A stretch of 64,000 nt of DNA, taken from assembly GCA_036387335.1 (NCBI GenBank), contig DASVTZ010000109.1, forward strand, positions 1-64,000, given 5' to 3'. Within the stretch, counting starts at the first letter, position 1. Each line of letters starts with the position of its first letter. A program made the position numbers and the translations under genes. Source of the stretch: Longimicrobium sp. GTDB taxonomy: Bacteria > Gemmatimonadota > Gemmatimonadetes > Longimicrobiales > Longimicrobiaceae. Below are positions 1-64,000 of the stretch, piece by piece. The notes beneath the pieces were generated by a model, which saw only the letters and a list, made by a program, of their open reading frames with translations, was not told the DNA's origin and made no database searches.

Positions 1-1
1 G

Positions 2-154
2 CGCCACGCGGACGGCGAGGTGCGGCTGGGGCGGGTGACGGACTGGGACGAGGCGGCCGCCGCACCCGTCGGGCAGAAGCTGCTGCTGGTGGATGGCGAG
101 CCGGTGCCCATTCTGGACGTCCGCGAGCTGGAGATCGACCCACCCCCGGCATAA
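2..154 (+). CDS. C-terminal fragment of TagJ/ImpE-like T6SS accessory protein (partial)
   Basis: Only the last 50 codons are inside the window, ending in TAA. The readable tail contains LGRVTDWDEA and LLLVDGEPVPILDVRELEID, which I recognise as similar to the end of TagJ/ImpE proteins. These bind the T6SS sheath or ClpV and usually sit next to tssB, tssC or tssA. The position directly before tssA supports the call. The similarity is from memory of the family and the fragment is short, so the name is tentative. If it is correct, tssB, tssC and hcp, which are missing from the rest of the cluster, are probably just upstream of the window. Confidence 0.5.
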   Translation, partial: RHADGEVRLGRVTDWDEAAAAPVGQKLLLVDGEPVPILDVRELEIDPPPA

Positions 155-180
155 GCCCGCAGTCTCAAAGGACAAAGATG

Positions 181-252
181 TCACGCAAAGGCGCTGACAC
201 GCCAAGGAAAGACAGGGAAACACTTTCTTTGCGCCTTTGCGCCTTTGCGTGA
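181..252. repeat. Palindromic dispersed repeat, copy 1
   Basis: An imperfect palindromic element with perfect 14-bp arms (tcacgcaaaggcgc at 181-194 and its reverse complement at 239-252) around a purine-rich centre. A closely similar element of the same length and layout lies at 53455-53530, including the shared core ggaaaga and the double gcgcctttgc run in the right arm. It sits between the tagJ-like gene and tssA. It could act as a hairpin or terminator, or be a mobile REP/MITE-like repeat. A TTG at 245 would place the tssA start inside this repeat, which argues for the later GTG start. Confidence 0.8.
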
Positions 253-280
253 GACCCTCTCCTCCGATGCCCACCGATTC

Positions 281-2137
281 GTGAGCAACGACATCGACCT
301 CCTGGCCCCCATCGGCGGCGACAACCCCGCCGGCCCCAGCCTGCGCGCCGAGGCCGTGTACCAGCAGATCAAGCTGGCGCGCTTCGAGGAAGACGACGTT
401 CCGCAGGGGGATTGGAAGCGCGAGCGCAAGGTCGCGGACTACGTGCAGGTGGTGCGGCTGGCGACGGACGTGCTGGCCCGCCAGTCCAAGGACCTGCAGG
501 TGGCGGCGTGGCTCACCGAGGCGTGGACGCGCCGCGAGGGGTTCGCCGGGCTGGGGCGGGGGATCGAGCTGCTGCGCAACCTGCTGGACCGCTTCTGGGA
601 GCACGTGCACCCGGAGCCGGAGGACGGCGACCTGGAGGTGCGCGCGGCCCCTCTGGAGTGGGTGGAGCTGTACCTGGGCCCGTGCGTACGCGCCGTGCCC
701 CTGACGCTGGGCGGCCACGGCCTGGCCGCGTACCGCGAGTCGCGGTCCGTCGGCTCCGAGGAGGCCGTCAGGTCCGATTCCGCCCGGCACGCGGAGTGGC
801 AGGCCGCCGTGGCCGCGGGCAAGGTGAGCGCCGACGCCTTCGACGCCGGGCTGGAGAAGACGTCGGTGAGCTGGCTGCGTGCCCGCTGCGCCGAGCTGGA
901 TGCCGCCATGGCCGGCCTGGATGCGCTCGCGGCGCTGTGCGAGGAGCGCTTCGGCGACGTGGCGCCGCGCTTCGTGAAGCTGCGCGAGACGCTGCAGGAG
1001 GTGCGGCACGCCGCCGGCCAGCTTCTGGCCCGCCGCCAGGATACCGCCGGCGCACCCGACGACTCCCCCGAAGCGTCCACCCCCGAAGCGGCGCCATCCG
1101 CCGAGCCCGCCGATCCGGAGGGAGCAGACGCGGCGAGTGGAAATCCCGAGATCCTCGGCGCGGACCACGCCCCGGTGGCGGATGGGGCCGCGCCGACCGC
1201 CATCGCCATGACCACGGACGCGCCGCGGAACGCCGGGCCGCCCGCCTCGCGCGAGGAGGCGGCGGCGCGTCTGGCGGAGCTGGCGCGCTGGCTTCGCGCG
1301 CAGCGTCCGGCGCACCCCGCGCCGTACCTGGTGCTGCGCGGGCTCCGCTGGGGCGAGCTGCGCGCCGGCGGCGCGGAGGTGGACCCGCGGCTGCTGGAGG
1401 CGCCGCCCACGGCGGAGCGCGTGCGGCTCAAGACGCTGGCTCTGGACGAGCGCTGGGCGGAGCTGCTGGAGGCCGCCGAAGAGGTGATGGCGGCGCCGTA
1501 CGGGCGCGGCTGGCTGGACCTGCAGCGCTACGTGGCCGCCGCCTGCGCCGCCCTGGGCCCGGAGTACGACGCCGTGCGCGCGGCCGTCGCCGGCGCCCTG
1601 CGCGGCCTGCTGGCGGAGCTGCCGGCGCTCCCCGCGATGACGCTGATGGACGACACGCCCACCGCGAACGCCGAGACGCGCGCCTGGCTGGAGCAGGCCG
1701 GCATCGTGCCGGCGGACGGGGCGGAGCTCCCCGCGCCGGTGCTGCCGGCGGGAGCCGCGGAGGAGAGGGCACGCGCCCGGGCCGCCGCCGGCGAGCCCCA
1801 CAAGGCGGTGGAGATCCTGTCGGCCGCCGCGGCGGGGGAGCGCAGCGCCCGCGCCCGCTTCCTCCTGCGCGCCCGCGCGGCCGAGGTGATGGTGGACGCG
1901 GAGATGGAGACGGTGGCGCTCCCCATTCTGCGCGAGCTGGCGGAGCAGTCACAGCGGCACGCGCTGGACGAGTGGGAGGCCGGCGACGTGGCGGCGCGCC
2001 CCCTCGCCACCCTGTACCGCTGCCTGGAAAAGACGGGCGACGGCGCCGGCGAGCGCGACGCGCTGTACCTGCGCATCTGCCGGCTGGACCCGCTGCTCGC
2101 CATCCGGCTGCGCGAGGAGGCCCATGCAGCCGCGTGA
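281..2137 (+). CDS. tssA: T6SS assembly protein TssA (ImpA_N family)
   Basis: TssA caps and guides sheath and tail-tube polymerisation and links baseplate to membrane complex in the cytoplasm. The N-terminal 130 residues match the ImpA_N domain: an early DIDLLAPIGGDNPAG segment, then SKDLQVAAWLTEAW and GIELLRNLLDRFWEHVHPEPED, typical of the family. A Pro/Ala/Ser-rich linker (about residues 255-330) separates it from an Ala/Leu-rich helical C-terminal region. The frame is open back to a TTG at 245, but that TTG lies in a palindromic repeat. I choose GTG 281, giving VSNDIDLL, which fits family N-termini; no good Shine-Dalgarno is visible for either. The 3' end overlaps tssE by 14 nt, so the two are translationally coupled. 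Confidence 0.9.
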   Translation: MSNDIDLLAPIGGDNPAGPSLRAEAVYQQIKLARFEEDDVPQGDWKRERKVADYVQVVRLATDVLARQSKDLQVAAWLTEAWTRREGFAGLGRGIELLRNLLDRFWEHVHPEPEDGDLEVRAAPLEWVELYLGPCVRAVPLTLGGHGLAAYRESRSVGSEEAVRSDSARHAEWQAAVAAGKVSADAFDAGLEKTSVSWLRARCAELDAAMAGLDALAALCEERFGDVAPRFVKLRETLQEVRHAAGQLLARRQDTAGAPDDSPEASTPEAAPSAEPADPEGADAASGNPEILGADHAPVADGAAPTAIAMTTDAPRNAGPPASREEAAARLAELARWLRAQRPAHPAPYLVLRGLRWGELRAGGAEVDPRLLEAPPTAERVRLKTLALDERWAELLEAAEEVMAAPYGRGWLDLQRYVAAACAALGPEYDAVRAAVAGALRGLLAELPALPAMTLMDDTPTANAETRAWLEQAGIVPADGAELPAPVLPAGAAEERARARAAAGEPHKAVEILSAAAAGERSARARFLLRARAAEVMVDAEMETVALPILRELAEQSQRHALDEWEAGDVAARPLATLYRCLEKTGDGAGERDALYLRICRLDPLLAIRLREEAHAAA

Positions 2138-2618
2138 CCCGGAGCGGACCGTCCGCCTGTCGGTGCTGGACCGGCTGCTGGAGGACGACGAGGCCGCCGG
2201 CGCCGCGGGCACGCCCTGGTCGCGCTCGGTGGAGCGTCTCAAGGCGTCGCTGCTGCGCGACGTGGAGTGGCTGCTGAACACGCGGCAGACCCTGGAGCCG
2301 GCCGGTCCCTCGCACCCCGAGGTGCAGCGCTCCGTGTACCATTACGGGCTGCCGGACCTCACCTCCCTCTCCGCCGGGTCGGACGGCACGCGGCGCCGGC
2401 TGCTGCGGCAGGTGGAGGACGCCATCCGCCTCTTTGAGCCGCGGCTTTCGCGCGTGCGGGTGTCGGCCCCTGAAGACACGCCGGCGGGCGGGCGAGACGT
2501 GCGCTTCGTGGTGGAGGCGCTGCTGGAGATGGATCCCGAGCCGCAGCGGGTGACCTTCGACACGGTGCTGGAGCCGGCCAGCGGCACTTTCCGGGTGAAC
2601 GGAGGGTCCCGTGCGTGA
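2124..2618 (+). CDS. tssE: T6SS baseplate subunit TssE (gp25-like)
   Basis: TssE is the gp25-like lysozyme-fold baseplate wedge protein that seeds sheath assembly. The 164-aa product shows the gp25 pattern: SVLDRLLEDD near the start, SLLRDVEWLLNTRQ in the middle (family consensus for the R/D-W-LLNTR motif), YGLPDLTSLS, then VEDAIRLFEPRLSRVRV and a C-terminal beta-rich part (VVEALLEMDPEPQRVTFDTVL). Length is normal for TssE. It overlaps tssA by 14 nt and tssF by 8 nt within the baseplate operon tssA-E-F-G. The start at ATG 2124 is supported by the N-terminal alignment. Confidence 0.95.
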   Translation: MQPRDPERTVRLSVLDRLLEDDEAAGAAGTPWSRSVERLKASLLRDVEWLLNTRQTLEPAGPSHPEVQRSVYHYGLPDLTSLSAGSDGTRRRLLRQVEDAIRLFEPRLSRVRVSAPEDTPAGGRDVRFVVEALLEMDPEPQRVTFDTVLEPASGTFRVNGGSRA

Positions 2619-4446
2619 CCCGCTGCTGGACCTGTACGAGCGCGAGCTCACCTTTCTGCGCCGCACCGGGGCGGAGTTCGGCAGGCGGTACCCGCGCGTG
2701 GCGTCGCGGCTCATGCTGGAGCCCACCAAGTGCGACGACCCGCACGTGGAGCGGCTGCTGGAGGGGTTCGCCTTCCTGGCCGCGCGCGTGCACCTGCGCC
2801 TGGACGACGACGCGCCCGAAATGGCCGAGGCGCTGCTGGACGCGGCGTATCCGCAGTACGTGCGCCCCATCCCGTCCATGTCGCTGGTGCAGCTGCACCC
2901 CGACCCCGAGCGGGCCGTGGCCGGCGGGCACCCTGTGCCGCGCGGGTCGCTGCTGTATTCACGCGACGTGGGCGGCGCGCCGTGCAAGTTCCGCACGTGC
3001 TACGACACCGTGCTCTGGCCGGTGAGCGTGGCCGGCGCGAAGTGGATGGCGCCGTACGAGCTGAGCCCGCCCGTGCGCGCGGCGGACGCGGTCGCCGCGC
3101 TGCGGGTGGAGTTGCGCTGCCTTCCGGGCGCCACCTTCGCCCAGGTGGCGGCGGACACGCTGCGCTTTCACCTGAGCGCGGAGCCCAACCTGGCGGGAGC
3201 GCTGTACGAGCTGCTCTGCAACAGCTGCGCGCAGGTGCTGGTGCGCGACCTCGCGCCGGGGTCCCGCGCGGAGCCCGTGATCCTTCCCGGCTCGGCGGTC
3301 ACGCCGGTGGGCTTCGGGGAGGACGAAGGGATGCTTCCGCTGCCGCGCCGCGCCTTCACGGGATACCGGCTGCTGCAGGAGTACTTCACCTTCCCGGAGA
3401 AGTTCTGGTTCGTGGACGTGGCCGGCTTCGACCGGGTGCGCGCGGCGGGGATGGGGTCCGCCGTGGAGCTCGTCTTCCTCGTCTCCCCCTTTGAGCGGCC
3501 GGAGCGGCGCCACGCCCTGGAAGCCGGCGTGACGGCCGACACCTTCCGGCTCGGCTGCACCCCCATCGTCAACCTCTTTCCGCAGACGTCGGAGCCCACG
3601 CCGGTCACGCAGCGCACGTGGGAGTACCGCATCGTCCCCGACGCGCACCGGCCCACCACGGGGATCTACTCGGTGGAGGAGGTGCTGGCCGTGTCGCCGG
3701 GGACGCCGGAGCCGGTGCGGATGGCGCCGCTGCACGCCTTCCGCGCCCGGATGGAGGGCGACGGGGCGGAGGTCTACTGGTACGCGCGCCGCCGTCCCTC
3801 CGGCTGGCGGCCTGACGAGGGCACGGACGTCTGCCTCCAGTTCGTGGACCGGCAGGCGCGCCTTGCCCGGCCGGGCCACAGCGCCGTGACGGCACGCCTG
3901 CTGTGCCACAACGGCGACCTTCCCTCGCGGCTGGAGCTGGGCCGCGCGGACGGTGACTTCTCCCTTCCGGGGGGCGGACCCGTGAACCGCGTGAGCATGC
4001 TCTCCAAGCCCACGCCCCTGGTGCACCCGCCGGCCGGCGGCGCGCAGCTCTGGCGGCTCGTCTCGCAGCTCTCGCTGAACTACGTGTCGCTCGCCGAGGG
4101 CGGCGCCGAGACGCTGCGAGCCCTGCTGCGCCTGCACAATTTCGCCGACGCGCGATCGGCGGAAAAGCACATCCTGGGGATCGAGTCGGTGAGCGGCACG
4201 CCCATGCACGCGCGCATCGGCAGCGAGGCGGGGGTGGCGTTCGCCCGCGGGCACCGGGTGGAGATCGTGTTCGACGAGGAGATGTACGCGGGCGGCGGCG
4301 TGTACCTGCTGGCCGCGGTGCTGGAGCGGTTCCTGGGGCTGTACGTGTCGATGAACAGCTTCTGCGTCCTGGCCGCGCGCACGCGGCAGCGCAAGGAGCC
4401 GCTGCGCGAGTGGGCGCCGAGGGCGGGATGGAAGCCGCTGCTCTAG
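2611..4446 (+). CDS. tssF: T6SS baseplate subunit TssF (VasA/ImpG)
   Basis: TssF with TssG and TssK forms the wedge of the T6SS baseplate. The 611-aa protein begins with the family signature DPLLDLYERELTFLRR, followed by EFGRRYPRVASRL and DPHVERLLEGFAFLAARV, and has FLGLYVSMNSF near the end, as in VasA/ImpG proteins. Length is typical. It starts at GTG 2611 with a GGAGGG Shine-Dalgarno a few bases upstream, inside the end of tssE (8-nt overlap). tssG begins inside its 3' end. Confidence 0.95.
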   Translation: MRDPLLDLYERELTFLRRTGAEFGRRYPRVASRLMLEPTKCDDPHVERLLEGFAFLAARVHLRLDDDAPEMAEALLDAAYPQYVRPIPSMSLVQLHPDPERAVAGGHPVPRGSLLYSRDVGGAPCKFRTCYDTVLWPVSVAGAKWMAPYELSPPVRAADAVAALRVELRCLPGATFAQVAADTLRFHLSAEPNLAGALYELLCNSCAQVLVRDLAPGSRAEPVILPGSAVTPVGFGEDEGMLPLPRRAFTGYRLLQEYFTFPEKFWFVDVAGFDRVRAAGMGSAVELVFLVSPFERPERRHALEAGVTADTFRLGCTPIVNLFPQTSEPTPVTQRTWEYRIVPDAHRPTTGIYSVEEVLAVSPGTPEPVRMAPLHAFRARMEGDGAEVYWYARRRPSGWRPDEGTDVCLQFVDRQARLARPGHSAVTARLLCHNGDLPSRLELGRADGDFSLPGGGPVNRVSMLSKPTPLVHPPAGGAQLWRLVSQLSLNYVSLAEGGAETLRALLRLHNFADARSAEKHILGIESVSGTPMHARIGSEAGVAFARGHRVEIVFDEEMYAGGGVYLLAAVLERFLGLYVSMNSFCVLAARTRQRKEPLREWAPRAGWKPLL

Positions 4447-5534
4447 CCGATCCTGTCGAGCCGCCGCCGATCTTCCCCGTCGTCGCCGCCGCCGCGGAGC
4501 CGGAGCGCGAGGAGGGGGCGGCGGCGGGGCCGGCGCCCCTGGAGGCGGCGGAGCGGGTGCTGGGGGACGCCCCCGCGTCGTTCGGCTTCTTCCAGGCGGT
4601 GCGGCTGCTGGAGCGGCTGCGCCCCGGCCGGGCGCGGGTGGGGCGCTTCGCGGACCCGGCGGACGAGGTGGTGCGATTTTCCGCCAACCCCAGCATCGCG
4701 TTTCCGCCGGGCGAGGTGCACGGGCTGGCGATGGGGGCGGACCGCCCCGCGCGGATGAGCGTGAACTTCATGGGCCTCACCGGCCCGCTGGGCGTGCTGC
4801 CGCTGCACTACACGCTGCTGGTGCGCCAGCGCAACCGGGCCCGCGACGAGGCCGCCGGCGAGTTCCTGGACCTGTTCCACCATCGCGCGCTCTCCCTGTT
4901 CTACCGCGCCTGGGAAAAGGCCCGCGTGACCATCGCGGCCGAGCGCGGAGAGAGCGACGCGCTTCGCCGCCACCTGCTGGACGCCACGGGCGAGGGACCG
5001 GGCGCCGCGGGTCCGCGCGCCGCGCCGGAAGAAGCGCTGGTCTTTTACGCCGGGCTGTTCGCGCCGCTGCCGCGCAGCGCCGCGGGGCTGGAGCAGCTGC
5101 TGGGCGAGGTGTTCGGCGTGGAGGCGCAAGTGGAGCAGTTCGTGGGCGGCTGGTATCCGCTGCCGGAAAGCGATCAGTGCCGCCTGGGCGAGGACGACTG
5201 CGGCGCGGCGGATCAGGTGGGGCTGGGCGCGGTGGTGGGCGACGGCGTGTGGCATCCGCAGTCCGGCATCCGCGTCCGCCTGGGCCCATTGGGCAAGCGC
5301 GAGTACGACCGCTTCCTCCCCACGGGCGACGCGTACCCCCTTCTGCGCCGTCTGGTGCGCTTCTACACGCACGACCAGTTCGAATGCGAGCTGCGGCTGG
5401 TGCTGGCGCGCGAGGAGGTCCCCGCGTGCGTGATCGGCGCGGAGGAGGGGCAGGGGCAGCCGCTTGGTTGGAGCACCTGGGCGCGGACGCGGGACTTTCC
5501 GCGAGACGCGGACGACACGCTGCTCCGGCTGTAG
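4428..5534 (+). CDS. tssG: T6SS baseplate subunit TssG (VasB/ImpH)
   Basis: TssG pairs with TssF in a 2:1 baseplate wedge. Family features are visible: FGFFQAVRLLERL early, RFSANPSIAFPPGEV, then VNFMGLTGPLGVLPLHYT, the strongly conserved TssG signature, and FLDLFHHRALSLFYRAWEK. The frame opens at GTG 4410, but I choose ATG 4428 because a GAGGGCGGG purine tract precedes it. This gives 368 aa with a short Pro/Glu-rich N-terminal extension. The gene overlaps tssF by 19 nt. A 63-bp gap separates it from clpV. Confidence 0.93.
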   Translation: MEAAALADPVEPPPIFPVVAAAAEPEREEGAAAGPAPLEAAERVLGDAPASFGFFQAVRLLERLRPGRARVGRFADPADEVVRFSANPSIAFPPGEVHGLAMGADRPARMSVNFMGLTGPLGVLPLHYTLLVRQRNRARDEAAGEFLDLFHHRALSLFYRAWEKARVTIAAERGESDALRRHLLDATGEGPGAAGPRAAPEEALVFYAGLFAPLPRSAAGLEQLLGEVFGVEAQVEQFVGGWYPLPESDQCRLGEDDCGAADQVGLGAVVGDGVWHPQSGIRVRLGPLGKREYDRFLPTGDAYPLLRRLVRFYTHDQFECELRLVLAREEVPACVIGAEEGQGQPLGWSTWARTRDFPRDADDTLLRL

Positions 5535-5597
5535 AAGGCGAACGGCGCCCGCGGTACCCGAATCACAGGCACTTCCTTTCATCCAGAGGCCCGTTGC

Positions 5598-8318
5598 ATG
5601 AACGCCAACGTCCGCTCCCTGATCGCGAAGCTGAACCACCACACGCGCGCCGCCGTGGAATCGGCGGCGGGGCTGTGCCTGTCGCGCACGCACTACGACG
5701 TGGAGGTGGAGCACTACCTCCTGAAGCTGCTCGACGCGCCCGACGCCGACCTGGGCTTCATCCTGCGCCACTACGAGGTGGACCGCTCGCGCCTGTCGCG
5801 CGACCTGGCGGCGGGGCTGGACCGGCTCAAGACCGGCAACGCCCGCACGCCGTCGCTCAGCCCCAGGCTGGTGGAGATGCTGGCCGCGGCCTGGACCGCC
5901 GCCTCGCTGGACTACGGCGCGGGCGAGATCCGCAGCGGCCACACCCTCGTCGCCCTGCTGGCGGACGACGAGCTGGCCCGCCTGGCGCGCTCCATCAGCC
6001 GCGAGCTGGAAAAGATCCCCGCCGCCGATCTGCGCCGCGACCTGCCGCAGGTCGTCGCCGCCTCGGCCGAAGAGGCTGCCGCACCCGCGCGCGGCGGCGG
6101 CGCGGACGAGCCGGGGCCGGTGCCGGGAGGCCGAACGCCCAACCTGGACCAGTACACGGTGGACATCACGGAGCGCGCCCGCGGCGGCCAGCTGGACCCC
6201 GTGCTGGGGCGCGACGCGGAGGTGCGGCAGGTGGTGGACATCCTCACCCGCCGCAGGCAGAACAACCCCATCCTGGTGGGCGAGGCGGGCGTGGGAAAGA
6301 CGGCGGTGGTGGAGGGTTTTGCCCTGCGCATCGCCCAGGGCGACGTGCCGCCCGTGCTGCGCAACGTAGCCGTCCGCACGCTGGACCTGGCGCTGCTGCA
6401 GGCGGGCGCGGGGATCAAGGGCGAGTTCGAGAACCGCCTCAAGGGGCTCATCGAGGAGGTGAAGAGCTCGCCCGTGCCCATCATCCTCTTCATCGACGAG
6501 GCGCACACCATGATCGGCGCCGGGGGGCAGGCGGGGCAGGGGGATGCCGCCAACCTGCTCAAGCCGGCGCTGGCCCGCGGCGAGCTGCGCACGCTGGCCG
6601 CCACCACCTGGTCGGAATACAAGAAGTACTTCGAAAAGGACCCGGCCCTCGCGCGGCGCTTCCAGGTAGTCAAGGTGGAGGAGCCGTCGGAAGACGCCTG
6701 CCTGGTGATGATGCGGGGCGTGGCCCCCGCCCTGGAGCGCCACCACGGCGTGCGCATCCTGGACGACGGGGTGCGCGCCGCCGTGCGCCTGTCGCACCGC
6801 TACCTGCCGGACCGCCAGCTCCCCGACAAGGCCGTGAGCGTGCTGGACACCGCCTGCGCGCGGCTGTCGCTGGGGCAGAACGCCACCCCCGGACCCGTGG
6901 AGGACGCGCGGCGGCGGCTGGACGACCTGGACGTGCAGGCGCGGGTGCTGGAGCGCGAGCAGGCCACCGGCGCCGACCACGCGGAGGCGCTGGCCGCCAT
7001 CGCTTCCGCGCGGCTGCGGACGGAGACGGAGCTGGCCGCGCTGACGGAGCGCTGGGAGCGCGAGCGCGCCCTGGTGGCGGAGGTCCGCGCCGCCCGCGAA
7101 CGGCTCGAGGCCCTCGCCGGCCACGGTCCCGCGCCGGACGGCGCCGCGCCCGCGGACGCCGCGGCGCTGCGGGCGGAGCTGGACCGGCGGAACGGCGAGC
7201 TGCAGGCGCTGCAGGGCGGGGCGCCGCTGGTGCCGGTGTGCGTGGACGCCGTGCTCGCCGGCGAGGTGATCAGCGGGTGGACGGGGATCCCCGTGGGCAA
7301 GATGCTGCGCGACGACCTGGGAATGGCGCTGGAGCTGGAGACGCACCTGGAGCGGCGCATCATCGGCCAGTCGCACGCGCTGGGGGCGATCAGCCAGCGC
7401 ATCCGCACCTCCAGGGCGGGGATCGAGGACCCGGGCAAGCCCGTGGGCGTGTTCCTGCTCGTGGGCCCCAGCGGCGTGGGGAAGACGGAGACCGCGCTGG
7501 CGCTGAGCGACCTGCTGTACGGCGGCGAGCACAACCTGGTCACCATCAACATGTCCGAGTTCCAGGAGCCCCACACCGTGAGCACGCTCAAGGGCTCCCC
7601 CCCGGGCTACGTGGGCTACGGCGAGGGCGGGGTGCTCACCGAGGCCGTGCGGCGGCGCCCGTACAGCGTGGTGCTTCTGGACGAGATCGAAAAGGCGCAC
7701 CCGGATGTGCTCGAGCTCTTCTTTCAGGTGTTCGACAAGGGGGTAATGGAGGATGGCGAGGGGCGGCAGGTGGACTTCCGCAACTGCATCCTGATCCTCA
7801 CCACCAACGCGGGGACGGAGAGCATCATGAAGCTGTGCGCCGACCCCGAGACGCTGCCCTCGGCGGACGGGCTGGCCCGCGCCCTCAAGCCGGAGTTGGA
7901 CGGCGTGTTCAAGCCCGCGTTCCTGGGCCGCACCGTCATCATCCCCTACTTCCCCATCCGCGACGAGGCGCTGCGCCGCATCATCGGCCTCAAGGTGGAC
8001 AAGGTGCGCCGCCGCCTGCGCGAGACGCACCGCGTAGACCTGGTGCTGGACGAGGCGGTGTCGGAGGCCATCGCCGCGCGCTGCACCGAGGTGGAGAGCG
8101 GCGCCCGCAACGTGGACAACCTGCTCACCAACACGCTGCTGCCCGAGATCTCGCGCATCCTGCTGCGCGCCCTGGTGGACGGCACGCCCCCCGTGAGCAT
8201 CCGCGTGGGCGTTGACGAGCGCGGCGCCTTCACCTACGCCGCGCACCCCGCCACTGTGCCCGTTCCGGGGACGTTGCTGGCGGAGACCGCGGACGTCGCG
8301 GAGGCTGCGGCCGCGTAA
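5598..8318 (+). CDS. clpV: T6SS sheath-recycling AAA+ ATPase ClpV (TssH)
   Basis: A cytoplasmic double-AAA+ unfoldase that disassembles the contracted TssB/TssC sheath. The 906-aa protein has the Clp_N double repeat (about residues 1-150), Walker A1 GEAGVGKT at 228-235, Walker B1 ILFIDEAH, a coiled middle domain rich in Arg/Glu (about 430-560), Walker A2 GPSGVGKT at 623-630, and Walker B2 VLLDEIEKAHPD. The N-terminal domain includes LSRTHYDVEVEHYLLKLLD, characteristic of ClpV rather than ClpB. ClpP-interacting loops are not evident. The gene closes the tssA-E-F-G-H run and is followed 26 bp later by a cargo-type gene. Confidence 0.96.
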   Translation: MNANVRSLIAKLNHHTRAAVESAAGLCLSRTHYDVEVEHYLLKLLDAPDADLGFILRHYEVDRSRLSRDLAAGLDRLKTGNARTPSLSPRLVEMLAAAWTAASLDYGAGEIRSGHTLVALLADDELARLARSISRELEKIPAADLRRDLPQVVAASAEEAAAPARGGGADEPGPVPGGRTPNLDQYTVDITERARGGQLDPVLGRDAEVRQVVDILTRRRQNNPILVGEAGVGKTAVVEGFALRIAQGDVPPVLRNVAVRTLDLALLQAGAGIKGEFENRLKGLIEEVKSSPVPIILFIDEAHTMIGAGGQAGQGDAANLLKPALARGELRTLAATTWSEYKKYFEKDPALARRFQVVKVEEPSEDACLVMMRGVAPALERHHGVRILDDGVRAAVRLSHRYLPDRQLPDKAVSVLDTACARLSLGQNATPGPVEDARRRLDDLDVQARVLEREQATGADHAEALAAIASARLRTETELAALTERWERERALVAEVRAARERLEALAGHGPAPDGAAPADAAALRAELDRRNGELQALQGGAPLVPVCVDAVLAGEVISGWTGIPVGKMLRDDLGMALELETHLERRIIGQSHALGAISQRIRTSRAGIEDPGKPVGVFLLVGPSGVGKTETALALSDLLYGGEHNLVTINMSEFQEPHTVSTLKGSPPGYVGYGEGGVLTEAVRRRPYSVVLLDEIEKAHPDVLELFFQVFDKGVMEDGEGRQVDFRNCILILTTNAGTESIMKLCADPETLPSADGLARALKPELDGVFKPAFLGRTVIIPYFPIRDEALRRIIGLKVDKVRRRLRETHRVDLVLDEAVSEAIAARCTEVESGARNVDNLLTNTLLPEISRILLRALVDGTPPVSIRVGVDERGAFTYAAHPATVPVPGTLLAETADVAEAAAA

Positions 8319-8344
8319 GAGGCGAGGACAGAAAGAGGCGACTC

Positions 8345-8803
8345 ATGAAGGCATCGCTCACGTACTACATCTGGGAAGGGCTGCTCGTCGGGATGCTGAA
8401 CGACGAGTTCATCCAGATGCCCGCAATCTGCGGGGGCGGTGGGGGAAGCACGAAAAACCCGTCGGCCAAATCCGTCAACAACCCCTATAGCACGGGGCTG
8501 AAGACCACAGGGAGCGGGGCGGGGCACGTGCACGGCGGGCCGCTGCCAACGGGCAAGTATGCCGTTGCCACGCCCTCGATCCACCCCAAGCTCAAGCTCT
8601 CGGCCCGGCTAACGCCAACCGGGGGCCAGCCGATGTTCACCCGCAGCGGCTTTCTGATCCACGGAGCCGGTCCGCACGGGAGCGACGGGTGCATCGTGCT
8701 CAAGGACCGCAATCAGCTCAAGACGTTGATGAATGCGCTGACTGCGTGCGGTGGGGGAACGCTGTTCGTGGAGGAGACGATGAGCGGCGGACGGTTCGTA
8801 TGA
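8345..8803 (+). CDS. L,D-transpeptidase-fold putative T6SS effector (Tlde1/DUF2778-like)
   Basis: A 152-aa protein with an L,D-transpeptidase-type active-site pattern: GPLPTGKY at 65-72, FLIHG with His106, and GSDGCIV with Cys116. Known T6SS effectors of the Tlde1 (DUF2778) group use this fold to exchange or trim peptidoglycan tetrapeptides in the target periplasm. No signal peptide is seen, consistent with T6SS rather than Sec export. It sits between clpV and vgrG with a GAGGCG Shine-Dalgarno. Base and codon use are noticeably less GC-rich than the flanking structural genes, as expected of exchangeable cargo. No immunity-type gene follows before vgrG, which is odd for an antibacterial toxin. 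The effector role is inference; the fold call rests on the His/Cys motif. Confidence 0.65.
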   Translation: MKASLTYYIWEGLLVGMLNDEFIQMPAICGGGGGSTKNPSAKSVNNPYSTGLKTTGSGAGHVHGGPLPTGKYAVATPSIHPKLKLSARLTPTGGQPMFTRSGFLIHGAGPHGSDGCIVLKDRNQLKTLMNALTACGGGTLFVEETMSGGRFV

Positions 8804-8870
8804 TGGTTTCGCAAACGTCCAGCGTCCGGCTGCGCGTCCGGGGCCGGCTACGCATCACCCGCACGACGCC

Positions 8871-10871
8871 ATGAGCTACACGCAGGCCAACCGCCCCATA
8901 CGGGTAGAGACGGTCCTGGGACCCGACGTGCTGCTGCTGGAGGGCGTGTCCGGCGTGGAGGGCGTTTCCACTCCGTTCTCCTTCGGGCTGGACCTCGTCT
9001 CGGAGGACGACGCCGTGGCCGCTGCCAGCCTCCTGCGCACCCCCGCCGTGGTCACGCTCACCCTCTCCACGGGCGAGGAGCGCGTCTTTCACGGGCTCAT
9101 CCGCCGCTTCGTGCAGGAGGGGCGCGACGAGGAGCTGACCACGTACCAGGCCGAGATCGTTCCCTGGATCTGGTTCCTCTCCCTGTCGCGCGAGAGCCGC
9201 ATCTACCAGAACCTGAGCGTCCCCGAGATCCTGGAGGAGCTGTTCCGCCGGCTGGGCCACGCCGACTTCGAGCTGCGCTGCACCCGCTCGTACCCCAAGC
9301 GCGAGTACTGCGTGCAGTATCGCGAGACGCACCTGGAGTTCGTTTCGCGGCTCATGGAGGAGGAGGGGATCTTTTACTTCTTCGAGCACACGCCCGAGCG
9401 GCACCTGCTGGTGGTGGCCGACGACAACGGCGCCGTGCAGCCCTGCCCCGTGATCCCCGCCGCGCGCTTCCTGGGCCACGAGGGCGGCGACGTCGTGGGG
9501 ATGCTGCACAGCGAGGAGCAGGCGTGCACCGGCAAGGTGATGCTGCGGGACTACGACTTCCTGCAGCCCTCGCTCAAGCTGGAGAGCGCCATCGCCGCCG
9601 ATGACCCCGAGGAGGACTACGACTACCCCGGCGACTTCGCCGCGCCGGACGACGGCGACCGCTACGCGCGCATCCGGCTGGAGGAGGCGGCCGCGCTGCG
9701 CCAGGTGGTGCGCGGGCAGAGCACCTGCCGCGCCTTCCAGAGCGGCTTCCGTTTCGAGCTGACGGACCACTTCCGCCCCGCGGCCAACCAGCCGTACATG
9801 CTGCTGCAGGTGCAGCACGTGGCCAGCGCCGGCGACTACCGGGCGTGGGAAGGCGCGCCCATGGAGTACCGCAACCACTTCCTCGCCATCCCCCACTCCG
9901 TCCCTTACCGCCCCCGCCGCGCCACGCCGCACCCCGTGATCCACGGCTCACAGACGGCGCTCGTGGTCGGCCCGGCCGGCGAGGAGGTGTGGGTGGATTC
10001 GCACGGGCGCATCAAGGTGCAGTTCTACTGGGACCGTGTGGGCCGCAAGGACGAGAACTCGTCGTGCTGGGTGCGGGTGGCGCAGCCGTGGGCGGGGAAG
10101 GGGTGGGGCGCCGTGCAGATCCCCCGCATCGGCAACGAGGTGGTCGTGGAGTTCCTGGAGGGCGACCCCGACCGCCCGCTGGTTACGGGGAGCGTGTACA
10201 ACGCCGAGCAGACGCCTCCCTTCGACCTTCCCGGCGCCGGCATCCAGATGGGGATGAAGTCGCGGTCGTCGAAAGGCGGCGGCGGCTACAACGAGATCAC
10301 CATGACGGACACCAAGGGCACGGAGCAGGTGACCATCCATGCCCAGTACGACATGGGAACCACGGTGGAGCACGACGACACCCAGACGGTGAACAACGAC
10401 CGCACCATCACCGTGCAGGGCAAGCACACCGAGACGGTCACCGGCGACACCAGCATCACCGTAAGCAGCGGCAAGTACAGCCACGACGTGGCGGCGGGGA
10501 CGGCGACGTACCACGTGGCCGGCGCCGTCTCCGAAACCTTTGACAGCACGCTCTCCACCACGGTGGCCAGCAAGGTCACGCTCGATTCCACCGGCTCCGA
10601 GATCGCCGTCACCGCGGCGACGAAGATCAGCATCCAGGTGGGCTCCAGCAGCCTGACCATGGACGCCGGCGGCAACATCGAGCTGAGCGGAGTCAACATC
10701 AAGATCAACGGCGTCACGATCGCCGTCAGCGGCGACGCCGAGGCGTCCATGGCCGTGGCCGCGTCGTCCGTGAAGTGCACGCCTGCCAGCATGGAAGTAG
10801 CGGGCGCCATGGTGAAGTCCGCCGCCACCGCCATTAACGAGATCACGGGCGCCACGGTCAAGCTGAACTGA
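8871..10871 (+). CDS. vgrG: T6SS spike protein VgrG (TssI)
   Basis: A trimeric needle tip that carries effectors. The 666-aa protein has the gp27-like hub (about 1-350; YCVQYRETHLEFVSRLMEEEGIFYFFEH is the hallmark region), the gp5-like OB domain starting near residue 354 (VDSHGRIKVQFYWDR and WAGKGWGAVQIPRIGNEVVVEFLEGDPDRP), and a C-terminal beta-helix spike rich in Thr/Val/Asp repeats (about 480-666). There is no extra enzymatic extension, so it is a structural VgrG. It lies 67 bp after the transpeptidase-like cargo and 52 bp before the TPR gene. Confidence 0.97.
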   Translation: MSYTQANRPIRVETVLGPDVLLLEGVSGVEGVSTPFSFGLDLVSEDDAVAAASLLRTPAVVTLTLSTGEERVFHGLIRRFVQEGRDEELTTYQAEIVPWIWFLSLSRESRIYQNLSVPEILEELFRRLGHADFELRCTRSYPKREYCVQYRETHLEFVSRLMEEEGIFYFFEHTPERHLLVVADDNGAVQPCPVIPAARFLGHEGGDVVGMLHSEEQACTGKVMLRDYDFLQPSLKLESAIAADDPEEDYDYPGDFAAPDDGDRYARIRLEEAAALRQVVRGQSTCRAFQSGFRFELTDHFRPAANQPYMLLQVQHVASAGDYRAWEGAPMEYRNHFLAIPHSVPYRPRRATPHPVIHGSQTALVVGPAGEEVWVDSHGRIKVQFYWDRVGRKDENSSCWVRVAQPWAGKGWGAVQIPRIGNEVVVEFLEGDPDRPLVTGSVYNAEQTPPFDLPGAGIQMGMKSRSSKGGGGYNEITMTDTKGTEQVTIHAQYDMGTTVEHDDTQTVNNDRTITVQGKHTETVTGDTSITVSSGKYSHDVAAGTATYHVAGAVSETFDSTLSTTVASKVTLDSTGSEIAVTAATKISIQVGSSSLTMDAGGNIELSGVNIKINGVTIAVSGDAEASMAVAASSVKCTPASMEVAGAMVKSAATAINEITGATVKLN

Positions 10872-10923
10872 CCCTTCCCGCGCCTCGTCCCGCCCCCCGC
10901 TCCACCCTCCACCCCGAGTCTCC

Positions 10924-12222
10924 GTGAGCGCTGGAAAGAACGCCGTCGAGCGCCGCCTGGACCTGCTGCACGACCAGTGGAACGAGTTCGCGCAGGCGCC
11001 GGAGCCGCGGCTGCTGCGCTGGATGATCCGCGCCGACGAATGGCGGATGATCGAGGCGTTCCTGGCGGTGGAAAGCGACGAGCGCACGGGCGAGACGCCG
11101 GACCTGTTCGTTCGCCTGGCGGAGCCGTTCCGGGACGTAGACTCGTACGGGGCCGCCCTGCTGGACGAGCTGCGCCGGCAGTATGCCGAGGCCGCGGACG
11201 CGCTGGCCGAGGAGGGCGTGCCCGGCCACCCCTGGGAGCCACCCGCGCCCGCGCCCGGCACGCACTCGCTGCTGGCGTTCGCCGACGGCTGCGCGGCACT
11301 GCAGGCGCACTACACGGAGCTGATGGAGCGGCTCGCGCTGGTGCTGGCGCCGGCGGAGGTGGCGGATTACGCGGAGTGGAAGCGGTGGCTGCTCGCGGCG
11401 GCGGAACGGCTGCCCGAGGGCGTGCGGCTGGTGGTGGTGGACTCCGTGGAGGCGCCCGCGCTGGAAGGGCTGGCGGCGGCGGACCCGGAGCGCGTGCGCA
11501 CGGTGGCCGCGGGGCTGGACATGCCCGCCGCCTACCAGGAGCTTGCGCGTGCCGGCGGCACGGCATCGCCCGGCGGGCAGTTCCGCGTCGCCTTCGCGGC
11601 TCTGGCGGCGGCGCTAGGCGCGGGCGATCTGGCGGGCGCGGAGCGGGCGGGGCAGGGCGCCGTGGCCGTGGCCACCGAGCACGGCTGGCCGCAGCTGTCG
11701 GCCGCCGTCCACATGGCGATGGGCGGCGGGTTCATGGGGGCGGGCCGCACGGCCGACGCCGTGGCCGCCTACGCCCGGGCGGACGCGGCCGGCGCCCAGG
11801 CCGAGGCGCACGGAGACGAGGCGGGCCCCGGGCTGCGGCTGCAGGCGGCGCTCGGCAGCGCCGGGGCGCGGTTTGCCGCGGGCGACTTCGCGGGGGCGGC
11901 GGCGGCCTACGAGGGCGCGCTCCCACTGGCGCAGCGCGCGGGCGACCGGCGCATGGCCATGGAGTGCTGGCGGATGTCCGCGTACTGCCACGAGCAGCAC
12001 GGCGACGCCGAGCGGGCGTGGCTGCACGGCTCCCGCGCCCTGGACGCCGGCGAGGCGCTGCCGCCGGAGGAGCGCGCCCTCTCCACCCTTCCGTACGCGG
12101 GCGAGGGGATGCTGCGCCTTGCCCTGCACTCGCCCGCGCACGCGGAGGGCGTCGAGCGTCGGATGGCGGCGCTGCTGGGCACCCGGGCCTGGCGTCCGGC
12201 CGCCGCGGCGGGGGCCCCGTGA
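10924..12222 (+). CDS. TPR-rich protein between vgrG and rhs, putative effector adaptor
   Basis: A 432-aa protein of unknown family. The N-terminal part (about 1-190) is acidic and helical (RRLDLLHDQWNEF, RWMIRADEWRMIEAFL). The C-terminal half (about 215-400) is built of Ala-rich TPR-like helical pairs such as GAGRTADAVAAYARADAAG and ARFAAGDFAGAAAAYEGAL. It starts with GTG and its stop overlaps the GTG of the rhs gene by 4 nt. The position vgrG / this gene / PAAR-Rhs is where T6SS adaptors or chaperones (DUF4123, EagR, DUF2169) normally sit. It resembles none of these, so a TPR-type loading adaptor for the Rhs toxin is inferred from position only. Confidence 0.6.
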   Translation: MSAGKNAVERRLDLLHDQWNEFAQAPEPRLLRWMIRADEWRMIEAFLAVESDERTGETPDLFVRLAEPFRDVDSYGAALLDELRRQYAEAADALAEEGVPGHPWEPPAPAPGTHSLLAFADGCAALQAHYTELMERLALVLAPAEVADYAEWKRWLLAAAERLPEGVRLVVVDSVEAPALEGLAAADPERVRTVAAGLDMPAAYQELARAGGTASPGGQFRVAFAALAAALGAGDLAGAERAGQGAVAVATEHGWPQLSAAVHMAMGGGFMGAGRTADAVAAYARADAAGAQAEAHGDEAGPGLRLQAALGSAGARFAAGDFAGAAAAYEGALPLAQRAGDRRMAMECWRMSAYCHEQHGDAERAWLHGSRALDAGEALPPEERALSTLPYAGEGMLRLALHSPAHAEGVERRMAALLGTRAWRPAAAAGAP

Positions 12223-15200
12223 TCGCCGCCAAGCAGTTCGACCCCGTGCTGGGGGTGGACATCCACATCGTCCAGCCCCCCGGACCCGTGCCGCCCATCC
12301 CCATCCCGCACCCGTTCATCGGGATGGTGCTGGACCCCATGGACTTCATCCCCGTCGTCGGCGGCACGGTGATGGTGAACGGGATCCCGCGCGCCACGGC
12401 GGGCTCGGCGGGGATCGCGGCGCCGCCGCACATCCCCATCGGCGGCATGTTCGTGAAGCCGCCGGGGAACGAGTGCGAGGTGTTCATGGGCTCCGCCACG
12501 GTGCTGGCGGACGACGAGCCCCTGAGCCGTCTGGGGATGCCCGCCCTCAGCTGCCACGACATCGGCATGCCGTCGCCGCCGCGGATCAAGAAGAAGAGCA
12601 AGGCAAGGTCCCTCTTCCTCCCCACCAGCGTCGTCCTCTCCATTCCCGCCGGCCCCCCCGTGCTGGTCGGCGGCCCGCCCACCGTGTCGATGATGGCGAT
12701 CGGGATGCGGCTGGGGATGTCCGCCCTGGGCAAGGGGCTGAAGAAGCTGCGCAAGCTGCGGAAGAGCAGCCGGCGGATGAAGGCGCTGTCGAAAAAGGCG
12801 CACGCGGCCGCAAAGAAGGGGATGGACAAGCTGGGTGTGCCGCCCAGCGTGCGAAACCGGGTGCATCGCTCCATCTGCACCGTGACGGGCCACCCGGTGG
12901 ACGTGGCGACAGGCAAGGTGCTGACGGAGGAGGTGGAGCTGGAGCTCGCCGGGCCCGTCCCCTTTCGCTGGGAGCGGGTGTGGTACAGCACCTCGGTGTA
13001 TGACGGGCCCCTGGGGCACGGCTGGCACCACAGTTATGACCTGGCGCTGCTGGAGGAGGAAGGCGCCGTGGCCGTGCGCCTGGCCGACGGCCGCCCGTTG
13101 CCCTTTCTGCCGCTGGCGGAAGGCGAGGAGCACTTTGACCGGGGCGAAAAGCTCACCCTCTTTCGCGACGCCCGGGGGTACGCCCTGCGGGACGCGCACG
13201 GGCTTGCGTTCCGGTTCGCTTCCGCTCCCGCTGGCACCGTGTGCCCACTGGCGTCGGTGGAGGACCGTTGCGGCAACGCCATCCGCTTTCGGTACGACGC
13301 TCGAGGCCGCCTGGCCGGCATCACTGACAGCGCCGGGCGCGAGCTGTCCGTTGAGAGCGACGAGGAGGGGCATATCATCGCCCTTGTGGCGCCGCACCCC
13401 GACCGCCCGGGCGAGACCTTTCGCGCGGTGACCTACCGGTACGACGGCCACGGGGACCTGGTAGCGGCGCACGACGCGCACGCGCATTCCATCCGCTACG
13501 CCTGGCGCGAGCACCTGCTGGTATGCGAGACCGACCGTGCGGGGCTCAGCTTCCATTTCGAGTACGACGGGGCCACGCACGAGGCCCGCTGCCTCCGAAC
13601 CTGGGGCGACGGAGGATTGTTCGGCCGCGAGCTCGCGTACGACCTCCCGGCCCGGCAGACCACCGTCACCGACACTCGCGGCGGCCGCACCCTGTACCAA
13701 TGCGACGAGCTGGGGCTGGTCACGCGCATGGTGGACGCGCTGGGGAACGCGTGGCTGACGGAATGGAACGAGTACGGCGAGCACGTTTCGGAAACGGACC
13801 CCCTGGGCGGCGAGAGCCGCTACGTGCACGACGGACGCGGGAACCTGGTGGAGGTGCTGGACCCGGCGCGGTGCCGGCGGCGCATTGCTTACGACGCGGC
13901 CGACAACCCGGTGGAATTCGCGGACGAGCTGGGCAACTCCTGGAAGCACGAGTACGACGGGCGCGGCTGTCTGCTGGCCCTCACCGATCCCGCGGGCGCC
14001 ACGTACCGGTACGAGCGCGACGCGCGCGGTCTGTTGCTGGCCGTTACCGATCCCCTGGGCCGCGAAAGCCGCATCGAGTGGGACGATCAGGGGAATCCCC
14101 GCTGGATAGTAGACCGCGCCGGTGCCGTCACGTACCTGGATCACGACGCGCTGGGGCGGATGGTACGCCGGACCGATGCCGAGGGCGGGGAAATGCGATT
14201 GTCCCGCGACCTGGTGGGCCGTGTGGTCGGGCTGCGGGACGAGGCCGGGGACACATGCGCCTTCACGTACGATGCGCGGGGCAACGTGGTGCGCGAGGTG
14301 GACGAGCTGGGGCGCGTGACGCGGAGCACCTACGGGATGCTGGACCGCCTGCTCGCGGAAACGGACGCGGAGGGCGCCACCTTCACCTGCGAATACGACG
14401 GCGAAGGCGAGTTGGCGCGGGTTCGGGATGCGACGGGGCGCGCGTGGACGCTGCACCGTGACCTGCTGGGGCGGGTGGTGGAGGAGCGGCAGTTCTCCGG
14501 CCGACGGCTGCGCTACGCGTACGACGAGTCGGGGGAGGTGGTGGGGCTGGAGAACGGAGCGGGGGAGGCGACTCGCCTGAGGCGCGACATGCTGGGGCGG
14601 CTCACCGGGCGTGTGCTCCCCGGCGGTAAGGAGGAGCGGTTCGCTTACGACGCCGCGGGCCAGTTGCTTTGCGCCGAGAACGCGGCCGCGCGGGTGGAGT
14701 TCGAGTACGACCCCGCCGGTCGGGTGGTGCGCGAGGCGCTCAACGGCACCGTGCTCACCAGCCGCTATGACCCGCTGGGTAACCGCGTGGAGCGCGCGGG
14801 CCCGTTCGGCCGCGTGCTGCGCATGGCGTACGACGCCGAAGAGCGGCTGGCCGAGGTGGCGGATCCCCAGGGCACTCTGCTGGAGTTCCGCTACGACCGC
14901 GTAGGGCGCGAGGTCCGCAGGGCACTCCCGGGGGACGTGGTGAGCGAGCGCGAGTACCTGCCCACCCACGACCTCCAAGCGCAGCGGACCTCCTCGCCCG
15001 TGGCCCGGCTGCTGGACCGGCGCTATCGCTGGGACGCCGCCGGACAGATGGTGCTCGCGGGGACCCCCGAACGGGGAGTGACGCGGTACGAACACGATGC
15101 GGCAGGGCGGCTGGTGGCTGCGCGCGCCCCCGACGGAACGGTCAGCCGGTACGCGTACGACCGGGCGGGCAACGTTCCCGCGGCGCCCCTGGACACCGGC

Positions 15201-16277
15201 CCGCAGTCCGCCGCGGCAGGGGGCGTGGATGGATGGACGCTTCGGTTTGACGCGGACGGCAACCTGGTGGAGAAGCGCGGTGTCCGACAGGCGTTCCACT
15301 ACGGCTACGACGGGGCGGGGAACCTGGCGCGCGTGGAGCGCGGCGACGGGCAGGTGGTGGAGTTCGCGTACGATGCGTTGGGCCGCCGCGTGCAAAAGCG
15401 TGTCGGTGGGCGCGTGGTGGACCTGCTGTGGGACGAAGATGTGCCTCTGGGCGAGCGGGTGCGCGGGTCCGGGCCCGACGCTTCGCGCGGGGCGGCGGAC
15501 GAGCGGGAGTTCGTGTTCTGGCCAGAGTCGTTCGAGCCGTTGGCGGTGCTGGAGGCGGGCCACACGCTGCTGCTGGAGGGTGACGCGCTCGGCACGCCGT
15601 GCCTTGCGGTGGATCGCGATGGGCGGTCGGTGTGGCGGGCCGGCTACGGGCCATTCGGCGAGCCGCCGGCGGGGAGCGGAACGGACGAGATCCCCTTCCG
15701 TTTTCCCGGCCAGTTGGAGGACCGAGAGACGGGGCTGTTCTACAACCGCTTTCGCTACTACGACCCGGAGCTGCGGATGTACACGCAGCCGGACCCCGTG
15801 GGGCTGTGTGGCGGGCTCAACCTCTACAACTACGTTCCTGGCCCCACGGAGTGGATCGACCCGTTCGGCTTGGCCGGGACTGAGGGCGCGGGGACGCAGC
15901 GGTGGAAGAACAAGGTCACCAAGTCGGGGCGGCCGTACCGCAAGCCGGGTCCCAAGACCAGTGCCAACGCCGCCCACAACAAGAAGATCCGGCAGATCAT
16001 CCGTCAAGAACGGGCGGCGGGGCTGGAGCACATCGGGGGTGGGAGCAAGACCGAGATCGTCATCAAGACGCCCGGCGGCGACAAGCCTTATCGGCGGGCC
16101 GACGCATCCTTCAGGGATCCCGCGACTGGCAAGATCACGCACCACAACGTGGGGCTGCAGAACCTGAACGGCACCCCCATTGCACGCGAGCGGCGAGCGC
16201 TCGACGACATCCGCGACTACGCGGCCAGAAAGCATCGCAGCATCAAGTTCCACCCGTACAAGAAACCGTGCCGTTGA
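12219..16277 (+). CDS. PAAR-Rhs polymorphic toxin (T6SS effector)
   Basis: A 1352-aa T6SS-delivered toxin. The first 100 residues are a PAAR-type tip domain (VGGTVMVNGIPRATAGS, then ECEVFMGSATVLADD). A Lys/Arg-rich linker follows (about 120-205). The Rhs shell contains many YD repeats (YDARGRL, YDPLGNRV, YDALGRRVQKR) and ends with the core signature RFRYYDPELRMYTQPDPVGL and WIDPFGL near residue 1213. About 135 variable residues follow: the toxin, containing HNKKIRQIIRQE, EIVIKTPGG, YRRADASFRDP and RERRALDDIRDY. This tail looks like a nuclease-type Rhs toxin, possibly of a restriction-endonuclease-like fold, but I cannot assign a family. The start GTG overlaps the TPR gene stop by 4 nt. The frame is open far upstream, but that is a shadow of the TPR gene. 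Confidence 0.92.
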   Translation: MIAAKQFDPVLGVDIHIVQPPGPVPPIPIPHPFIGMVLDPMDFIPVVGGTVMVNGIPRATAGSAGIAAPPHIPIGGMFVKPPGNECEVFMGSATVLADDEPLSRLGMPALSCHDIGMPSPPRIKKKSKARSLFLPTSVVLSIPAGPPVLVGGPPTVSMMAIGMRLGMSALGKGLKKLRKLRKSSRRMKALSKKAHAAAKKGMDKLGVPPSVRNRVHRSICTVTGHPVDVATGKVLTEEVELELAGPVPFRWERVWYSTSVYDGPLGHGWHHSYDLALLEEEGAVAVRLADGRPLPFLPLAEGEEHFDRGEKLTLFRDARGYALRDAHGLAFRFASAPAGTVCPLASVEDRCGNAIRFRYDARGRLAGITDSAGRELSVESDEEGHIIALVAPHPDRPGETFRAVTYRYDGHGDLVAAHDAHAHSIRYAWREHLLVCETDRAGLSFHFEYDGATHEARCLRTWGDGGLFGRELAYDLPARQTTVTDTRGGRTLYQCDELGLVTRMVDALGNAWLTEWNEYGEHVSETDPLGGESRYVHDGRGNLVEVLDPARCRRRIAYDAADNPVEFADELGNSWKHEYDGRGCLLALTDPAGATYRYERDARGLLLAVTDPLGRESRIEWDDQGNPRWIVDRAGAVTYLDHDALGRMVRRTDAEGGEMRLSRDLVGRVVGLRDEAGDTCAFTYDARGNVVREVDELGRVTRSTYGMLDRLLAETDAEGATFTCEYDGEGELARVRDATGRAWTLHRDLLGRVVEERQFSGRRLRYAYDESGEVVGLENGAGEATRLRRDMLGRLTGRVLPGGKEERFAYDAAGQLLCAENAAARVEFEYDPAGRVVREALNGTVLTSRYDPLGNRVERAGPFGRVLRMAYDAEERLAEVADPQGTLLEFRYDRVGREVRRALPGDVVSEREYLPTHDLQAQRTSSPVARLLDRRYRWDAAGQMVLAGTPERGVTRYEHDAAGRLVAARAPDGTVSRYAYDRAGNVPAAPLDTGPQSAAAGGVDGWTLRFDADGNLVEKRGVRQAFHYGYDGAGNLARVERGDGQVVEFAYDALGRRVQKRVGGRVVDLLWDEDVPLGERVRGSGPDASRGAADEREFVFWPESFEPLAVLEAGHTLLLEGDALGTPCLAVDRDGRSVWRAGYGPFGEPPAGSGTDEIPFRFPGQLEDRETGLFYNRFRYYDPELRMYTQPDPVGLCGGLNLYNYVPGPTEWIDPFGLAGTEGAGTQRWKNKVTKSGRPYRKPGPKTSANAAHNKKIRQIIRQERAAGLEHIGGGSKTEIVIKTPGGDKPYRRADASFRDPATGKITHHNVGLQNLNGTPIARERRALDDIRDYAARKHRSIKFHPYKKPCR

Positions 16278-16278
16278 C

Positions 16279-16785
16279 ATGGCCGAAACCAGCTTTTTCC
16301 TTCACCCCGACACCCTCTGCGGAATCCTGCGGGACGAAGCCGAGTCGCGTGGCTTGCGTGTGATCGTACGCCGCTGGGGCCACCCCGGGGAATGCCGCGA
16401 GGTGGCGCCCGGGGAACTCTGCGAAATCCTGCGGGAGCACAAGTACGACGAGATCTACCTTTCGGTTGGCGCCGTCCCGCGGCGGGCGGGCGACACGTCC
16501 TTCCTGGACAGCGGCGAAGAAGACATCCTGGTGGTGTCTGGCGGTCGAATGCGCGGCACCGTGCTGGAACAGGGGACGCTGCGGGAACTCGCAAAGAACA
16601 CACGGGCCCGCCCAGCCTACAGCGCTTTGCGAAAGTCAATCAGCCAGCGCAGCGCCGGGCAGGGGGTCACCGCCAGGGGCAGCCGGTACGCCGGCGTGTT
16701 CTACGACGAGCCCGCGCGCGGAATGGAGCTGCGCGAGGACCTCGACGACGATTCCATCGTCTACCAGGTGGAACCCGGCGGCTGA
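16279..16785 (+). CDS. Putative immunity protein to the Rhs toxin
   Basis: A 168-aa soluble, acidic protein with no recognised family (FFLHPDTLCGILRDEAESRG near the start, ELREDLDDDSIVYQVEPGG at the end). The ATG lies one base after the rhs stop, the classic place for the cognate immunity gene of an Rhs C-terminal toxin. The length and acidic character suit an inhibitor of a basic nuclease-like tail. Function is inferred from position alone. The longer frame from 16180 would overlap the toxin and has unnatural Ser/Arg composition, so I use ATG 16279. Confidence 0.7.
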   Translation: MAETSFFLHPDTLCGILRDEAESRGLRVIVRRWGHPGECREVAPGELCEILREHKYDEIYLSVGAVPRRAGDTSFLDSGEEDILVVSGGRMRGTVLEQGTLRELAKNTRARPAYSALRKSISQRSAGQGVTARGSRYAGVFYDEPARGMELREDLDDDSIVYQVEPGG

Positions 16786-16839
16786 CGGCACCGGTGCGTG
16801 AGGTAACTCCGCGTACCTCGAAGGGTCTTCCCACCAGGC

Positions 16840-16883
16840 CAGCAGAGCCAGCAGAGGACGGACGTCCTCTGCTGGCTCTGCTG
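16840..16883. repeat. Perfect 21-bp inverted repeat after the rhs/immunity pair
   Basis: The arm at 16840-16860 (begins cagcagagccagcagaggac) pairs perfectly with 16863-16883 around a 2-nt centre (GA). Flanking sequence (cttcccac on the left, gtggagtcttcg on the right) extends the dyad imperfectly, so the whole element spans roughly 16817-16905. It fills most of the 310-bp gap between the immunity gene and the lipoprotein gene at 17096. It may be a terminator-type hairpin (no U tract follows) or a repetitive palindrome. The only other thing I see in this gap is the separate dyad at 16931. Confidence 0.8.
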
Positions 16884-16930
16884 ACTCGTTGTGTGGAGTC
16901 TTCGTCCTCCCGGTTTGCGCTCGCCCAAGA

Positions 16931-16946
16931 TGGGCAGAACTGCCCA
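16931..16946. promoter_or_regulatory. GGGCAG dyad, copy 1 (putative operator)
   Basis: TGGGCAG-AA-CTGCCCA, a perfect 7-bp dyad with a 2-nt centre, ending 149 bp before the CsgG/FlgO-like lipoprotein gene at 17096. Near-identical dyads stand before tssL (26214-26229, degenerate) and before the second CsgG/FlgO-like gene (36919-36934, perfect). All three lie about 105-150 bp upstream of a start codon. A shared transcription-factor site is the simplest reading. It does not fit the GG-N10-GC spacing of sigma-54 promoters. Confidence 0.55.
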
Positions 16947-17095
16947 TGTCCCGCCCCTGATCCCCCTTTAGAGTGCCAGCCGGAGCCCGGGCAGCCTCCA
17001 CGGACAACGGTCCCCGCCCGCTCCCGCCTTCCCCTTTGATCGCGCCGGCCACACGGCCGGCCCGCACGGCAGCAATCCTCCTCCGGAGACTCCCC

Positions 17096-18415
17096 GTGTC
17101 GCAGACGCAGCCCCCTCGCGCGCCCGCCCACCCCGCGGGCACCCCGCCGCGCCCAGCCCGCCGCGCGCGCGCCGCGCTGCTGGCCGGGCTCGTCACCGCC
17201 GGCGCGTGCGCCGGGGCCACGCCGCCGCAGGCCGGGCCCACCGCGGAGATCCCCGCGCTGGAAGCGCGCGTGCAGCGCCAGCCGGACGACGTGCAGTCGG
17301 CCGTGCGGCTGGGGGCGGCGTACCGCGAGGCCGGGCGCCTGGACGACGCGCGGCGAGTGCTGGACGACGCCCACGTCCGCGCCCCCCGCGACGACGGCGC
17401 CACCCTCTTCCTGGGGCTCACCTGCGAGGACCAGGGCGACCTGGACTGCGCGCGCCGCGTCTACGAATCGTACGCGCGCACCGGCGCCTCGCGGCGGATG
17501 CGCACGGAGCTTCGCGGACGGCTGGCGCTGCTGGACCGGCGGGCTCGCGAGGCGGAGGTGCGCCAGGCCGTCACCCGCGAGGGAGCGCTGGCCGGCGCTG
17601 AGCCGCGGCCGAACAGCGTGGCCGTGTTCCCCTTCCGCGCCGACTCCGCGGACAGGAGCCTGCGGCCGCTGGAGCGCGCCCTGGCGGAGTTCCTCTCCAC
17701 CGACCTGGCCGTCACGGGGCGGCTGGAGGTGCTGGAGCGCGCCCGCGTGCAGCAGCTTCTTGACGAGATCGGCCTGGCGGAGTCCGGACGCGTGGATCCC
17801 GCCACCGCCGCGCGCGGCGGGCGGCTTCTGGGGGCCGGCAGCGTGGTGCAGGGGCACATCGGCGGGACTCAGGAGGCGCTGGAGCTGGAGGTGCGCGTGG
17901 CGCGGGTGACCGCAGGCGGTGCGCAGCCGGCCGGCGAGCCCATGGGGCAGCGTGGCGGCGCGCAGGGGCTGTTCGAGATGCAAAAGGGGCTGGCGCTCTC
18001 CATCCACCGGCAGCTGGGGGTGGAGCTGACCCCCGCGGAGCGCGAGCGGGTGCTGAGCCGGCCCACGGAGAACCTGCAGGCGGTACTGGCCTACGGGCGC
18101 GGGCTGGAGGCGGCGGACGCGGGCGACTTCGCCCAGGCGGCCACCCACTTCATGCAGGCGGCCACACTGGACCCCGGCTTCGCGGCCGCGCAGCAGCAGG
18201 CCCAGGCCTCCGCCGCGGCCGCACGCGCGGGGGGCGTGACCACCACGCAGCTCGCCCGCATGGCCGGCGCGGAGCTGTCGCCCGACGCGGCGCTGGTGCA
18301 GGTGGAGCGGCTGGTACCCGGCGCCGGCACGCGCGACGCCGCCGCCGAGGCGACCGGAAGGGAGGGCTTCCGCGATGCGGCGGCCCGTGTGGAGTTCATC
18401 ATTCGACGTCCATAG
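17096..18415 (+). CDS. CsgG/FlgO-like TPR lipoprotein
   Basis: A predicted secreted or outer-membrane lipoprotein of 439 aa. GTG 17096 follows a CCGGAG Shine-Dalgarno. The N-terminus has an Arg-rich stretch, then LLAGLVTAGAC, a probable lipoprotein signal. TPR-like helices follow (about 55-135). A CsgG/FlgO/TolB-type domain begins at NSVAVFPFRADS, with LERARVQQLLDEIGL and VDPATAARGGRLLGAGSVVQG, as in curli/flagellar accessory lipoproteins that sense or bind at the envelope. Another helical repeat region ends the protein. The domain is shared with the 36064-36813 lipoprotein. It heads a three-gene envelope set inserted between two T6SS blocks. Its link to T6SS is unproven. Confidence 0.75.
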   Translation: MSQTQPPRAPAHPAGTPPRPARRARAALLAGLVTAGACAGATPPQAGPTAEIPALEARVQRQPDDVQSAVRLGAAYREAGRLDDARRVLDDAHVRAPRDDGATLFLGLTCEDQGDLDCARRVYESYARTGASRRMRTELRGRLALLDRRAREAEVRQAVTREGALAGAEPRPNSVAVFPFRADSADRSLRPLERALAEFLSTDLAVTGRLEVLERARVQQLLDEIGLAESGRVDPATAARGGRLLGAGSVVQGHIGGTQEALELEVRVARVTAGGAQPAGEPMGQRGGAQGLFEMQKGLALSIHRQLGVELTPAERERVLSRPTENLQAVLAYGRGLEAADAGDFAQAATHFMQAATLDPGFAAAQQQAQASAAAARAGGVTTTQLARMAGAELSPDAALVQVERLVPGAGTRDAAAEATGREGFRDAAARVEFIIRRP

Positions 18416-18424
18416 AGGTGCGGG

Positions 18425-19558
18425 ATGACGATCATGCGCAAGACGACAATGGCTGGTTGGCCGGTTTCCCTGTTCTTGATGGCGCTGGCGGCCGCCCCCC
18501 CGGCCGCGGCGCAGGGCGCGGACGGGCCTCCCTGGACGGCGGGGGGCGGCGTGCGGATTGAAAGCTACGGCTTCGGCGAGGCGGGCGCGGTGGGGATCGA
18601 CCGCGTGTCGCTCGTCACGGTGCCGCTCTGGGCCGAGGCGCGGGTGGCGGGGCGGGTGCGCCTCACCCTCTCCGGCGCCTTCGCCGCGGCGGCCGTGCGG
18701 CGCGCGGACGGCTCGGACGCCTCGCTCGAGGGGCTGACGGACACGGAGCTGCGCGTCGCGGTGCCCGTGGTGGGGGAGTGGATGACGGTCACCGGGGTGG
18801 CCGTGCTCCCCACGGGCCGCGCGCGGCTCTCGGCGGAGGAGCTGGAGGTGGCGGCGGTCGTCGCCTCGGACCTGCTCCCCTTCGCCGTCTCCAACTGGGG
18901 GAGCGGCGGCGGGATCGGGGGCAACGTGTCGGCGGCGCGGCGCTTCGGGGCGGTGGGGGTGGGCGCGGCCGGCGGGTTCCGCGCCAGCCGCGAGTACCAG
19001 GCGTTCGACGAAGAAGGCCCCGCCTATCGCCCCGGCGACGAAACCTTTGTGCGCCTCGCCGTCGACCGCTCGTTCGGGGCGGGGAAGGCGACGCTGCAGG
19101 CCAGCGGGCACCGGTTCGCGCACGACCGGCTGGGCGGCGGCAACCTCTACCGCTCCGGCAACCGCCAGCAGCTCATCGGCTCGTACGCGTTCGCGCGCGG
19201 GCGGCGCTCCGGCGTGGTGTACGCCGGCGTGCTGCACCGGGAGAACGGGTCCAGCCTGGTGGATGCGTCGGCGGAGCTCCCCGCGCAGAACCTCTTTCTT
19301 CTCGGCGCCGGGGCGCGCCTGGCGCTGGGGCGCGCCGCGCTGCTCCCCAGCGTGGACGGGCGTATCTTCCGGAGCGCGGACGGGGTGGGGCAAGGGTACG
19401 GCGTGGGCGTAGGCGCGTCGGCCGAGGTGCCGTCCGGCGTCGTGGTGCTGATGCCCTCGGCCCGGCTGCGGCTGGGGAGCGTGCTGGTGCGCGAGGGGGC
19501 GGAGAGTCCGTTCACCGGGATCGAGCTGGGCTTCACCCTTCGCCGGGGGAGGCCGTAG
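18425..19558 (+). CDS. Predicted outer-membrane beta-barrel protein
   Basis: A 377-aa protein with a cleavable signal peptide (hydrophobic WPVSLFLMALAAAPPAAAQ, cleavage after AAAQ). The mature part alternates aromatic, Gly and Val residues and ends in a beta-strand with a Phe-rich tail (IELGFTLRRGRP), resembling 12-14-strand barrels of the phenol-degradation transporter (MetA) type. I cannot name a family. It lies 9 bp after the lipoprotein gene and 2 bp before the Ig-like lipoprotein gene, so the three are likely co-transcribed envelope proteins. Confidence 0.65.
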   Translation: MTIMRKTTMAGWPVSLFLMALAAAPPAAAQGADGPPWTAGGGVRIESYGFGEAGAVGIDRVSLVTVPLWAEARVAGRVRLTLSGAFAAAAVRRADGSDASLEGLTDTELRVAVPVVGEWMTVTGVAVLPTGRARLSAEELEVAAVVASDLLPFAVSNWGSGGGIGGNVSAARRFGAVGVGAAGGFRASREYQAFDEEGPAYRPGDETFVRLAVDRSFGAGKATLQASGHRFAHDRLGGGNLYRSGNRQQLIGSYAFARGRRSGVVYAGVLHRENGSSLVDASAELPAQNLFLLGAGARLALGRAALLPSVDGRIFRSADGVGQGYGVGVGASAEVPSGVVVLMPSARLRLGSVLVREGAESPFTGIELGFTLRRGRP

Positions 19559-19560
19559 CC

Positions 19561-21192
19561 ATGCGCGCATCCATCTTTTTTCGCGCGCGCATCGCGGCCG
19601 CGGCGGCGCTGCTGGCCGCCGGCGCGGCGGCGTGCGCCGACTTCCTGGCCGCCCCCGCCGATTCCCCCGCGCGGCTCTCCGTCTCGTATTCCCTGTCCCC
19701 GGCGCTGCAGGCGAACGGCCCCGGCCGCGCCTTCGACCGCGTGGACGCGGTGCACGTGCGCCTGCTGCGCGGCGAAACCGTGGTGCTGGCGGATTCCTTT
19801 GCCGCCGCCCCCGCCGACTCCGGCGTGATCCGCGGCAGCCTGACCCTGGGCCTGGAGCAGGCGGAAGAGCAGCTGAGGCTGGCGGTGGAGCTGCGCTGGC
19901 ACGGGCGCGCGGTCTTCACCGGCGCGGAGGACATCCGCCTGACGCGCGGCGCCAACACCGCGGCCGAGGTGGCGCTGCTTCCCGTGCCGGCGGAGGTGTC
20001 CTTCGCCGCGGTGCCGTCGTTCCGCTCCCTGGGCGACACCCTCCAGGCCGCCGCCGTGGTGACCTTTGCGACCGGGGACACGGTGCCTGCCCCCGCGCTG
20101 TCCTGGTCCGGGCCGGACGGGGCGGTGCTCGAGGTGCTCCCCGACGGGCGCATGGTGGCGCGGGCGGAGGGGCAGGGACGGGTGGTGGTGATGGCGGGAG
20201 CGGCCCGCGCGGAGGCGGTGGTGACGGTCCGCGCCGTGGTGGCCTCCGTCGCGATGACGCCCGACACGGCCACCGTGATGCGCGCGGACAGCCTCGCCTT
20301 CCGGGCGACGGCGCGCGACGCCCGGGGGAACGCGCTGGCGCGGACGCTGGCCTGGAGCACGGGGAACGCGTCCGTCGCCGCAGTGGGCCCGTCGGGGACC
20401 GCGCGCGGAGTGGCGCCCGGGCAGGCGCAGGTCCGCGCCGCGGTCGAGGGGGTGACGGGGGCCGGGCAGCTGACCGTGGTGCCCCGCCGCGGCGCGATGA
20501 GGGTGGACGTGGAGAACGCGCTGAACAGTCAGCCCGTGGCGGGCGCGACCGTCACCGCCCGGCAGGGCGCCAACGCGGGGGAGTCCGCACCCGTGGCGGG
20601 GATGGCGACCAGCTCCGCGGCGGGCCAGGCGCGCCTCGCCGCGCTGGACGAGGGAGTGTACACCCTGTTCGTCTCCGCGCCCGGCATGATCACGGCGATC
20701 GTGCCGAACGTCATCGTGCTGCCCGATGCGGAGGGGCGGCAGCGTGCCGTCATCAGCCCCGTGCTCCCCGCCGGCCAGACCCGCATCGTGCTCACCTGGG
20801 GCGCGGAGCCGCACGACCTGGACTCGCACCTCACCGGCCCGGACGGGTCCGGCGGCCGATTCCACGTCTACTACGCGTCACGCCGCTTCACCGTGGATAC
20901 CACCACGGCGGTGGAGCTGGACGTGGACGAGACCGGCGGCTTCGGCCCGGAGACCATCACCATCCATCGGCAGTTCACGGGCAGCTACTGCTTCAGCGTG
21001 CACCTGTACGCCGGAAGCGGCAGCCTGGGGACGTCGGGCGCGCAGGTGCGGGTCTTCCGCGGCAGCCAGCAGGTGGCGGCGTTCCCCGCGCCAAACACCA
21101 CCAACCGCGTGTGGACGGTGTTCGCGCTCAACGCGTCCACCATCACGCCCGTGAACACCACCGGCTCCACGGTCCCCGGGGTCTGCCCGTAG
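19561..21192 (+). CDS. Ig-like (Big2-type) surface lipoprotein
   Basis: A 543-aa predicted lipoprotein. The N-terminus FRARIAAAAALLAAGAAAC has a lipobox-type AAAC. Two Big_2-like Ig domains follow around residues 150-300 (PDTATVMRADSLAFRATARDA, LAWSTGNASVAAVGPSGTARGVAPGQA is the bacterial Ig-like hallmark). Next is a carboxypeptidase-regulatory-like segment (VDVENALNSQPVAGATVTA, about 320-400). The C-terminal domain contains TWGAEPHDLDSHLTGPDG, as in DUF2135/YfaP-like proteins. Such proteins are extracellular or outer-leaflet adhesin-like factors. It closes the envelope island. Confidence 0.75.
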   Translation: MRASIFFRARIAAAAALLAAGAAACADFLAAPADSPARLSVSYSLSPALQANGPGRAFDRVDAVHVRLLRGETVVLADSFAAAPADSGVIRGSLTLGLEQAEEQLRLAVELRWHGRAVFTGAEDIRLTRGANTAAEVALLPVPAEVSFAAVPSFRSLGDTLQAAAVVTFATGDTVPAPALSWSGPDGAVLEVLPDGRMVARAEGQGRVVVMAGAARAEAVVTVRAVVASVAMTPDTATVMRADSLAFRATARDARGNALARTLAWSTGNASVAAVGPSGTARGVAPGQAQVRAAVEGVTGAGQLTVVPRRGAMRVDVENALNSQPVAGATVTARQGANAGESAPVAGMATSSAAGQARLAALDEGVYTLFVSAPGMITAIVPNVIVLPDAEGRQRAVISPVLPAGQTRIVLTWGAEPHDLDSHLTGPDGSGGRFHVYYASRRFTVDTTTAVELDVDETGGFGPETITIHRQFTGSYCFSVHLYAGSGSLGTSGAQVRVFRGSQQVAAFPAPNTTNRVWTVFALNASTITPVNTTGSTVPGVCP

Positions 21193-21273
21193 AGGGCACA
21201 CCCAGGTCCACCGCTCCCCGGGCGCGCGGCCAGGCAGCGCCGCGTGCCCCTCACCGCCCGGGCAAGGACCTCC

Positions 21274-22626
21274 ATGCGGCAGATGCAAAAGGTGCTGTGG
21301 ACGCGGGGCACGCTCCTGACCCCGCAGCACCTGCAGGCGCAGGACCGCTTCCTGGAAGAGCTGGTGGGCTTCCAGCTCTCGTCGCTCACCTTCTTTCCCT
21401 GGGGCTTCAGCCGGCTGGGGGTGGACGCGGAGGCGCTGGCGGGGGGCACGGTGGCGCTCACCGACGCCGCGGGGATCTTTCCCGACGGCCTGGGCTTCGA
21501 CCTTCCCGCCGCCGGCCCGCTCCCCCCGCCCAAGCCGCTCAAGGAGGCGTGGCGCACGGACGCGGCTTCGCTGGACGTCTACCTGGCCATCCCCGAGCAC
21601 CGCCCCGGGGGCCAGAACGTCTCGCTGCACGGGGGTGACGGCGCGGTGCGCTACACGGCGGAGGTGGCGCTGCGGCGCGACGACAACACGGGACTGGCCG
21701 AAAAGCCCATCCAGCTCGCGCGCCAGAACGTGCGCCTGCTGGCCGAGGGGGAGGCGCTGGCGGGACACTCGGTGCTGCGGGTGGCGCGGGTGGTCCGCGC
21801 GCCCACGGGCACCTTTCAGCTCGACCCCCGTTTCGTGCCGCCGCTGCTGGACCTGGGCGCAAGCGGCTACCTGCTGGCGGTGGCGCGCCGGTTGGTGGAG
21901 CTGCTCTCCGCGCGCAGCAACGCGCTCTCGGCCACGCGGCGGCAGCGCACGCGCGGCCTGGCGGAGTTCGGAGGGGCGGACGCCGCGCACTTCTGGCTGC
22001 TGTACGCCGTCAACACGCACCTGCCCCGCTTCCGCCACCTGCTGGAGGTGCGCCGCGGGCACCCGGGCGAGCTGTGGACGGCCATGGCCGAGCTCGCGGG
22101 CGCGCTCACCACCTTTTCGCCCTCCATCCACCCGCGCGACCTGCCGGCGTACGACCACGGCGAGCTGTCGGAGTGCTTCACCCGGCTCGACGAGACGCTG
22201 CGGCGGCTGCTGGAGACGGCGGTGCCGGAGAACGCCGTCACGCTCCCCCTGCGCCCCAGCGGGCGGATGGTGTACGCGACCGCCGTGGAGGAGGACCGCT
22301 ACCTGTCCGCCCCCGAGCTGTACCTGGGGATCCGCGCGGAGATGAAGCAGGACGAGCTGCTGCGCAGGGCGCCGCAGCTGCTCAAGGTGAGCTCGGCGGA
22401 CCAGATCGACCGGCTGATCCTGCGGGCGCTGCCGGGGATCGCCGTGCGGCACGCGGCGTCGCCGCCCTCCAGCCTCCCCGCCAAGCTGGGGTGGTCGTAC
22501 TTCCACCTGGAGCGCTCCGGCGAGGACTGGGACGCCGTCCGCCGGGCGCGCAACCTGGCGGTCTACGCGCCCGCGGAGCTTCCCTCGCCGGAGATGGACC
22601 TGGTGGTCCTGCTGCCGGAGCGCTGA
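21274..22626 (+). CDS. tssK: T6SS baseplate subunit TssK, first copy
   Basis: TssK is the trimeric adaptor that joins the baseplate wedges to the TssL/TssM membrane complex. The 450-aa protein shows family features: VLWTRGTLLTPQHLQAQDRFLEEL at the start, GIFPDG, LLDLGASGYLL, and a C-terminal domain with KVSSADQIDRLILRALPGI and AKLGWSYFHLERSGEDWDAV. ATG 21274 follows GGCAAGGACC, giving the expected MRQMQKVLW start. A second, clearly different TssK lies at 24366-25712, only 1.7 kb away. Confidence 0.93.
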   Translation: MRQMQKVLWTRGTLLTPQHLQAQDRFLEELVGFQLSSLTFFPWGFSRLGVDAEALAGGTVALTDAAGIFPDGLGFDLPAAGPLPPPKPLKEAWRTDAASLDVYLAIPEHRPGGQNVSLHGGDGAVRYTAEVALRRDDNTGLAEKPIQLARQNVRLLAEGEALAGHSVLRVARVVRAPTGTFQLDPRFVPPLLDLGASGYLLAVARRLVELLSARSNALSATRRQRTRGLAEFGGADAAHFWLLYAVNTHLPRFRHLLEVRRGHPGELWTAMAELAGALTTFSPSIHPRDLPAYDHGELSECFTRLDETLRRLLETAVPENAVTLPLRPSGRMVYATAVEEDRYLSAPELYLGIRAEMKQDELLRRAPQLLKVSSADQIDRLILRALPGIAVRHAASPPSSLPAKLGWSYFHLERSGEDWDAVRRARNLAVYAPAELPSPEMDLVVLLPER

Positions 22627-22635
22627 CGTCGCCGG

Positions 22636-24177
22636 TCAGCGCAGGGCGAAGAAGGCTACCAGCGCCAGCGCGAGCACCACCACCAGGATCAGGCCCACGA
22701 TCAGCGGCGTGGTGGAGCGCGCCGGTGCTCCGGTGGGGAGCGGCGCGGCGGGCGGGGGCATCGGCGCCGGCGCGGAGGGAGCGGCCGGCGAGGGGTGCGG
22801 CGGCCCGGCGGGGATGTGCGGCGCGGAGAACGCGGGCATCAGCAGCGAGCTCGCGGAATCGGCCGGGGGCTCCGCCGTTGGGCCATCGTGCAGGCGCGGC
22901 GACGGGCTGAGCAGGCGGTCCACGTAGTCGTCGTCCGGCTGCGGCAGCGGCTCCGGCGCGTGCTCCAGGCGCAGCGGCTCCGGCGCGGGCGGCGGAGAGG
23001 CGGGACGGTCCTGCGCGGGGAGGGCCCACGCGGGCAGGTCCAGCCGCTGGAAGAGCTGGCTGAACTCGCCGCGCCCGCCCGCGTCCGCGGGGGCGGCACC
23101 GGCCGGGCCGGAGTCCGGGACCGGAGCGGAGAACACGCCCGTCGCGCCGCCCGTGCCGGTGCCCGCCGGCGGGGGTGTGGGGAACGCCGCGGCCGCCGGG
23201 TCGGCGGGGGCGCGCGGCGGATCGGCGGGGGGAATGGTGGCGGCGCGGAAGCTGGCGAGCTCGTCCGTCCGGCTCCGGCTCTCGGCCGCTGGGGCGAACC
23301 CCGCAGCCGGGTCCGCCGGCCGCGGCGCCGTCGCCCCAGTCTCCGGCGCGGCGGGAGGGGAAGGCGCCGCCTCCTCCGCGGCGGGAGCCGGCGGGTTTGC
23401 CGGGGCGGCTGCGCGCGATGCCGCATCGCTGGCGAGCGGCGCGCGGAACAGCCGCGTGAAGTCGCCCGGCTCCGCGGCCGGTGCGGCGGGCGGCGGGACG
23501 GGCGGTGCAGGCGCGGCGGAGGATGCGGGCGGCGGTGCGGGGGCGGGGTCCGTCTCCGCGCGGAGCGAAGCCGCGTCGAGTGAAGGTGCTGAGTCGGCAC
23601 CGGCCGGCGGGACGGGCCCTGAGAAGGCGGGCGCGCCGGTCAGGTCGGCGGCCATGAAGAGGCGGGTGAACTCGCCGGGCTCCTTTCGCGGCGCATCCAC
23701 TTCCCCCGGGAGCGCTGGCGCAGCATCCGTATCGCGCCCGGCGACGGGCGACTCCGCCGGGTCCGCGGCGGGCGGATCGGATGGAATGGCGGCCGGCTGC
23801 GCGGGCGGAGCGGAACCCGCTGGACCATCCGGCGTGGCGTGCGCGGAATCGGGCGTGGCGGGGGCGGGGGATGCGGGCGCCGGTTCGGCTTCGTCGAGGC
23901 CCAGCCAGGCCGGCAGGGATCGGAAGCCGGCGAGCAGCTCCGTGACCACCGTGATGGAGCCGTCCACCGCCGTGACCTCGCGGACGCGGGCGCGGCGCTC
24001 CGGCTCCAGCCGCTCCAGCGCACTCAGCAGCGCCAGGTTGTACGGCGTGATCCCCCCGTCCACGAAGTGCACCATGGCCACGCCCGCCGTGGGTGTGACC
24101 GCGTGAAAGGTGCGCACGCCGCCGCCGGCGACCTGGTCCAGGAGGGCGTACCGGGCGCGGAACTCGTCTGCGGTCAT
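22636..24177 (-). CDS. Tail-anchored Pro/Ala-rich protein with three GEFTRLF-type motifs
   Basis: A 513-aa protein on the opposite strand between the two tssK genes. The first 90 residues form a compact domain (DEFRARYALLDQVAGGGVRTF, VAMVHFVDGG, VTAVDGSITVVTELL) that faintly resembles a kinase N-lobe but has no catalytic residues. A 390-residue low-complexity Pro/Ala linker follows, with three copies of a short motif: PGEFTRLF at about 167-174, PGDFTRLF at 237-244 and RGEFSQLF at 369-376. The last 20 residues are a hydrophobic segment ending FFALR, a tail anchor. I recall similar GEFTR(M/L)F motifs in Acidobacteria proteins but know no function. A multivalent cytoplasmic docking protein tied to the T6SS membrane complex is a guess. 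Confidence 0.7.
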   Translation of the reverse strand: MTADEFRARYALLDQVAGGGVRTFHAVTPTAGVAMVHFVDGGITPYNLALLSALERLEPERRARVREVTAVDGSITVVTELLAGFRSLPAWLGLDEAEPAPASPAPATPDSAHATPDGPAGSAPPAQPAAIPSDPPAADPAESPVAGRDTDAAPALPGEVDAPRKEPGEFTRLFMAADLTGAPAFSGPVPPAGADSAPSLDAASLRAETDPAPAPPPASSAAPAPPVPPPAAPAAEPGDFTRLFRAPLASDAASRAAAPANPPAPAAEEAAPSPPAAPETGATAPRPADPAAGFAPAAESRSRTDELASFRAATIPPADPPRAPADPAAAAFPTPPPAGTGTGGATGVFSAPVPDSGPAGAAPADAGGRGEFSQLFQRLDLPAWALPAQDRPASPPPAPEPLRLEHAPEPLPQPDDDYVDRLLSPSPRLHDGPTAEPPADSASSLLMPAFSAPHIPAGPPHPSPAAPSAPAPMPPPAAPLPTGAPARSTTPLIVGLILVVVLALALVAFFALR

Positions 24178-24365
24178 GATGGGGCCTCGCGGCGGGATGA
24201 AAGTGGATTTCGATGAAGGAGAGGGTCCTGGTGCGGCGAAGGGCCCGGGCAATAGTAATCCGCCGCGCCACCGGGGCGCAAAACAAATTCTGACGCGGAG
24301 AGGGTCATGCCGAAGGGAAGCCGGGGAGAGCTGCGGGGCGCGGCGCGCGCGTGGCGAGGCGCACC

Positions 24366-25712
24366 ATGAGCGCGCTGTCGCCCGTGGTGTGGAGCGAGGG
24401 GATGCACCTCGCGCAGCACCACTTCCAGGCCCAGGCCCGCTGGTTCGAGGAGGTCGCCGCCTTTTCGCTCTCGCAGCTCTTCTTCAAGCCGTACGGCCTG
24501 GCCGGCATCGAGCTGGACGCCGAGGCCCTGCTGAACGGCACCGTGGCCGTGCGCCACGCCCGCGGCATCATGCCCGACGGGCTGGCGTTCCGCTTTCCCG
24601 AGGACCCGCCGCCGGAGCCGCTGGACGTCCGCGAGCGCTTCTCGCCCGTGCACGACAGCCACGCCGTGCTGCTCTCCCTGCCGCGCGAGCGCCCCGACCG
24701 CCCGTCGTTCGGCGAGGCGGAGCGGCTGAACGGCGGCCGCGACGCGGTGCGGTACCTCGCCGAGCCCCGCCGCCTCCCCGACGAGGCCACCGGCGGCGAC
24801 GCGAAGCCCGTGCTGGTGGGGCGCAAGAATTTTCGCCTGTCGCTGGACGCCGAGCCCATGGACGGGGACGACCGGGTGTGGATGCCCATCGCGCGGGTGC
24901 GGCGCGACGGGGCGGGGCACTTCGTCTACGATCCGGACTACGTGCCGCCCTGCCTGCAGATCGGCGCCAGCGAGCGGCTGCTGGGGCTGGCCGCGCGCGT
25001 GGTGGAGATGCTGGACGCCAAGATGGACGCGCTTCGGGCGGAGCTGCCGGGGGGCGCGGCGACCGGCGCGGGGCCGCGGCTGTGGCTGGCGCACGCGCTG
25101 CACTCCAGCCGCGCGCCGCTGCACCACCTGCACCAGGCGCGGGGGGCGCACCCCGAACGGCTGTTCTCGGAGCTTTCGCGCCTGGCGGGTGCCCTGTGCA
25201 CCTTTGCGCTGGACAGCGATCCGCGCGCCCTGCCGCTGTACGACCACGACGCCGCGGACCGCTGCTTCGGCGCGCTGGAGCGCCACGTCCGCGAGCACCT
25301 GGAGATCGTCCTTCCCACGAGCCACGTCGTGGTGCCCCTGGCGCGGACGCGCGACTGGTACCACCTGGGCACCGTGGCGGACCGGCGCTGCCTGGAGCGC
25401 GCGCACTGGTTTCTGGGCGTACGCAGCACGGCGGCGGCGGGCGTGGTCATCGGCGAGGTGCCGCGGCGGGTGAAGCTGTGCTCCGCGCAGCACATCGAGC
25501 GGCTGGTACGCGAGGCGTATCCCGGCCTGGTGCTGGAGCACGAGCCGACGCCCCCCGCCGCGCTCTCTCCGCGGCTGGGGACGCACTACTTCCGCGTGCG
25601 CACCCAGGGCCCGTGCTGGGCCGCCATCCGCGAGGCGGGCGAGGTGGGCGCCTACGCCCCCGAGTCCATCCCCGGCGCCGAGCTGGAGCTGTCCATCGTC
25701 ATGGAGGGGTGA
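24366..25712 (+). CDS. tssK: T6SS baseplate subunit TssK, second copy
   Basis: A 448-aa TssK paralogue. It has VVWSEGMHLAQHHFQAQARWFEE at the start, GIMPDGLAFRFP, YVPPCLQIGAS, and a C-terminal half with KLCSAQHIERLVREAYPG and LSPRLGTHYFRVRTQGPCW. It aligns along its length with the copy at 21274 but is clearly divergent, so it is an old duplication rather than a recent one. ATG 24366 (MSALSPVVW) is preferred over GTG 24351 by family alignment. It is separated from the divergent tail-anchored gene by 188 bp, in which I see no clear promoter. Confidence 0.92.
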   Translation: MSALSPVVWSEGMHLAQHHFQAQARWFEEVAAFSLSQLFFKPYGLAGIELDAEALLNGTVAVRHARGIMPDGLAFRFPEDPPPEPLDVRERFSPVHDSHAVLLSLPRERPDRPSFGEAERLNGGRDAVRYLAEPRRLPDEATGGDAKPVLVGRKNFRLSLDAEPMDGDDRVWMPIARVRRDGAGHFVYDPDYVPPCLQIGASERLLGLAARVVEMLDAKMDALRAELPGGAATGAGPRLWLAHALHSSRAPLHHLHQARGAHPERLFSELSRLAGALCTFALDSDPRALPLYDHDAADRCFGALERHVREHLEIVLPTSHVVVPLARTRDWYHLGTVADRRCLERAHWFLGVRSTAAAGVVIGEVPRRVKLCSAQHIERLVREAYPGLVLEHEPTPPAALSPRLGTHYFRVRTQGPCWAAIREAGEVGAYAPESIPGAELELSIVMEG

Positions 25713-25792
25713 GCGCAGGAAGAAAGGGAGCACCGACAGGGAGGATTCAGGCCGACCATCCGGCTGAACTTCAATGAGGAGTGATGGTGACC

Positions 25793-26170
25793 ATGGCGAA
25801 GAAAAAGATCGTGGTAAACCTGGCCCTGCAGTCTGTCACCGCGTACGAGGGGGACAAAGTGGTCCGAGAGTGTGAGTGCGTCACGGGCGATTCGGATCAT
25901 CCCACGCCCAAGGGGGGGTTCTCGGTGAAGCTCAAATACAGGAAGTACACGAGCAGGAAGTACAAGGCACCGATGGACTATGCCATGTTCTTCACCAACA
26001 ACGGCGAGGCGCTGCACAAGTACCACGGCCGCGCGCCGTGGTGGATGCTGCGGGCCGGGAGAGCCCTGACCGACCAGGTGGGCTCGCACGGGTGCGTGCG
26101 GCTGCAGGAAGAAGATGCCATGGCGCTCTTCGAGTGGGCGGCGGAGGGCACTCCGGTCGAAGTGTTCTAG
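25793..26170 (+). CDS. YkuD-type L,D-transpeptidase, putative T6SS cargo
   Basis: A 125-aa minimal L,D-transpeptidase catalytic domain: HPTPKGGF at 36-43, KYHG with His78, and GSHGCVRL with Cys101, the complete YkuD signature. These enzymes form 3-3 crosslinks or exchange peptides in peptidoglycan. There is no signal peptide, so Sec export is unlikely; T6SS delivery is a reasonable inference given its place between tssK and tssL. AGG and AAG codons and lower GC (for example around 25930-25970) set it apart from its neighbours. A GAGGAG Shine-Dalgarno at 25776-25781 suits ATG 25793; ATG 25784 is the alternative. No immunity gene is adjacent. Confidence 0.8.
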   Translation: MAKKKIVVNLALQSVTAYEGDKVVRECECVTGDSDHPTPKGGFSVKLKYRKYTSRKYKAPMDYAMFFTNNGEALHKYHGRAPWWMLRAGRALTDQVGSHGCVRLQEEDAMALFEWAAEGTPVEVF

Positions 26171-26213
26171 GCCGATCGCCAGCAGCCGCGCCGATCCGCG
26201 GACGGCAAAGAAA

Positions 26214-26229
26214 TAGGCAATACTGCCCA
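26214..26229. promoter_or_regulatory. GGGCAG dyad, copy 2 (degenerate, before tssL)
   Basis: TAGGCAATACTGCCCA matches the perfect dyad TGGGCAGAACTGCCCA (16931-16946) at 13 of 16 positions; the right half is intact. It ends 107 bp before the tssL ATG, in the 166-bp gap after the L,D-transpeptidase gene. The conserved placement relative to the downstream start supports a regulatory site for the tssL-tssM-kinase-phosphatase operon. Confidence 0.45.
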
Positions 26230-26336
26230 TCCCGGTGCCACGCGCGGCCGGTAGACTGGCCTGCGAAGCGCGCGCTCGCGCCGCCCTGGACCGCGCCCGC
26301 GGCCCCGGCGCCATCCCTCCCGCGGCAGGCCCCCTG

Positions 26337-27074
26337 ATGGTCACCACGCTCGATCCTCCCGTCCGCGCCGCCCCCTCGCCCGTACGCCCGCGCCGGGGCG
26401 AGCTGGCGCTGGCGCTGCAGGAGGCGTTCACGGCGGCCGTGCGCCTGCGCACCCACCGCCAGCGCCCCAGCGACGCCGACACCTTTCGCGCACAGGTCAA
26501 GCACCTGCTAGCCCTGGCCAACCGCGACGCCACGCAGGCCGGCTACGACCCGCGATCCGTGAAGCTGGCGCTGTACGCGTACGCCGCCTTCCTGGACGAG
26601 TCCGTCCTGGGCTCCGGCGAGCCCGCGCTGGCCGGGTGGGCGCGCCAGTCGCTGCAGGAGGAGGTGTTCGGCGAGCACATGGCCGGCGAGACCTTTTTCG
26701 CGCACCTGGACGACCTGCTGGCGCGGCAGGACAGCGACGAGACGGCGGACGTGCTGGAGGTCTTTCTCCTCTGCCTGCTGCTCGGCTTCCGCGGCCGCTA
26801 CGCGGGCACCAACGGGGGCGCGCTGGACGCGCACGTGCGCGCGGCGCGGGAAAAGGTGGAGCGCATCCGCGGCGGGCGCGAGCCGCTGTCTTCCCTGTGG
26901 CCGCTCCCGGCGGACGAGGCCGTGCCGCTGGACCACGATCCCTGGGTGCCGCGGCTGTGGCGTGCCGCGGCCGTGGCGTGTGCCGTCGCCGTGCTCCTGT
27001 TCCTGGCCTACCGGCTGTCGCTGGGCTCGTGGGTGGGCGAGATCCGCTCGCTCGCGGCGCTCTCCGCCCGCTGA
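26337..27074 (+). CDS. tssL: T6SS membrane-complex protein TssL (DotU/IcmH)
   Basis: An inner-membrane protein that docks the baseplate and partners TssM. The 245-aa product has the DotU cytoplasmic helical domain (LALALQEAFTAAVRLR, VKLALYAYAAFLDESVLGS, WARQSLQEEVFGEHMAGETFF, LEVFLLCLLLGFRGRYA, all family hallmarks) and a single C-terminal membrane segment (RAAAVACAVAVLLFLAYRLSL). It has no OmpA/peptidoglycan-binding extension, so anchoring to the wall must come from another protein. It precedes tssM by 40 bp. Confidence 0.95.
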   Translation: MVTTLDPPVRAAPSPVRPRRGELALALQEAFTAAVRLRTHRQRPSDADTFRAQVKHLLALANRDATQAGYDPRSVKLALYAYAAFLDESVLGSGEPALAGWARQSLQEEVFGEHMAGETFFAHLDDLLARQDSDETADVLEVFLLCLLLGFRGRYAGTNGGALDAHVRAAREKVERIRGGREPLSSLWPLPADEAVPLDHDPWVPRLWRAAAVACAVAVLLFLAYRLSLGSWVGEIRSLAALSAR

Positions 27075-27114
27075 CCACCATCCTCCGCTCCCCACAACCC
27101 GCGCGGCCGTGCCC

Positions 27115-30100
27115 ATGAACCAGAACCGGCCCTGGCTCGTCGCCTCCGGCGTCTTCGTCTTCTTCGCCATGCTCGCAAGCTGGGCCGGCCGGCTGACGGG
27201 GGCCACGGGGCGTGACCTGTGGATCCTGCGCATCGGCCTGGCCCTGCTGGGCGCGGCGGCGGCCGTGCTGGCCGGGATGTTCCTGGCCGCCCGCGCCCGC
27301 CGCGAGCCCGCCCCGGCGGAGAGGGAGGCCGACGACGTGGGCGAGGCGCTCGCCGCCGCGCAGCAGCGGCTGGCCGGCAGCGCGCTGGCGGGGGGATCGC
27401 GGATCTCGGGGCTCCCCGTGGTGCTGGTGCTGGGGCCCGCCGGGAGCGCCAAGACCTCCGCCGTCGTCCACTCGGGCGTGGAGCCGGAGCTCCTGGCGGG
27501 CGAGGTGGAGCGGGCTGGCGCCGTGGCACCCACGCGGACGCTGAACGTGTGGTACGGGCGCGAGACCGTGTTCCTGGAGGCCGGCGGCGCCATGCTGGAC
27601 GACGAGCCGCGCTGGGCCCGCCTCGTGCGCCACCTGCAGCCCACCCGCATGGCCGCCGCGCTGGGGCGGGGGACGCAGGCGCCGCGCGTGGCCGTGGTCT
27701 GCTTTCCCTGCGACGCGTTCCATCAGCCCGGCGCCGTGGACGCCGTCCCCGCCGCGGCCAGGCGGATGCGGGCGCGGCTGGCGGAGCTGGCCGGGGCGCT
27801 CGGGGTGCGGCTTCCCGTGTACGTGCTCTTCACCCGCGCGGACCGGCTGCCGTACTTCGCCGAGTACGTGCGCGGGCTGTCGCGCGACGAGGCGCAGGCG
27901 GTGCTGGGCGCCACCTTTCCCGCGGCGGACCCGCCGGGCGCCGGGCTGTACGCCGAGTTCGCCGCGCGCCGCGCCGGCGACGCGCTGCGCTCCCTGGCCC
28001 GCTCGCTCTCCGTCGCGCAGCTGGACCTGCTCCCGCGCGAGCCCCGCGAGCCGGCGCGCGCCGGGGCGTACGAGTTTCCGCGCGAGCTGCGCAAGGTGTC
28101 TGACCTCGCCACGCAGTTCCTGGTGGAGCTGTGCCGCCCCAGCCAGCTGAACGTGAGCCCGTTTCTGCGCGGCTTCTACTTCACGGGGGTGCGGACGGTG
28201 GTGGCGGAGGACGGGCCCGCGCCGTCCGCCACCGCCGCGTCGGTGGGAGGGCAGGTGGCGCTGGGCGCTACCTCCGTCTTCGACCCCCGCCGCCTGCGCG
28301 AGATGGCGTCCGCGCCGGCGCCCGCCCGCGGCGCCGCGCGCGAGGTGCCGGAGTGGGCGTTCGCGCGGCGCATCTTCAACGACGTGATCCTGCGCGACCG
28401 CGTGGCCATGGCGGCCACGGGGGGCGGCACGCGCGTCAACGCCCTGCGCCGCGGGCTGGCGGCGGCTGCGCTGGCCGCGTGCGTGATCTTCGCGGGCGGG
28501 TTCACCGTTTCGTACCGGAACAACCGCGTGATGCTCTCCGGCGCCCTGGCCGCCGCGCGCGAGGCCCGCGATGCCCCCGCGGATCCCGCGTCGCTGGCGC
28601 AGGCGGAAGCCCTGCGGCGGCTGGACGCGCTCCGCGCGGGCGCGGCGACGATGGCGGCGTACGAGCGCGAGGGCGCGCCCCTGCGGATGCGCTGGGGGCT
28701 GTACGCGGGCCACCGGGCGTTCCCGTCGCTGCGGCGCGTGTACTTCGAGAGCTTCGACCGGCAGCTCTGGGCGCGCACCCGGCCGCGCCTGGTGCAGACG
28801 CTGCGCGCGCTGCCGGAGGCCCCCACCGACGCCAGCCAGTACGGCGCTACGTACGACGACCTCAAGGCCTACCTGGTGACGACCACGCATCCGCGGTACG
28901 GCAGCGCCGCATTCCTGGGGCCGGTGCTGGACCGGCACTGGGCGGACCGGGGAGAGGCGGACCCGGAGCGGCGGGCGCTGGCGCGGCGGCAGTTCGAGTT
29001 CTTTGGGGCGGAGCTCCCCCACGGCAACCCCTTCGCTCCCGCGCCGGACGAGGCGCTGATCGTGGAGAGCCGCGCCTTCCTGGGCCGCTTCGCGCAGGCG
29101 GAGCGCTTTTACCGCGCGATGCTGGACGAGGCGGGCCGCCACGCCCGCGCCGTCGACTTCGGCGCGCTGTACCCGGCGGCGGCCCCGGTGGCTGCGGCGC
29201 CGCACGTGGTGCCCGGCGCCTTTACCCGCGAGGGATGGGCGTACGTGCGCGGCAACGCCCGCGCGGTGGAGCGGCTGTTCGCCCGCGAAGACTGGGTGCT
29301 GGGACCCCAGGCCGTGGGCGCGGAGGACCGCGTGCGCATCGGCCGCGAGCTGCAGGCGCGCTACGTGGCGGACTACGTGGCCCACTGGCGCACCTTTCTG
29401 GAGGCGGCGCGGGTGCACCCGTTCGGCGGATTGTCCGATGCGGCGGCAAGGCTCGGCCCCCTTTCGGGGAACGACTCTCCCGTGCTGCAGATCCTCTCCC
29501 TTGCCTCGCGCCACACCTCCATGGACTCCGTGCGGCTGGGCCCCGCATTCCAGCCCGTGCACCAGGTGGCCCCGGCCGCGGCGGACCGGGTGGCGGCGGA
29601 GGGGACGGCGGCGTACGTGGTGGCGCTGGGCGGGCTGCGCAGCGCCCTGCAGCTGGCCGCCGCCACGCCGCCGGAGCTGCGCGGCCCGCCGCTGTCGCAG
29701 GCCGCGCAGGCCGCGGGGCAGGCGGACGGAGAGGTTCGTAAGCTGGCGCAGGGGTTCCGCATCGACGGCGAGGCCGCGGCGGTGGGCGCCGCGGTGCAGC
29801 GGCTGCTGCGCACCCCCATCGACGGCGCACAGCGGGTGGTGACCGGCGCGGTGGGCGCCCTGCCGCAGCCAGGCGACCAGGCCGCCGCCGCCGCGGCAGC
29901 GGCGGCGGACGCGGCCGCTGCCCCCGTCGCCGCCGCGGCCCGGGACTTCTGCTCCGCGCTCAACCGGCTGCGCGCGGGCTTCCCCTTCCGCGGCGGCGGG
30001 CGCGACGCGGCGGTGGACGATCTGGCCGGCGTGTTCCAGCCGGGCGCCAGCGCCCTGGCGGAGCTGCAGCAGGCCGTGCAGCCGCTGGTCTCGCGCCAGG

Positions 30101-30609
30101 GGCCGCGCTACGTGGCCCGCACCGGCGCGTCGCCGCGCCCGGGGAGCGGATTCCTGGGCTCCCTGGGCCGCGCGGCGGAGCTGTCACGCGCCCTGTACGG
30201 CGACGACGGGTCCGCGCCCCGGGCGGACTTCACCCTGCGCGCGCACACCTCCGCCGCGGTGCCGGAGGTCACGGTGGTGCTGGATGGAAAGACGCGCCGC
30301 TTCACGCGCACCCTGGCCGCGTCGGAGTCGTTCACCTGGCGCGCCTCGGACGCGGGCGGCGCCCGCCTGGTGGCGCAGGTGAACGGCGAGGACGTGGTGC
30401 TCGCCGAGGCGAGCGGACCGTGGGCCGCCTTCCGCCTGTTCCGCGGCGCGTCGTGGCAGGACGCAGGCGACGGGCGGTACGTGGTGCGCTGGCCCCTCCC
30501 CGGGCAGCCGTCGCCCCTGTCCGCCGACGTGGTGTTCGCCGGCGGCGTCCCCGTCTTCAACCCGGACTACCTCGCCCGGGTCACCTGCGTCCCCCGGATC
30601 GGCCAATGA
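27115..30609 (+). CDS. tssM: T6SS membrane-complex protein TssM (IcmF)
   Basis: The large inner-membrane subunit that spans the periplasm. The 1164-aa protein has two N-terminal membrane helices (WLVASGVFVFFAMLASWAG; ILRIGLALLGAAAAVLAGMFLA), a cytoplasmic NTPase-like domain with intact Walker A GPAGSAKTS at 107-115, and a third helix near residue 445 (LAAAALAACVIFAGGFTVSY). A long periplasmic region ends in a beta domain (VTVVLDGKTRRFTRTL, VRWPLPG). Length is normal. The stop TGA overlaps the ATG of the next lipoprotein gene (ATGA), indicating tight coupling. Confidence 0.96.
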   Translation: MNQNRPWLVASGVFVFFAMLASWAGRLTGATGRDLWILRIGLALLGAAAAVLAGMFLAARARREPAPAEREADDVGEALAAAQQRLAGSALAGGSRISGLPVVLVLGPAGSAKTSAVVHSGVEPELLAGEVERAGAVAPTRTLNVWYGRETVFLEAGGAMLDDEPRWARLVRHLQPTRMAAALGRGTQAPRVAVVCFPCDAFHQPGAVDAVPAAARRMRARLAELAGALGVRLPVYVLFTRADRLPYFAEYVRGLSRDEAQAVLGATFPAADPPGAGLYAEFAARRAGDALRSLARSLSVAQLDLLPREPREPARAGAYEFPRELRKVSDLATQFLVELCRPSQLNVSPFLRGFYFTGVRTVVAEDGPAPSATAASVGGQVALGATSVFDPRRLREMASAPAPARGAAREVPEWAFARRIFNDVILRDRVAMAATGGGTRVNALRRGLAAAALAACVIFAGGFTVSYRNNRVMLSGALAAAREARDAPADPASLAQAEALRRLDALRAGAATMAAYEREGAPLRMRWGLYAGHRAFPSLRRVYFESFDRQLWARTRPRLVQTLRALPEAPTDASQYGATYDDLKAYLVTTTHPRYGSAAFLGPVLDRHWADRGEADPERRALARRQFEFFGAELPHGNPFAPAPDEALIVESRAFLGRFAQAERFYRAMLDEAGRHARAVDFGALYPAAAPVAAAPHVVPGAFTREGWAYVRGNARAVERLFAREDWVLGPQAVGAEDRVRIGRELQARYVADYVAHWRTFLEAARVHPFGGLSDAAARLGPLSGNDSPVLQILSLASRHTSMDSVRLGPAFQPVHQVAPAAADRVAAEGTAAYVVALGGLRSALQLAAATPPELRGPPLSQAAQAAGQADGEVRKLAQGFRIDGEAAAVGAAVQRLLRTPIDGAQRVVTGAVGALPQPGDQAAAAAAAAADAAAAPVAAAARDFCSALNRLRAGFPFRGGGRDAAVDDLAGVFQPGASALAELQQAVQPLVSRQGPRYVARTGASPRPGSGFLGSLGRAAELSRALYGDDGSAPRADFTLRAHTSAAVPEVTVVLDGKTRRFTRTLAASESFTWRASDAGGARLVAQVNGEDVVLAEASGPWAAFRLFRGASWQDAGDGRYVVRWPLPGQPSPLSADVVFAGGVPVFNPDYLARVTCVPRIGQ

Positions 30610-31127
30610 ACGCCCTTCGCTCCCTCCGCGCCCCGTTCCTGGCGCTGCTCTGCGCGGCCGCGTGCGGCGGCCCGCCTCCGTCCCCGCAGGCGCCCCCGCC
30701 TCTGGGCCTCGTCCCCGCGGCCTCGCTGCTGTACGACGACGACGCGGGCGGGCTGCGCGACTCGCTGCGGCTGGTGGTGCGTGCCCCCGCCGGGCTGGAC
30801 AGCCTGTGGCGCCGCGCCACCGCCGGCCAGCCCGCGCCCCCGCCGCCGCCCGCCGTGGACTTCGGCCGCGAGATGGTGCTCGCGGTGGCCGCGGGGCGGA
30901 TGACGCCCAACGACCGCATCCGCGTGGACAGCGTGGGCGTGCGGCGCCTGCCCGGCGCGGATGGGCGCATGCGCGAGGTGCTGGCCGTCCTGGTGCGGAC
31001 CGTCGAGGCGTGCGAGCGCTACACCGCCGCCGCGTATCCCAGCCAGGTGGTGCGGCTGCGGCGCTTCGACGGCCCCGTGGTCTTCGTGGAGCGGCGCGAG
31101 CGCGCGGAGGGCTGCGCGCGTGAGTGA
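30606..31127 (+). CDS. Small lipoprotein coupled to tssM, candidate TssJ analogue
   Basis: A 173-aa predicted lipoprotein: FLALLCAAACGG is a signal with a lipobox-type Cys about residue 19. The mature part has a beta-rich domain (VDFGREMVLAVAAGRMTPNDRIRVDSVGV) reminiscent of PrcB-type domains. It is not recognisably TssJ/SciN. However, it overlaps tssM by 4 nt and is the only lipoprotein in the membrane-complex operon, which is where TssJ, the outer-membrane anchor of TssM, is expected. A functional stand-in for TssJ is inferred from position and size. The stop overlaps the kinase start. Confidence 0.65.
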   Translation: MNALRSLRAPFLALLCAAACGGPPPSPQAPPPLGLVPAASLLYDDDAGGLRDSLRLVVRAPAGLDSLWRRATAGQPAPPPPPAVDFGREMVLAVAAGRMTPNDRIRVDSVGVRRLPGADGRMREVLAVLVRTVEACERYTAAAYPSQVVRLRRFDGPVVFVERRERAEGCARE

Positions 31128-32880
31128 GTCGGGCGTGCTGGGCCCGGGCGCGGCGGACGCGGGTCTGGTGGGCACGGTGCTGGCCGGGCGGTACCGCATC
31201 GTCCGGAAGCTCGGCGAGGGCGCCATGGGCGCCGTGTACCTGGGCGAGCACCTGCGCATCGGCCGGCGCGACGCCATCAAGGTGCTGCGCCCGTCGCTGG
31301 CCGCGGACCCGGAGGCGATGGCCCGCTTCGCCCGCGGCGCCCGAAACGTGTGCGCCATCCAGCATCCCAACGTCTGCACCGTGTACGACTTCAGCGACAC
31401 GGAAGACGGGCGGCGCTTCCTGGCGATGGAGTTCGTCCCCGGCGAGACGCTCCAGGACCTGCTGGCGCGCGAGGGGCGGCTCTCTCCGGTCCGCGCCGTG
31501 GCCATCGCCGCGCAGGTGGCGGGGGCGCTGCAGGCCGCGCACGACGCGGGGATCGTGCACCGCGACCTCAAGCCGGGCAACGTGATGGTGAGCCCCGGGC
31601 GCGGCGGCGCGGACGCGGTCAAGGTGGTGGACTTCGACATCGCCAAGGGCTCGGCCGAGGGGCAGGGCGGGGAGGTGACCCGGCTGGGCTTCGTCATCGG
31701 CACCCCGGAGTACATGAGCCCCGAGCAGCTGCTGGGGATGACGCTGGACGGGCGCAGCGACGTGTACTCGCTGGCCCTGGTGCTCTTTCGCATGCTGGCG
31801 GGGGCGCTCCCCTTTCGCGCGCAGGACACGCAGGAGCTGATGGTGCAGCGGCTTACGGGAACTCCCCTGCGGCTGCACGAGGTGCTCCCCGCGCTGCGCG
31901 TGCCCCCGGCGCTGCAGGACGCCCTGGACCGCGGGCTGCAGCGCCGCGCGGAAGACCGTGTTGCCAGCGCGGCCGAGTTCTCCGCCGCCATCACCGCCGC
32001 CGTGGCGGACGCGCCGTCCCACGCCGCTCCGCCGGCCCCCGTGCCGGACGCGGGGCGCGGGGCGTGGGGATTCACGCGGGGCGGTGTCGCCGCGACGGTG
32101 CTCACCCCCGACGGCGCACCATCGCCCGCGACGACGCAGGCGCGCCGCGCGGTCCCTCTCGCTGCGGGCCGCGGGGCGGCGGGGGTGCTCGCCCTGGCGC
32201 TGCTGCTGGGCGGCGCCTGGGGGATCAGCCGCTTTCTCGGTCCCCCGGACGCGGACGCCGCCGCCTCCGGAACACCCGCGCCCGGCGCCGCGTCGGCTGC
32301 CGTGGCGGGCCTCACCGATCCCACGGCGCATCCCGTTTCGGCGGCGCCAGTCGATTCCGCCGCCACCGCCCCCCGCATGAGCGACTCGACGCGTATCGGC
32401 CCATCCAGCGCCGCCGCGGCGCCCCTCCTCGATCCGCCCGCGACGAACGGCCAGAGGGAGCGGACGGCGAATGGGCAGAAGGCAGCGAATCGGGTGGCGG
32501 AGGAGGAGCAGGGACTCGCGGTGGACGATCCGCGCGCCGAGGTGCCGGCGCCGGAGCCGCCGGCGCCGCGCGAAGGAGGGCTGGCGGCGGAGAACGCGCC
32601 CGCCGTGCTGGGCCGTCTCTCCGTGCGGATGGGTGACCTGTCACTCTCCGGGGGGCGGCTGCGCGCGGTGGCGGACTCGGCGAGCGCGGTGTGGCGGCTG
32701 GGCGATGCGCTTCCTGACCGGCAGCGCGCCAACGCCGCCTACCTGCTGGGGACGATCGCCTTTCGCGAGCAGGACTGGGGCGGGTGCGTGCAGTGGCTGG
32801 AGCGCTCGCTGCAGCTCAACCCCGGCTCGGCCGGCCGCGCCCGCATGATGCTGGACCGCTGCCGGGAACGGGGCGGGTGA
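31120..32880 (+). CDS. T6SS-linked Ser/Thr protein kinase (PpkA-type)
   Basis: A 586-aa transmembrane kinase. The Pkn2-like catalytic domain covers about residues 25-290: Gly loop GEGAMGAVYLG, VAIK-type Lys in DAIKVL, HRDLKPGN with Asp149, and GTPEYMSPEQ. The DFG motif reads DFD (VVDFDIAKG), a mild variant that keeps the metal-binding Asp. A Pro/Ala-rich segment precedes one membrane helix (GVLALALLLGGAWGISRFL, about 350-370). The C-terminal extracytoplasmic part ends with a TPR-like pair (YLLGTIAFREQDWGGCVQWLERSLQLNP). GTG 31120 overlaps the lipoprotein stop. With the next phosphatase and the FHA protein it forms the PpkA/PppA/Fha threonine-phosphorylation switch known to post-translationally activate some T6SSs. 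Confidence 0.9.
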   Translation: MSESGVLGPGAADAGLVGTVLAGRYRIVRKLGEGAMGAVYLGEHLRIGRRDAIKVLRPSLAADPEAMARFARGARNVCAIQHPNVCTVYDFSDTEDGRRFLAMEFVPGETLQDLLAREGRLSPVRAVAIAAQVAGALQAAHDAGIVHRDLKPGNVMVSPGRGGADAVKVVDFDIAKGSAEGQGGEVTRLGFVIGTPEYMSPEQLLGMTLDGRSDVYSLALVLFRMLAGALPFRAQDTQELMVQRLTGTPLRLHEVLPALRVPPALQDALDRGLQRRAEDRVASAAEFSAAITAAVADAPSHAAPPAPVPDAGRGAWGFTRGGVAATVLTPDGAPSPATTQARRAVPLAAGRGAAGVLALALLLGGAWGISRFLGPPDADAAASGTPAPGAASAAVAGLTDPTAHPVSAAPVDSAATAPRMSDSTRIGPSSAAAAPLLDPPATNGQRERTANGQKAANRVAEEEQGLAVDDPRAEVPAPEPPAPREGGLAAENAPAVLGRLSVRMGDLSLSGGRLRAVADSASAVWRLGDALPDRQRANAAYLLGTIAFREQDWGGCVQWLERSLQLNPGSAGRARMMLDRCRERGG

Positions 32881-33794
32881 GCGCACAGGCGGCGGTCCGG
32901 CCCACGGTGCGCGCCACCCTGTTCGCCCTGACGCATCCGGGGCTCCGGCGCGGCGAGAACCAGGACAGCTTCCTGGTGGCGGACCTGGGCGTCCCCACGG
33001 GGGAGGGGCCGTGGTGGGTGAGCACCGACCGGGACGAGGTCTCGGGGGCGCGACGCTTCGAAGTAGGCCCGCGCGGGCTGCTGGCGGTGGTCGCGGATGG
33101 AATGGGCGGGGCGGCGGCCGGCGCGCTGGCCAGCCGGCTCGCCGTCGCGGAGATCTACGGCGCCATGGCCACGCGCTGGACGGCGGACCCGGACCACTCG
33201 CCCGGCCGGTTCGCGCGATGCCTGTGCGATGCGGTGCATGCCGCCAACGCCGTGCTGCACGCCCACGCCCGGCGCGAGCCGGAGTGCGAGGGGATGGGCA
33301 CCACGGCCACCGTGGCCGGGATCCTGGACGGGTGCGTGTACCTGGCCCAGGTGGGCGACTCGCGCGCGTACCTGGTGCGCGGCGGGCGCGCGGTGCAGCT
33401 CACCCGCGACCAGTCGCTGGTGCAGCAGCTGATGGACCGCGGGGCGATGACGGCGGAGCAGGCGGAGGCCAGCGGGCTGGGAAGCGTCCTGCTCCAGGCG
33501 CTTGGGCCCGAGCCGCGCGTGGAGGTGGACGTCACCCGCCAGCCCGTGCGCCGCGGAGACGTGCTGGTGCTGTGCTCCGATGGCCTTTTCCGCGTCGTCG
33601 GCCCGGAGGCGCTGGCCGAGGCGGCGGCTCGAGAGCCGGACCCCGCCGCGTTCTGCGCCGCACTGCTGGACGCGGCGCTGGCCGGCGGCGCGCCCGACAA
33701 CGTGACGGTGATCGCCGCCGTCCTGGATGGCCCCGGCCTGGACGACGCGGCGGACGGTGACCCGGCCGGATGGCTGCCGTATTCCCTCGCCTGA
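32877..33794 (+). CDS. PP2C-type protein phosphatase (PppA-type)
   Basis: A 305-aa cytoplasmic PP2C phosphatase. Motifs in order: RRGENQDS, VVADGMGGAAAG (metal-binding Asp), TTATVAGILDGCVYLAQVGDSRAYL, LVLCSDGLF, and GAPDNVTVI near the end, all canonical. It should counteract the kinase immediately upstream, whose stop it overlaps by 4 nt (GTGA). Length is slightly above minimal PppA because of an insert after the NQD motif (about 25-50). Confidence 0.94.
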   Translation: MSAQAAVRPTVRATLFALTHPGLRRGENQDSFLVADLGVPTGEGPWWVSTDRDEVSGARRFEVGPRGLLAVVADGMGGAAAGALASRLAVAEIYGAMATRWTADPDHSPGRFARCLCDAVHAANAVLHAHARREPECEGMGTTATVAGILDGCVYLAQVGDSRAYLVRGGRAVQLTRDQSLVQQLMDRGAMTAEQAEASGLGSVLLQALGPEPRVEVDVTRQPVRRGDVLVLCSDGLFRVVGPEALAEAAAREPDPAAFCAALLDAALAGGAPDNVTVIAAVLDGPGLDDAADGDPAGWLPYSLA

Positions 33795-33918
33795 CTCCCT
33801 GCAACTCACTGCCGCCCGCTATCCAGGTACTGCTGCCGCTGCGGTCAGCCATTGGTAAAGACGACGCGGCTGTGCGGCTGCGTACTAAACGTCCACACGT
33901 AATCCCGGAAGGTCACTC

Positions 33919-34467
33919 ATGCCAGCTAAGATACAGATCGTGATCACCGGAAAGGGCAAGGGCAACACGTTCGTCGTTCCGTATAGCCATACGGCGGGAC
34001 TGCAGATGGATGCAAACACTGGGAAGCCGGTCATCTACAAGGTTCCATGGTATGAGGTGAGGATCGGCGGAGGAGGTGCCTACCGCGCGGTTCGCTTCGG
34101 GCTCCAGAACAAGGGCCATGCGCCGCCTCCCGCTTTGCGCGCCTGCGACGCGGGACTTTCGTCGGGCCGCATCTGCACTCCCATGTGGGTTCCCGGGTAC
34201 AGCCCGCACAGCTTCGCGGGCGGGTCCAGGACTGGCGCGTGGCGCCTGCTGCCAGGCAAAGGCTTTCTCATCCACGAGGGCGCCGATGGCGCCAAGGGGC
34301 AAGTTGGGGGTTCGCTGGGATGCGTGGAGATCCTGGACGGGGGGTGGAACGCGTTTCTGGGCGAGCTCGAGAAACTCGGCGGCGACTCGTGCGCGTCCCT
34401 CGGCGCGGCGGGAAAGGTGAGTGTTAAGATCGAGGCGGCGTCGTTCCCGGTCGCTACCCTCGTCTAG
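33919..34467 (+). CDS. L,D-transpeptidase-like putative T6SS effector
   Basis: A 182-aa protein with a third, divergent version of the L,D-transpeptidase active site: GKGFLIHEGAD with His119 and GGSLGCVEI with Cys135. The N-terminal 90 residues are unrelated to the other two copies and contain Cys75 and Cys86. No signal peptide is present. It is preceded by a 124-bp gap with a GGAAGG Shine-Dalgarno and followed 14 bp later by the FHA-protease gene. It is less GC-rich than its neighbours. A T6SS-delivered peptidoglycan enzyme is inferred. There is no adjacent immunity gene. Confidence 0.6.
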   Translation: MPAKIQIVITGKGKGNTFVVPYSHTAGLQMDANTGKPVIYKVPWYEVRIGGGGAYRAVRFGLQNKGHAPPPALRACDAGLSSGRICTPMWVPGYSPHSFAGGSRTGAWRLLPGKGFLIHEGADGAKGQVGGSLGCVEILDGGWNAFLGELEKLGGDSCASLGAAGKVSVKIEAASFPVATLV

Positions 34468-34481
34468 GCACTGCGTTGACA

Positions 34482-35765
34482 ATGCCCGCCGAGCTCCACG
34501 TCCTGAACGGAAACCGTGCCGGGCTGGTGCTGGCGCTGGACACCGCCGGCTGCACCGTGGGCCGGCACCCCGGCTGCTCGCTGCGCTTCGGCGCGGACGC
34601 GGACGGGGTTTCCGCCCGACACGCGCGCCTCCTGCCGGATGGCGCGGGGTGGATCGTGCGGGACCTGGGGAGCACCAACGGCACCTGGCTCAACGGCCGG
34701 CGCGTCCGCGGCGACGCCGTGCTGCGCGACGGAGACCGCATCGCGTTCGGGAAGTCCGGGCCGTCGGTGGAGCTTCGCCTGCCAGGCGCCGTCCGCGTAG
34801 CGACCCCGGTTAAGCCGGAGCCCCGCGCCGTCCGTCCGCGGCACCCGTGGGCCGTGGGCGCAGGAGCCGCCTGCGTGCTGCTGGCTGGCACCGCCGCCGT
34901 GCTCGTGGCCCGCCGCCCCCCGGCGGCCGCGATGGCCGAGGCACGCGCCTCCGCCGTCGGGACCGGGCTGCGCCCCGCGCTGTCTTCCGCTGCGCCGGCC
35001 GCGCCCCGGCCATCCGCCCCGCGCCCTGCACCGGCTGTTTCCGCATCCGCCGCGCCCCGTCCATCCCTTCCATCATCGCCTGGCGCAACCGCACGCCACC
35101 CTTCGGCGAAGCGTGCGCCAGCGGCAGTCATCAGGGCGCGGCCGGAATCAGCCTCTGTGCAGGCGCAGGCGCCCCGCCGTGCGCTCCTGGTGGACCGGCT
35201 GAATCGGCTGGCGGTGGCGCGCATCTACGTCGAGTCGGAAGACGGTGAGGTGGCGACGGGGACGGCGTTCGCCGTGCGCGCGGACGGAACGCTGGCCACC
35301 AACCGCCACGTGGTGGGGGGCAGTCCGCGGCGCATCGCCGTGCAGTTCACCGGGTCCACGCAGGTGTGGCGCGCGCGCGTGGTGGCCGTCTCCGGCGCAT
35401 GGGACCTGGCCCTCGTCAAGGTGGACGACGTCGAGGGCGCCGTCCCCATCGTGCGCGGCCTGAACCTGCGTCCGGACACTCTGGCGGCGGGCGCCCCCGT
35501 GGCGCTGGCCGGCTTTCCGCGCGGCGGGGAGCCGGTGGAGGGCGCCGTGATCCGGGCGACCGTGGTGCAGGCGGAGCTGGCGGGCGTGCGGGGCGGGCGG
35601 GTGGAGGTCTTCGCGCGTTCCGGCGTGGGGGCCAGCGGAAGCCCCCTCTTCGATGCGGACGGCCGGGTGATCGGCATCCTGTTCGGCGGAAGCCCCGGCG
35701 CCGCGCGTCCCATCCTCTACGCCGTACCCGCCTCCGCCCTGTCGCAGCTGCTGGCCGAACGCTGA
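34482..35765 (+). CDS. FHA domain fused to a trypsin/HtrA-like serine protease
   Basis: A 427-aa single-pass membrane protein. The N-terminal FHA domain (about 1-100) shows GRHPGCSLRF, SARHARL and GSTNGTWLNGRRV, the phospho-threonine-binding signature. A membrane helix follows at about 125-142 (VGAGAACVLLAGTAAVLVA), then a Pro/Ala/Ser linker (about 145-230) and a trypsin-like protease domain with an intact triad: His276 (TNRHVVG), Asp308 (WDLALVKV), Ser385 (GASGSPLFD). The FHA part should read the kinase's phosphorylation in the cytoplasm; the protease would be extracytoplasmic. T6SS Fha proteins normally lack a protease, so this fusion is unusual. I see no clear Shine-Dalgarno for ATG 34482. 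Confidence 0.88.
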   Translation: MPAELHVLNGNRAGLVLALDTAGCTVGRHPGCSLRFGADADGVSARHARLLPDGAGWIVRDLGSTNGTWLNGRRVRGDAVLRDGDRIAFGKSGPSVELRLPGAVRVATPVKPEPRAVRPRHPWAVGAGAACVLLAGTAAVLVARRPPAAAMAEARASAVGTGLRPALSSAAPAAPRPSAPRPAPAVSASAAPRPSLPSSPGATARHPSAKRAPAAVIRARPESASVQAQAPRRALLVDRLNRLAVARIYVESEDGEVATGTAFAVRADGTLATNRHVVGGSPRRIAVQFTGSTQVWRARVVAVSGAWDLALVKVDDVEGAVPIVRGLNLRPDTLAAGAPVALAGFPRGGEPVEGAVIRATVVQAELAGVRGGRVEVFARSGVGASGSPLFDADGRVIGILFGGSPGAARPILYAVPASALSQLLAER

Positions 35766-35799
35766 ACGCCCCGGCTCCGATGGACGGGGCCGGGGCGTT
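35765..35799. terminator. GC-rich hairpin between convergent genes
   Basis: The arms aacgccccggctcc (35765-35778) and ggggccggggcgtt (35786-35799) pair over 14 positions with one mismatch around a 7-nt loop. It lies exactly between the stop of the FHA-protease gene and the stop of the convergent small gene at 35804, so it can serve both strands. There is no U tract, common in GC-rich genomes. Confidence 0.6.
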
Positions 35800-35803
35800 C
35801 GAA

Positions 35804-36067
35804 TCAGGAGTCCCGCTTTGAAGTGTCGAAGGGATACTTCGCCAGGATACGCTTCTGCACCTTCTCCAGTGCGTCGTGGTTCCCGTGCGCATCCACGATC
35901 TCGTCGAGCACGTCCAGGAACCACTCCTTCGGCTCGAGTTCGTGAATTCCGCGGAGAAGAAACATCAACTCGTGCTTCGCGCCGGGAATCGCCATCTCGT
36001 TGCTGGCGGCGGCATGGAGCTGCACGAGGGCGCTGCTCACGGGGTCCCAACCGGGGCGGCCGCTCAT
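35804..36067 (-). CDS. Small hypothetical protein (87 aa)
   Basis: I do not recognise this acidic, helical 87-aa protein (SALVQLHAAASNEMAIPGAKHE, ELEPKEWFLDVLDEIVDAHGNHDALEKVQ). Its ATG overlaps the stop of the upstream CsgG/FlgO-like lipoprotein gene by 4 nt, so the two are translated together. It has no signal peptide or membrane segment and is probably cytoplasmic. Confidence 0.7.
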   Translation of the reverse strand: MSGRPGWDPVSSALVQLHAAASNEMAIPGAKHELMFLLRGIHELEPKEWFLDVLDEIVDAHGNHDALEKVQKRILAKYPFDTSKRDS

Positions 36068-36813
36068 CCTTCCTCGATCTGCCGAAGTGCCTCGCGGGCC
36101 TCGGTGTAGTCGGGAAAGCGCTGCACGAGCTGCCGGTACAGCTCCACGGCCTCCGTCTGGCGGCCGTTGTCCTGGTGGTCCATGGCAAGCGACAGCAGCA
36201 TCACCGCCTCGTCGGGCATGTTGCGCTCGCGGCGCTCCCGCTGCGTGGCCTGGGCGAGGGGCGGCAGGTCCACCCCGCGGACGATGCGGTCGGCCAGGTC
36301 CACCATCAGCCGGTACAGGTTCTCGCGGCGCTGGTTGTCGATGCGGACGGTGCGGAGGATCTCGCCCGTCTCCACGTCCACGATGCGCCCGTCCAGCCTG
36401 AAGTTGCCGTACAGGTCCATGAACGTGCCGGTGATGGCGTACCGCGCGCCCACCAGCCGCCCCACGCGTGCCGCCGTCCCGGGGTCCACCCGGCCCGCCG
36501 TGCCCAGGTCCTGCTCGGCCAGCGTTTCGCGCAGGATGCCGCGCTCCACGATGCGCAGCTGCGGGTTCTGCTGCAGCTCGGTGAGCAGCATCCCCTGGAT
36601 ACCCACCTCCAGCGCCGACATGTCCTCTCGCCCCGGCCCGTACGACCCGCCGTTGGTGAAGGGGAACACGGCGATCCCCGGCGGCGCCTGTGCAGGCACG
36701 CGGGTGGACGCTGGCTGCGCCGCGGAGATTCCTGCCGCATCCACGACGTGCGGCGACGTGGCGGGAGCCTGCAGACAGCCGGCGAGCGCGAGCGCGATGA
36801 GTGGCTTGAGCAT
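36064..36813 (-). CDS. CsgG/FlgO-like lipoprotein with C-terminal TPR
   Basis: A 249-aa predicted lipoprotein: LIALALAGCLQ has a textbook lipobox (LAGC). The CsgG/FlgO-type domain covers about 45-170: GIAVFPFTNGGS, LLTELQQNPQLRIVERGILRETLAEQDL, VDPGTAARVGRLVGARYAITGTFMDLYGNFRLDGRIVD. A TPR-like end follows (EAVMLLSLAMDHQDNGRQTEAVELYRQLVQRFPDYTEA). It shares the central domain with the 17096 gene, including the VERA/VERG...ETL and VDP.TAAR.GRLVGA blocks, and both are preceded by the same GGGCAG dyad. Function at the envelope is unknown. Confidence 0.82.
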   Translation of the reverse strand: MLKPLIALALAGCLQAPATSPHVVDAAGISAAQPASTRVPAQAPPGIAVFPFTNGGSYGPGREDMSALEVGIQGMLLTELQQNPQLRIVERGILRETLAEQDLGTAGRVDPGTAARVGRLVGARYAITGTFMDLYGNFRLDGRIVDVETGEILRTVRIDNQRRENLYRLMVDLADRIVRGVDLPPLAQATQRERRERNMPDEAVMLLSLAMDHQDNGRQTEAVELYRQLVQRFPDYTEAREALRQIEEG

Positions 36814-36918
36814 GGCGAAAGATCCTCGGAAGGCGGGACGCGGCAGAGGGGAATGGCGGCGATCCGCGCGCGGGCGCGGAGTGCTAGGGATGGATAGGCG
36901 GGATGGCGGCGCGGGGGA

Positions 36919-36934
36919 TGGGCAGTTCTGCCCA
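36919..36934. promoter_or_regulatory. GGGCAG dyad, copy 3 (putative operator)
   Basis: TGGGCAG-TT-CTGCCCA, a perfect 7-bp dyad and the exact reverse complement of copy 1. It lies 105 bp upstream of the minus-strand CsgG/FlgO-like gene and about 170 bp before the plus-strand small gene at 37103, in a 289-bp divergent gap. Its recurrence before a paralogue of the 17096 gene supports shared control. Confidence 0.55.
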
Positions 36935-37102
36935 TTTCGTGTATCCGGCGCGGTCGCCTCGATTTACGGCACGTACCGGGAGCAGGGTAGCTCGTTTCCG
37001 CCCCCGTTCTGCACCCCTGGCGGTTCTCGGCTCCGGATGCGCCCAAACCTTGCTGGGGCAGGGAACAGGCGGTGAGGAGCCCGAACCGATGGAGGTGCCC
37101 GT

Positions 37103-37366
37103 ATGAGTGACCCGCACGCCCTTTCGCCCGAGCAGCGCCGGGTGGCGGCCGACACCCTGTGCGCGCAGATCCGTGCGTGGATGGAGGACCCGGAGAGCAC
37201 CTTTCAGCTTTCGGTACGCCGCGGAATGGATTCGCGGATGAACCTTGCCGCCGGCGCGCGCGACCTGCACCCCAACGGGACGGCGACGGTGGTGCTGGAG
37301 ATCAACGGCGGCGCCAGCCACACGGAGCGGCCCGACGCGATCCCCGTTCCCGCCATCCTGCGTTAG
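37103..37366 (+). CDS. Small hypothetical protein (87 aa)
   Basis: An unrecognised 87-aa protein, MSDPHALSPEQRRVAADTLC at the start, with a beta-rich second half (FQLSVRRGMDSRMNL, TATVVLEINGG). ATG 37103 is preceded by GGAGGTG, a strong Shine-Dalgarno, which together with normal composition supports a real gene. It has no signal peptide or membrane segment. Confidence 0.6.
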   Translation: MSDPHALSPEQRRVAADTLCAQIRAWMEDPESTFQLSVRRGMDSRMNLAAGARDLHPNGTATVVLEINGGASHTERPDAIPVPAILR

Positions 37367-37408
37367 CCGCCGCGGCCCACGGGGGTACGGCGCGGCGATT
37401 GCGCGGAC

Positions 37409-37678
37409 TTGCAGGCGCTCCCCGAGCCCGACACGAGCAAGCCGCTACTGGTCTCCACATGGGCGACGCGCTCACCCGCTGTGTGGACGACCGGGAGTTC
37501 GCCCCTCCTGCGCCAGATCGTCCAGCAGACCCTCCGCACCGAGCTGCCCGTGACCGCTGACAGCGCCGTCGACGAGGGACTCGGAGCGCTGGGACGGCTG
37601 CTGGAGCAGGCGGAGCGAGTCAGCCCGCGCGGCTGGCGCAAGGCGAGATCAGAGGCGATGGAGGGGCGGCGGCCTTAG
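37409..37678 (+). CDS. Doubtful small ORF (up to 89 aa)
   Basis: An open frame from TTG 37409. The second half looks protein-like (LLRQIVQQTLRTELPVTADSAVDEGLGALGRLLEQAERV), but the first 30 residues do not, and no good Shine-Dalgarno or ATG is present. It may be a small gene with a wrong start, or a decayed fragment. The rest of the 37367-37815 gap contains only a partial copy of the dispersed palindromic repeat near 37711-37730 (cacgcggagacgcggagacgc). Confidence 0.25.
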   Translation: MQALPEPDTSKPLLVSTWATRSPAVWTTGSSPLLRQIVQQTLRTELPVTADSAVDEGLGALGRLLEQAERVSPRGWRKARSEAMEGRRP

Positions 37679-37815
37679 CGCGGATCGAGTGCGGAGAACG
37701 GCAAACGCATGGCTCACGCGGAGACGCGGAGACGCCGACAGAACCGCTCGACGACACGTTCCCGCCGATCCCGGAGCTACCGACCAACTCTCTCGATCTC
37801 TGATGGAATCGAGGC

Positions 37816-38910
37816 TCAGCCGAGATGGCGGCGACGCTCCTCCAGCGCACTCTTCAGGCGGTCGAGCCCCGCGCGAAACGTCGCTGGATCCACACCGAGG
37901 CCGATGCGCAGGTGGTCCGGCATGCCGAAGAAGCGGCCGGGCACGACGGCCGTCTCGTAGCGCGCGGTCAACAGGTCGCAGAGCGCGTCCGCGTCGCCGG
38001 TGCGCAGGCGGGGGAAGGAGACGGTGCCGTGCGCGTGCGCCTGGGCGTGCAGGTGGTCGGCGTGCGCGGCGTAGAACTCGTTGAGGGCGGCGGCGTTGGC
38101 GTGGAGCAGCGCGCGCGAGCGGAGGGCGATGGCGTCGAGGTTCCGGAAAGCGGCTAGGCTCAGCCGCTCCGCCGCGTGGACGCCGATGTTGTTGAACAGC
38201 TCGGTCAGCCGCCAGGCACGGTCGATGATGTCCGGCGCGGCGACGATCCAGCCGCAGCGCAGGCCGTTGAGGCCGTAGACCTTGGTGAGGCTGTTCGTCG
38301 CGATGAACGTCTCGCCGAGGTGGAAGCAGGTGCGCGGCGTGGGCTCCCAGAGCGCGTCGAGGTAGACCTCGTCCACGATGACGCGCGCGCCGATGCGCGC
38401 CGCGATCTCGCCGATCTGGCGCAGGGTGTCGTCGTCCGCGAGGGCGCTGCTGGGGTTGTGGAGGTTGGTGATGACGACGGCGCGCGTGCGCTCCGTCATC
38501 CGCCGCTCCACCTCCGCGGGGTCCAGCCGGAAGCCATCTTCGGCGGGGCGCGGAAAGGAGCGCACCTCCGCGCCGAGCCAGCGCGCCGCGGCGATCAACG
38601 GCTCGTACGTGGGATGCTCGATGAGCACCTCGTCCCCCGGCCGCACGACGGCCGCGAGCGCAAGGAGGTTGGCCATCGACGCGCCCATCGCCGAGCAGAC
38701 GCACGACTCGTCCACCCGGTACCGCGCGGCGATGGCCTGCTGGAGCGGCTTGTAGCCGTACGCGCCCGTACCACTGATCTCCAGGTCGTCGACGGTGACG
38801 GGGAGGTCGCGGAGCGGGAGGTAGGGGACGCCGCTGGAGGTGAGGTCGAAGCGGGCCGGCGGGCGCGTCTTGGCCCACCGCAGGTACTCGGAGCCCGTCA
38901 CGCCGCCCAT
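37816..38910 (-). CDS. Class I/II PLP-dependent aminotransferase
   Basis: A 364-aa fold-type I aminotransferase, cytoplasmic. Residues visible: HNPSS with the PLP-contacting Asn152, IVDEVYLDAL with Asp180 and Tyr183, and the Schiff-base Lys210 in NSLTKVYGLNG, followed by RCGWIV. The set resembles aspartate/tyrosine-type aminotransferases or C-S lyase-like enzymes; the substrate cannot be told. The upstream amino-acid permease gene overlaps it by 13 nt, so amino-acid uptake and transamination are probably linked. Not part of the T6SS. Confidence 0.9.
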   Translation of the reverse strand: MGGVTGSEYLRWAKTRPPARFDLTSSGVPYLPLRDLPVTVDDLEISGTGAYGYKPLQQAIAARYRVDESCVCSAMGASMANLLALAAVVRPGDEVLIEHPTYEPLIAAARWLGAEVRSFPRPAEDGFRLDPAEVERRMTERTRAVVITNLHNPSSALADDDTLRQIGEIAARIGARVIVDEVYLDALWEPTPRTCFHLGETFIATNSLTKVYGLNGLRCGWIVAAPDIIDRAWRLTELFNNIGVHAAERLSLAAFRNLDAIALRSRALLHANAAALNEFYAAHADHLHAQAHAHGTVSFPRLRTGDADALCDLLTARYETAVVPGRFFGMPDHLRIGLGVDPATFRAGLDRLKSALEERRRHLG

Positions 38911-40313
38911 CGCCGCCAGAGCGCGTAGACGGGAAGGCCTGCGAGCATGATCCCGAGCCCGACCGCGCTGTTCACCGGCGCGTCCAGCACGGTGCTGACC
39001 ACGATGAGCGCCGCCGCGGCCACGAAGAGCGCCGTCGTCAGCGGGTGGCCAGGGACGCGCGCGCCCTCATCGCCATCACCCTCACGGCGGCGGAAGACGA
39101 AGAGCGCGGCGCCGGTCAACGCAAAGAAGACCCAGTCCACCGCCACGACGTAGCCCAGGATCTGCTCGTACGTGCCGGTAAGGGCGATGAGCAGCGACAG
39201 CACGCCCTGCAGCGCCACGGCCACCACAGGCGCCCGCGTGCGCGGCGACACCCTCGCGACGGAACGAAAGAAGACTCCGTCCGCCGCCATGGCGAAGTAC
39301 ACGCGCGGGGCCGTGAGCATCCCCTGGCTCAGGAAGCCGAGCGTGCTGATGGCGATCCCCGCCGCGATCAGCGCCGCGCCGCGCTCGCCGAACGCCAGGC
39401 GCATCACGCTGGAAGCGGGCGTGGTGGTCGCCGCCAGCCCGTCAGCCCCGAGCGCATGGACGCACGCCAGCGTGACCCCCACGTACAGCGCGATCACCCC
39501 CGCCACGCCGATCAGCAGCCCGCGCGCGAGGTCCCGCCGCGGGTCGCGCATCTCGCCGGCCACGAAGCTGGCCGTCTGCCACCCGCCGTACGAGAACATG
39601 ACGGGCGTCATCGCCGCGCCGAAGGCAAGCAGCAGGCTCCCCGACGGCACGGTGGCGGGGGCCGTCGCGGCGCCCGCGTCCGGCGCCACGAAGACGAGAC
39701 CGGCCGCGATCAGCCCGACGATCGCCACGATCTTGAGGATCATCAGCCCGTTCTGCACGGTGCCGCCGGAGCGCACGCCCATGCAGTTGACAGCCACCAG
39801 CAGCGCAATCCCAAGCGCCGCGACGACGGGCTCCGCCAGCGGGAGGTGCGTGACCTCGCGGAAGTAACGCGCGAACGTCACGGCCACGGCCGCCATCCCG
39901 CCCGTCTGGATCACCAGCAGCAGCGCCCAGCCGTAGACGAACGCGACGGCGGGATGGAATGCGTCGCGCAGATACGCGTACTGCCCGCCCACGTGCGGCC
40001 GCCGCGCCGCGAGCTCCGCGTACACGAACGCGCCCGCCAGCGCGACCAGCCCGCCCGCCAGCCACGCGCCCACGATGAGCGCGGGCGTGTGCACCTGCCG
40101 CGCGACCACGTACGGCGTCACGAAGATGCCGCTCCCCACGATGCCGCCCATCACGATCATCGTGGCGTCGAACAGCCCCAGCCTGCGCGCCAGCGCGGGC
40201 CCTGCGTGCGGTGTGGGATCCACGGGGCGCGGAATGGCGGAGGGGGAGGGGATCTGCCGGGACGCGCACAAGGTCGATGGGATCGGCGTGCGCGGCAAGA
40301 GGCTGGGATACAC
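38898..40313 (-). CDS. APC-family amino-acid permease
   Basis: A 471-aa inner-membrane transporter with about 12 hydrophobic helices. The APC-family first-helix signature is present: FDATMIVMGGIVGSGIFVTP, followed by ALIVGAWLAGGLVALAGAFVYAELA and VGGQYAYLRDAFHPAVAF. LAT-like members exchange neutral amino acids; specificity is unknown. The first 35 residues are Pro-rich and may be untranslated if a later start is used. It overlaps the aminotransferase gene by 13 nt. Confidence 0.9.
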   Translation of the reverse strand: MYPSLLPRTPIPSTLCASRQIPSPSAIPRPVDPTPHAGPALARRLGLFDATMIVMGGIVGSGIFVTPYVVARQVHTPALIVGAWLAGGLVALAGAFVYAELAARRPHVGGQYAYLRDAFHPAVAFVYGWALLLVIQTGGMAAVAVTFARYFREVTHLPLAEPVVAALGIALLVAVNCMGVRSGGTVQNGLMILKIVAIVGLIAAGLVFVAPDAGAATAPATVPSGSLLLAFGAAMTPVMFSYGGWQTASFVAGEMRDPRRDLARGLLIGVAGVIALYVGVTLACVHALGADGLAATTTPASSVMRLAFGERGAALIAAGIAISTLGFLSQGMLTAPRVYFAMAADGVFFRSVARVSPRTRAPVVAVALQGVLSLLIALTGTYEQILGYVVAVDWVFFALTGAALFVFRRREGDGDEGARVPGHPLTTALFVAAAALIVVSTVLDAPVNSAVGLGIMLAGLPVYALWRRWAA

Positions 40314-40363
40314 CCGAGGCGGGGGTCCGCGTTATCGAGTTCTAAGCCTCCGCGCGGGGAGAA

Positions 40364-41131
40364 TCACTCGTGCAGGCAGGATGCGACGCCCTCCAGCCGC
40401 TCTACCCGCCGTTCCAGCGCCCGGACGACGCTCGCATCCGCGCTGTCGGCGGGTTGCAGGAACGACTTCGCGATGTAGCCGGTAAAGGTTCCGAACAGCC
40501 CGACGCCCACCGTCATGAGGAGCGCGGCGATTACGCGGCCTTCGGTGGTCACCGGCACCCGATCGCCGTAGCCCACCGTCGCGATGGTGGCGTACGCCCA
40601 CCAAACCGCGTCCGCGGCGGTCCGGATGCTGGCCCCGGGCGCGTCCCGCTCCACGTGAAGGATCGCGACCGACGAGAACACCAGCACCAGAAACGTCAGC
40701 AGCGCCATCCCCCAGAACGCCGCGCCCGCACGGGTGCTGCGGATGAAGGCGCCGAGATGCCGCGCGGACCTGCAGCCCCGGAGCACGCGGACGACGCGGA
40801 CCATCCGCGCCACACGCGCGAACCGCAGCGCGTCCAGCATGGGGATGCTCGCGACCAGGTCCAGCCACCCCCACCGAAGGTACTCCATCTTCCGGTCCGC
40901 GCGGATCAGGTTCCGGAAGAAATCCAGGAGGAACACCAGACAGATCACGTTGTCCGCCGTGTCCAGCACCTTTCTGCTCTCCGGGTCCAGCGGGAGCACC
41001 GTGGACGCCACCAGCGCGGCCAGCACGTACACGCTGAGCCCGAGCGTGAACAGGTCGTACAGCGCGAGCCTTTCGGGCTCGGAAGCAGTCATCGCTGATG
41101 CTGAAGCTCGGCGGACGGAGTGCCGGTTCAT
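40364..41131 (-). CDS. Voltage-gated-type K+ channel (ion_trans family)
   Basis: A 255-aa six-helix channel. S1 is LYDLFTLGLSVYVLAALVAS; S4 carries spaced arginines (RFARVARMVRVVRVLRG); the pore helix and filter are AVWWAYATIATVGYGDRVPV with the K+-selective TVGYGD at about 184-189; S6 is GRVIAALLMTVGVGLFGTFTGYIAKSF. A short C-terminal coiled coil (VVRALERRVERLEGV) probably tetramerises it. ATG 41131 overlaps the stop of the upstream 684-aa gene (ATGA), so it is translationally coupled to the stator/cytoskeletal operon; ATG 41092 is an alternative start without that overlap. It could be the membrane-potential effector of that operon or simply its last gene. Confidence 0.9.
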   Translation of the reverse strand: MNRHSVRRASASAMTASEPERLALYDLFTLGLSVYVLAALVASTVLPLDPESRKVLDTADNVICLVFLLDFFRNLIRADRKMEYLRWGWLDLVASIPMLDALRFARVARMVRVVRVLRGCRSARHLGAFIRSTRAGAAFWGMALLTFLVLVFSSVAILHVERDAPGASIRTAADAVWWAYATIATVGYGDRVPVTTEGRVIAALLMTVGVGLFGTFTGYIAKSFLQPADSADASVVRALERRVERLEGVASCLHE

Positions 41132-43182
41132 CCACCGTCGGCCAGCGCCGCGATCTTGAGCACGAGGTCGTCCGACGATCCCGCGGCGAGGCCTTGGACG
41201 AGTCCGGCTGCCAACTCGGGTTCACGGAACGCCCGCTGCGGGGCAGCGAGCCAGGCGACGAAGTCGTCCCATTCCCGCGGCGCGCCTTCCGTGGGCGACA
41301 CGGCGAGCAGATCCAGGGCGTACATCGCGAACAGTGCCGCCTCGGTTTCGCGGCTGGAGGGCGTTTCGGAGGTTTGGGACGGGTGCGGCGGGACGCGGCC
41401 GAGGCGGTCCAGCGGGGGGATGCCGGGAGGCAGGAGGCGGTACGGCCTTCCGAGCAGGGTGCCCAGCGGGGCGGCCAACGCCACCGCGTGCAGTGCGCCA
41501 GGCTCGGCCACGCGGTAGCCGATGGTGGCGGGGTGGTATAGACCCAGGCCGAGATCGAAGGCCGAGAGATCGCGCCAGAGCCGCGCGGCGGCGACGACCA
41601 GCGCGCGGGGATCGTGGTCGCGCCAGGCGCGCAACGGGGCGGAGGACGCGAGGGGGAGGGCGGTCGGCGGCGCGTAGAGATAGCCGGTCCCCTGCATGGA
41701 GCGGCCGAGGCAGCGCGGCGAGCGGGCCGTCGTGCGGGTTTCCAGGGCGCGGAAGAAGGCGTGCTCGTGCCGCACCGCGCGCTCTCCGGCCTCGGTGGTG
41801 GCGGTGCGCAGCCAGCCGTGCGTCAGGTCGCTCAGGGGGAGCGGCACCACCCGTGTCTCCCAGCCGAACGCCTTGTCGGTCCGCACCGGCTTTCCGGCCG
41901 CGAGCACCGCGTCGGAGGCGGCGGTGGCGGAGGGGGAGAGGATGCGGAGGGACGACCGCTTGTGGCGCGGCAGGCGCTCCCAGGCGGGTGAGCTTCCCAC
42001 ACGCAGCGCGCCCCGCGACACGACCTCGGCCAGCCACCGGTCGGTGGTGATGCGGGCGAAGGGGACGATGAACGCCGGGGTGGCGGTCTCCAGCCAGTGG
42101 CCGCCTACGTCGGCGGGGAGGTCGAAGAGAGGGCCCGCCCAGGCGTCGGGCGCAAGGGTCACCGCGTCGGCGCCGGGCGGGATGGCGGCCACGCATTCGG
42201 CCCGAGCGCCGACGCGCACGCCGCGCCCCCGCACCTGCACGGGCCATCCTTCGCCCATGCGGATGAGGACGTAGGGGCCGAAGAGCGGGACGACGTACAG
42301 GGTGGATGCGGGCGCGGTGTTGCGAGTCTCCGCTGGTTGTGGCGGGGCGGGGGAGGGAGCCCGGTTGCGCGATGCGTGGCGGAGCAGGACGCCCCACGCA
42401 TCGAGATCGGCGACGGCGGGCGCGTGTCCCTCGTCCACCAGCGCCACGGACTCGCGCGCGGCCATCTCGTCCAGCGCGGGGGCCGGGCGCGCCGCTCCCG
42501 AGTGGCCGCGCAGACGCTCCAGGTGACGCGCGGAAAGCATCCGCAGCGCTCCAGGCTCGGAGGGGGCCGGGCCTTCCGCACGGCTGGCCTCCTCCACCGC
42601 CGCGGCGAGCTCCGCACGCGACACGCCTTCGGGCCAGCGCTTCACCTCCAGCGGCTCGTCCAGGTGCGCGGGCAGGCGGCGCTCGGCGGCGGCGAGATCT
42701 TCCTCCACCCGTTCGAGTCGCGCGCGGTGGGCCCGCACCCACGCCGTTTCGCGGGTGCGGAGTCCGCCCTGGTCCACGCCGGCCGTTTCCAGGGCGCGCG
42801 CCAGGTGCCAGGGCAGGCGCTCGGCGAAGCGGTCGCGGAGGCGGCGCAGCACGCGTTCGAACTCGGCCGCCGAGTCGTGGCGCTCGATGGCGCGGGTGGC
42901 GCGCCCTCGCACCGCGTTCCAGGCGTGGTCGAGCGACCTGCGCGCCAGCCCGCCGGCGGCGAGATCGGCGCCCCGCCGCGTCAGCGCGCGTCGCAGCGGG
43001 CTCCTGGCGCCGTCCAGGAAGCCGGTGAGGGCCGCGGCCGATGCGGCGAGCGCGGGGTCGGCGCCGCCGCGCTCGCCGATCCCGGCCAGGAGCGCGCGGG
43101 CCTCCGACTCCACGCGAAGAAGGTGGCGGCGCGCCTCGTCGGACACGTCGAGGCGGCCGCGCAGGGCGGTGTCGGTGGTCAC
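41128..43182 (-). CDS. Large hypothetical protein of the stator/cytoskeletal operon
   Basis: A 684-aa protein I do not recognise. The N-terminal 200 residues are Arg/Glu-rich helices (RHLLRVESEARALL, HDSAAEFERVLRRLRDRFAERL, RARLERVEEDLAAAERRL). The rest is mixed, with beta-rich blocks (LYVVPLFGPYVLIRMGEGWPVQVRGRGVRV split around residue 290) and a C-terminal helical part with LWRDLSAFDLGLGLYHPATIGYRV that faintly recalls a degenerate kinase C-lobe. There is no signal peptide or membrane helix. GTG 43182 overlaps the MotB/ZorB-like stop by 4 nt, and the stop overlaps the channel start by 4 nt. Position suggests a cytoplasmic component between motor and output. Confidence 0.8.
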   Translation of the reverse strand: MTTDTALRGRLDVSDEARRHLLRVESEARALLAGIGERGGADPALAASAAALTGFLDGARSPLRRALTRRGADLAAGGLARRSLDHAWNAVRGRATRAIERHDSAAEFERVLRRLRDRFAERLPWHLARALETAGVDQGGLRTRETAWVRAHRARLERVEEDLAAAERRLPAHLDEPLEVKRWPEGVSRAELAAAVEEASRAEGPAPSEPGALRMLSARHLERLRGHSGAARPAPALDEMAARESVALVDEGHAPAVADLDAWGVLLRHASRNRAPSPAPPQPAETRNTAPASTLYVVPLFGPYVLIRMGEGWPVQVRGRGVRVGARAECVAAIPPGADAVTLAPDAWAGPLFDLPADVGGHWLETATPAFIVPFARITTDRWLAEVVSRGALRVGSSPAWERLPRHKRSSLRILSPSATAASDAVLAAGKPVRTDKAFGWETRVVPLPLSDLTHGWLRTATTEAGERAVRHEHAFFRALETRTTARSPRCLGRSMQGTGYLYAPPTALPLASSAPLRAWRDHDPRALVVAAARLWRDLSAFDLGLGLYHPATIGYRVAEPGALHAVALAAPLGTLLGRPYRLLPPGIPPLDRLGRVPPHPSQTSETPSSRETEAALFAMYALDLLAVSPTEGAPREWDDFVAWLAAPQRAFREPELAAGLVQGLAAGSSDDLVLKIAALADGG

Positions 43183-43841
43183 CGGCGCATCTCCACGCAG
43201 GCGTCGCGGCGGCGGCGCTGCACGCTGTCGCCGGGAAGCTGCGGGCGGATCTCCAGCTCGATGCGGCGGTCCGCGGGGTCGGCCTCGGCGCCGGCGCGGG
43301 CGCGGTCGGGACGCACCGGGTAGTAATGGCTGCGCCCCAGCGCCGACACGCGGCAGGCGGGGACGCCGGCGCTGTCGATCAGAAAGAGCGCCACGGTGGC
43401 GGCGCGCGCCGCGCTCAGCTCCCAGTTTCGCTCGTCGCTCCCCTCGCTGCTGGTATGCCCGACCACCTGCACCTGGTCGATCTCGTTCACCAGGCCCCCG
43501 TGCAGGAAGCGCCCGAAGTCGTGGAGGATCGCCCTTCCTTCGGGCTTGAGGCGGGCGAGCGCGTACTCGTTGCGGGGAAAGGTGGCCTCCTCGGCGATGC
43601 GCACCAGCACGTAGTCTCCCACGCGCTGCACGGCTACGCGCCGGTCCGCGGCCCCGGCGAGCGCGGCTTCGATGCGCGCCAGGTTCGACGCCTGTGCATC
43701 CGCCTGGCCCGCGCGCTGGATGGCCGGCACCGCGAGCGCCGCGAAGAGGATCAGGAAGAGGAGGGTGGTGGCGGCCAGCAGGTCGGCGAACGCCGGCCAC
43801 GGGCCGCCATCGCCCTCCTCTTCTCCCATGCCGTATCGCAT
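43179..43841 (-). CDS. MotB/ZorB-like stator subunit with OmpA-type domain
   Basis: A 220-aa protein. One N-terminal membrane helix (about 17-41) carries Asp20 in WPAFADLLAATTLLFLILFAAL, matching the proton-binding Asp position of MotB and ZorB. A short coil follows, then an OmpA/MotB peptidoglycan-binding domain (about 95-205): VQVVGHTSSEGSDERNWELS, AARAATVALFL and VSALGRSHYYPV. In MotB and ZorB this domain anchors the stator to the wall while the Asp conducts H+. It pairs with the MotA/ZorA-like gene 3 bp upstream. Compared with flagellar MotB it is short and has no plug region that I can see. Confidence 0.85.
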   Translation of the reverse strand: MRYGMGEEEGDGGPWPAFADLLAATTLLFLILFAALAVPAIQRAGQADAQASNLARIEAALAGAADRRVAVQRVGDYVLVRIAEEATFPRNEYALARLKPEGRAILHDFGRFLHGGLVNEIDQVQVVGHTSSEGSDERNWELSAARAATVALFLIDSAGVPACRVSALGRSHYYPVRPDRARAGAEADPADRRIELEIRPQLPGDSVQRRRRDACVEMRR

Positions 43842-43844
43842 CCG

Positions 43845-45641
43845 CTAGCTCCCGAAGCCGAGGAGTGGGAGCAGGGCCCGGACGCCCACGTAGAGCCCGT
43901 ACGCCAGCCCCAGCGCGGCGAGGGTGCCCGCGGCCTGCGACAGGGCGAGCTGCACCCGCGTGGGGCCGCTCTCCCGCTCCAGCGTCCCCGCGATGCGGCG
44001 CAGCAGGGCGCTCACCTCCGGATCGCGCCCGTCGCCCTGGTACGCGGTTACGGGGGCGCGCTCCGAGGCGCGGGCGGCGGCTTCCCGCAGCGCCTCGACG
44101 GCCGCGGAGAGGCGGCCGTTGACGCTCTCCGCCGCATGGGCCCACGAGGCGGCGGCGCGCTCGTCCACGCCGGTCACGCGGTCGGCCACCTGCTGCAGCA
44201 CCTGCTCCACGGTGCCGATGGCGGGCTGCGCGCGGCCTACCGCTTCGGCGACGGCTTCCATGCGCGCTACCACGGCTTCGCTGCCCTCGCGCAGCGCGGC
44301 GATCGTCTGCTGGACGCCGGCGGCCGTGCGCTCGGCGCCGGCCTGGTATCCGCTCAGGGAGCCGAGCGCATCGTGCAGCGTGACGGCGCTCTGCCGCATC
44401 AGCTCGATGCCCTGCTCCGAGGTGCGGGAGCGCTCCTCCACCGTGTCCACGATCCCGTGGTAGGCCCGCGCGACGCCCTCCACCGTCCCGGCGAGGTCGC
44501 CCACGCGGCGCTGCAGCTCGCGCAGCTCGCTCCCGGTCTTCTCGTGCAGCGCCTCGTCCTGCTGCGCGGTCAGCTCCACCAGGCGCTCGTTCAGCCGTTC
44601 GAACGCCTCGTGGAAGCTCTCCGACAGCCCATTCATCCCCGACTCGAGCCCCTCGATGGCGCGCCCCGTGTCTCGGACGGACGAGGCGGTCTCGCGCAGC
44701 TCGCGGACGGCTTCGGTGAGCGGATCGACCGAGCCGCCGCCGTGCAGCCCACCGTAAAGGAACTCGGTGGAGACCAGCTCCAGCCGCTCCAGCAGGTTGC
44801 GGCGCCCGGTGGCCAGCCCCTGCGCCATCAGCCCCACGGCGATGGCGCCCACCAGCGCCAGCGCATTGCCCCCGAAGGCATCGGCCACCGCGCGCAGCGG
44901 CGCGGCGATGTCGGCGCCGCCCGGCTGCGCCCCGCCCGTCTGCGACACCGCGTCGATCAGCCCGGGGAGCGCCGTCTTTACGCCGGCGAAGGTGCCCAGC
45001 ACGGCCAGCAGCAGGAGGAGCGACGAGGCGTAGCGCGCGAACACGCCGTACCGCGCCGTGCGCGTCTCCGCGATCCCGCGCAGCTCGTCGGGCGAGACGC
45101 GGAGATAGGGGTCGTGTGCTTTCTCCAGGATGCGCCGCACGCGGTCGTCGATCAGCGTCTCTACCTGCCCGCCCGCCTCGGCCGTGTACTCGCGCTCGCC
45201 GCCGCGGAAGAGCGACTCGCGCCGCGACGCGGGGGCAAACACCAGCCCGAGCCCCTCGCGGCCGTGCAGGTGGACCCACTCGACGTCCTCCTCCTCGCGG
45301 GCCATCTCGGCGCGGTCCTGGTGCACGGTCCACAGGGCCCCGCCGAACAGCAGGATGCCGAGCGCGATCAGCCCGGTGAGGGCGTAGTTCGGTTCCGGGC
45401 CGAGGCCCATGAGCTCGCCGATCGCCCCCAGCAGCGTCCCCCTGGCGCGTGCGAGGAGCACCCCGAACAGGGCCGTGCTCGCGACCAGGTAGAAGATGAC
45501 CCCCAACCATTCGTAGACGGCGGCCGACCGGTTCCCGCGCGGCGGCAGGGCCAGCCGCCCCAGCGTCTTGGGCGGCGCGGTGGGGAGCGGCGGCGGAGCT
45601 GGCGTCGTGTCGGGCGGCGGGGCGGAGATCGTATCGGTCAT
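43845..45641 (-). CDS. MotA/TolQ/ZorA-like stator subunit with long coiled-coil tail
   Basis: A 598-aa membrane protein. Helices at about 41-64, 86-107, 203-226 (ASSLLLLLAVLGTFAGVKTA) and 259-278 (ALALVGAIAVGLMAQGLATG) give the MotA/ExbB/TolQ core, with the LGTFAGV motif at 215-221. A long, nearly continuous coiled coil of about 270 residues follows (300-565; LTAQQDEALHEKTGSELREL, VEERSRTSEQGIELM), and a final hydrophobic segment (577-595). The stator core plus long cytoplasmic tail is the layout of ZorA of the Zorya anti-phage system, though the extra C-terminal membrane helix differs. ATG 45641 overlaps the upstream stop by 4 nt; the frame upstream of it is a shadow. Confidence 0.83.
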   Translation of the reverse strand: MTDTISAPPPDTTPAPPPLPTAPPKTLGRLALPPRGNRSAAVYEWLGVIFYLVASTALFGVLLARARGTLLGAIGELMGLGPEPNYALTGLIALGILLFGGALWTVHQDRAEMAREEEDVEWVHLHGREGLGLVFAPASRRESLFRGGEREYTAEAGGQVETLIDDRVRRILEKAHDPYLRVSPDELRGIAETRTARYGVFARYASSLLLLLAVLGTFAGVKTALPGLIDAVSQTGGAQPGGADIAAPLRAVADAFGGNALALVGAIAVGLMAQGLATGRRNLLERLELVSTEFLYGGLHGGGSVDPLTEAVRELRETASSVRDTGRAIEGLESGMNGLSESFHEAFERLNERLVELTAQQDEALHEKTGSELRELQRRVGDLAGTVEGVARAYHGIVDTVEERSRTSEQGIELMRQSAVTLHDALGSLSGYQAGAERTAAGVQQTIAALREGSEAVVARMEAVAEAVGRAQPAIGTVEQVLQQVADRVTGVDERAAASWAHAAESVNGRLSAAVEALREAAARASERAPVTAYQGDGRDPEVSALLRRIAGTLERESGPTRVQLALSQAAGTLAALGLAYGLYVGVRALLPLLGFGS

Positions 45642-46447
45642 AGCGGCCTCGCCGTCCCTTTGCGCAGCACGGTGCCGGCCGAGGCCACCACCGCGGGCTG
45701 GGTGGCCTGGTACCGGGCCCCCGGCTCGCGGCGCTCCCATCCGAAGAAGGTGCTCCAGCGCTGCAGCGCCGCGTCGCTGAGCGGCACTCGCGGGTTCAGC
45801 CACACCTCGCGCTCGCCGCCCCTGTGCTCCAGCCACGCTTCGGGCGGGTGGCGGTCGCTGGGGACGACCGCGTCGTTGCGGGCCTCCACGGGCGCCGCGG
45901 TGGACGACGGCTCGTAGGGCTGCGCGGCGGCCGGCGGGGTCACGACCGAATCGAAGGCGAAGGGGGCGGGATCGGACCCCCGGGTGTGCTCGTCGCGCCC
46001 GGAGCGCAGGCCCAGTTGGCGTGCATCATCCTGCCACGCGCCGCCGTAGACGGGCGACGGGTCCCGCCTGGCGTCCCGGACCGGGTCGCGGTATGCGTCG
46101 CGCGCCGTTCCGCCCATCGGCTCGGGGCGCGACGGGCTCACGCGCGGCTGTTCGGCCGCGAGCGCCCCGGAGAGGCCCTGCTGGAGCAGGTCGGCGACGT
46201 GCCGGATGTCGTCGCGGAGCACGTGCAGCCCGCGGATCTCTTCGCGGATCGACCTGAGGTCGTCGCCGTGCAGGCGCACGGTGGCCCCGTCCTCCGCACC
46301 CGCGCGATTCACCATCCGCATGACGGGGCTCGGCGGCGGCACGTACTCCGCGGCGCGCGGACCCTCCCGCATCCGCCAGGCACGGGCCAGCAGCAGCGCC
46401 CCCGCGAGGACGCCCACGCCCGCCAGGGACCAGAGGAGAGCGTTCAT
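45638..46447 (-). CDS. Membrane-anchored low-complexity linker protein
   Basis: A 269-aa protein of unknown family. One N-terminal membrane helix (LLWSLAGVGVLAGALLLARAW) is followed by a short helical segment (HGDDLRSIREEIRGLHVLRDDIRHVADLLQQGLSGAL, about 60-98), a disordered Arg/Asp/Pro-rich middle, and a folded-looking end (DAALQRWSTFFGWERREPGARYQATQP). Both ends overlap neighbours by 4 nt (Hsp70-like gene upstream, MotA/ZorA-like gene downstream), so it is produced in step with them. It may tether the cytoplasmic NTPases to the stator. Confidence 0.75.
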   Translation of the reverse strand: MNALLWSLAGVGVLAGALLLARAWRMREGPRAAEYVPPPSPVMRMVNRAGAEDGATVRLHGDDLRSIREEIRGLHVLRDDIRHVADLLQQGLSGALAAEQPRVSPSRPEPMGGTARDAYRDPVRDARRDPSPVYGGAWQDDARQLGLRSGRDEHTRGSDPAPFAFDSVVTPPAAAQPYEPSSTAAPVEARNDAVVPSDRHPPEAWLEHRGGEREVWLNPRVPLSDAALQRWSTFFGWERREPGARYQATQPAVVASAGTVLRKGTARPL

Positions 46448-49400
46448 CCGTCACCTCGCGCGTAGGCGGCGACGAACGCGTCCATCAGATGCTCCAGTAC
46501 CGCCCCGGCCTCCACCATGAACAGCGAGCCGGGAAGGCCGTGCGTCTCCCGCAGCAGCCTTTCCAGCCGCCCCCGCGCGGCCTGCTGGATCCCCTCGGCG
46601 CCCATCTCCCGCAGCGCCGCCTCCAGGTGATCGGGGAAGGCGGCCCAGGGTCCGCCCACCCCCGCCAGCCGCTCCCGCGCGACCGCCGCCAGCGTGGTGT
46701 GGAAGCGGTCGATCTCCATGGGGCCGCTCTCCCAGCGGATGCCGCTGATGGTGTCGCCGGTCGCCTTGAGGTGCGGCGCGATGCGCGAGGTGGCGGCGTA
46801 GCGCACCGCGTCGGCGCCGGCGCGCTCGATGGTCACGGACTCGCCGACCACCGAGCGCTGGGCATCTGCGGCCAGGGTGAGCTTCGTGGCGTCGACTCCC
46901 GCCACGAGCCCCAGCGCCACTTCGTGCTTGGGCGCGCGGCTCGGCACCACGCGCGGCGGCTTCGACTGCGGCACCCCGCGCGCGGAGGCAAGCACCGAGA
47001 GCAGCACCTCGCGAAACGGATTCGACACGGTGTCGCCCCACTCGCGCTGCAGCCACTCCAGGAAGCGGCTTCCGTTCCCCGCAAGCACCACGGCGTCCAG
47101 GCGCAGGTCGGGGTGCGTGGCGTCGAGGGCGCGCAGCAGCAGCCCCGTGTGGTGGAAGGCGGCCGCGAAGAAGTAGAGCACCGCGCCCCGGAATGCGCCG
47201 TACGCGGGTGTCTCGCGAAAGCGGAGCGCGCCGTCGCCGCGGTACCATGGGGTGCGCAGCAGGTAGCCGAGCGCCAGCGCGTCGTGCCCCTCGCTCTCGA
47301 ACTTGCGCAGCGGCTCCAGCTGCGACTCGGGGAGCCCGTTCGCCCTGGCCCACGCGGCGAACGCGCGCACGAAGGGGTTGGTGAAGCCCCTGGTGTCGCC
47401 GTGGCGCACGCGCGAGCTCACCAGGTCGCGCCCGCCCCAGCGCAGCGAGTCCAGCACCAGCGCCGTGCCGCGCGCGTACACGGCCAGGTCGGTGGTGCCC
47501 CCGCCCACGTCCATGATCACGGACGCGTCGCCGGCCACCGTCACGGCGCCGCGGCCCACGAAGTACTGGAGCGCGCTCTGCCCCTCGTCCACGGCGCGGG
47601 CCAGCCGCGGGCGGCCGGGTGCGTCCGCCGCGCCCTCGGCGGAGGCTCCCAGCACGCCGCGCCAGCGCGCCTGCAGGTCGCTGAGCCGATCGGCCTCGAA
47701 AGCGCGCGGGTAGGCGTACGAAAAGGTGACGTTCTCCGGCCGCACCCCCGCCTCGCGGGCGCTGGCCAGGGCAAGCGCCGCCACGTTGCGCAGGAAGACG
47801 GAGGCCAGGAACTCCTCGCGCTCGCTGGTGGACCACTTCAGGTCGTCGGCCACGCGGTTGCGCCCGTCGTCCTTCACCCACCCCGCGAAGGGAACGTTCA
47901 CCCGCAGCGCCACCGGCTCGCGCCCCGCGTCGGTGTACGACGGGATCCCGGTGACGTGCACGACCGCGCTGTTGAACGGCTCGGGCGCGATCTTCTCGGG
48001 GAAGAAGAACGAGTCGGCGGAGAAGGGCAGGTCGCCTTCCGCCCGCGTGACGGCCAGGAGGAGCCTGTCGTGCTGGAGCACCGCCGGGTCCGGTACCCCG
48101 TCCTTGCGGATGGCCAGCACGGTGTTGGAGGTGCCGAAGTCCACGCCCACCGTCCAGCGGTCGGCGGAGGGCGCGGGGGCGGGGCGGTAGCGGGGAAGGA
48201 GCACGCCGAGCCCCTGCGGCGCCAGGCCGGGACCGCGGTCGGCCTCGAAGGCCAGCACGGTGGGGGCGCGCTCGAAGGCGTAGGTGGACGCCTCTCCGGA
48301 CCGCTGCACGTGCCCAGCGCCGGGGAGCTCCGCGCCGTCAGCGAACGCCGTCAGCCGCAGCGTCGTCGAAGGGTGGATCGGCCCCGCGGCGGGGTCCAGG
48401 CGGAACACCGCGTAGTGGCGCCAGTCGTCGGCCTCGAAGGCGGGCCACACCACCACCTGCGGCCCCCCCTGTTCCTCCCGGATCTGGGCCCCGGTGTAGC
48501 GCCGTGTGATCCGGATCTCCTCCGGGTGCTCGGTCCCCACGGGGATGGTGAGCGTCACGCGCACCTCGCCGGGGCGCGGCACGTCTATGCGCAGCCAGCG
48601 CTCCACCTCCGCGGGCTGGAACCAGCGGAAGAAGTCGGGCTTGAGCGGAAGCGCGATCTGCGGCTGCGCGAACGGCCCCTGGGTCACCGAGGGGTCGGCG
48701 TGGTAGCACTCGTGCCCATACGCGCCCTGCGAGTCCATCGGGTAGCTGAGGATCACCAGCGCGTCGGCCAGCCAGTCCGTCTCGGGAAGGACCCAGCGGC
48801 GCCGGTGCGAGGTGCCGGGAAGAACCTCGCGCTCGCGGGTCCGCTCCAGCCCCGCGGGAAGCTCCGTGCGGGGCAGCCCTTCGCCGTAGATGCCGTCGAA
48901 GGTGCCGGGAACCAGCACCAGGGGCCGCGGCTCAGGTCCGGTGGTGGCGCGCAGCTCCCAGCGGCTGGGGGGATGGTCCGCGCCGCCCGTGTGGAGCACG
49001 ACCCCCGCGAAGGCCTGCTCGCCGGCGGGGCGCAGCGCCAGCTTGCGGATCTGCGCGTCGAGGTTCTCGGGGCGCGCCAGCTCACCCTGCCGGTGCCCGG
49101 CGGCCCGCCGCGCGTCGTCCACGGAGTCGGCGAGCCACTTGGCCACCCCGCGGCGCACCGCCTCCACGTCCACGTACTCCGAGGGCGCGGGCCGCGGAGC
49201 CAGCATCTGCGGGAGCACCACCGTGGCCACGTAGCGCTGGAACGAGAACTCGCGGTCGCGCAGGGGGCGGGCCGGCATCCCCGCCGCGTAGCGGAAGAGG
49301 TCGGGATAGTCCTCGTGCGCGGCGTCCTCGGCCGTGAACAGCACGGTGTAGGGCGAAGACGCGAAGACGGGCCGTCCGTCGACCGTGGCGAGGGTGATGA

Positions 49401-49851
49401 CGGGGAGCGCGCTGGCCTCGCGCGTCTCGTGCTGCGCGGTGCGCGGCGCCAGGTCCACCAGCGCGGACGCGTAGTCGCGCACCCGCGCGGTCACGTCGCT
49501 CTCCGCCGCCAGCTCGGGTACGCGCACCCGCGTCGTCTCCAGCCGCAGCGTCTGCGGCCCGCACACCCAGGCCAGCTGCAGCGCGTCGAGCATCTCGTTC
49601 TCCACCAGCGCGCGGGCCGGGTGCTGGGGGTCGAGCATGGCGTCGCGGAACAGGTAGAGCCGCGCCCACGGGCTGGGCACGGACTGGACGCGCGTGCGGA
49701 ACGCGCCGCCGTCGTCGTCGCGGGGCACCTCCAGCTTGCCCAGCTCGGCGGGGCCCTCCACCACGCTCCAGCGGCCGGGCGGAAGGTCGGGAACGTTGGT
49801 CTGCGGGCGGAACCGCGGCAGAAGCCGGCGGGCGCGTGAAGGCGTGGCCAT
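46444..49851 (-). CDS. Hsp70/actin-like (ASKHA) ATPase with long N-terminal extension
   Basis: A 1135-aa protein. The C-terminal half is an ASKHA nucleotide-binding fold: phosphate-1 motif VGVDFGTSN at 568-576, phosphate-2 motif DVGGGTTDLAVY from 781, and an adenosine-type motif VVLAGNGSRFLEW near 918-930. The first 560 residues are a beta-rich unknown region (VVEGPAELGKLEVPRDDDGG, VRVTLTIPVGTEHPEEIRITRRYTG). There is no substrate-binding domain typical of DnaK. Very large Hsp70-like proteins of the SrfB type are known in bacteria, but I cannot confirm that assignment. It begins 1 bp after the tubulin-like stop and overlaps the linker gene, linking an actin-fold ATPase with a tubulin-fold GTPase in one operon. 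Confidence 0.85.
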   Translation of the reverse strand: MATPSRARRLLPRFRPQTNVPDLPPGRWSVVEGPAELGKLEVPRDDDGGAFRTRVQSVPSPWARLYLFRDAMLDPQHPARALVENEMLDALQLAWVCGPQTLRLETTRVRVPELAAESDVTARVRDYASALVDLAPRTAQHETREASALPVITLATVDGRPVFASSPYTVLFTAEDAAHEDYPDLFRYAAGMPARPLRDREFSFQRYVATVVLPQMLAPRPAPSEYVDVEAVRRGVAKWLADSVDDARRAAGHRQGELARPENLDAQIRKLALRPAGEQAFAGVVLHTGGADHPPSRWELRATTGPEPRPLVLVPGTFDGIYGEGLPRTELPAGLERTREREVLPGTSHRRRWVLPETDWLADALVILSYPMDSQGAYGHECYHADPSVTQGPFAQPQIALPLKPDFFRWFQPAEVERWLRIDVPRPGEVRVTLTIPVGTEHPEEIRITRRYTGAQIREEQGGPQVVVWPAFEADDWRHYAVFRLDPAAGPIHPSTTLRLTAFADGAELPGAGHVQRSGEASTYAFERAPTVLAFEADRGPGLAPQGLGVLLPRYRPAPAPSADRWTVGVDFGTSNTVLAIRKDGVPDPAVLQHDRLLLAVTRAEGDLPFSADSFFFPEKIAPEPFNSAVVHVTGIPSYTDAGREPVALRVNVPFAGWVKDDGRNRVADDLKWSTSEREEFLASVFLRNVAALALASAREAGVRPENVTFSYAYPRAFEADRLSDLQARWRGVLGASAEGAADAPGRPRLARAVDEGQSALQYFVGRGAVTVAGDASVIMDVGGGTTDLAVYARGTALVLDSLRWGGRDLVSSRVRHGDTRGFTNPFVRAFAAWARANGLPESQLEPLRKFESEGHDALALGYLLRTPWYRGDGALRFRETPAYGAFRGAVLYFFAAAFHHTGLLLRALDATHPDLRLDAVVLAGNGSRFLEWLQREWGDTVSNPFREVLLSVLASARGVPQSKPPRVVPSRAPKHEVALGLVAGVDATKLTLAADAQRSVVGESVTIERAGADAVRYAATSRIAPHLKATGDTISGIRWESGPMEIDRFHTTLAAVARERLAGVGGPWAAFPDHLEAALREMGAEGIQQAARGRLERLLRETHGLPGSLFMVEAGAVLEHLMDAFVAAYARGDG

Positions 49852-49852
49852 C

Positions 49853-51415
49853 TCAGTCCTCCTCCTGGCCGGGCTGTTCGGCTTCGGGGAAACGGTCTTC
49901 GGAAAAACGCTCGCTTCCGGCGCGCAGCACCTCCATGAACGCGCCGAACCCGCCGTTCCTGCGGCGCGCGGCCTCGGTGTTCCAGGCGCGGAAGACGTTG
50001 AACACGTCGTCCGAGCGCCGCCCCCGCTCGCCGCCGCGGCCGAAGCCCTCGATCAGCGCGTGGGTCGGCACCCGGCTGGGCTGGTCCTCGGTGGCGGCGG
50101 CCAGGCGCAGCGCCGGGGTGGAGCGCCGCAGCTCGCGGAGCCACTCCCAGGTGCTCATCCAGCTCTGCCCCACGGCGTCCAGCGCGTCGGAGCGGTCGGA
50201 CCAGGTGGCGGGCGGCAGGCGCAGGAGCTCCGCCCAGGTCACGCCGTGAAGCTGCGCCGCCAGGTCGGACGGAGACCTGCCGTCGGGGCGAAAGAAGGTG
50301 AGAAAAGTGTGCAGGGCCACCAGCGCCCCCTTGAGCGCGCGCCGCGTCCCACGGTCCACCGGGAGGTCGCCCCACCCGGGTTCGTCGCTCCCCACGCCGG
50401 TCGCGCGGTAGATGGGGAGCCGGTCCTCGCGCTCCTCGCCTCCGCGCGCCGTGAAGTCGAGCGCGGCCAGCGCCGCGAAGAGCTCCACGTAGTGCGGCGC
50501 GTTGGCCTGCGCCTCGCCGCCCAGCTCGTTGCGCGCCTGCTCGCGCGGAACGCCGTCGCCCACCAGGTAATAGGCGCCATAGCCGGGGTCGCGCGCGCGG
50601 TCCAGGTAGGTGGGAAGCGCGCCCGCCGCGTTGTGCGCGAAGAGCGCGTTCTCCGGCCGGGGTCCGCCGTCGGCCGGGGCGCCGCCCGGGGTGGGGAGGG
50701 TGAAGTAGGGGAGGAGGAGCGCCGCGCCCAGCCTCGCCCGCGCCGCGCCGCGGATGGCGGACGCGCCGGGCCGCTGCTGCACCCCGTCGCGCAGCGCCCT
50801 TCCCACGACGGGGAGCGCGGCCGCCCCGGTGCCGCCGAAGACGGAGCCCGCCGCAAAGAACACGGTGGCGCCCGCGGCTCCGTGGTACTGCGACAAGAGC
50901 TGCGCGAAGAACGCCTGGTCGCGCAGGCGGTTCATGAAGATGGTGCCCACCGAGGGGACGCCGCGGAAGCCCATCGACAGGTCCATCTCCCGCACGCGGC
51001 GCGAGTTGAGCAGGTCGAAGAGCACGCCCAGCTCGGGCGCGTCGGCGTCCATCACCTGCCGGTCGACTCCCGCGGCGAAGCGGGTGTCCGGCATGTAGCC
51101 GTCGTCCGCGATGGGCGACCAGACGCGCGACTCGGGGAGGGCGTCCACCACCTCGGTGCGAAAGAAGCCGGTCGCGGCACCGGCGTCCGCCAGCCGCGCG
51201 CGCGCCTCTCGATACTGGTCGAGGACGCGGCCCACGCGTGTGATGGCGGCGTTCCCCTGGTCGGGGTCCACCAGCAGAACCCGGAGCTGCGCCGGACCCA
51301 GCCCCAGCGCGCAGAGGTGAAGCAGCGGCTCCAGCGCGCGGGCGCCGCTGCCGCCCAGCGCCAGGTACACCAGCGTCCGCTGGCGGTATTCGGGGGAGAG
51401 AAGGTTCGCGCTCAT
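49853..51415 (-). CDS. Tubulin/FtsZ-like GTPase (Tubulin_2 type)
   Basis: A 520-aa protein with the tubulin/FtsZ GTPase layout: an N-terminal nucleotide-fold start YLALGGSGARALEPLLHL (about 17-35), LLVDPDQGN at 47-55, and the Gly-rich tubulin signature region FFAAGSVFGGTGAAALP at 186-202, close to the GGGTGTG of FtsZ. Helices and a disordered acidic tail (SERFSEDRFPEAEQPGQEED) follow. It resembles tubulin-like (Tubulin_2) proteins of unknown role rather than FtsZ itself, which is about 380 aa. ATG 51415 lies 5 bp after the membrane-protein stop. The frame to 51928 is a shadow of that gene. Confidence 0.82.
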   Translation of the reverse strand: MSANLLSPEYRQRTLVYLALGGSGARALEPLLHLCALGLGPAQLRVLLVDPDQGNAAITRVGRVLDQYREARARLADAGAATGFFRTEVVDALPESRVWSPIADDGYMPDTRFAAGVDRQVMDADAPELGVLFDLLNSRRVREMDLSMGFRGVPSVGTIFMNRLRDQAFFAQLLSQYHGAAGATVFFAAGSVFGGTGAAALPVVGRALRDGVQQRPGASAIRGAARARLGAALLLPYFTLPTPGGAPADGGPRPENALFAHNAAGALPTYLDRARDPGYGAYYLVGDGVPREQARNELGGEAQANAPHYVELFAALAALDFTARGGEEREDRLPIYRATGVGSDEPGWGDLPVDRGTRRALKGALVALHTFLTFFRPDGRSPSDLAAQLHGVTWAELLRLPPATWSDRSDALDAVGQSWMSTWEWLRELRRSTPALRLAAATEDQPSRVPTHALIEGFGRGGERGRRSDDVFNVFRAWNTEAARRRNGGFGAFMEVLRAGSERFSEDRFPEAEQPGQEED

Positions 51416-51420
51416 CTCGC

Positions 51421-51951
51421 TCACCCCTGTCCCGGGATCCACCGCGGCCACGGGCAGCCGCGGTAGTGGAAGAAGCCACCCGTGGCAGGCCACCGGCCCA
51501 GGAGCCGCGTGGCGAGCAGCGAGACGGCGGCGAAGGCGAGCGCGCCCCAGAACAGCCCCGCCACCATTCGCGGGAGAAGCAGATCCAGCGGGATATCGAC
51601 GGGGAACGCCGCGGGGCGCGTGCTGCAGCTTCCGGCGCGCGCGTGCACGGGCGAGAACTGGCCCACCGCCAGCGGCACGAAGAGGCAGAGGAGTCCCGCG
51701 AGCCCGAGGGCGCCCCACCAGCGCAGCACGAAGCCGCGGTTGAGGCTGGCGCGCGGGAGCAGATAGCACCCCAGCAGGATCGCCACGACCAGCGCGATGG
51801 AGACGGCCGCCATCAGCTGCCAGCGCGCCGCGATCTCGGCCGCGTTGTAGAGCCCGCCGGGATCGGCGGGGTCGCCCGCGCGCGGCGGGGGGCAGTCGAG
51901 GCGCGCGCCGACCGGCGGAAGCGCCCACAGGTGAAGGAGCCAGAGCAGCAT
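51421..51951 (-). CDS. Multi-helix membrane protein of the stator/cytoskeletal operon
   Basis: A 176-aa protein with an N-terminal hydrophobic stretch (LLWLLHLWALPPVGARLDC) and three further clear membrane helices (WQLMAAVSIALVVAILLGCYLLP; GALGLAGLLCLFVPLAVGQF; MVAGLFWGALAFAAVSLLATRLL). No family is recognised. A loop with Cys residues (SPVHARAGSCSTRP) probably faces outside. It lies 58 bp after the vWA-like lipoprotein gene and 5 bp before the tubulin-like gene. Confidence 0.75.
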   Translation of the reverse strand: MLLWLLHLWALPPVGARLDCPPPRAGDPADPGGLYNAAEIAARWQLMAAVSIALVVAILLGCYLLPRASLNRGFVLRWWGALGLAGLLCLFVPLAVGQFSPVHARAGSCSTRPAAFPVDIPLDLLLPRMVAGLFWGALAFAAVSLLATRLLGRWPATGGFFHYRGCPWPRWIPGQG

Positions 51952-52009
51952 GGGATCTCGTGGCGGATGGAAGTGGATGCCGGCCCGCACGGTGCGGCGG
52001 CGGCCTCGG

Positions 52010-53317
52010 TCAACGGACCAGCAGGTAGCTCCTGGCCAGCGGCGGCGCGGCGGCCGCCAGCGGGATGAACGGCTCGAACAGCCGCCCCAGCCCAAAGGTG
52101 CGCTCCGCGTCGGCCGCCTCGCGCGCCTCGAAGTCGGCCAGCCACGGGGGCGCCCCCGGTGCGCGTGCCTCGATGCGGTACAGCGTGCCGCAGGGCTCGC
52201 CCTCGCCCGCGGAGACGCAGTCGTCGCCGCCGGGGCTGAACACCTCGACCCCCGTTCCGCCCGCCGCCGCGCGCACGGCACCCGTGCCGCCCTGGCGCCT
52301 CCATGGCGACGCGGCGGAGTCTGCCGTCACCGGCCGCGCGAACAGCTCCAGCCGCGCCCCGGCGAGCAGGCGGTCGAGCAGCCTCCCCGCCGGGGTGGCG
52401 CCGTCGGTCGGAGCCAGCTTCGCGCGAAAGGGGCGGGTGGCGGGTGACGCCGCTTCGAGCTTGGGGACGGTCGCGGGGGCGGTGAGCCAGGAGGCGTCGT
52501 ATTCCACGCCCTCCTCCTGCGCCGCCCCATCGGGCCGCAGCTCGGCCGCGGCGAGCGGAGCGGTGGGAAGCGGATGGCCCCACACGTGCTCGAAGAGGCC
52601 GGCGAGCTCCGCCGCGATCCGCACCCCATCCCCCGGCGCCGCGAAGACGAAGGCGTAGAGCGGGCACTGGCGCGCGGTCTGGCCCTCGCCACCCGCGGAG
52701 GCGGCGTGGCAGCCGGACGGGTCGCCCTCGACGGGACGGAACGGCGCGCGCGACACCGCGACGAAAAAGGTCCCGCGCGCCTGCCCCCACCGCAGTGCGA
52801 GCTCGCGCATCCTGACGAACTGGCGGTGGGCGAAATCGGGGTTGCCGCGCCGAGCGTCGCCGATCACCACGTGGCTCCAGGCGAGCAGCGTGTCGCGGGC
52901 GACGCTGTCCAGCGCATCCTCCATCTCGGTGTCCCGGTCGCCGTAGAACTCGCGGTTCCCGAGGACGTCGATCCCCGCGTTCGGCTCCAGGCGCACGCTG
53001 CTCCCGAACCCGTACACGCGCCGCGGCCCCAGCCGTGCCTGCAGCCCGTCGATCACCGAGCGGTAGTCGACCCGCGTGGGGTACGCCGGATCGAGGAAGC
53101 CGCGCATGCTGCGGCTGCGGTCCGCGTAGACGGCCACGGGATGCGCGAGCGGACCCATCCCCCACCCGGCGCTGTCCGGCGCCTCCACCCATCCGCGGAC
53201 GACCTCCTGCGTGACCGCCTCGCGATCGGCCGGCGTTCCGCACGCGGCCATCGCCACCACGCAGGCGAAGGTCAGGCGCGAGCTGGACTGCATTCTCAGA
53301 GAAGCCACGTTCACCAT
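52010..53317 (-). CDS. vWA-like lipoprotein, first gene of the stator/cytoskeletal operon
   Basis: A 435-aa predicted lipoprotein: SSRLTFACVVAMAACG with lipid Cys near residue 26. The next region has a von Willebrand A-like MIDAS start, VAVYADRSRSMRGF (DxSxS at 66-70), then RVDYRSVIDGLQARL and VVIGDARRGN. This suggests a metal-dependent ligand-binding domain at the envelope. The rest is mixed alpha/beta with several Cys (GDDCVSAGEGEPCGTLYRIE). ATG 53317 gives a short pre-signal; ATG 53293 is equally possible. No Shine-Dalgarno is clear for either. As the first gene and the only exposed one besides the OmpA protein, it is a candidate sensor. Confidence 0.72.
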   Translation of the reverse strand: MVNVASLRMQSSSRLTFACVVAMAACGTPADREAVTQEVVRGWVEAPDSAGWGMGPLAHPVAVYADRSRSMRGFLDPAYPTRVDYRSVIDGLQARLGPRRVYGFGSSVRLEPNAGIDVLGNREFYGDRDTEMEDALDSVARDTLLAWSHVVIGDARRGNPDFAHRQFVRMRELALRWGQARGTFFVAVSRAPFRPVEGDPSGCHAASAGGEGQTARQCPLYAFVFAAPGDGVRIAAELAGLFEHVWGHPLPTAPLAAAELRPDGAAQEEGVEYDASWLTAPATVPKLEAASPATRPFRAKLAPTDGATPAGRLLDRLLAGARLELFARPVTADSAASPWRRQGGTGAVRAAAGGTGVEVFSPGGDDCVSAGEGEPCGTLYRIEARAPGAPPWLADFEAREAADAERTFGLGRLFEPFIPLAAAAPPLARSYLLVR

Positions 53318-53454
53318 TACGCCACGTGTGGAGCGATCCCAAGACGATCCGATGCGGCGCCTCGCTCGCGCCGCCGAGATCCTTTGTCGGCACCGCCTCC
53401 GCGTTTTCCCCAGACCGTCTCGACAGAAGTTCCGTGCAGTCTCAAGGGTGGAGA

Positions 53455-53530
53455 TCTCACGCAAAGGCGCGAAGACGCGAAGGAAAGACACGGAAGCCCT
53501 TTCTTTGCGCCTTTGCGCCTTCGCGTGAGA
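53455..53530. repeat. Palindromic dispersed repeat, copy 2
   Basis: The same element as at 181-252: arms tctcacgcaaaggcgc (53455-53470) and gcgccttcgcgtgaga (53515-53530), one mismatch, same purine-rich core. It lies in the 310-bp gap between the vWA-like gene and the CHAT gene. Nothing else is visible in that gap. It may insulate the two minus-strand operons as a hairpin terminator. Confidence 0.8.
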
Positions 53531-53627
53531 CCATTCCCTTTTTGCCGGGCACGACGAACAGCGGCAGCAGGAGCACGCGGCCGATGCCGGTGCTCTACTG
53601 TCGAGTTGAAGATGGACGAAGGGAGGT

Positions 53628-54287
53628 TCAGCGTGCCGCCGGGCGGCTCCATCGCCTTGCGGCGTCCGGCGGGGCAGGGGGGCCGGCGGGCGCGACGAGC
53701 GGCACCGCCGGGTCCACGCCGGGGCGGATGCGCAGCACGGGGATTGCGGACGCGGCGAGCGCCTCGCTTTCCAGCCGGCCGACGGCCAGGTCGAACGACG
53801 CCTGCACCGGCTTCCCCATCCCCAACGCGCCGTAGAACGCCTCCGCGAAGACGATGGACGCTGCGTCGCCGAGGGGCTGCTCCATCCCGATGGCGTAGTC
53901 CACGACGACGCCGAGGGCCTCGACCATCGGAAGGGTGTCGCACCCGTTCAGGATCACGACCTTGATCCACTCGCTCAGGAACCCGAACAGCTTCGCCAGC
54001 GCCTCCTTCTCCACCACGCCCCGTCGCCCGTACGCGTCGGCCAGGTGGATGGCGCCGCGGCCCTCGCCGGGGCCGGCGAAGTGCACGATGCGCGGGTCGT
54101 GCAGCAGCAGCGCATCCTGCAGGTCGCGGGTGCGCGGCGCGAAGCAGGGCACCAGCTTCACCCGGTCGCGCGCGCAGCCCCTGCGGATGGCGCGCTCCAC
54201 CCCGCGCACCTCCGTGTGGAGCCGCAGCGACGCGCCGTCACAGAACGGGTCCGACGCCAGGAACAGCGCTTCGACGGTGTCTTGCAT
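53628..54287 (-). CDS. Short CHAT-domain (caspase-fold) protease-like protein
   Basis: A 219-aa protein consisting of a compact CHAT domain: RIVHFAGPGEGRG with the candidate catalytic His69, and KVVILNGCDT with Cys116, in the right order and spacing for the caspase/CHAT dyad. GMEQPLGDAASIVFAEAFYGALGMGKPV matches the downstream helix of CHAT proteins. CHAT peptidases cleave effectors in bacterial cell-death and gasdermin-type systems. The C-terminal 30 residues are Pro/Ala-rich. It follows the caspase-like gene by 24 bp on the same strand. Confidence 0.82.
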   Translation of the reverse strand: MQDTVEALFLASDPFCDGASLRLHTEVRGVERAIRRGCARDRVKLVPCFAPRTRDLQDALLLHDPRIVHFAGPGEGRGAIHLADAYGRRGVVEKEALAKLFGFLSEWIKVVILNGCDTLPMVEALGVVVDYAIGMEQPLGDAASIVFAEAFYGALGMGKPVQASFDLAVGRLESEALAASAIPVLRIRPGVDPAVPLVAPAGPPAPPDAARRWSRPAAR

Positions 54288-54311
54288 CGGGTTTCTTCCG
54301 GGTGAACCGTA

Positions 54312-55166
54312 TCAGCCGCGCATCACGCCGCGCATCACCGGAGCTCCGCCGTCGCGCATCACCGGGATGTCCAGGTGAAACGCGGTCTGCAGCGGGAACT
54401 CGGTGTCCTCCCTGCCCAGCATGATGATCTGTGGCTCCTGCGCGGGGTTCTCGTCACGGACGCTCACGCAGAGCCGCTGGTGCAGATCGCAGAAGGTGCC
54501 GCGGAACGCCCCTCCGTCCCAGATCTTCAGCAGGTGCTCGAGGTAGAGCCCCTCGCGCGCCCTCTGCCTTTCGCCCGCGCCCGCCATCAACAGCACGCTG
54601 GCCTGGATGCCCTCTTCGTCGAGAGTCTCGCGTGAGATGCACGACGACGGCACCTCCTGCACGTACTGCTTCACCCCCCGTAGCGGGCCGCCGGAGCGGT
54701 ATACCGGGCGGCGTAAACGCGGCGGACGCTCGGCCAGCAGCTCGTCGCCGTAGCGCATGCCGCCCGCGAAGCAGCTCTCGCTCACCACCAGCACGCGCGT
54801 CCCGGCCGCCGCCTTCCTCCAGATGTCCATGAGGTCGTCGTCCACGAGGTTCCCGTCGTACAGGCACCACGTCTCGTCCAGGTCGTCCCGCTCGTCGCCG
54901 TTCTCGTCGGTGACCTGCGAGCCGTGGCCGGAAAAGGAGACGAAGAGGGTGTCGCGGGGCCTCAGCGCCGCCGCCGCGGCCGAAAGGAGAGCGTGGACGG
55001 CGCCGCGGGTGGCTTCCGCGCCGCACAGCATGTGGATGGCGCCGTACCCCGCCTGGTGCGAGAGCTCCGCCATCTTCCATGCGAACCTTTCGCTCATCGA
55101 CAGCCGGCCGTGGCGGTTCGAGGCCGGATCGTTCACTCCGATGTGGATCGCGATTCCGCGTGCCAT
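54312..55166 (-). CDS. Caspase-like (peptidase C14) protein
   Basis: A 284-aa orthocaspase-type protease. VSFSGHGSQ gives His81 and VVSESCFAGG gives Cys132, the caspase dyad, with an acidic DENGDERDDLDETWCLYD loop typical of metacaspase p20 domains (Ca2+-binding/activation region). The N-terminus GIAIHIGVNDP is the normal first strand. The p10-like region has acidic Arg-specific character. There is no fused sensor domain. It lies between an unknown Gly-rich gene (64 bp upstream) and the CHAT gene (24 bp downstream), all minus strand. A proteolytic cascade with the CHAT protein is plausible. Confidence 0.88.
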   Translation of the reverse strand: MARGIAIHIGVNDPASNRHGRLSMSERFAWKMAELSHQAGYGAIHMLCGAEATRGAVHALLSAAAAALRPRDTLFVSFSGHGSQVTDENGDERDDLDETWCLYDGNLVDDDLMDIWRKAAAGTRVLVVSESCFAGGMRYGDELLAERPPRLRRPVYRSGGPLRGVKQYVQEVPSSCISRETLDEEGIQASVLLMAGAGERQRAREGLYLEHLLKIWDGGAFRGTFCDLHQRLCVSVRDENPAQEPQIIMLGREDTEFPLQTAFHLDIPVMRDGGAPVMRGVMRG

Positions 55167-55230
55167 GTCCGCTCTCCGGCGTGGGGTACGGGCGCCGCCA
55201 CGGATGCGGCGGCGCCTTGTCGTCGTGGGA

Positions 55231-56139
55231 TCAGTCCCCTCCGCCGCCCCCCGTCCCACCGCCGCCGCCGGTCCCGCCGCCGCCCGCGCCGTCATCGCCC
55301 CCGCCGCCGTCGCCGCCGGAGCCGGCCACCAGGCAGGTGAACGGAAGCCCGCCCATCTCGGGGGGAATGGTCACGCACCCGTCGGCGAGTGGCGGCGCCT
55401 CGCTCGCCGGTCCGCGGTACCTCGGGAGCAGGGTGGGCACCGGGCCGCTGAAGAGGCCGTAGAAGGCGGCGAAGTGCGGGGGCGTGAAGCCGCGCGCGGG
55501 CACCGGCTGGTGCTCCACGGGGAGCGGCTCCGGCGGCAGGTCTTGCGGGGGCTCGTGATACACGATCAGATTCACCCTGCCGTTCATGGGGAACAATGTC
55601 CCCAGCGCCTTCTGCCCGCCCCCTCCGCCGATGAGCTCCGACACCAGCGTGAGCTGCTCCCCTTCCACGTCGGCGATCTCCCACTCCACGCGGTTCGCGA
55701 TCGGGCGGAGCTCGCCCGGGCGCCATTCCCAGCACACACCGGGCGATACCCGCGTGATCTGCCCCGCGCCCAGCGTGACGCGCGCCGCCAGCTTCTTGGA
55801 GGTGTCGGCGCCCAGGTGGTCGGCATCCACCTGCTGTCCCGTGATCTCGCGCAGGTTCGGGATGTGGCCGCACAGCGTGAGGTTGGCCTCCTCGCCGGCC
55901 ACGGGAATCAGCTGCCGGCCAGTGAGCGGGGCCATGGCGGTGAGGCCGGTGGGCGTGCCGCCCGGCGCCAGGTGCCCGGTGTCGTACGCCAGCGCCGCCA
56001 CGTGCCGGTCCTCGCCATGGTGGTGGTGGCCGGACATGCCAGGCATCAGCACGTGCATGCGGCCGCCGGTTCCGCTGGCGGCGGGCTCGGGCACGAAGAG
56101 GCAGAGTCCCGAGAAGGTGATTCGTAGTGTGAACGCCAT
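55231..56139 (-). CDS. Hypothetical protein with Gly-rich tail upstream of caspase gene
   Basis: A 302-aa protein I do not recognise. It starts FTLRITFSGLCLFVPEPA, has a His cluster (GMSGHHHHGEDRHVA, about 35-49), a beta-rich core (VEWEIADVEGEQLTLVSELIGGGGGQ), and ends with about 35 residues of Gly/Asp (GGDGGGGDDG) repeats. The starting strand is not a classical signal peptide. It is the first gene of the caspase/CHAT group and divergent from the sigma-factor gene 143 bp away. It could be the substrate or scaffold of the proteases, which is inference from position. Confidence 0.65.
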   Translation of the reverse strand: MAFTLRITFSGLCLFVPEPAASGTGGRMHVLMPGMSGHHHHGEDRHVAALAYDTGHLAPGGTPTGLTAMAPLTGRQLIPVAGEEANLTLCGHIPNLREITGQQVDADHLGADTSKKLAARVTLGAGQITRVSPGVCWEWRPGELRPIANRVEWEIADVEGEQLTLVSELIGGGGGQKALGTLFPMNGRVNLIVYHEPPQDLPPEPLPVEHQPVPARGFTPPHFAAFYGLFSGPVPTLLPRYRGPASEAPPLADGCVTIPPEMGGLPFTCLVAGSGGDGGGGDDGAGGGGTGGGGGTGGGGGD

Positions 56140-56282
56140 CGTCGTTGCGGCCCCGTCTGTGGGTGGTCGTTCCGTTCCGCCTGGCACGGGCCCCGGCTGT
56201 CTTCCGGGTGCCTCCCATTCGTCGGACGCGTTTCCAGCGTTTCCCACCCGCGGTGCTTGGGGAACCATTTGTGGGGCCGCAC

Positions 56283-57074
56283 ATGCTTGAGCCCGATACC
56301 GTCGAAGCCGCCAGGGCACTCTTCCTCGAGCACCTGACGTGGATCGACAGAGCCGCCGCGATCGCCTGCGTCAGAAAGGGGATCCACGGCGCCGACGCCG
56401 AAGATTTCGCGGGAAGGGTGCGAATGGCGCTGATCGAGGACGACTATGGTATCGTGCGCGGCTTCGACGGCGGCTCCGAATTCAAGACATACCTTTCGAC
56501 CGTGATCGCGCGCCTGCTCGTCAACTTCCAGCGCGAGGTGGGCGGACGCTGGCGCGGTTCGATGGCTGCCCAGCGGCTGGGGCCGCCCGCCGACGAGCTG
56601 GAGAGGCTCGTGCACCGGGAAGGGTTCACGCTGCTGCAGGCGGGGGAGAAGCTGCGCACAGAGGGGCGCACCACCCTTTCCGATGCCGAGCTTGCGCGCC
56701 TTTTCGGCCAGTTACCAGCGCGCACGCCGTTGCGTCCCGAGGTTCAGGAGCCGGTGACGGGGCTCGAAGGGCAAGATGACTCACGGGCGGATGACCGGGT
56801 GATGGAGGCCGAAGCTGACAGCCGGCGCGTGGAGATCGTGCGTGCGCTCGACGCGGCCATGGGACAGCTCGATCCGGAAGAGCGGATGATCGTGAAGCTG
56901 CGCTACGCCGATGGAAACACCCTGGCAGACGTGGCGCGTACCCTGCGCCTGGATCAGAAACCGCTCTACCGTCGCGCACCGCGCCTTCTCGCCCGCCTGC
57001 TCCAGCTCCTGGAGAGCGCCGGGTTGCGCCGGGACGACGTGCGCGGCTTCCTTAATGACGACGACGAATCATGA
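56283..57074 (+). CDS. Sigma-70-family (ECF-like) RNA polymerase sigma factor
   Basis: A 263-aa sigma factor. Region 2 is recognisable around SEFKTYLSTVIARLLVNFQRE, and region 4 at the C-terminus: LDPEERMIVKLRYADGNTLADVARTLRL followed by KPLYRRAPRLLARL, the helix-turn-helix for -35 recognition. The spacer between them (about 95-190) is longer than in typical ECF factors. ATG 56283 is chosen over a frame start at 56145 because the extra residues look non-coding. It is divergent from the caspase group and 46 bp before a membrane protein that is its probable anti-sigma factor. Confidence 0.85.
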   Translation: MLEPDTVEAARALFLEHLTWIDRAAAIACVRKGIHGADAEDFAGRVRMALIEDDYGIVRGFDGGSEFKTYLSTVIARLLVNFQREVGGRWRGSMAAQRLGPPADELERLVHREGFTLLQAGEKLRTEGRTTLSDAELARLFGQLPARTPLRPEVQEPVTGLEGQDDSRADDRVMEAEADSRRVEIVRALDAAMGQLDPEERMIVKLRYADGNTLADVARTLRLDQKPLYRRAPRLLARLLQLLESAGLRRDDVRGFLNDDDES

Positions 57075-57120
57075 GCACGCAAAAGCGCGGGCGTCGAGAG
57101 CCCCTGGCAGGAGGTTGCCG

Positions 57121-58086
57121 GTGAGCGATCACGAGAGCCGAAACAAGCGGGTAGCCGCCTTCCTGGACGGCCGCATGGACGCGCGTAGCCGCGAGGACAT
57201 GCTGGTCCACCTCGCCGGGAGCGACGAGGACCGCGAGGTTGCCGTTGGCGCTGCGGCCATCCTGCGCCAGCTGGAAGAGGAGGACGCCGCCGCGGCTGCT
57301 TCCGTGGAGGAACCCGACTCTCGCGAGACGGCGGTGATCCCCCTTGACACGCGCCGAGCCGAGCCCGCTCGCGAGCTCCGCCGACGCGCGCCCGTCTTGC
57401 AGTGGCTCGCGGCGGCGGCGGTGCTGGCGGGGATCGCGCTGTTCAGCGGCCGTGCGCTGCAGGACCGCGCCGCCGGCGAGCCGGTGCGCATCGCCGCGCG
57501 GCTGGAGCACGGCGCCGAGGGCCTCCCCGCGGGATGGACCGAGCGGCGCCCGTGGACCTCCGCCCGCGGAGACGACCCCGGCCGCGCCCTCACGCCCGGC
57601 GCGCGGCGGGCGAGCTCCGCGCGTGCCGGCGCGATGCTGGTGGACCTCTCGGTGGCGGTGCAGGCGCGCGACGCGGCCGCGACGCGCGTGCTCGCCGCCC
57701 AGCTCGCCGCCCGCTTCGACCCCCAGGGCGGCCGCGCCGGCGCCCCACGCAAGATCACCGACAGCGCTGGCGGAAGCCCCGAGCGCCTGCGTCCCCTGAT
57801 CGGCGAGGCCACGAAGCGGATCGAGGACCGGCTGGACCGCGACGTGCTACGACTGGGAGCCTGGACCGAAGCCGCCGGCCTTGCCGCCGCGCGGAGGGAC
57901 GCCGCCTTCTTCCGCGACCGTTCGACGCGGCGGATCCTCGACCGCGCCGGGCGCCTCACCCAGGCCGATCCGTCCGCCGACGCTGCATTGAAGCAGGTGC
58001 GGCTCCACCTCTCCGCCGATCCTCCGCGCTGGGAGGCGCTCGCCCCCGCGCTCGACGCGCTGGCCCGCGAGCTCGCGACCGAGTAA
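57121..58086 (+). CDS. Membrane-bound probable anti-sigma factor
   Basis: A 321-aa protein. GTG 57121 follows GGAGGTT. The cytoplasmic N-terminus (about 1-95) has NKRVAAFLDGRMDARSREDMLVHLAGSDEDREVAV, the layout of anti-sigma factors (cell-side helical domain, here without the zinc-finger HxxxCxxC motif), then one membrane helix (LQWLAAAAVLAGIALFSG, about 97-114) and an extracytoplasmic Ala/Arg-rich helical domain. Function is inferred from the neighbouring sigma gene and this topology. Confidence 0.72.
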   Translation: MSDHESRNKRVAAFLDGRMDARSREDMLVHLAGSDEDREVAVGAAAILRQLEEEDAAAAASVEEPDSRETAVIPLDTRRAEPARELRRRAPVLQWLAAAAVLAGIALFSGRALQDRAAGEPVRIAARLEHGAEGLPAGWTERRPWTSARGDDPGRALTPGARRASSARAGAMLVDLSVAVQARDAAATRVLAAQLAARFDPQGGRAGAPRKITDSAGGSPERLRPLIGEATKRIEDRLDRDVLRLGAWTEAAGLAAARRDAAFFRDRSTRRILDRAGRLTQADPSADAALKQVRLHLSADPPRWEALAPALDALARELATE

Positions 58087-58090
58087 AACA

Positions 58091-58189
58091 GAAAAAGCAT
58101 CACACAGAGAACACGGCGGCAACAGAGAGCCACGGAAACCCTCTTCCGTTCTCTCCTTGCCCCTCTGCGTCTCTGTGTGATGCTTTTTC
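58091..58189. terminator. Long inverted repeat between convergent genes
   Basis: Perfect 19-bp arms (gaaaaagcatcacacagag at 58091-58109 and its reverse complement at 58171-58189) bracket a 61-nt AC/CT-rich centre with further partial complementarity (gagaacac / gttctctcc region). An A-run on the left and a T-run on the right give U tracts in both directions. It fills the gap between the stops of the anti-sigma gene and the TPR-CHAT gene, suiting a bidirectional terminator. The style (cacagaga/tctctgtg) resembles the other dispersed palindromic repeats in the window. Confidence 0.7.
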
Positions 58190-58194
58190 GTGCC

Positions 58195-61100
58195 TCAGCC
58201 GCCGATGTACCGGAACCCCGCCCACGCAGCCGGGGAGCGCCGGTCGGGATCGCGCGAGCGGAGCATCTCCAGCTGGGCCTCGCGCAGCGCCGCGGCCGGA
58301 TCGCCCGAGCGGCGGTACGCGCGATGGAAGGCCAGCATCAGCGGCTGCGTCAGTCGGTCGTTCACGTCCCACAGGCTACCCACCACGCCGCCCGCGCCCG
58401 CTGCCATCAGCGCGCCGGAGAATCCCGCCAGCCCGCCTGACCGCCCCTCACGCGCGCGCACCGTGCGGCATGCCGCCAGCACCACCAAGCGAACACCGCG
58501 GAGCTGGAGCGCGTTCACGGCCTCCGCGGTCAGGCGCCCGGTAGTGTCCGCTCCTGCCAGCACCAGCGCCGACCGCTCCGGCCGCGCGTCGTCGAACACC
58601 GCATGGCCCGCGTAGTGGATGACGCTGGCCCCCGGCGCGCGGCCGCGCAGGGCGTCGCGCGTGGCGGCCGGGCCCTGTAGCACCACGTTGGCCCGGTACA
58701 GCGCGCGGAGCGAGTCCGCCTCCGCACGGGCGCCGTGAAGCCTGTCGAGTGCGGGGTACTGCGCTGGGTCGAACGCGGGGTCGGCTACGAGCAGCGCGGG
58801 TGCCGATCGGTTGGTGGGCGGTGCGGGCCGCGCCGCTTCGGCCAGGGTGCCCGCGAAGCGTGTCGGATGGTCCTGCACCAGGTAGCGGTTGCGCCTTTGG
58901 TCCACGAGTGCGCTGAAGGGGACGCCCGCGATCTCGCCGTCCACCACGATCACGAGCGGCGTCCCGGCCGGCTGCAGTCGATCCTCCACGGGCCGCACCA
59001 GCAGCTGATAGAGCCGCGCGAGGTCCGGCCGGGCGAGTGCCGCTCGCGCGGGCGACTCCAGCGCGCCCACGCTCCGCTCGATGGTGGCGAGGACGTGGCT
59101 GCGCCGGACGGTCTGGCGCAGCAGGCGCACGTGGCTTCCGCGCACCGTCCAGGTGAGCAGCGTGTCGCCGATCAGGGCGTACTCCACCGCCACGTGCCCC
59201 TGCGCGGCCGCGGGAGGGCCGTCCCCCACCGCGGATGCCGCGTAGCCCGGCGCGAACGAGACGCGCCCGCGCTCCACCGCCTGCAGCGCGGCGATTGTGT
59301 CGCCCGCGCGCAGCTGCAGCATCGCCAGCTGGTCGAACCGGCTGCGCGCCTGCTCCATCGCCGCGGCACGCAGCGGAGCGTCCAGGCTCTGCGAGAGGCC
59401 GCGGATGTGGGCCGCGGCCGCGCGCAGATCGTCCGTGGCGCCGGCCAGCTCTCCCCGCGCGAGCCGCGCGTCGGCTCGCTGAAACAGGGCGGGGAGGAAC
59501 CAGGCCGTGTTCCTCCCCTGGCTGAAGAACGCCACCGCCGAGTCCATCTCCGCCATGGAGGCCGTGCCGGGCGTCACCAGCGGGCGGGAGAAGTGCACCG
59601 TTCCCGCGAGCCACACGCGCGCCGCCCCGGCGGGGAGCTCCGCGACGGACGACGCGGCGAGCTCCAGGTCGCGTGCCGCCTCCGGCGATCGCCGCTGTAC
59701 CGAGCGGATGCGGGCGCGGCCGAGGAGGGCCTCCACGACCACCGCCGGGCGGCGGTCCCGCATCGCCACGGCGAAGTCCTCGTCCTGGATGACGGACGCG
59801 GCGCGGTGCAACTGATCCGTGGCGGCGCAGTTCGCCAGCGTGAACAGCGCGTTGTGCAGCCACACGGACGAGCGGTAGCCGCGCAGGGCCCTCAGCCCCC
59901 GGTGCATGGAGCCGTAGGCGGCGAGCGTGTCGCGATTGCGGTAGGCGGCTTCGCCTCCCATCGCCCACATCGCTCCCATGAACTCCCTTTCTCCCGCGCT
60001 CTCGAACAGCCGGGCGGAGGCCTGAAAGGGGGCACGCGCGCGGGCTGGATGGCCACCGCGGAGCAGTCCCGTGGCGCGCATCCACAGTGCGCGCGCGGCC
60101 AGGGCGGGATACCGGACGGGATCTATGCGGGGGAGGATCTCAGTGAACACGGACTCAGCCCTGCCGTATCTGCGCGCGTACACCTCTCCGGCGCCCCGGA
60201 ACACTTCGGCCGAGATCGCGAGCACGGGCGAGGGCGGCCGCGCGTTCACGATGCTGGCGAACGAGTCTCGCGCGGCGACGTGCTCGGCGCTCTGGTACAG
60301 GCGCTGCCCCGCCGCGTACGCCCGGTGTGCCCGGGCGAGTGCGCGCGTGGCCGCAGGGTCGGCGCTGGCCGCGCGGATGGAGCGCACCGCGTCCCCGAGC
60401 GAGGCGTCACCCCGCCGCGCCTCCAGCGCCTTCCCCAGCCGCTCCGCCAGATCGAGCAGCTGCGCGGCGCGCGCCGCCTCGCCGGATTCGTACGCCAGGC
60501 CCCAGTCGCCCAGCACCGAGTCCCACCCGTAAAGGCGCGCCTCCTGGGGGTGCGCCGCGGCGAACGCCCGCACCTCCGCCTCGGGAGCTCCGGGGCGGGG
60601 CGGCTCGGGAATGGGGCGGTGCTCGAGGGAGCGGCGCCGCTCCCTCGCCTCGTCCGCCCACCGGCTCTTCCCGTCGATGCGCAGGTACTCCGTCCAGGCG
60701 ATCCCTGCCTGCTCGTCCAGCCCGAGCGTCTGCAGCGCGAGCGCGGCGTTGAACCGCGCGGCGCGGTTCCGGGGCTCGCCCTCCACCGCCTCCAGGGCGT
60801 AGTTCAGCCCCTCCACCAGGTCGCGGGCGTTCTGGGTGCGCTGCGCGCGGACGAGGTGCGCGCCCGAGAGGTCGACCAGCACCGACACCCGCCGGCTGGT
60901 GAGCCGCAGCGCCCTCGTCAGCCGGGTGATCGCCGCGTCGGCCGCCTTCTCCGTCTCGTCGTCGCCGATGAGGGCCAGGAGCGCCGATGCCTGGAGCGAG
61001 TCCGGGTCGGAGCTTTCCCCCGCGACCGCCACCGCCTCGAATCCCCCCAGCCGCCCCGCGTCTGCCCCGCACGACTCGCGCGGCACCGTTTCGCCCGCCC

Positions 61101-61326
61101 CCGGCCTGAGCACGGAGCACGAGCGGTATTCGACGGGGATGGAGAACAGCGGCGAACCTGTGCGCGCCGGCCGGGCGGCCGCGAGCTCGCTCAGCACCGG
61201 GCCGCGCGAGAGACCGCCACGAGCCTCCACCACCACCGCCCCCAGGACGATGACGACGACCGGCACCACAAGGTGCCAGCGCTTCAACGGCACGTTCGAC
61301 AGTAGGCGCGTTAGGGGCTGAGGCAT
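58195..61326 (-). CDS. Large TPR-CHAT domain protein
   Basis: A 1043-aa protein. One N-terminal membrane helix (WHLVVPVVVIVLGAVVVEA, about 16-34) anchors a long region of TPR-like helices (about 130-700; ALALQTLGLDEQAGIAWTEYLRI). The C-terminal CHAT domain (about 760-1043) has the dyad SVIHYAGHAVFDD (His about 903) and VVLAACRTV (Cys about 951), with GGLAGFSGALMAAGAGGVVGSLWDVND as in typical CHAT proteases. TPR-CHAT proteins are peptidases in cell-death and gasdermin systems. ATG 61326 (MPQPLTRLL) is preferred over 61404. It has its own promoter-like sequence at 61416-61444. Confidence 0.9.
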   Translation of the reverse strand: MPQPLTRLLSNVPLKRWHLVVPVVVIVLGAVVVEARGGLSRGPVLSELAAARPARTGSPLFSIPVEYRSCSVLRPGAGETVPRESCGADAGRLGGFEAVAVAGESSDPDSLQASALLALIGDDETEKAADAAITRLTRALRLTSRRVSVLVDLSGAHLVRAQRTQNARDLVEGLNYALEAVEGEPRNRAARFNAALALQTLGLDEQAGIAWTEYLRIDGKSRWADEARERRRSLEHRPIPEPPRPGAPEAEVRAFAAAHPQEARLYGWDSVLGDWGLAYESGEAARAAQLLDLAERLGKALEARRGDASLGDAVRSIRAASADPAATRALARAHRAYAAGQRLYQSAEHVAARDSFASIVNARPPSPVLAISAEVFRGAGEVYARRYGRAESVFTEILPRIDPVRYPALAARALWMRATGLLRGGHPARARAPFQASARLFESAGEREFMGAMWAMGGEAAYRNRDTLAAYGSMHRGLRALRGYRSSVWLHNALFTLANCAATDQLHRAASVIQDEDFAVAMRDRRPAVVVEALLGRARIRSVQRRSPEAARDLELAASSVAELPAGAARVWLAGTVHFSRPLVTPGTASMAEMDSAVAFFSQGRNTAWFLPALFQRADARLARGELAGATDDLRAAAAHIRGLSQSLDAPLRAAAMEQARSRFDQLAMLQLRAGDTIAALQAVERGRVSFAPGYAASAVGDGPPAAAQGHVAVEYALIGDTLLTWTVRGSHVRLLRQTVRRSHVLATIERSVGALESPARAALARPDLARLYQLLVRPVEDRLQPAGTPLVIVVDGEIAGVPFSALVDQRRNRYLVQDHPTRFAGTLAEAARPAPPTNRSAPALLVADPAFDPAQYPALDRLHGARAEADSLRALYRANVVLQGPAATRDALRGRAPGASVIHYAGHAVFDDARPERSALVLAGADTTGRLTAEAVNALQLRGVRLVVLAACRTVRAREGRSGGLAGFSGALMAAGAGGVVGSLWDVNDRLTQPLMLAFHRAYRRSGDPAAALREAQLEMLRSRDPDRRSPAAWAGFRYIGG

Positions 61327-61415
61327 CTGTACGTCACCCAATGCGGTAAACGACGGCCTGGCGAGTGGACAAAAGAGCGAGGAACGGCGGATTCGCGCCG
61401 TCACCGAATCGGGAA

Positions 61416-61444
61416 TTGTCTCACACTACGCCAGCGGAGTCAAC
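61416..61444 (-). promoter_or_regulatory. Sigma-70-type promoter for the TPR-CHAT gene
   Basis: Read on the minus strand: TTGACT (61444-61439), a 17-bp spacer, then GACAAT (61421-61416). The -35 matches 5 of 6 and the -10 matches 4 of 6 consensus bases at ideal spacing, about 90 bp before the ATG at 61326. It lies in a 204-bp gap behind yceH in which I see nothing else. Confidence 0.5.
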
Positions 61445-61530
61445 AGCGGCGGCGGTGTAAGCTCCCGCACGCCATCATATTGCGTCAGTTACCGGAAACG
61501 TGGGGTGAGATGCGCGCCCAGCGGAGCCCG

Positions 61531-62187
61531 CTACTGGAACTGCGCGCGGAACGCTTCGAGCTGGGCGCGCAGCTCCGCGACCTCTGCCCGCAGCTCCTCC
61601 ACCGTCCGCTCCAGCGTTGCGACGCGGTCGTCATCCGCGGCGGCGCGGCGGGTGGCAACGGGCGGATCGTCGGCGGTCGTGTCGGCCGGCTCGCCGCTCA
61701 TCAGGTGCGCGAAGCGGACCTCCTTCTGCCCCGCGCGCCGGGGAAGGCGTGCGGCGAGTGGCTCCGGCTGGCGGGCGATCAGCGACTCCAGCACCCCCTC
61801 CAGGTCGGCGAGATCCGCGAACGGCTCCAGGCGGGCGGTGCGCGCGTACAGCTCGCCCGGCGTCTGCGCGCCGCGAAGCATGAGCACGCCCAGCACCGCC
61901 AGCTCCCGCCTGCCGAGCTCCATCTCCTCCCGCAGCAGGTGCTCGTACTTGGTCACCCGCGAGCCCGCCGGCTGGATCTGCCGCAACAGCCCGCGCCGCC
62001 GCAGCGCGACCGTCGCGGGAACGACCGTGTCCTCGTCGAGCCGCATGATCGGCTCACGGCTGGTCGTCTGGTTGCACGCCGCCAGCAGCGCGTTCAGCGA
62101 CAGCGGATAATTGTCCGGCGTCGTGACCTCCTTCTCCAGGAGCGACCCGAGAATGCGCACTTCGACGTCGGTGAGCGGGGGCTGCAC
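61531..62187 (-). CDS. yceH: YceH family protein (DUF480)
   Basis: A 218-aa cytoplasmic protein of the conserved YceH/DUF480 family, made of tandem winged-helix domains of unknown role. Hallmarks: LTDVEVRILGSLLEKEVTTPDNYPLSLNAL, CNQTTSREPIM, AVLGVLMLRGAQTPGELYARTARL. A C-terminal coiled coil (VATLERTVEELRAEVAELRAQL) is typical. No partner is apparent. Confidence 0.95.
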   Translation of the reverse strand: MQPPLTDVEVRILGSLLEKEVTTPDNYPLSLNALLAACNQTTSREPIMRLDEDTVVPATVALRRRGLLRQIQPAGSRVTKYEHLLREEMELGRRELAVLGVLMLRGAQTPGELYARTARLEPFADLADLEGVLESLIARQPEPLAARLPRRAGQKEVRFAHLMSGEPADTTADDPPVATRRAAADDDRVATLERTVEELRAEVAELRAQLEAFRAQFQ

Positions 62188-62322
62188 GATCTGGCTCCTG
62201 TATCCGAAAGGTTATCGTGGAAAGAACAGCACGCATGTACTACACCGCGAATCAACTACCCGCGGATCACCACCCGGATGTCGCCGCCCACCCGCCCCAA
62301 CCCCTGCCCCCCGCACCGACGC

Positions 62323-62425
62323 CGTAGGGGCAGACCTACGTGTCTGCCCACCCTCATCCCTGCCCAAATCCTCGCCCCCGCGCACCCCAACCCTGTAGGG
62401 GCCGCCCCACGTGGCTGCCCGTGCC
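62323..62425. repeat. Two copies of a GTAGGGGC...CGTGNCTGCCC repeat
   Basis: Within the 420-bp gap between yceH and the tetR gene, cgtaggggcagacctacgtgtctgccc (from 62323) and tgtaggggccgccccacgtggctgccc (from 62389) are clearly related, each followed or preceded by CCC-rich spacer sequence. Such GTAGGGGC units are a common dispersed repeat style in GC-rich bacteria. Apart from these and the operator at 62537, I see nothing in the gap. Confidence 0.6.
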
Positions 62426-62526
62426 TTCCGCCGCACCGAACCCATCATCCCGCACCCCATAACGCCGCCACACACTCATGTCCGTGTTCGCGGAACCGCC
62501 GCCAATCGCCTTCCGATCGACCTTCC

Positions 62527-62572
62527 TTGACAAAACATGAGTGCACTCACAATTGTTCGTGAGCGCACTCAT
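62527..62572 (+). promoter_or_regulatory. Promoter -35 and TetR-type operator
   Basis: A perfect TTGACA (62527-62532) is followed by an inverted repeat, atgagtgcactcac (62537-62550) and gtgagcgcactcat (62559-62572), 13 of 14 positions matching around an 8-bp centre. The candidate -10 (aattgt at 62551, 18-bp spacer, weak) falls in the dyad centre, so a bound repressor would block the promoter. It ends 35 bp before the tetR ATG, as expected for an autoregulated TetR. Confidence 0.75.
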
Positions 62573-62607
62573 CTTTGTGCGTCACCCCCGCAACAGGACG
62601 GGTACCG

Positions 62608-63270
62608 ATGGCGGAACCACGCACTCCCGCGGCAAAGAAAAAGGCCTCGCTCAGGACCCCCGGCCGGCGCGCGCGCAACAAGGAAGCGACGCGCGAGAGC
62701 ATCGTAACCGCGGCGCTGCAGCTTTTTGAGAGCAAGGGCTTCGAAGCGACCACGACGCGCGAGATCGCCACGCGCGCGGGCGTCGCCGAGGGGACGGTGT
62801 TCAACTACTTCGAAACCAAGGACGACATCGCGCTCCACTTCTTCAAGACGGAAGTGGACCACGCCATCGCGGCCGTCCGCGCCGACGAGTCGCTGAAGGA
62901 CGCGAAGCTGGAGGAGAAGCTCTTTGCGCTGATCCACAGCCAGATCGAGTTCCTGGCGCCGTACGAAGGCTTCATCGGCGCGGCGTTCGTGCGCGCGCTG
63001 CGGCCGTCGTCGAAGCTGGCGCTGAGCCCGCGCGCGCTGGAGCTGCGGGCGCGCTACCTGGACTTCGTGCAGGACCTGATCGAGGAGTCGCTCCCCAAGC
63101 GCCGCGCGCGCGAGCTGAGCTGGATCGCGCCGCAGGCGTTCTGGATCTTCTACCTGGGCGTGCTGCTCTACTGGCTGCACGACGCATCGGCCGGCAAGCA
63201 GAACACGCTAGCCTTCCTCGACCGCTCGCTGCGCTTCGGGACGACGTTTCTGCGCGAAGGAGGGCTCTGA
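62608..63270 (+). CDS. TetR-family transcriptional repressor
   Basis: A 220-aa regulator. The N-terminal DNA-binding domain is canonical: [42 protein letters not shown], split by helix turns at about 20-62. The C-terminal ligand domain is helical ([44 protein letters not shown]). A Lys-rich leader ([20 protein letters not shown]) precedes the HTH. ATG 62608 is preferred over GTG 62575, which lies next to the operator. The stop overlaps the AarF-like start by 1 nt, so it probably controls that gene. Confidence 0.92.
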
Positions 63271-64000
63271 TGCGTACCGACGACGGCGCGGCGAGACGGG
63301 CGCTGCGCATGGCCGCCATGAGCGCGGGGGTGAGCGGCAGCTACATCGGCTACATGGTGCAGCGGCTCTTTCTGGGCGAGGAGGCGCGCGACGACAAGCT
63401 GCGCGCGACCCATGCTCAGGCCGCGCGGCAGGTGACCGGCGGCCTGCTGGCGCTGCGCGGGCCGGCGATGAAGCTGGGCCAGATGCTGAGCCTGCAGACC
63501 GATCTGCTGCCGGAAGAGATGATCGAAGAGCTGGGCCGGCTGCAGATGGAGGCGCCCGGGATGCACCCCTCGCTCGTGCGCGCGCAGTTCCGGTCCAGCA
63601 TGGGAAGCAACCCGGAGCAGCTCTTCGCCAAATTCGACCCGAAGCCGTTCGCGGCCGCGTCGCTCGGCCAGGTGCACGACGCGGTCACGCACGAGGGCGA
63701 TGAGGTGGCCGTCAAGATCCAGTATCCGGGGATCGCCGACGCAATCGCCAGCGACTTCAAGCTGCTGCGCACCATCGCCCTCCCCGCCCAGCTCTCGAAG
63801 TACGTAACCCGCGAGCTGCTGGACGAGCTGCAGACGCAGATCGTCGCCGAGACGGACTACGAGCGCGAGGCGGAGAACATCGACTTCTTTCGCACGGGGC
63901 TGGAGCCGCTCGGCTTCGTGCGCGCGCCGCGGGTGCACCGCGAGTACTCCAGCGGGCGCGTGCTGACGATGTCGCGCCTCGAAGGCGAGCACCTGGACAC
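63270..64000 (+). CDS. AarF/UbiB (ABC1)-family kinase-like protein, 5' part
   Basis: The gene runs off the window; the first 243 codons are visible. ABC1/UbiB signatures are clear: [11 protein letters not shown] (KxGQ motif), the Ala-rich nucleotide loop [11 protein letters not shown], and VAVKIQYPG with the catalytic-type Lys, followed by DFFRTGL and [12 protein letters not shown]. UbiB-like kinases act in quinone or lipid metabolism at the membrane. The ATG overlaps the tetR stop (TGATG), so the two are co-expressed. Confidence 0.93.

Follow-up and report, generated by a model that had tools for sequence, protein, structure and literature searches.

A membrane-anchored FHA and HtrA-like protease fusion at the Fha position of a type VI secretion operon in the order Longimicrobiales

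What is a serine protease doing at the place in a type VI secretion system (T6SS) operon where a phosphothreonine-binding Fha protein would be expected? In the T6SS phospho-switches known so far, the signal stays on the cytoplasmic side: Fha either binds a phosphoprotein or is itself one, and brings in components (PMC10482370). In A. tumefaciens, PpkA phosphorylates TssL at Thr14 and Fha binds phospho-Thr14 (PMC3953482), while in P. aeruginosa, S. marcescens and A. citrulli it is Fha itself that is phosphorylated (PMC10482370; PMC12607579). The question is raised by a stretch of 64,000 nucleotides from Longimicrobium sp. (the whole of which is referred to here as the window), in which an FHA domain, a membrane helix and a trypsin-like protease domain are encoded by one gene at the end of a T6SS operon. 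The features of this locus are listed in Table 1.

Table 1. Features of the FHA-protease fusion and of the T6SS operon that encodes it (window positions).
Feature	Position	Strand	Basis or remark
Second TssK copy of the cluster (two in all)	24351-25712	+	
TssL (DotU)	26337-27074	+	
TssM (IcmF)	27115-30609	+	
Conserved lipoprotein between TssM and kinase, invariant Cys20	30606-31127	+	
Membrane Ser/Thr protein kinase, PpkA-like position	31120-32880	+	HRDLKP; one transmembrane helix near 343-361
PP2C-type phosphatase, PppA-like position, Stp1-like	32877-33794	+	
Small gene between phosphatase and fusion	33919-34467	+	L,D-transpeptidase-like His...Ser-x-Gly-Cys motif
Fusion of FHA, membrane helix, Ala/Pro linker and HtrA-like serine protease, 427 aa	34482-35765	+	
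FHA domain, residues 24-90	34551-34751	+	Pfam PF00498, E 4.8e-18
Lone transmembrane helix, residues 122-143	34845-34910	+	AlphaFold2 model, hydropathy, charge bias
Disordered Ala/Pro-rich linker, residues 162-230	34965-35171	+	pLDDT < 50
Trypsin_2 / HtrA-like protease domain, residues 260-399	35259-35678	+	Pfam, E 4.4e-19
His276 codon, predicted catalytic	35307-35309	+	alignment with HTRA1
Asp308 codon, predicted catalytic	35403-35405	+	alignment with HTRA1
Ser385 codon, predicted catalytic (GASGSP)	35634-35636	+	alignment with HTRA1

The codon-position composition of the fusion reading frame was found to resemble that of the adjacent genes, and the FHA and Trypsin_2 matches both exceeded the curated Pfam cut-offs. 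An assembly error or chance read-through was ruled out, as the frame is single and unbroken and its full length is conserved. The AlphaFold2 model, which was built from a shallow alignment of seven sequences and has a mean pLDDT of 71, contains a beta-sandwich FHA domain, the membrane helix and a protease domain with pLDDT of about 90 in most blocks. In alignment, H276, D308 and S385 pair with the catalytic His, Asp and Ser of human HTRA1 (TNRHVV/TNAHVV, WDLALVKV/ADIALIKI and GASGSPLF/GNSGGPLV for fusion and HTRA1, respectively), and a Foldseek search placed the protease domain close to HtrA1 and DegS-deltaPDZ (E of about 1e-11, TM-score by target of up to 0.85). The original prediction had described FHA, helix and protease in one chain with an intact triad; open reading frame, Pfam domains and modelled helix agree on the first point, and on the second the letters are as claimed and the triad fits the HTRA1 alignment and the HtrA folds. 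No PDZ domain was detected in the fusion by Pfam scan, and the protein stops at residue 427 with the protease as its last domain.

Residue conservation was assessed across 44 homologous fusions, often less than 40% identical. The FHA phosphothreonine-binding residues R28, S44, H47 and N66, together with G27 and G67, were invariant (44/44), as were H276, G383, S385 and G386 of the protease (44/44); the aligned position of D308 is Asp in 41 proteins and Glu in the remaining three, all of family f5. The GxSGSP oxyanion region is likewise invariant or nearly so. A degenerate protease is not supported by this pattern. One membrane segment was predicted in 43 of the 44 proteins, and a charge bias placing the N terminus (the FHA side) in the cytoplasm was seen in 36; in the fusion of one relative, G027, hydropathy prediction gave no convincing membrane helix. 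From the membrane segment and the charge bias, the protease is predicted to lie on the periplasmic side. The Ala/Pro linker is seen in the window and its congener G008, and in most relatives a coiled coil, judged by eye from the alignment, is predicted between membrane segment and protease.

In the window, the fusion closes a T6SS operon with the gene order TssK-TssL-TssM-lipoprotein-Ser/Thr kinase-PP2C-(small gene)-FHA-protease, and TssA, TssE, TssF, TssG, ClpV, VgrG and a further TssK are also encoded there. The cluster begins at the contig edge and TssC sits near the end of another contig; the sheath genes have therefore probably been separated by assembly. A membrane Ser/Thr kinase with catalytic motifs and its PP2C antagonist are thus both present at the locus; the kinase carries DFD in place of the usual DFG after HRDLKP, and its C-terminal tail gives a weak TPR match. 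The N terminus of TssL (MVTTLDPP) contains a candidate phospho-threonine. As N-terminal TssL threonines occur in T6SS loci both with and without the fusion, no phospho-site is diagnostic.

Several neighbouring genes were also noted. The lipoprotein matches no Pfam family; in almost every T6SS locus of the order its gene comes after TssM, it occurs as well in two T6SS loci of the class outside the order (G328 and G372), both without the kinase module, and it may be a substitute for TssJ or TssW. Two divergent TssK genes lie in the one cluster (21244-22626 and 24351-25712, forward strand), and both kinds co-occur in related clusters (e.g. L038, L183 and L188). Three small L,D-transpeptidase-like genes are present on the forward strand (8345-8803, 25781-26170 and 33919-34467), of which one is Tlde1-like, one is YkuD and the third, the small gene preceding the fusion, has only the H...SxGC motif; this last gene gave no Pfam match and no homologue in the T6SS loci of relatives. 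A large RHS-repeat protein with DUF6531 (10977-16277, forward strand), encoded downstream of VgrG, is likely T6SS cargo. Just past the operon lies a gene for a CsgG/LpoB-like lipoprotein with TPR (36064-36813, reverse strand), and another family has a similar gene close to a kinase that adjoins a T6SS (L177, 5696-6517). Further along are ZorB-like (OmpA/MotB) and ZorA-like genes (43179-45836, reverse strand), whose neighbours (41128-43530, 46444-49851 and 49853-51928) match no known Zorya partner and include a 1135-amino acid protein with a weak MreB/FtsA match; this locus is possibly an undescribed variant of Zorya-like defence.

The place of the canonical Fha protein was examined in 99 genomes of the order, comprising that of the window and 98 relatives. 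The C-terminal domain T6SS_FHA_C (PF20232) was absent from all 99, while the E. coli positive control was detected. Five further FHA genes are present in the window's genome, all outside the window, and no second, canonical Fha was found there by the PF20232 search. The fusion itself scored 40.6 bits against TIGR03354 (T6SS Fha/TagH), under the cut-off of 120.25. In its TssL-TssM-kinase-phosphatase-FHA operon, the fusion occupies the Fha position.

Within the order, the full-length fusion was found in 16 of the 99 genomes, distributed over three families, and TssM in 18, among them all 16 fusion carriers. The fusion was thus present in 16/18 genomes with TssM compared to 0/81 without (Fisher P =1.4e-16, uncorrected for ancestry); counted by genus, the figures were 9/11 and 0/35 (P =5e-8, likewise uncorrected for ancestry). 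In the two genomes with TssM and no fusion (G035 and G050), the T6SS contigs stop at or just past the kinase. An unbroken run TssK-TssL-TssM-lipoprotein-kinase-(PP2C)-fusion is seen in 12 genomes, the window's own among them, and most of the other copies are truncated by contig ends. PP2C is missing from three T6SS-linked loci (G016, G017 and G082), and in G082 the module lies on the TssM contig at more than 40 kb from TssM.

When the search was widened to 395 genomes sampled across the phylum, 143 matched the fusion family profile, mostly at full length, and 45 had TssM. These counts, together with the three families within the order, ruled out a strain-specific fusion. Outside the order, 127 genomes had the fusion, 27 had TssM and 11 had both, and in the T6SS loci read there no fusion was found beside TssM; one genome, G238, has both a T6SS and the module, with the module outside the T6SS locus. 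A T6SS-exclusive family was ruled out, as most carriers of the module in the class have it without a T6SS link. In 17 of the 17 T6SS-unlinked loci that were read, the module adjoins MurQ, usually as a zinc-ribbon FHA protein, kinase, PP2C and fusion, and mostly also with AnmK, gamma-glutamyltranspeptidase (Ggt) and Amidase_3, an assemblage of peptidoglycan recycling; two Gemmatimonadota examples are L159 (5677-14608) and L190 (5771-16937), in which FHA-zinc ribbon, kinase, PP2C and FHA-protease genes are accompanied by AnmK, MurQ, Ggt and Amidase_3. On an Acidobacteria contig, an FHA-protease gene adjoins PP2C and kinase genes. In the window's own genome, the relative order of Ggt-MurQ-AnmK and Amidase_3 is preserved but the module is missing; NagZ- and AmpG-like genes, assigned by eye, are present there too. 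The T6SS phospho-switch originally proposed for this locus is supported in part, namely in respect of the Fha position, the conservation beyond one strain (the 16 genomes in three families) and the intact residues; it had overlooked that the module is broader, and probably older, than its T6SS link.

In a maximum-likelihood tree of the 44 fusions, rooted at the midpoint only, the 16 T6SS-linked copies form one clade (100/100), which groups with a subset of the T6SS-unlinked fusions (100/98). Because the T6SS-linked copies form one clade, the recycling locus is kept without the module in the window's genome and the unlinked copies lie beside MurQ, the module of kinase, phosphatase and FHA-protease was probably cell-wall-linked and co-opted once into the T6SS of the order. 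The simplest account is that it left the cell-wall locus, joined the T6SS operon once and was thereafter retained only with T6SS in the order. As the module is mostly not T6SS-linked in the class and lies beside recycling genes, it would not be an invention of the T6SS; a general module would have been taken over once.

The reading preferred here is that the fusion serves as the Fha-position component of the threonine-phosphorylation pathway of the order's T6SS, an 'inside-out DegS' (probability roughly 0.55). By position and conserved residues it should read a phosphothreonine mark, and periplasmic proteolysis is the best reading of its predicted output; from these features we infer phospho-gating, a substrate and a positive effect on T6SS. 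The membrane kinase would phosphorylate a threonine on an inner-membrane or cytoplasmic component of the T6SS, for which TssL provides a precedent; the N-terminal FHA domain would bind this phospho-threonine in the cytoplasm, concentrating the membrane-anchored protease at the TssL-TssM complex; the protease, in the periplasm, would cut or trim a local target such as TssM, the lipoprotein, a partner in the cell wall or an assembly-blocking regulator; and PP2C would remove the mark. The module would have arisen as a cell-wall-linked system, with a single entry into the T6SS operon that dates to the ancestor of the order's T6SS. A more specific proposal is put forward tentatively: threonine phosphorylation in the cytoplasm would bring the inside-out DegS to the membrane complex of the T6SS, and its cleavage activity in the periplasm would there permit assembly or wall crossing, while the ancestral module would link a Ser/Thr kinase with the turnover of the cell wall.

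The T6SS is not necessarily the direct target of the module, which operates in its absence in most genomes of the class. The three T6SS-linked loci that lack PP2C, the distant module of G082, the unconvincing helix of G027 and the want of a diagnostic TssL threonine also tell against the preferred reading. The fusion may instead be mainly a protease of envelope or peptidoglycan homeostasis: the kinase would sense the state of the cell wall, the FHA-protease would trim periplasmic cell-wall enzymes, and a place in the T6SS operon would ensure wall repair or local opening as the apparatus crosses peptidoglycan, rather than provide an on/off switch. The recycling genes beside all 17 unlinked loci, the counts of fusion and TssM outside the order and the separate module of G238 are in favour of this alternative, which we nevertheless regard as rather unlikely: within the order the module never occurs without T6SS and is gone from the recycling locus of the window's genome, so that its role there depends on T6SS.

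It is a good deal less probable that information flows from outside in, with the protease sensing or binding a periplasmic ligand, the FHA domain merely tethering it to phosphorylated partners and proteolysis providing the membrane complex with constitutive quality control, as in DegS/DegP. HtrA proteases are commonly quality-control enzymes, and the nearest solved folds are of this type (HtrA1 and DegS-deltaPDZ), but neither a PDZ domain nor any other sensor follows the protease, and the cytoplasmic FHA domain is the sole recognisable binding domain. That the protease domain is a scaffold which has lost the ability to cut seems very improbable; sequence alone cannot prove activity and the three f5 homologues have Glu at the Asp column, but His, Ser and the oxyanion region have persisted through considerable divergence.

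Among known systems, one of the closest is Fha/TagH of the PpkA-PppA-Fha pathway (P. aeruginosa, A. tumefaciens, S. marcescens and A. citrulli), whose gene is similarly accompanied by those for TssL, TssM, a membrane Ser/Thr kinase and PP2C, and whose phosphothreonine pocket is conserved in the fusion. The fusion, however, lacks T6SS_FHA_C and has in addition an HtrA-like protease and a membrane-spanning helix, and its kinase/phosphatase/FHA set is related to a module that occurs independently of T6SS in the class. DegS and the DegP/HtrA family share with it a membrane-anchored N terminus, a single transmembrane segment and a chymotrypsin-fold protease, whereas the fusion is without PDZ and has a cytoplasmic FHA domain in place of periplasmic sensing; identity to its best structural matches (HTRA1) is only 25-27%. 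MarP-type actinobacterial membrane serine proteases also combine transmembrane segments with a trypsin-like protease, and residues 129-424 of the fusion are weakly similar to the NCBIfam MarP model (score 59.6, cut-off 250), but MarP has no FHA domain; its N terminus is multi-pass. An FHA-trypsin architecture was reported in 2008 for NP_811686.1 of Bacteroides thetaiotaomicron, where, as in the fusion, FHA is N-terminal to a trypsin-family protease; that protein has two FHA domains (FHA-FHA-trypsin), and the report concerned architecture only, with no kinase or T6SS link given (PMC2605481). No paper on a T6SS-linked FHA-protease fusion, on T6SS with HtrA/DegP or on the Gemmatimonadota module was found in the open-access literature searched. 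The fusion is filed as a variant within the T6SS threonine-phosphorylation pathway, outside the Fha/TagH sequence definition and without the PDZ domain of HtrA.

The fusion thus represents, across a whole order, a phospho-reader covalently tied to a protease that is predicted to lie across the membrane, with its catalytic residues kept. If this is true, bacterial Ser/Thr signalling would have a means of acting directly by proteolysis within the envelope. The family also offers a natural evolutionary comparison, in which one clade of the module is tied to T6SS and the rest is found at a cell-wall recycling locus.
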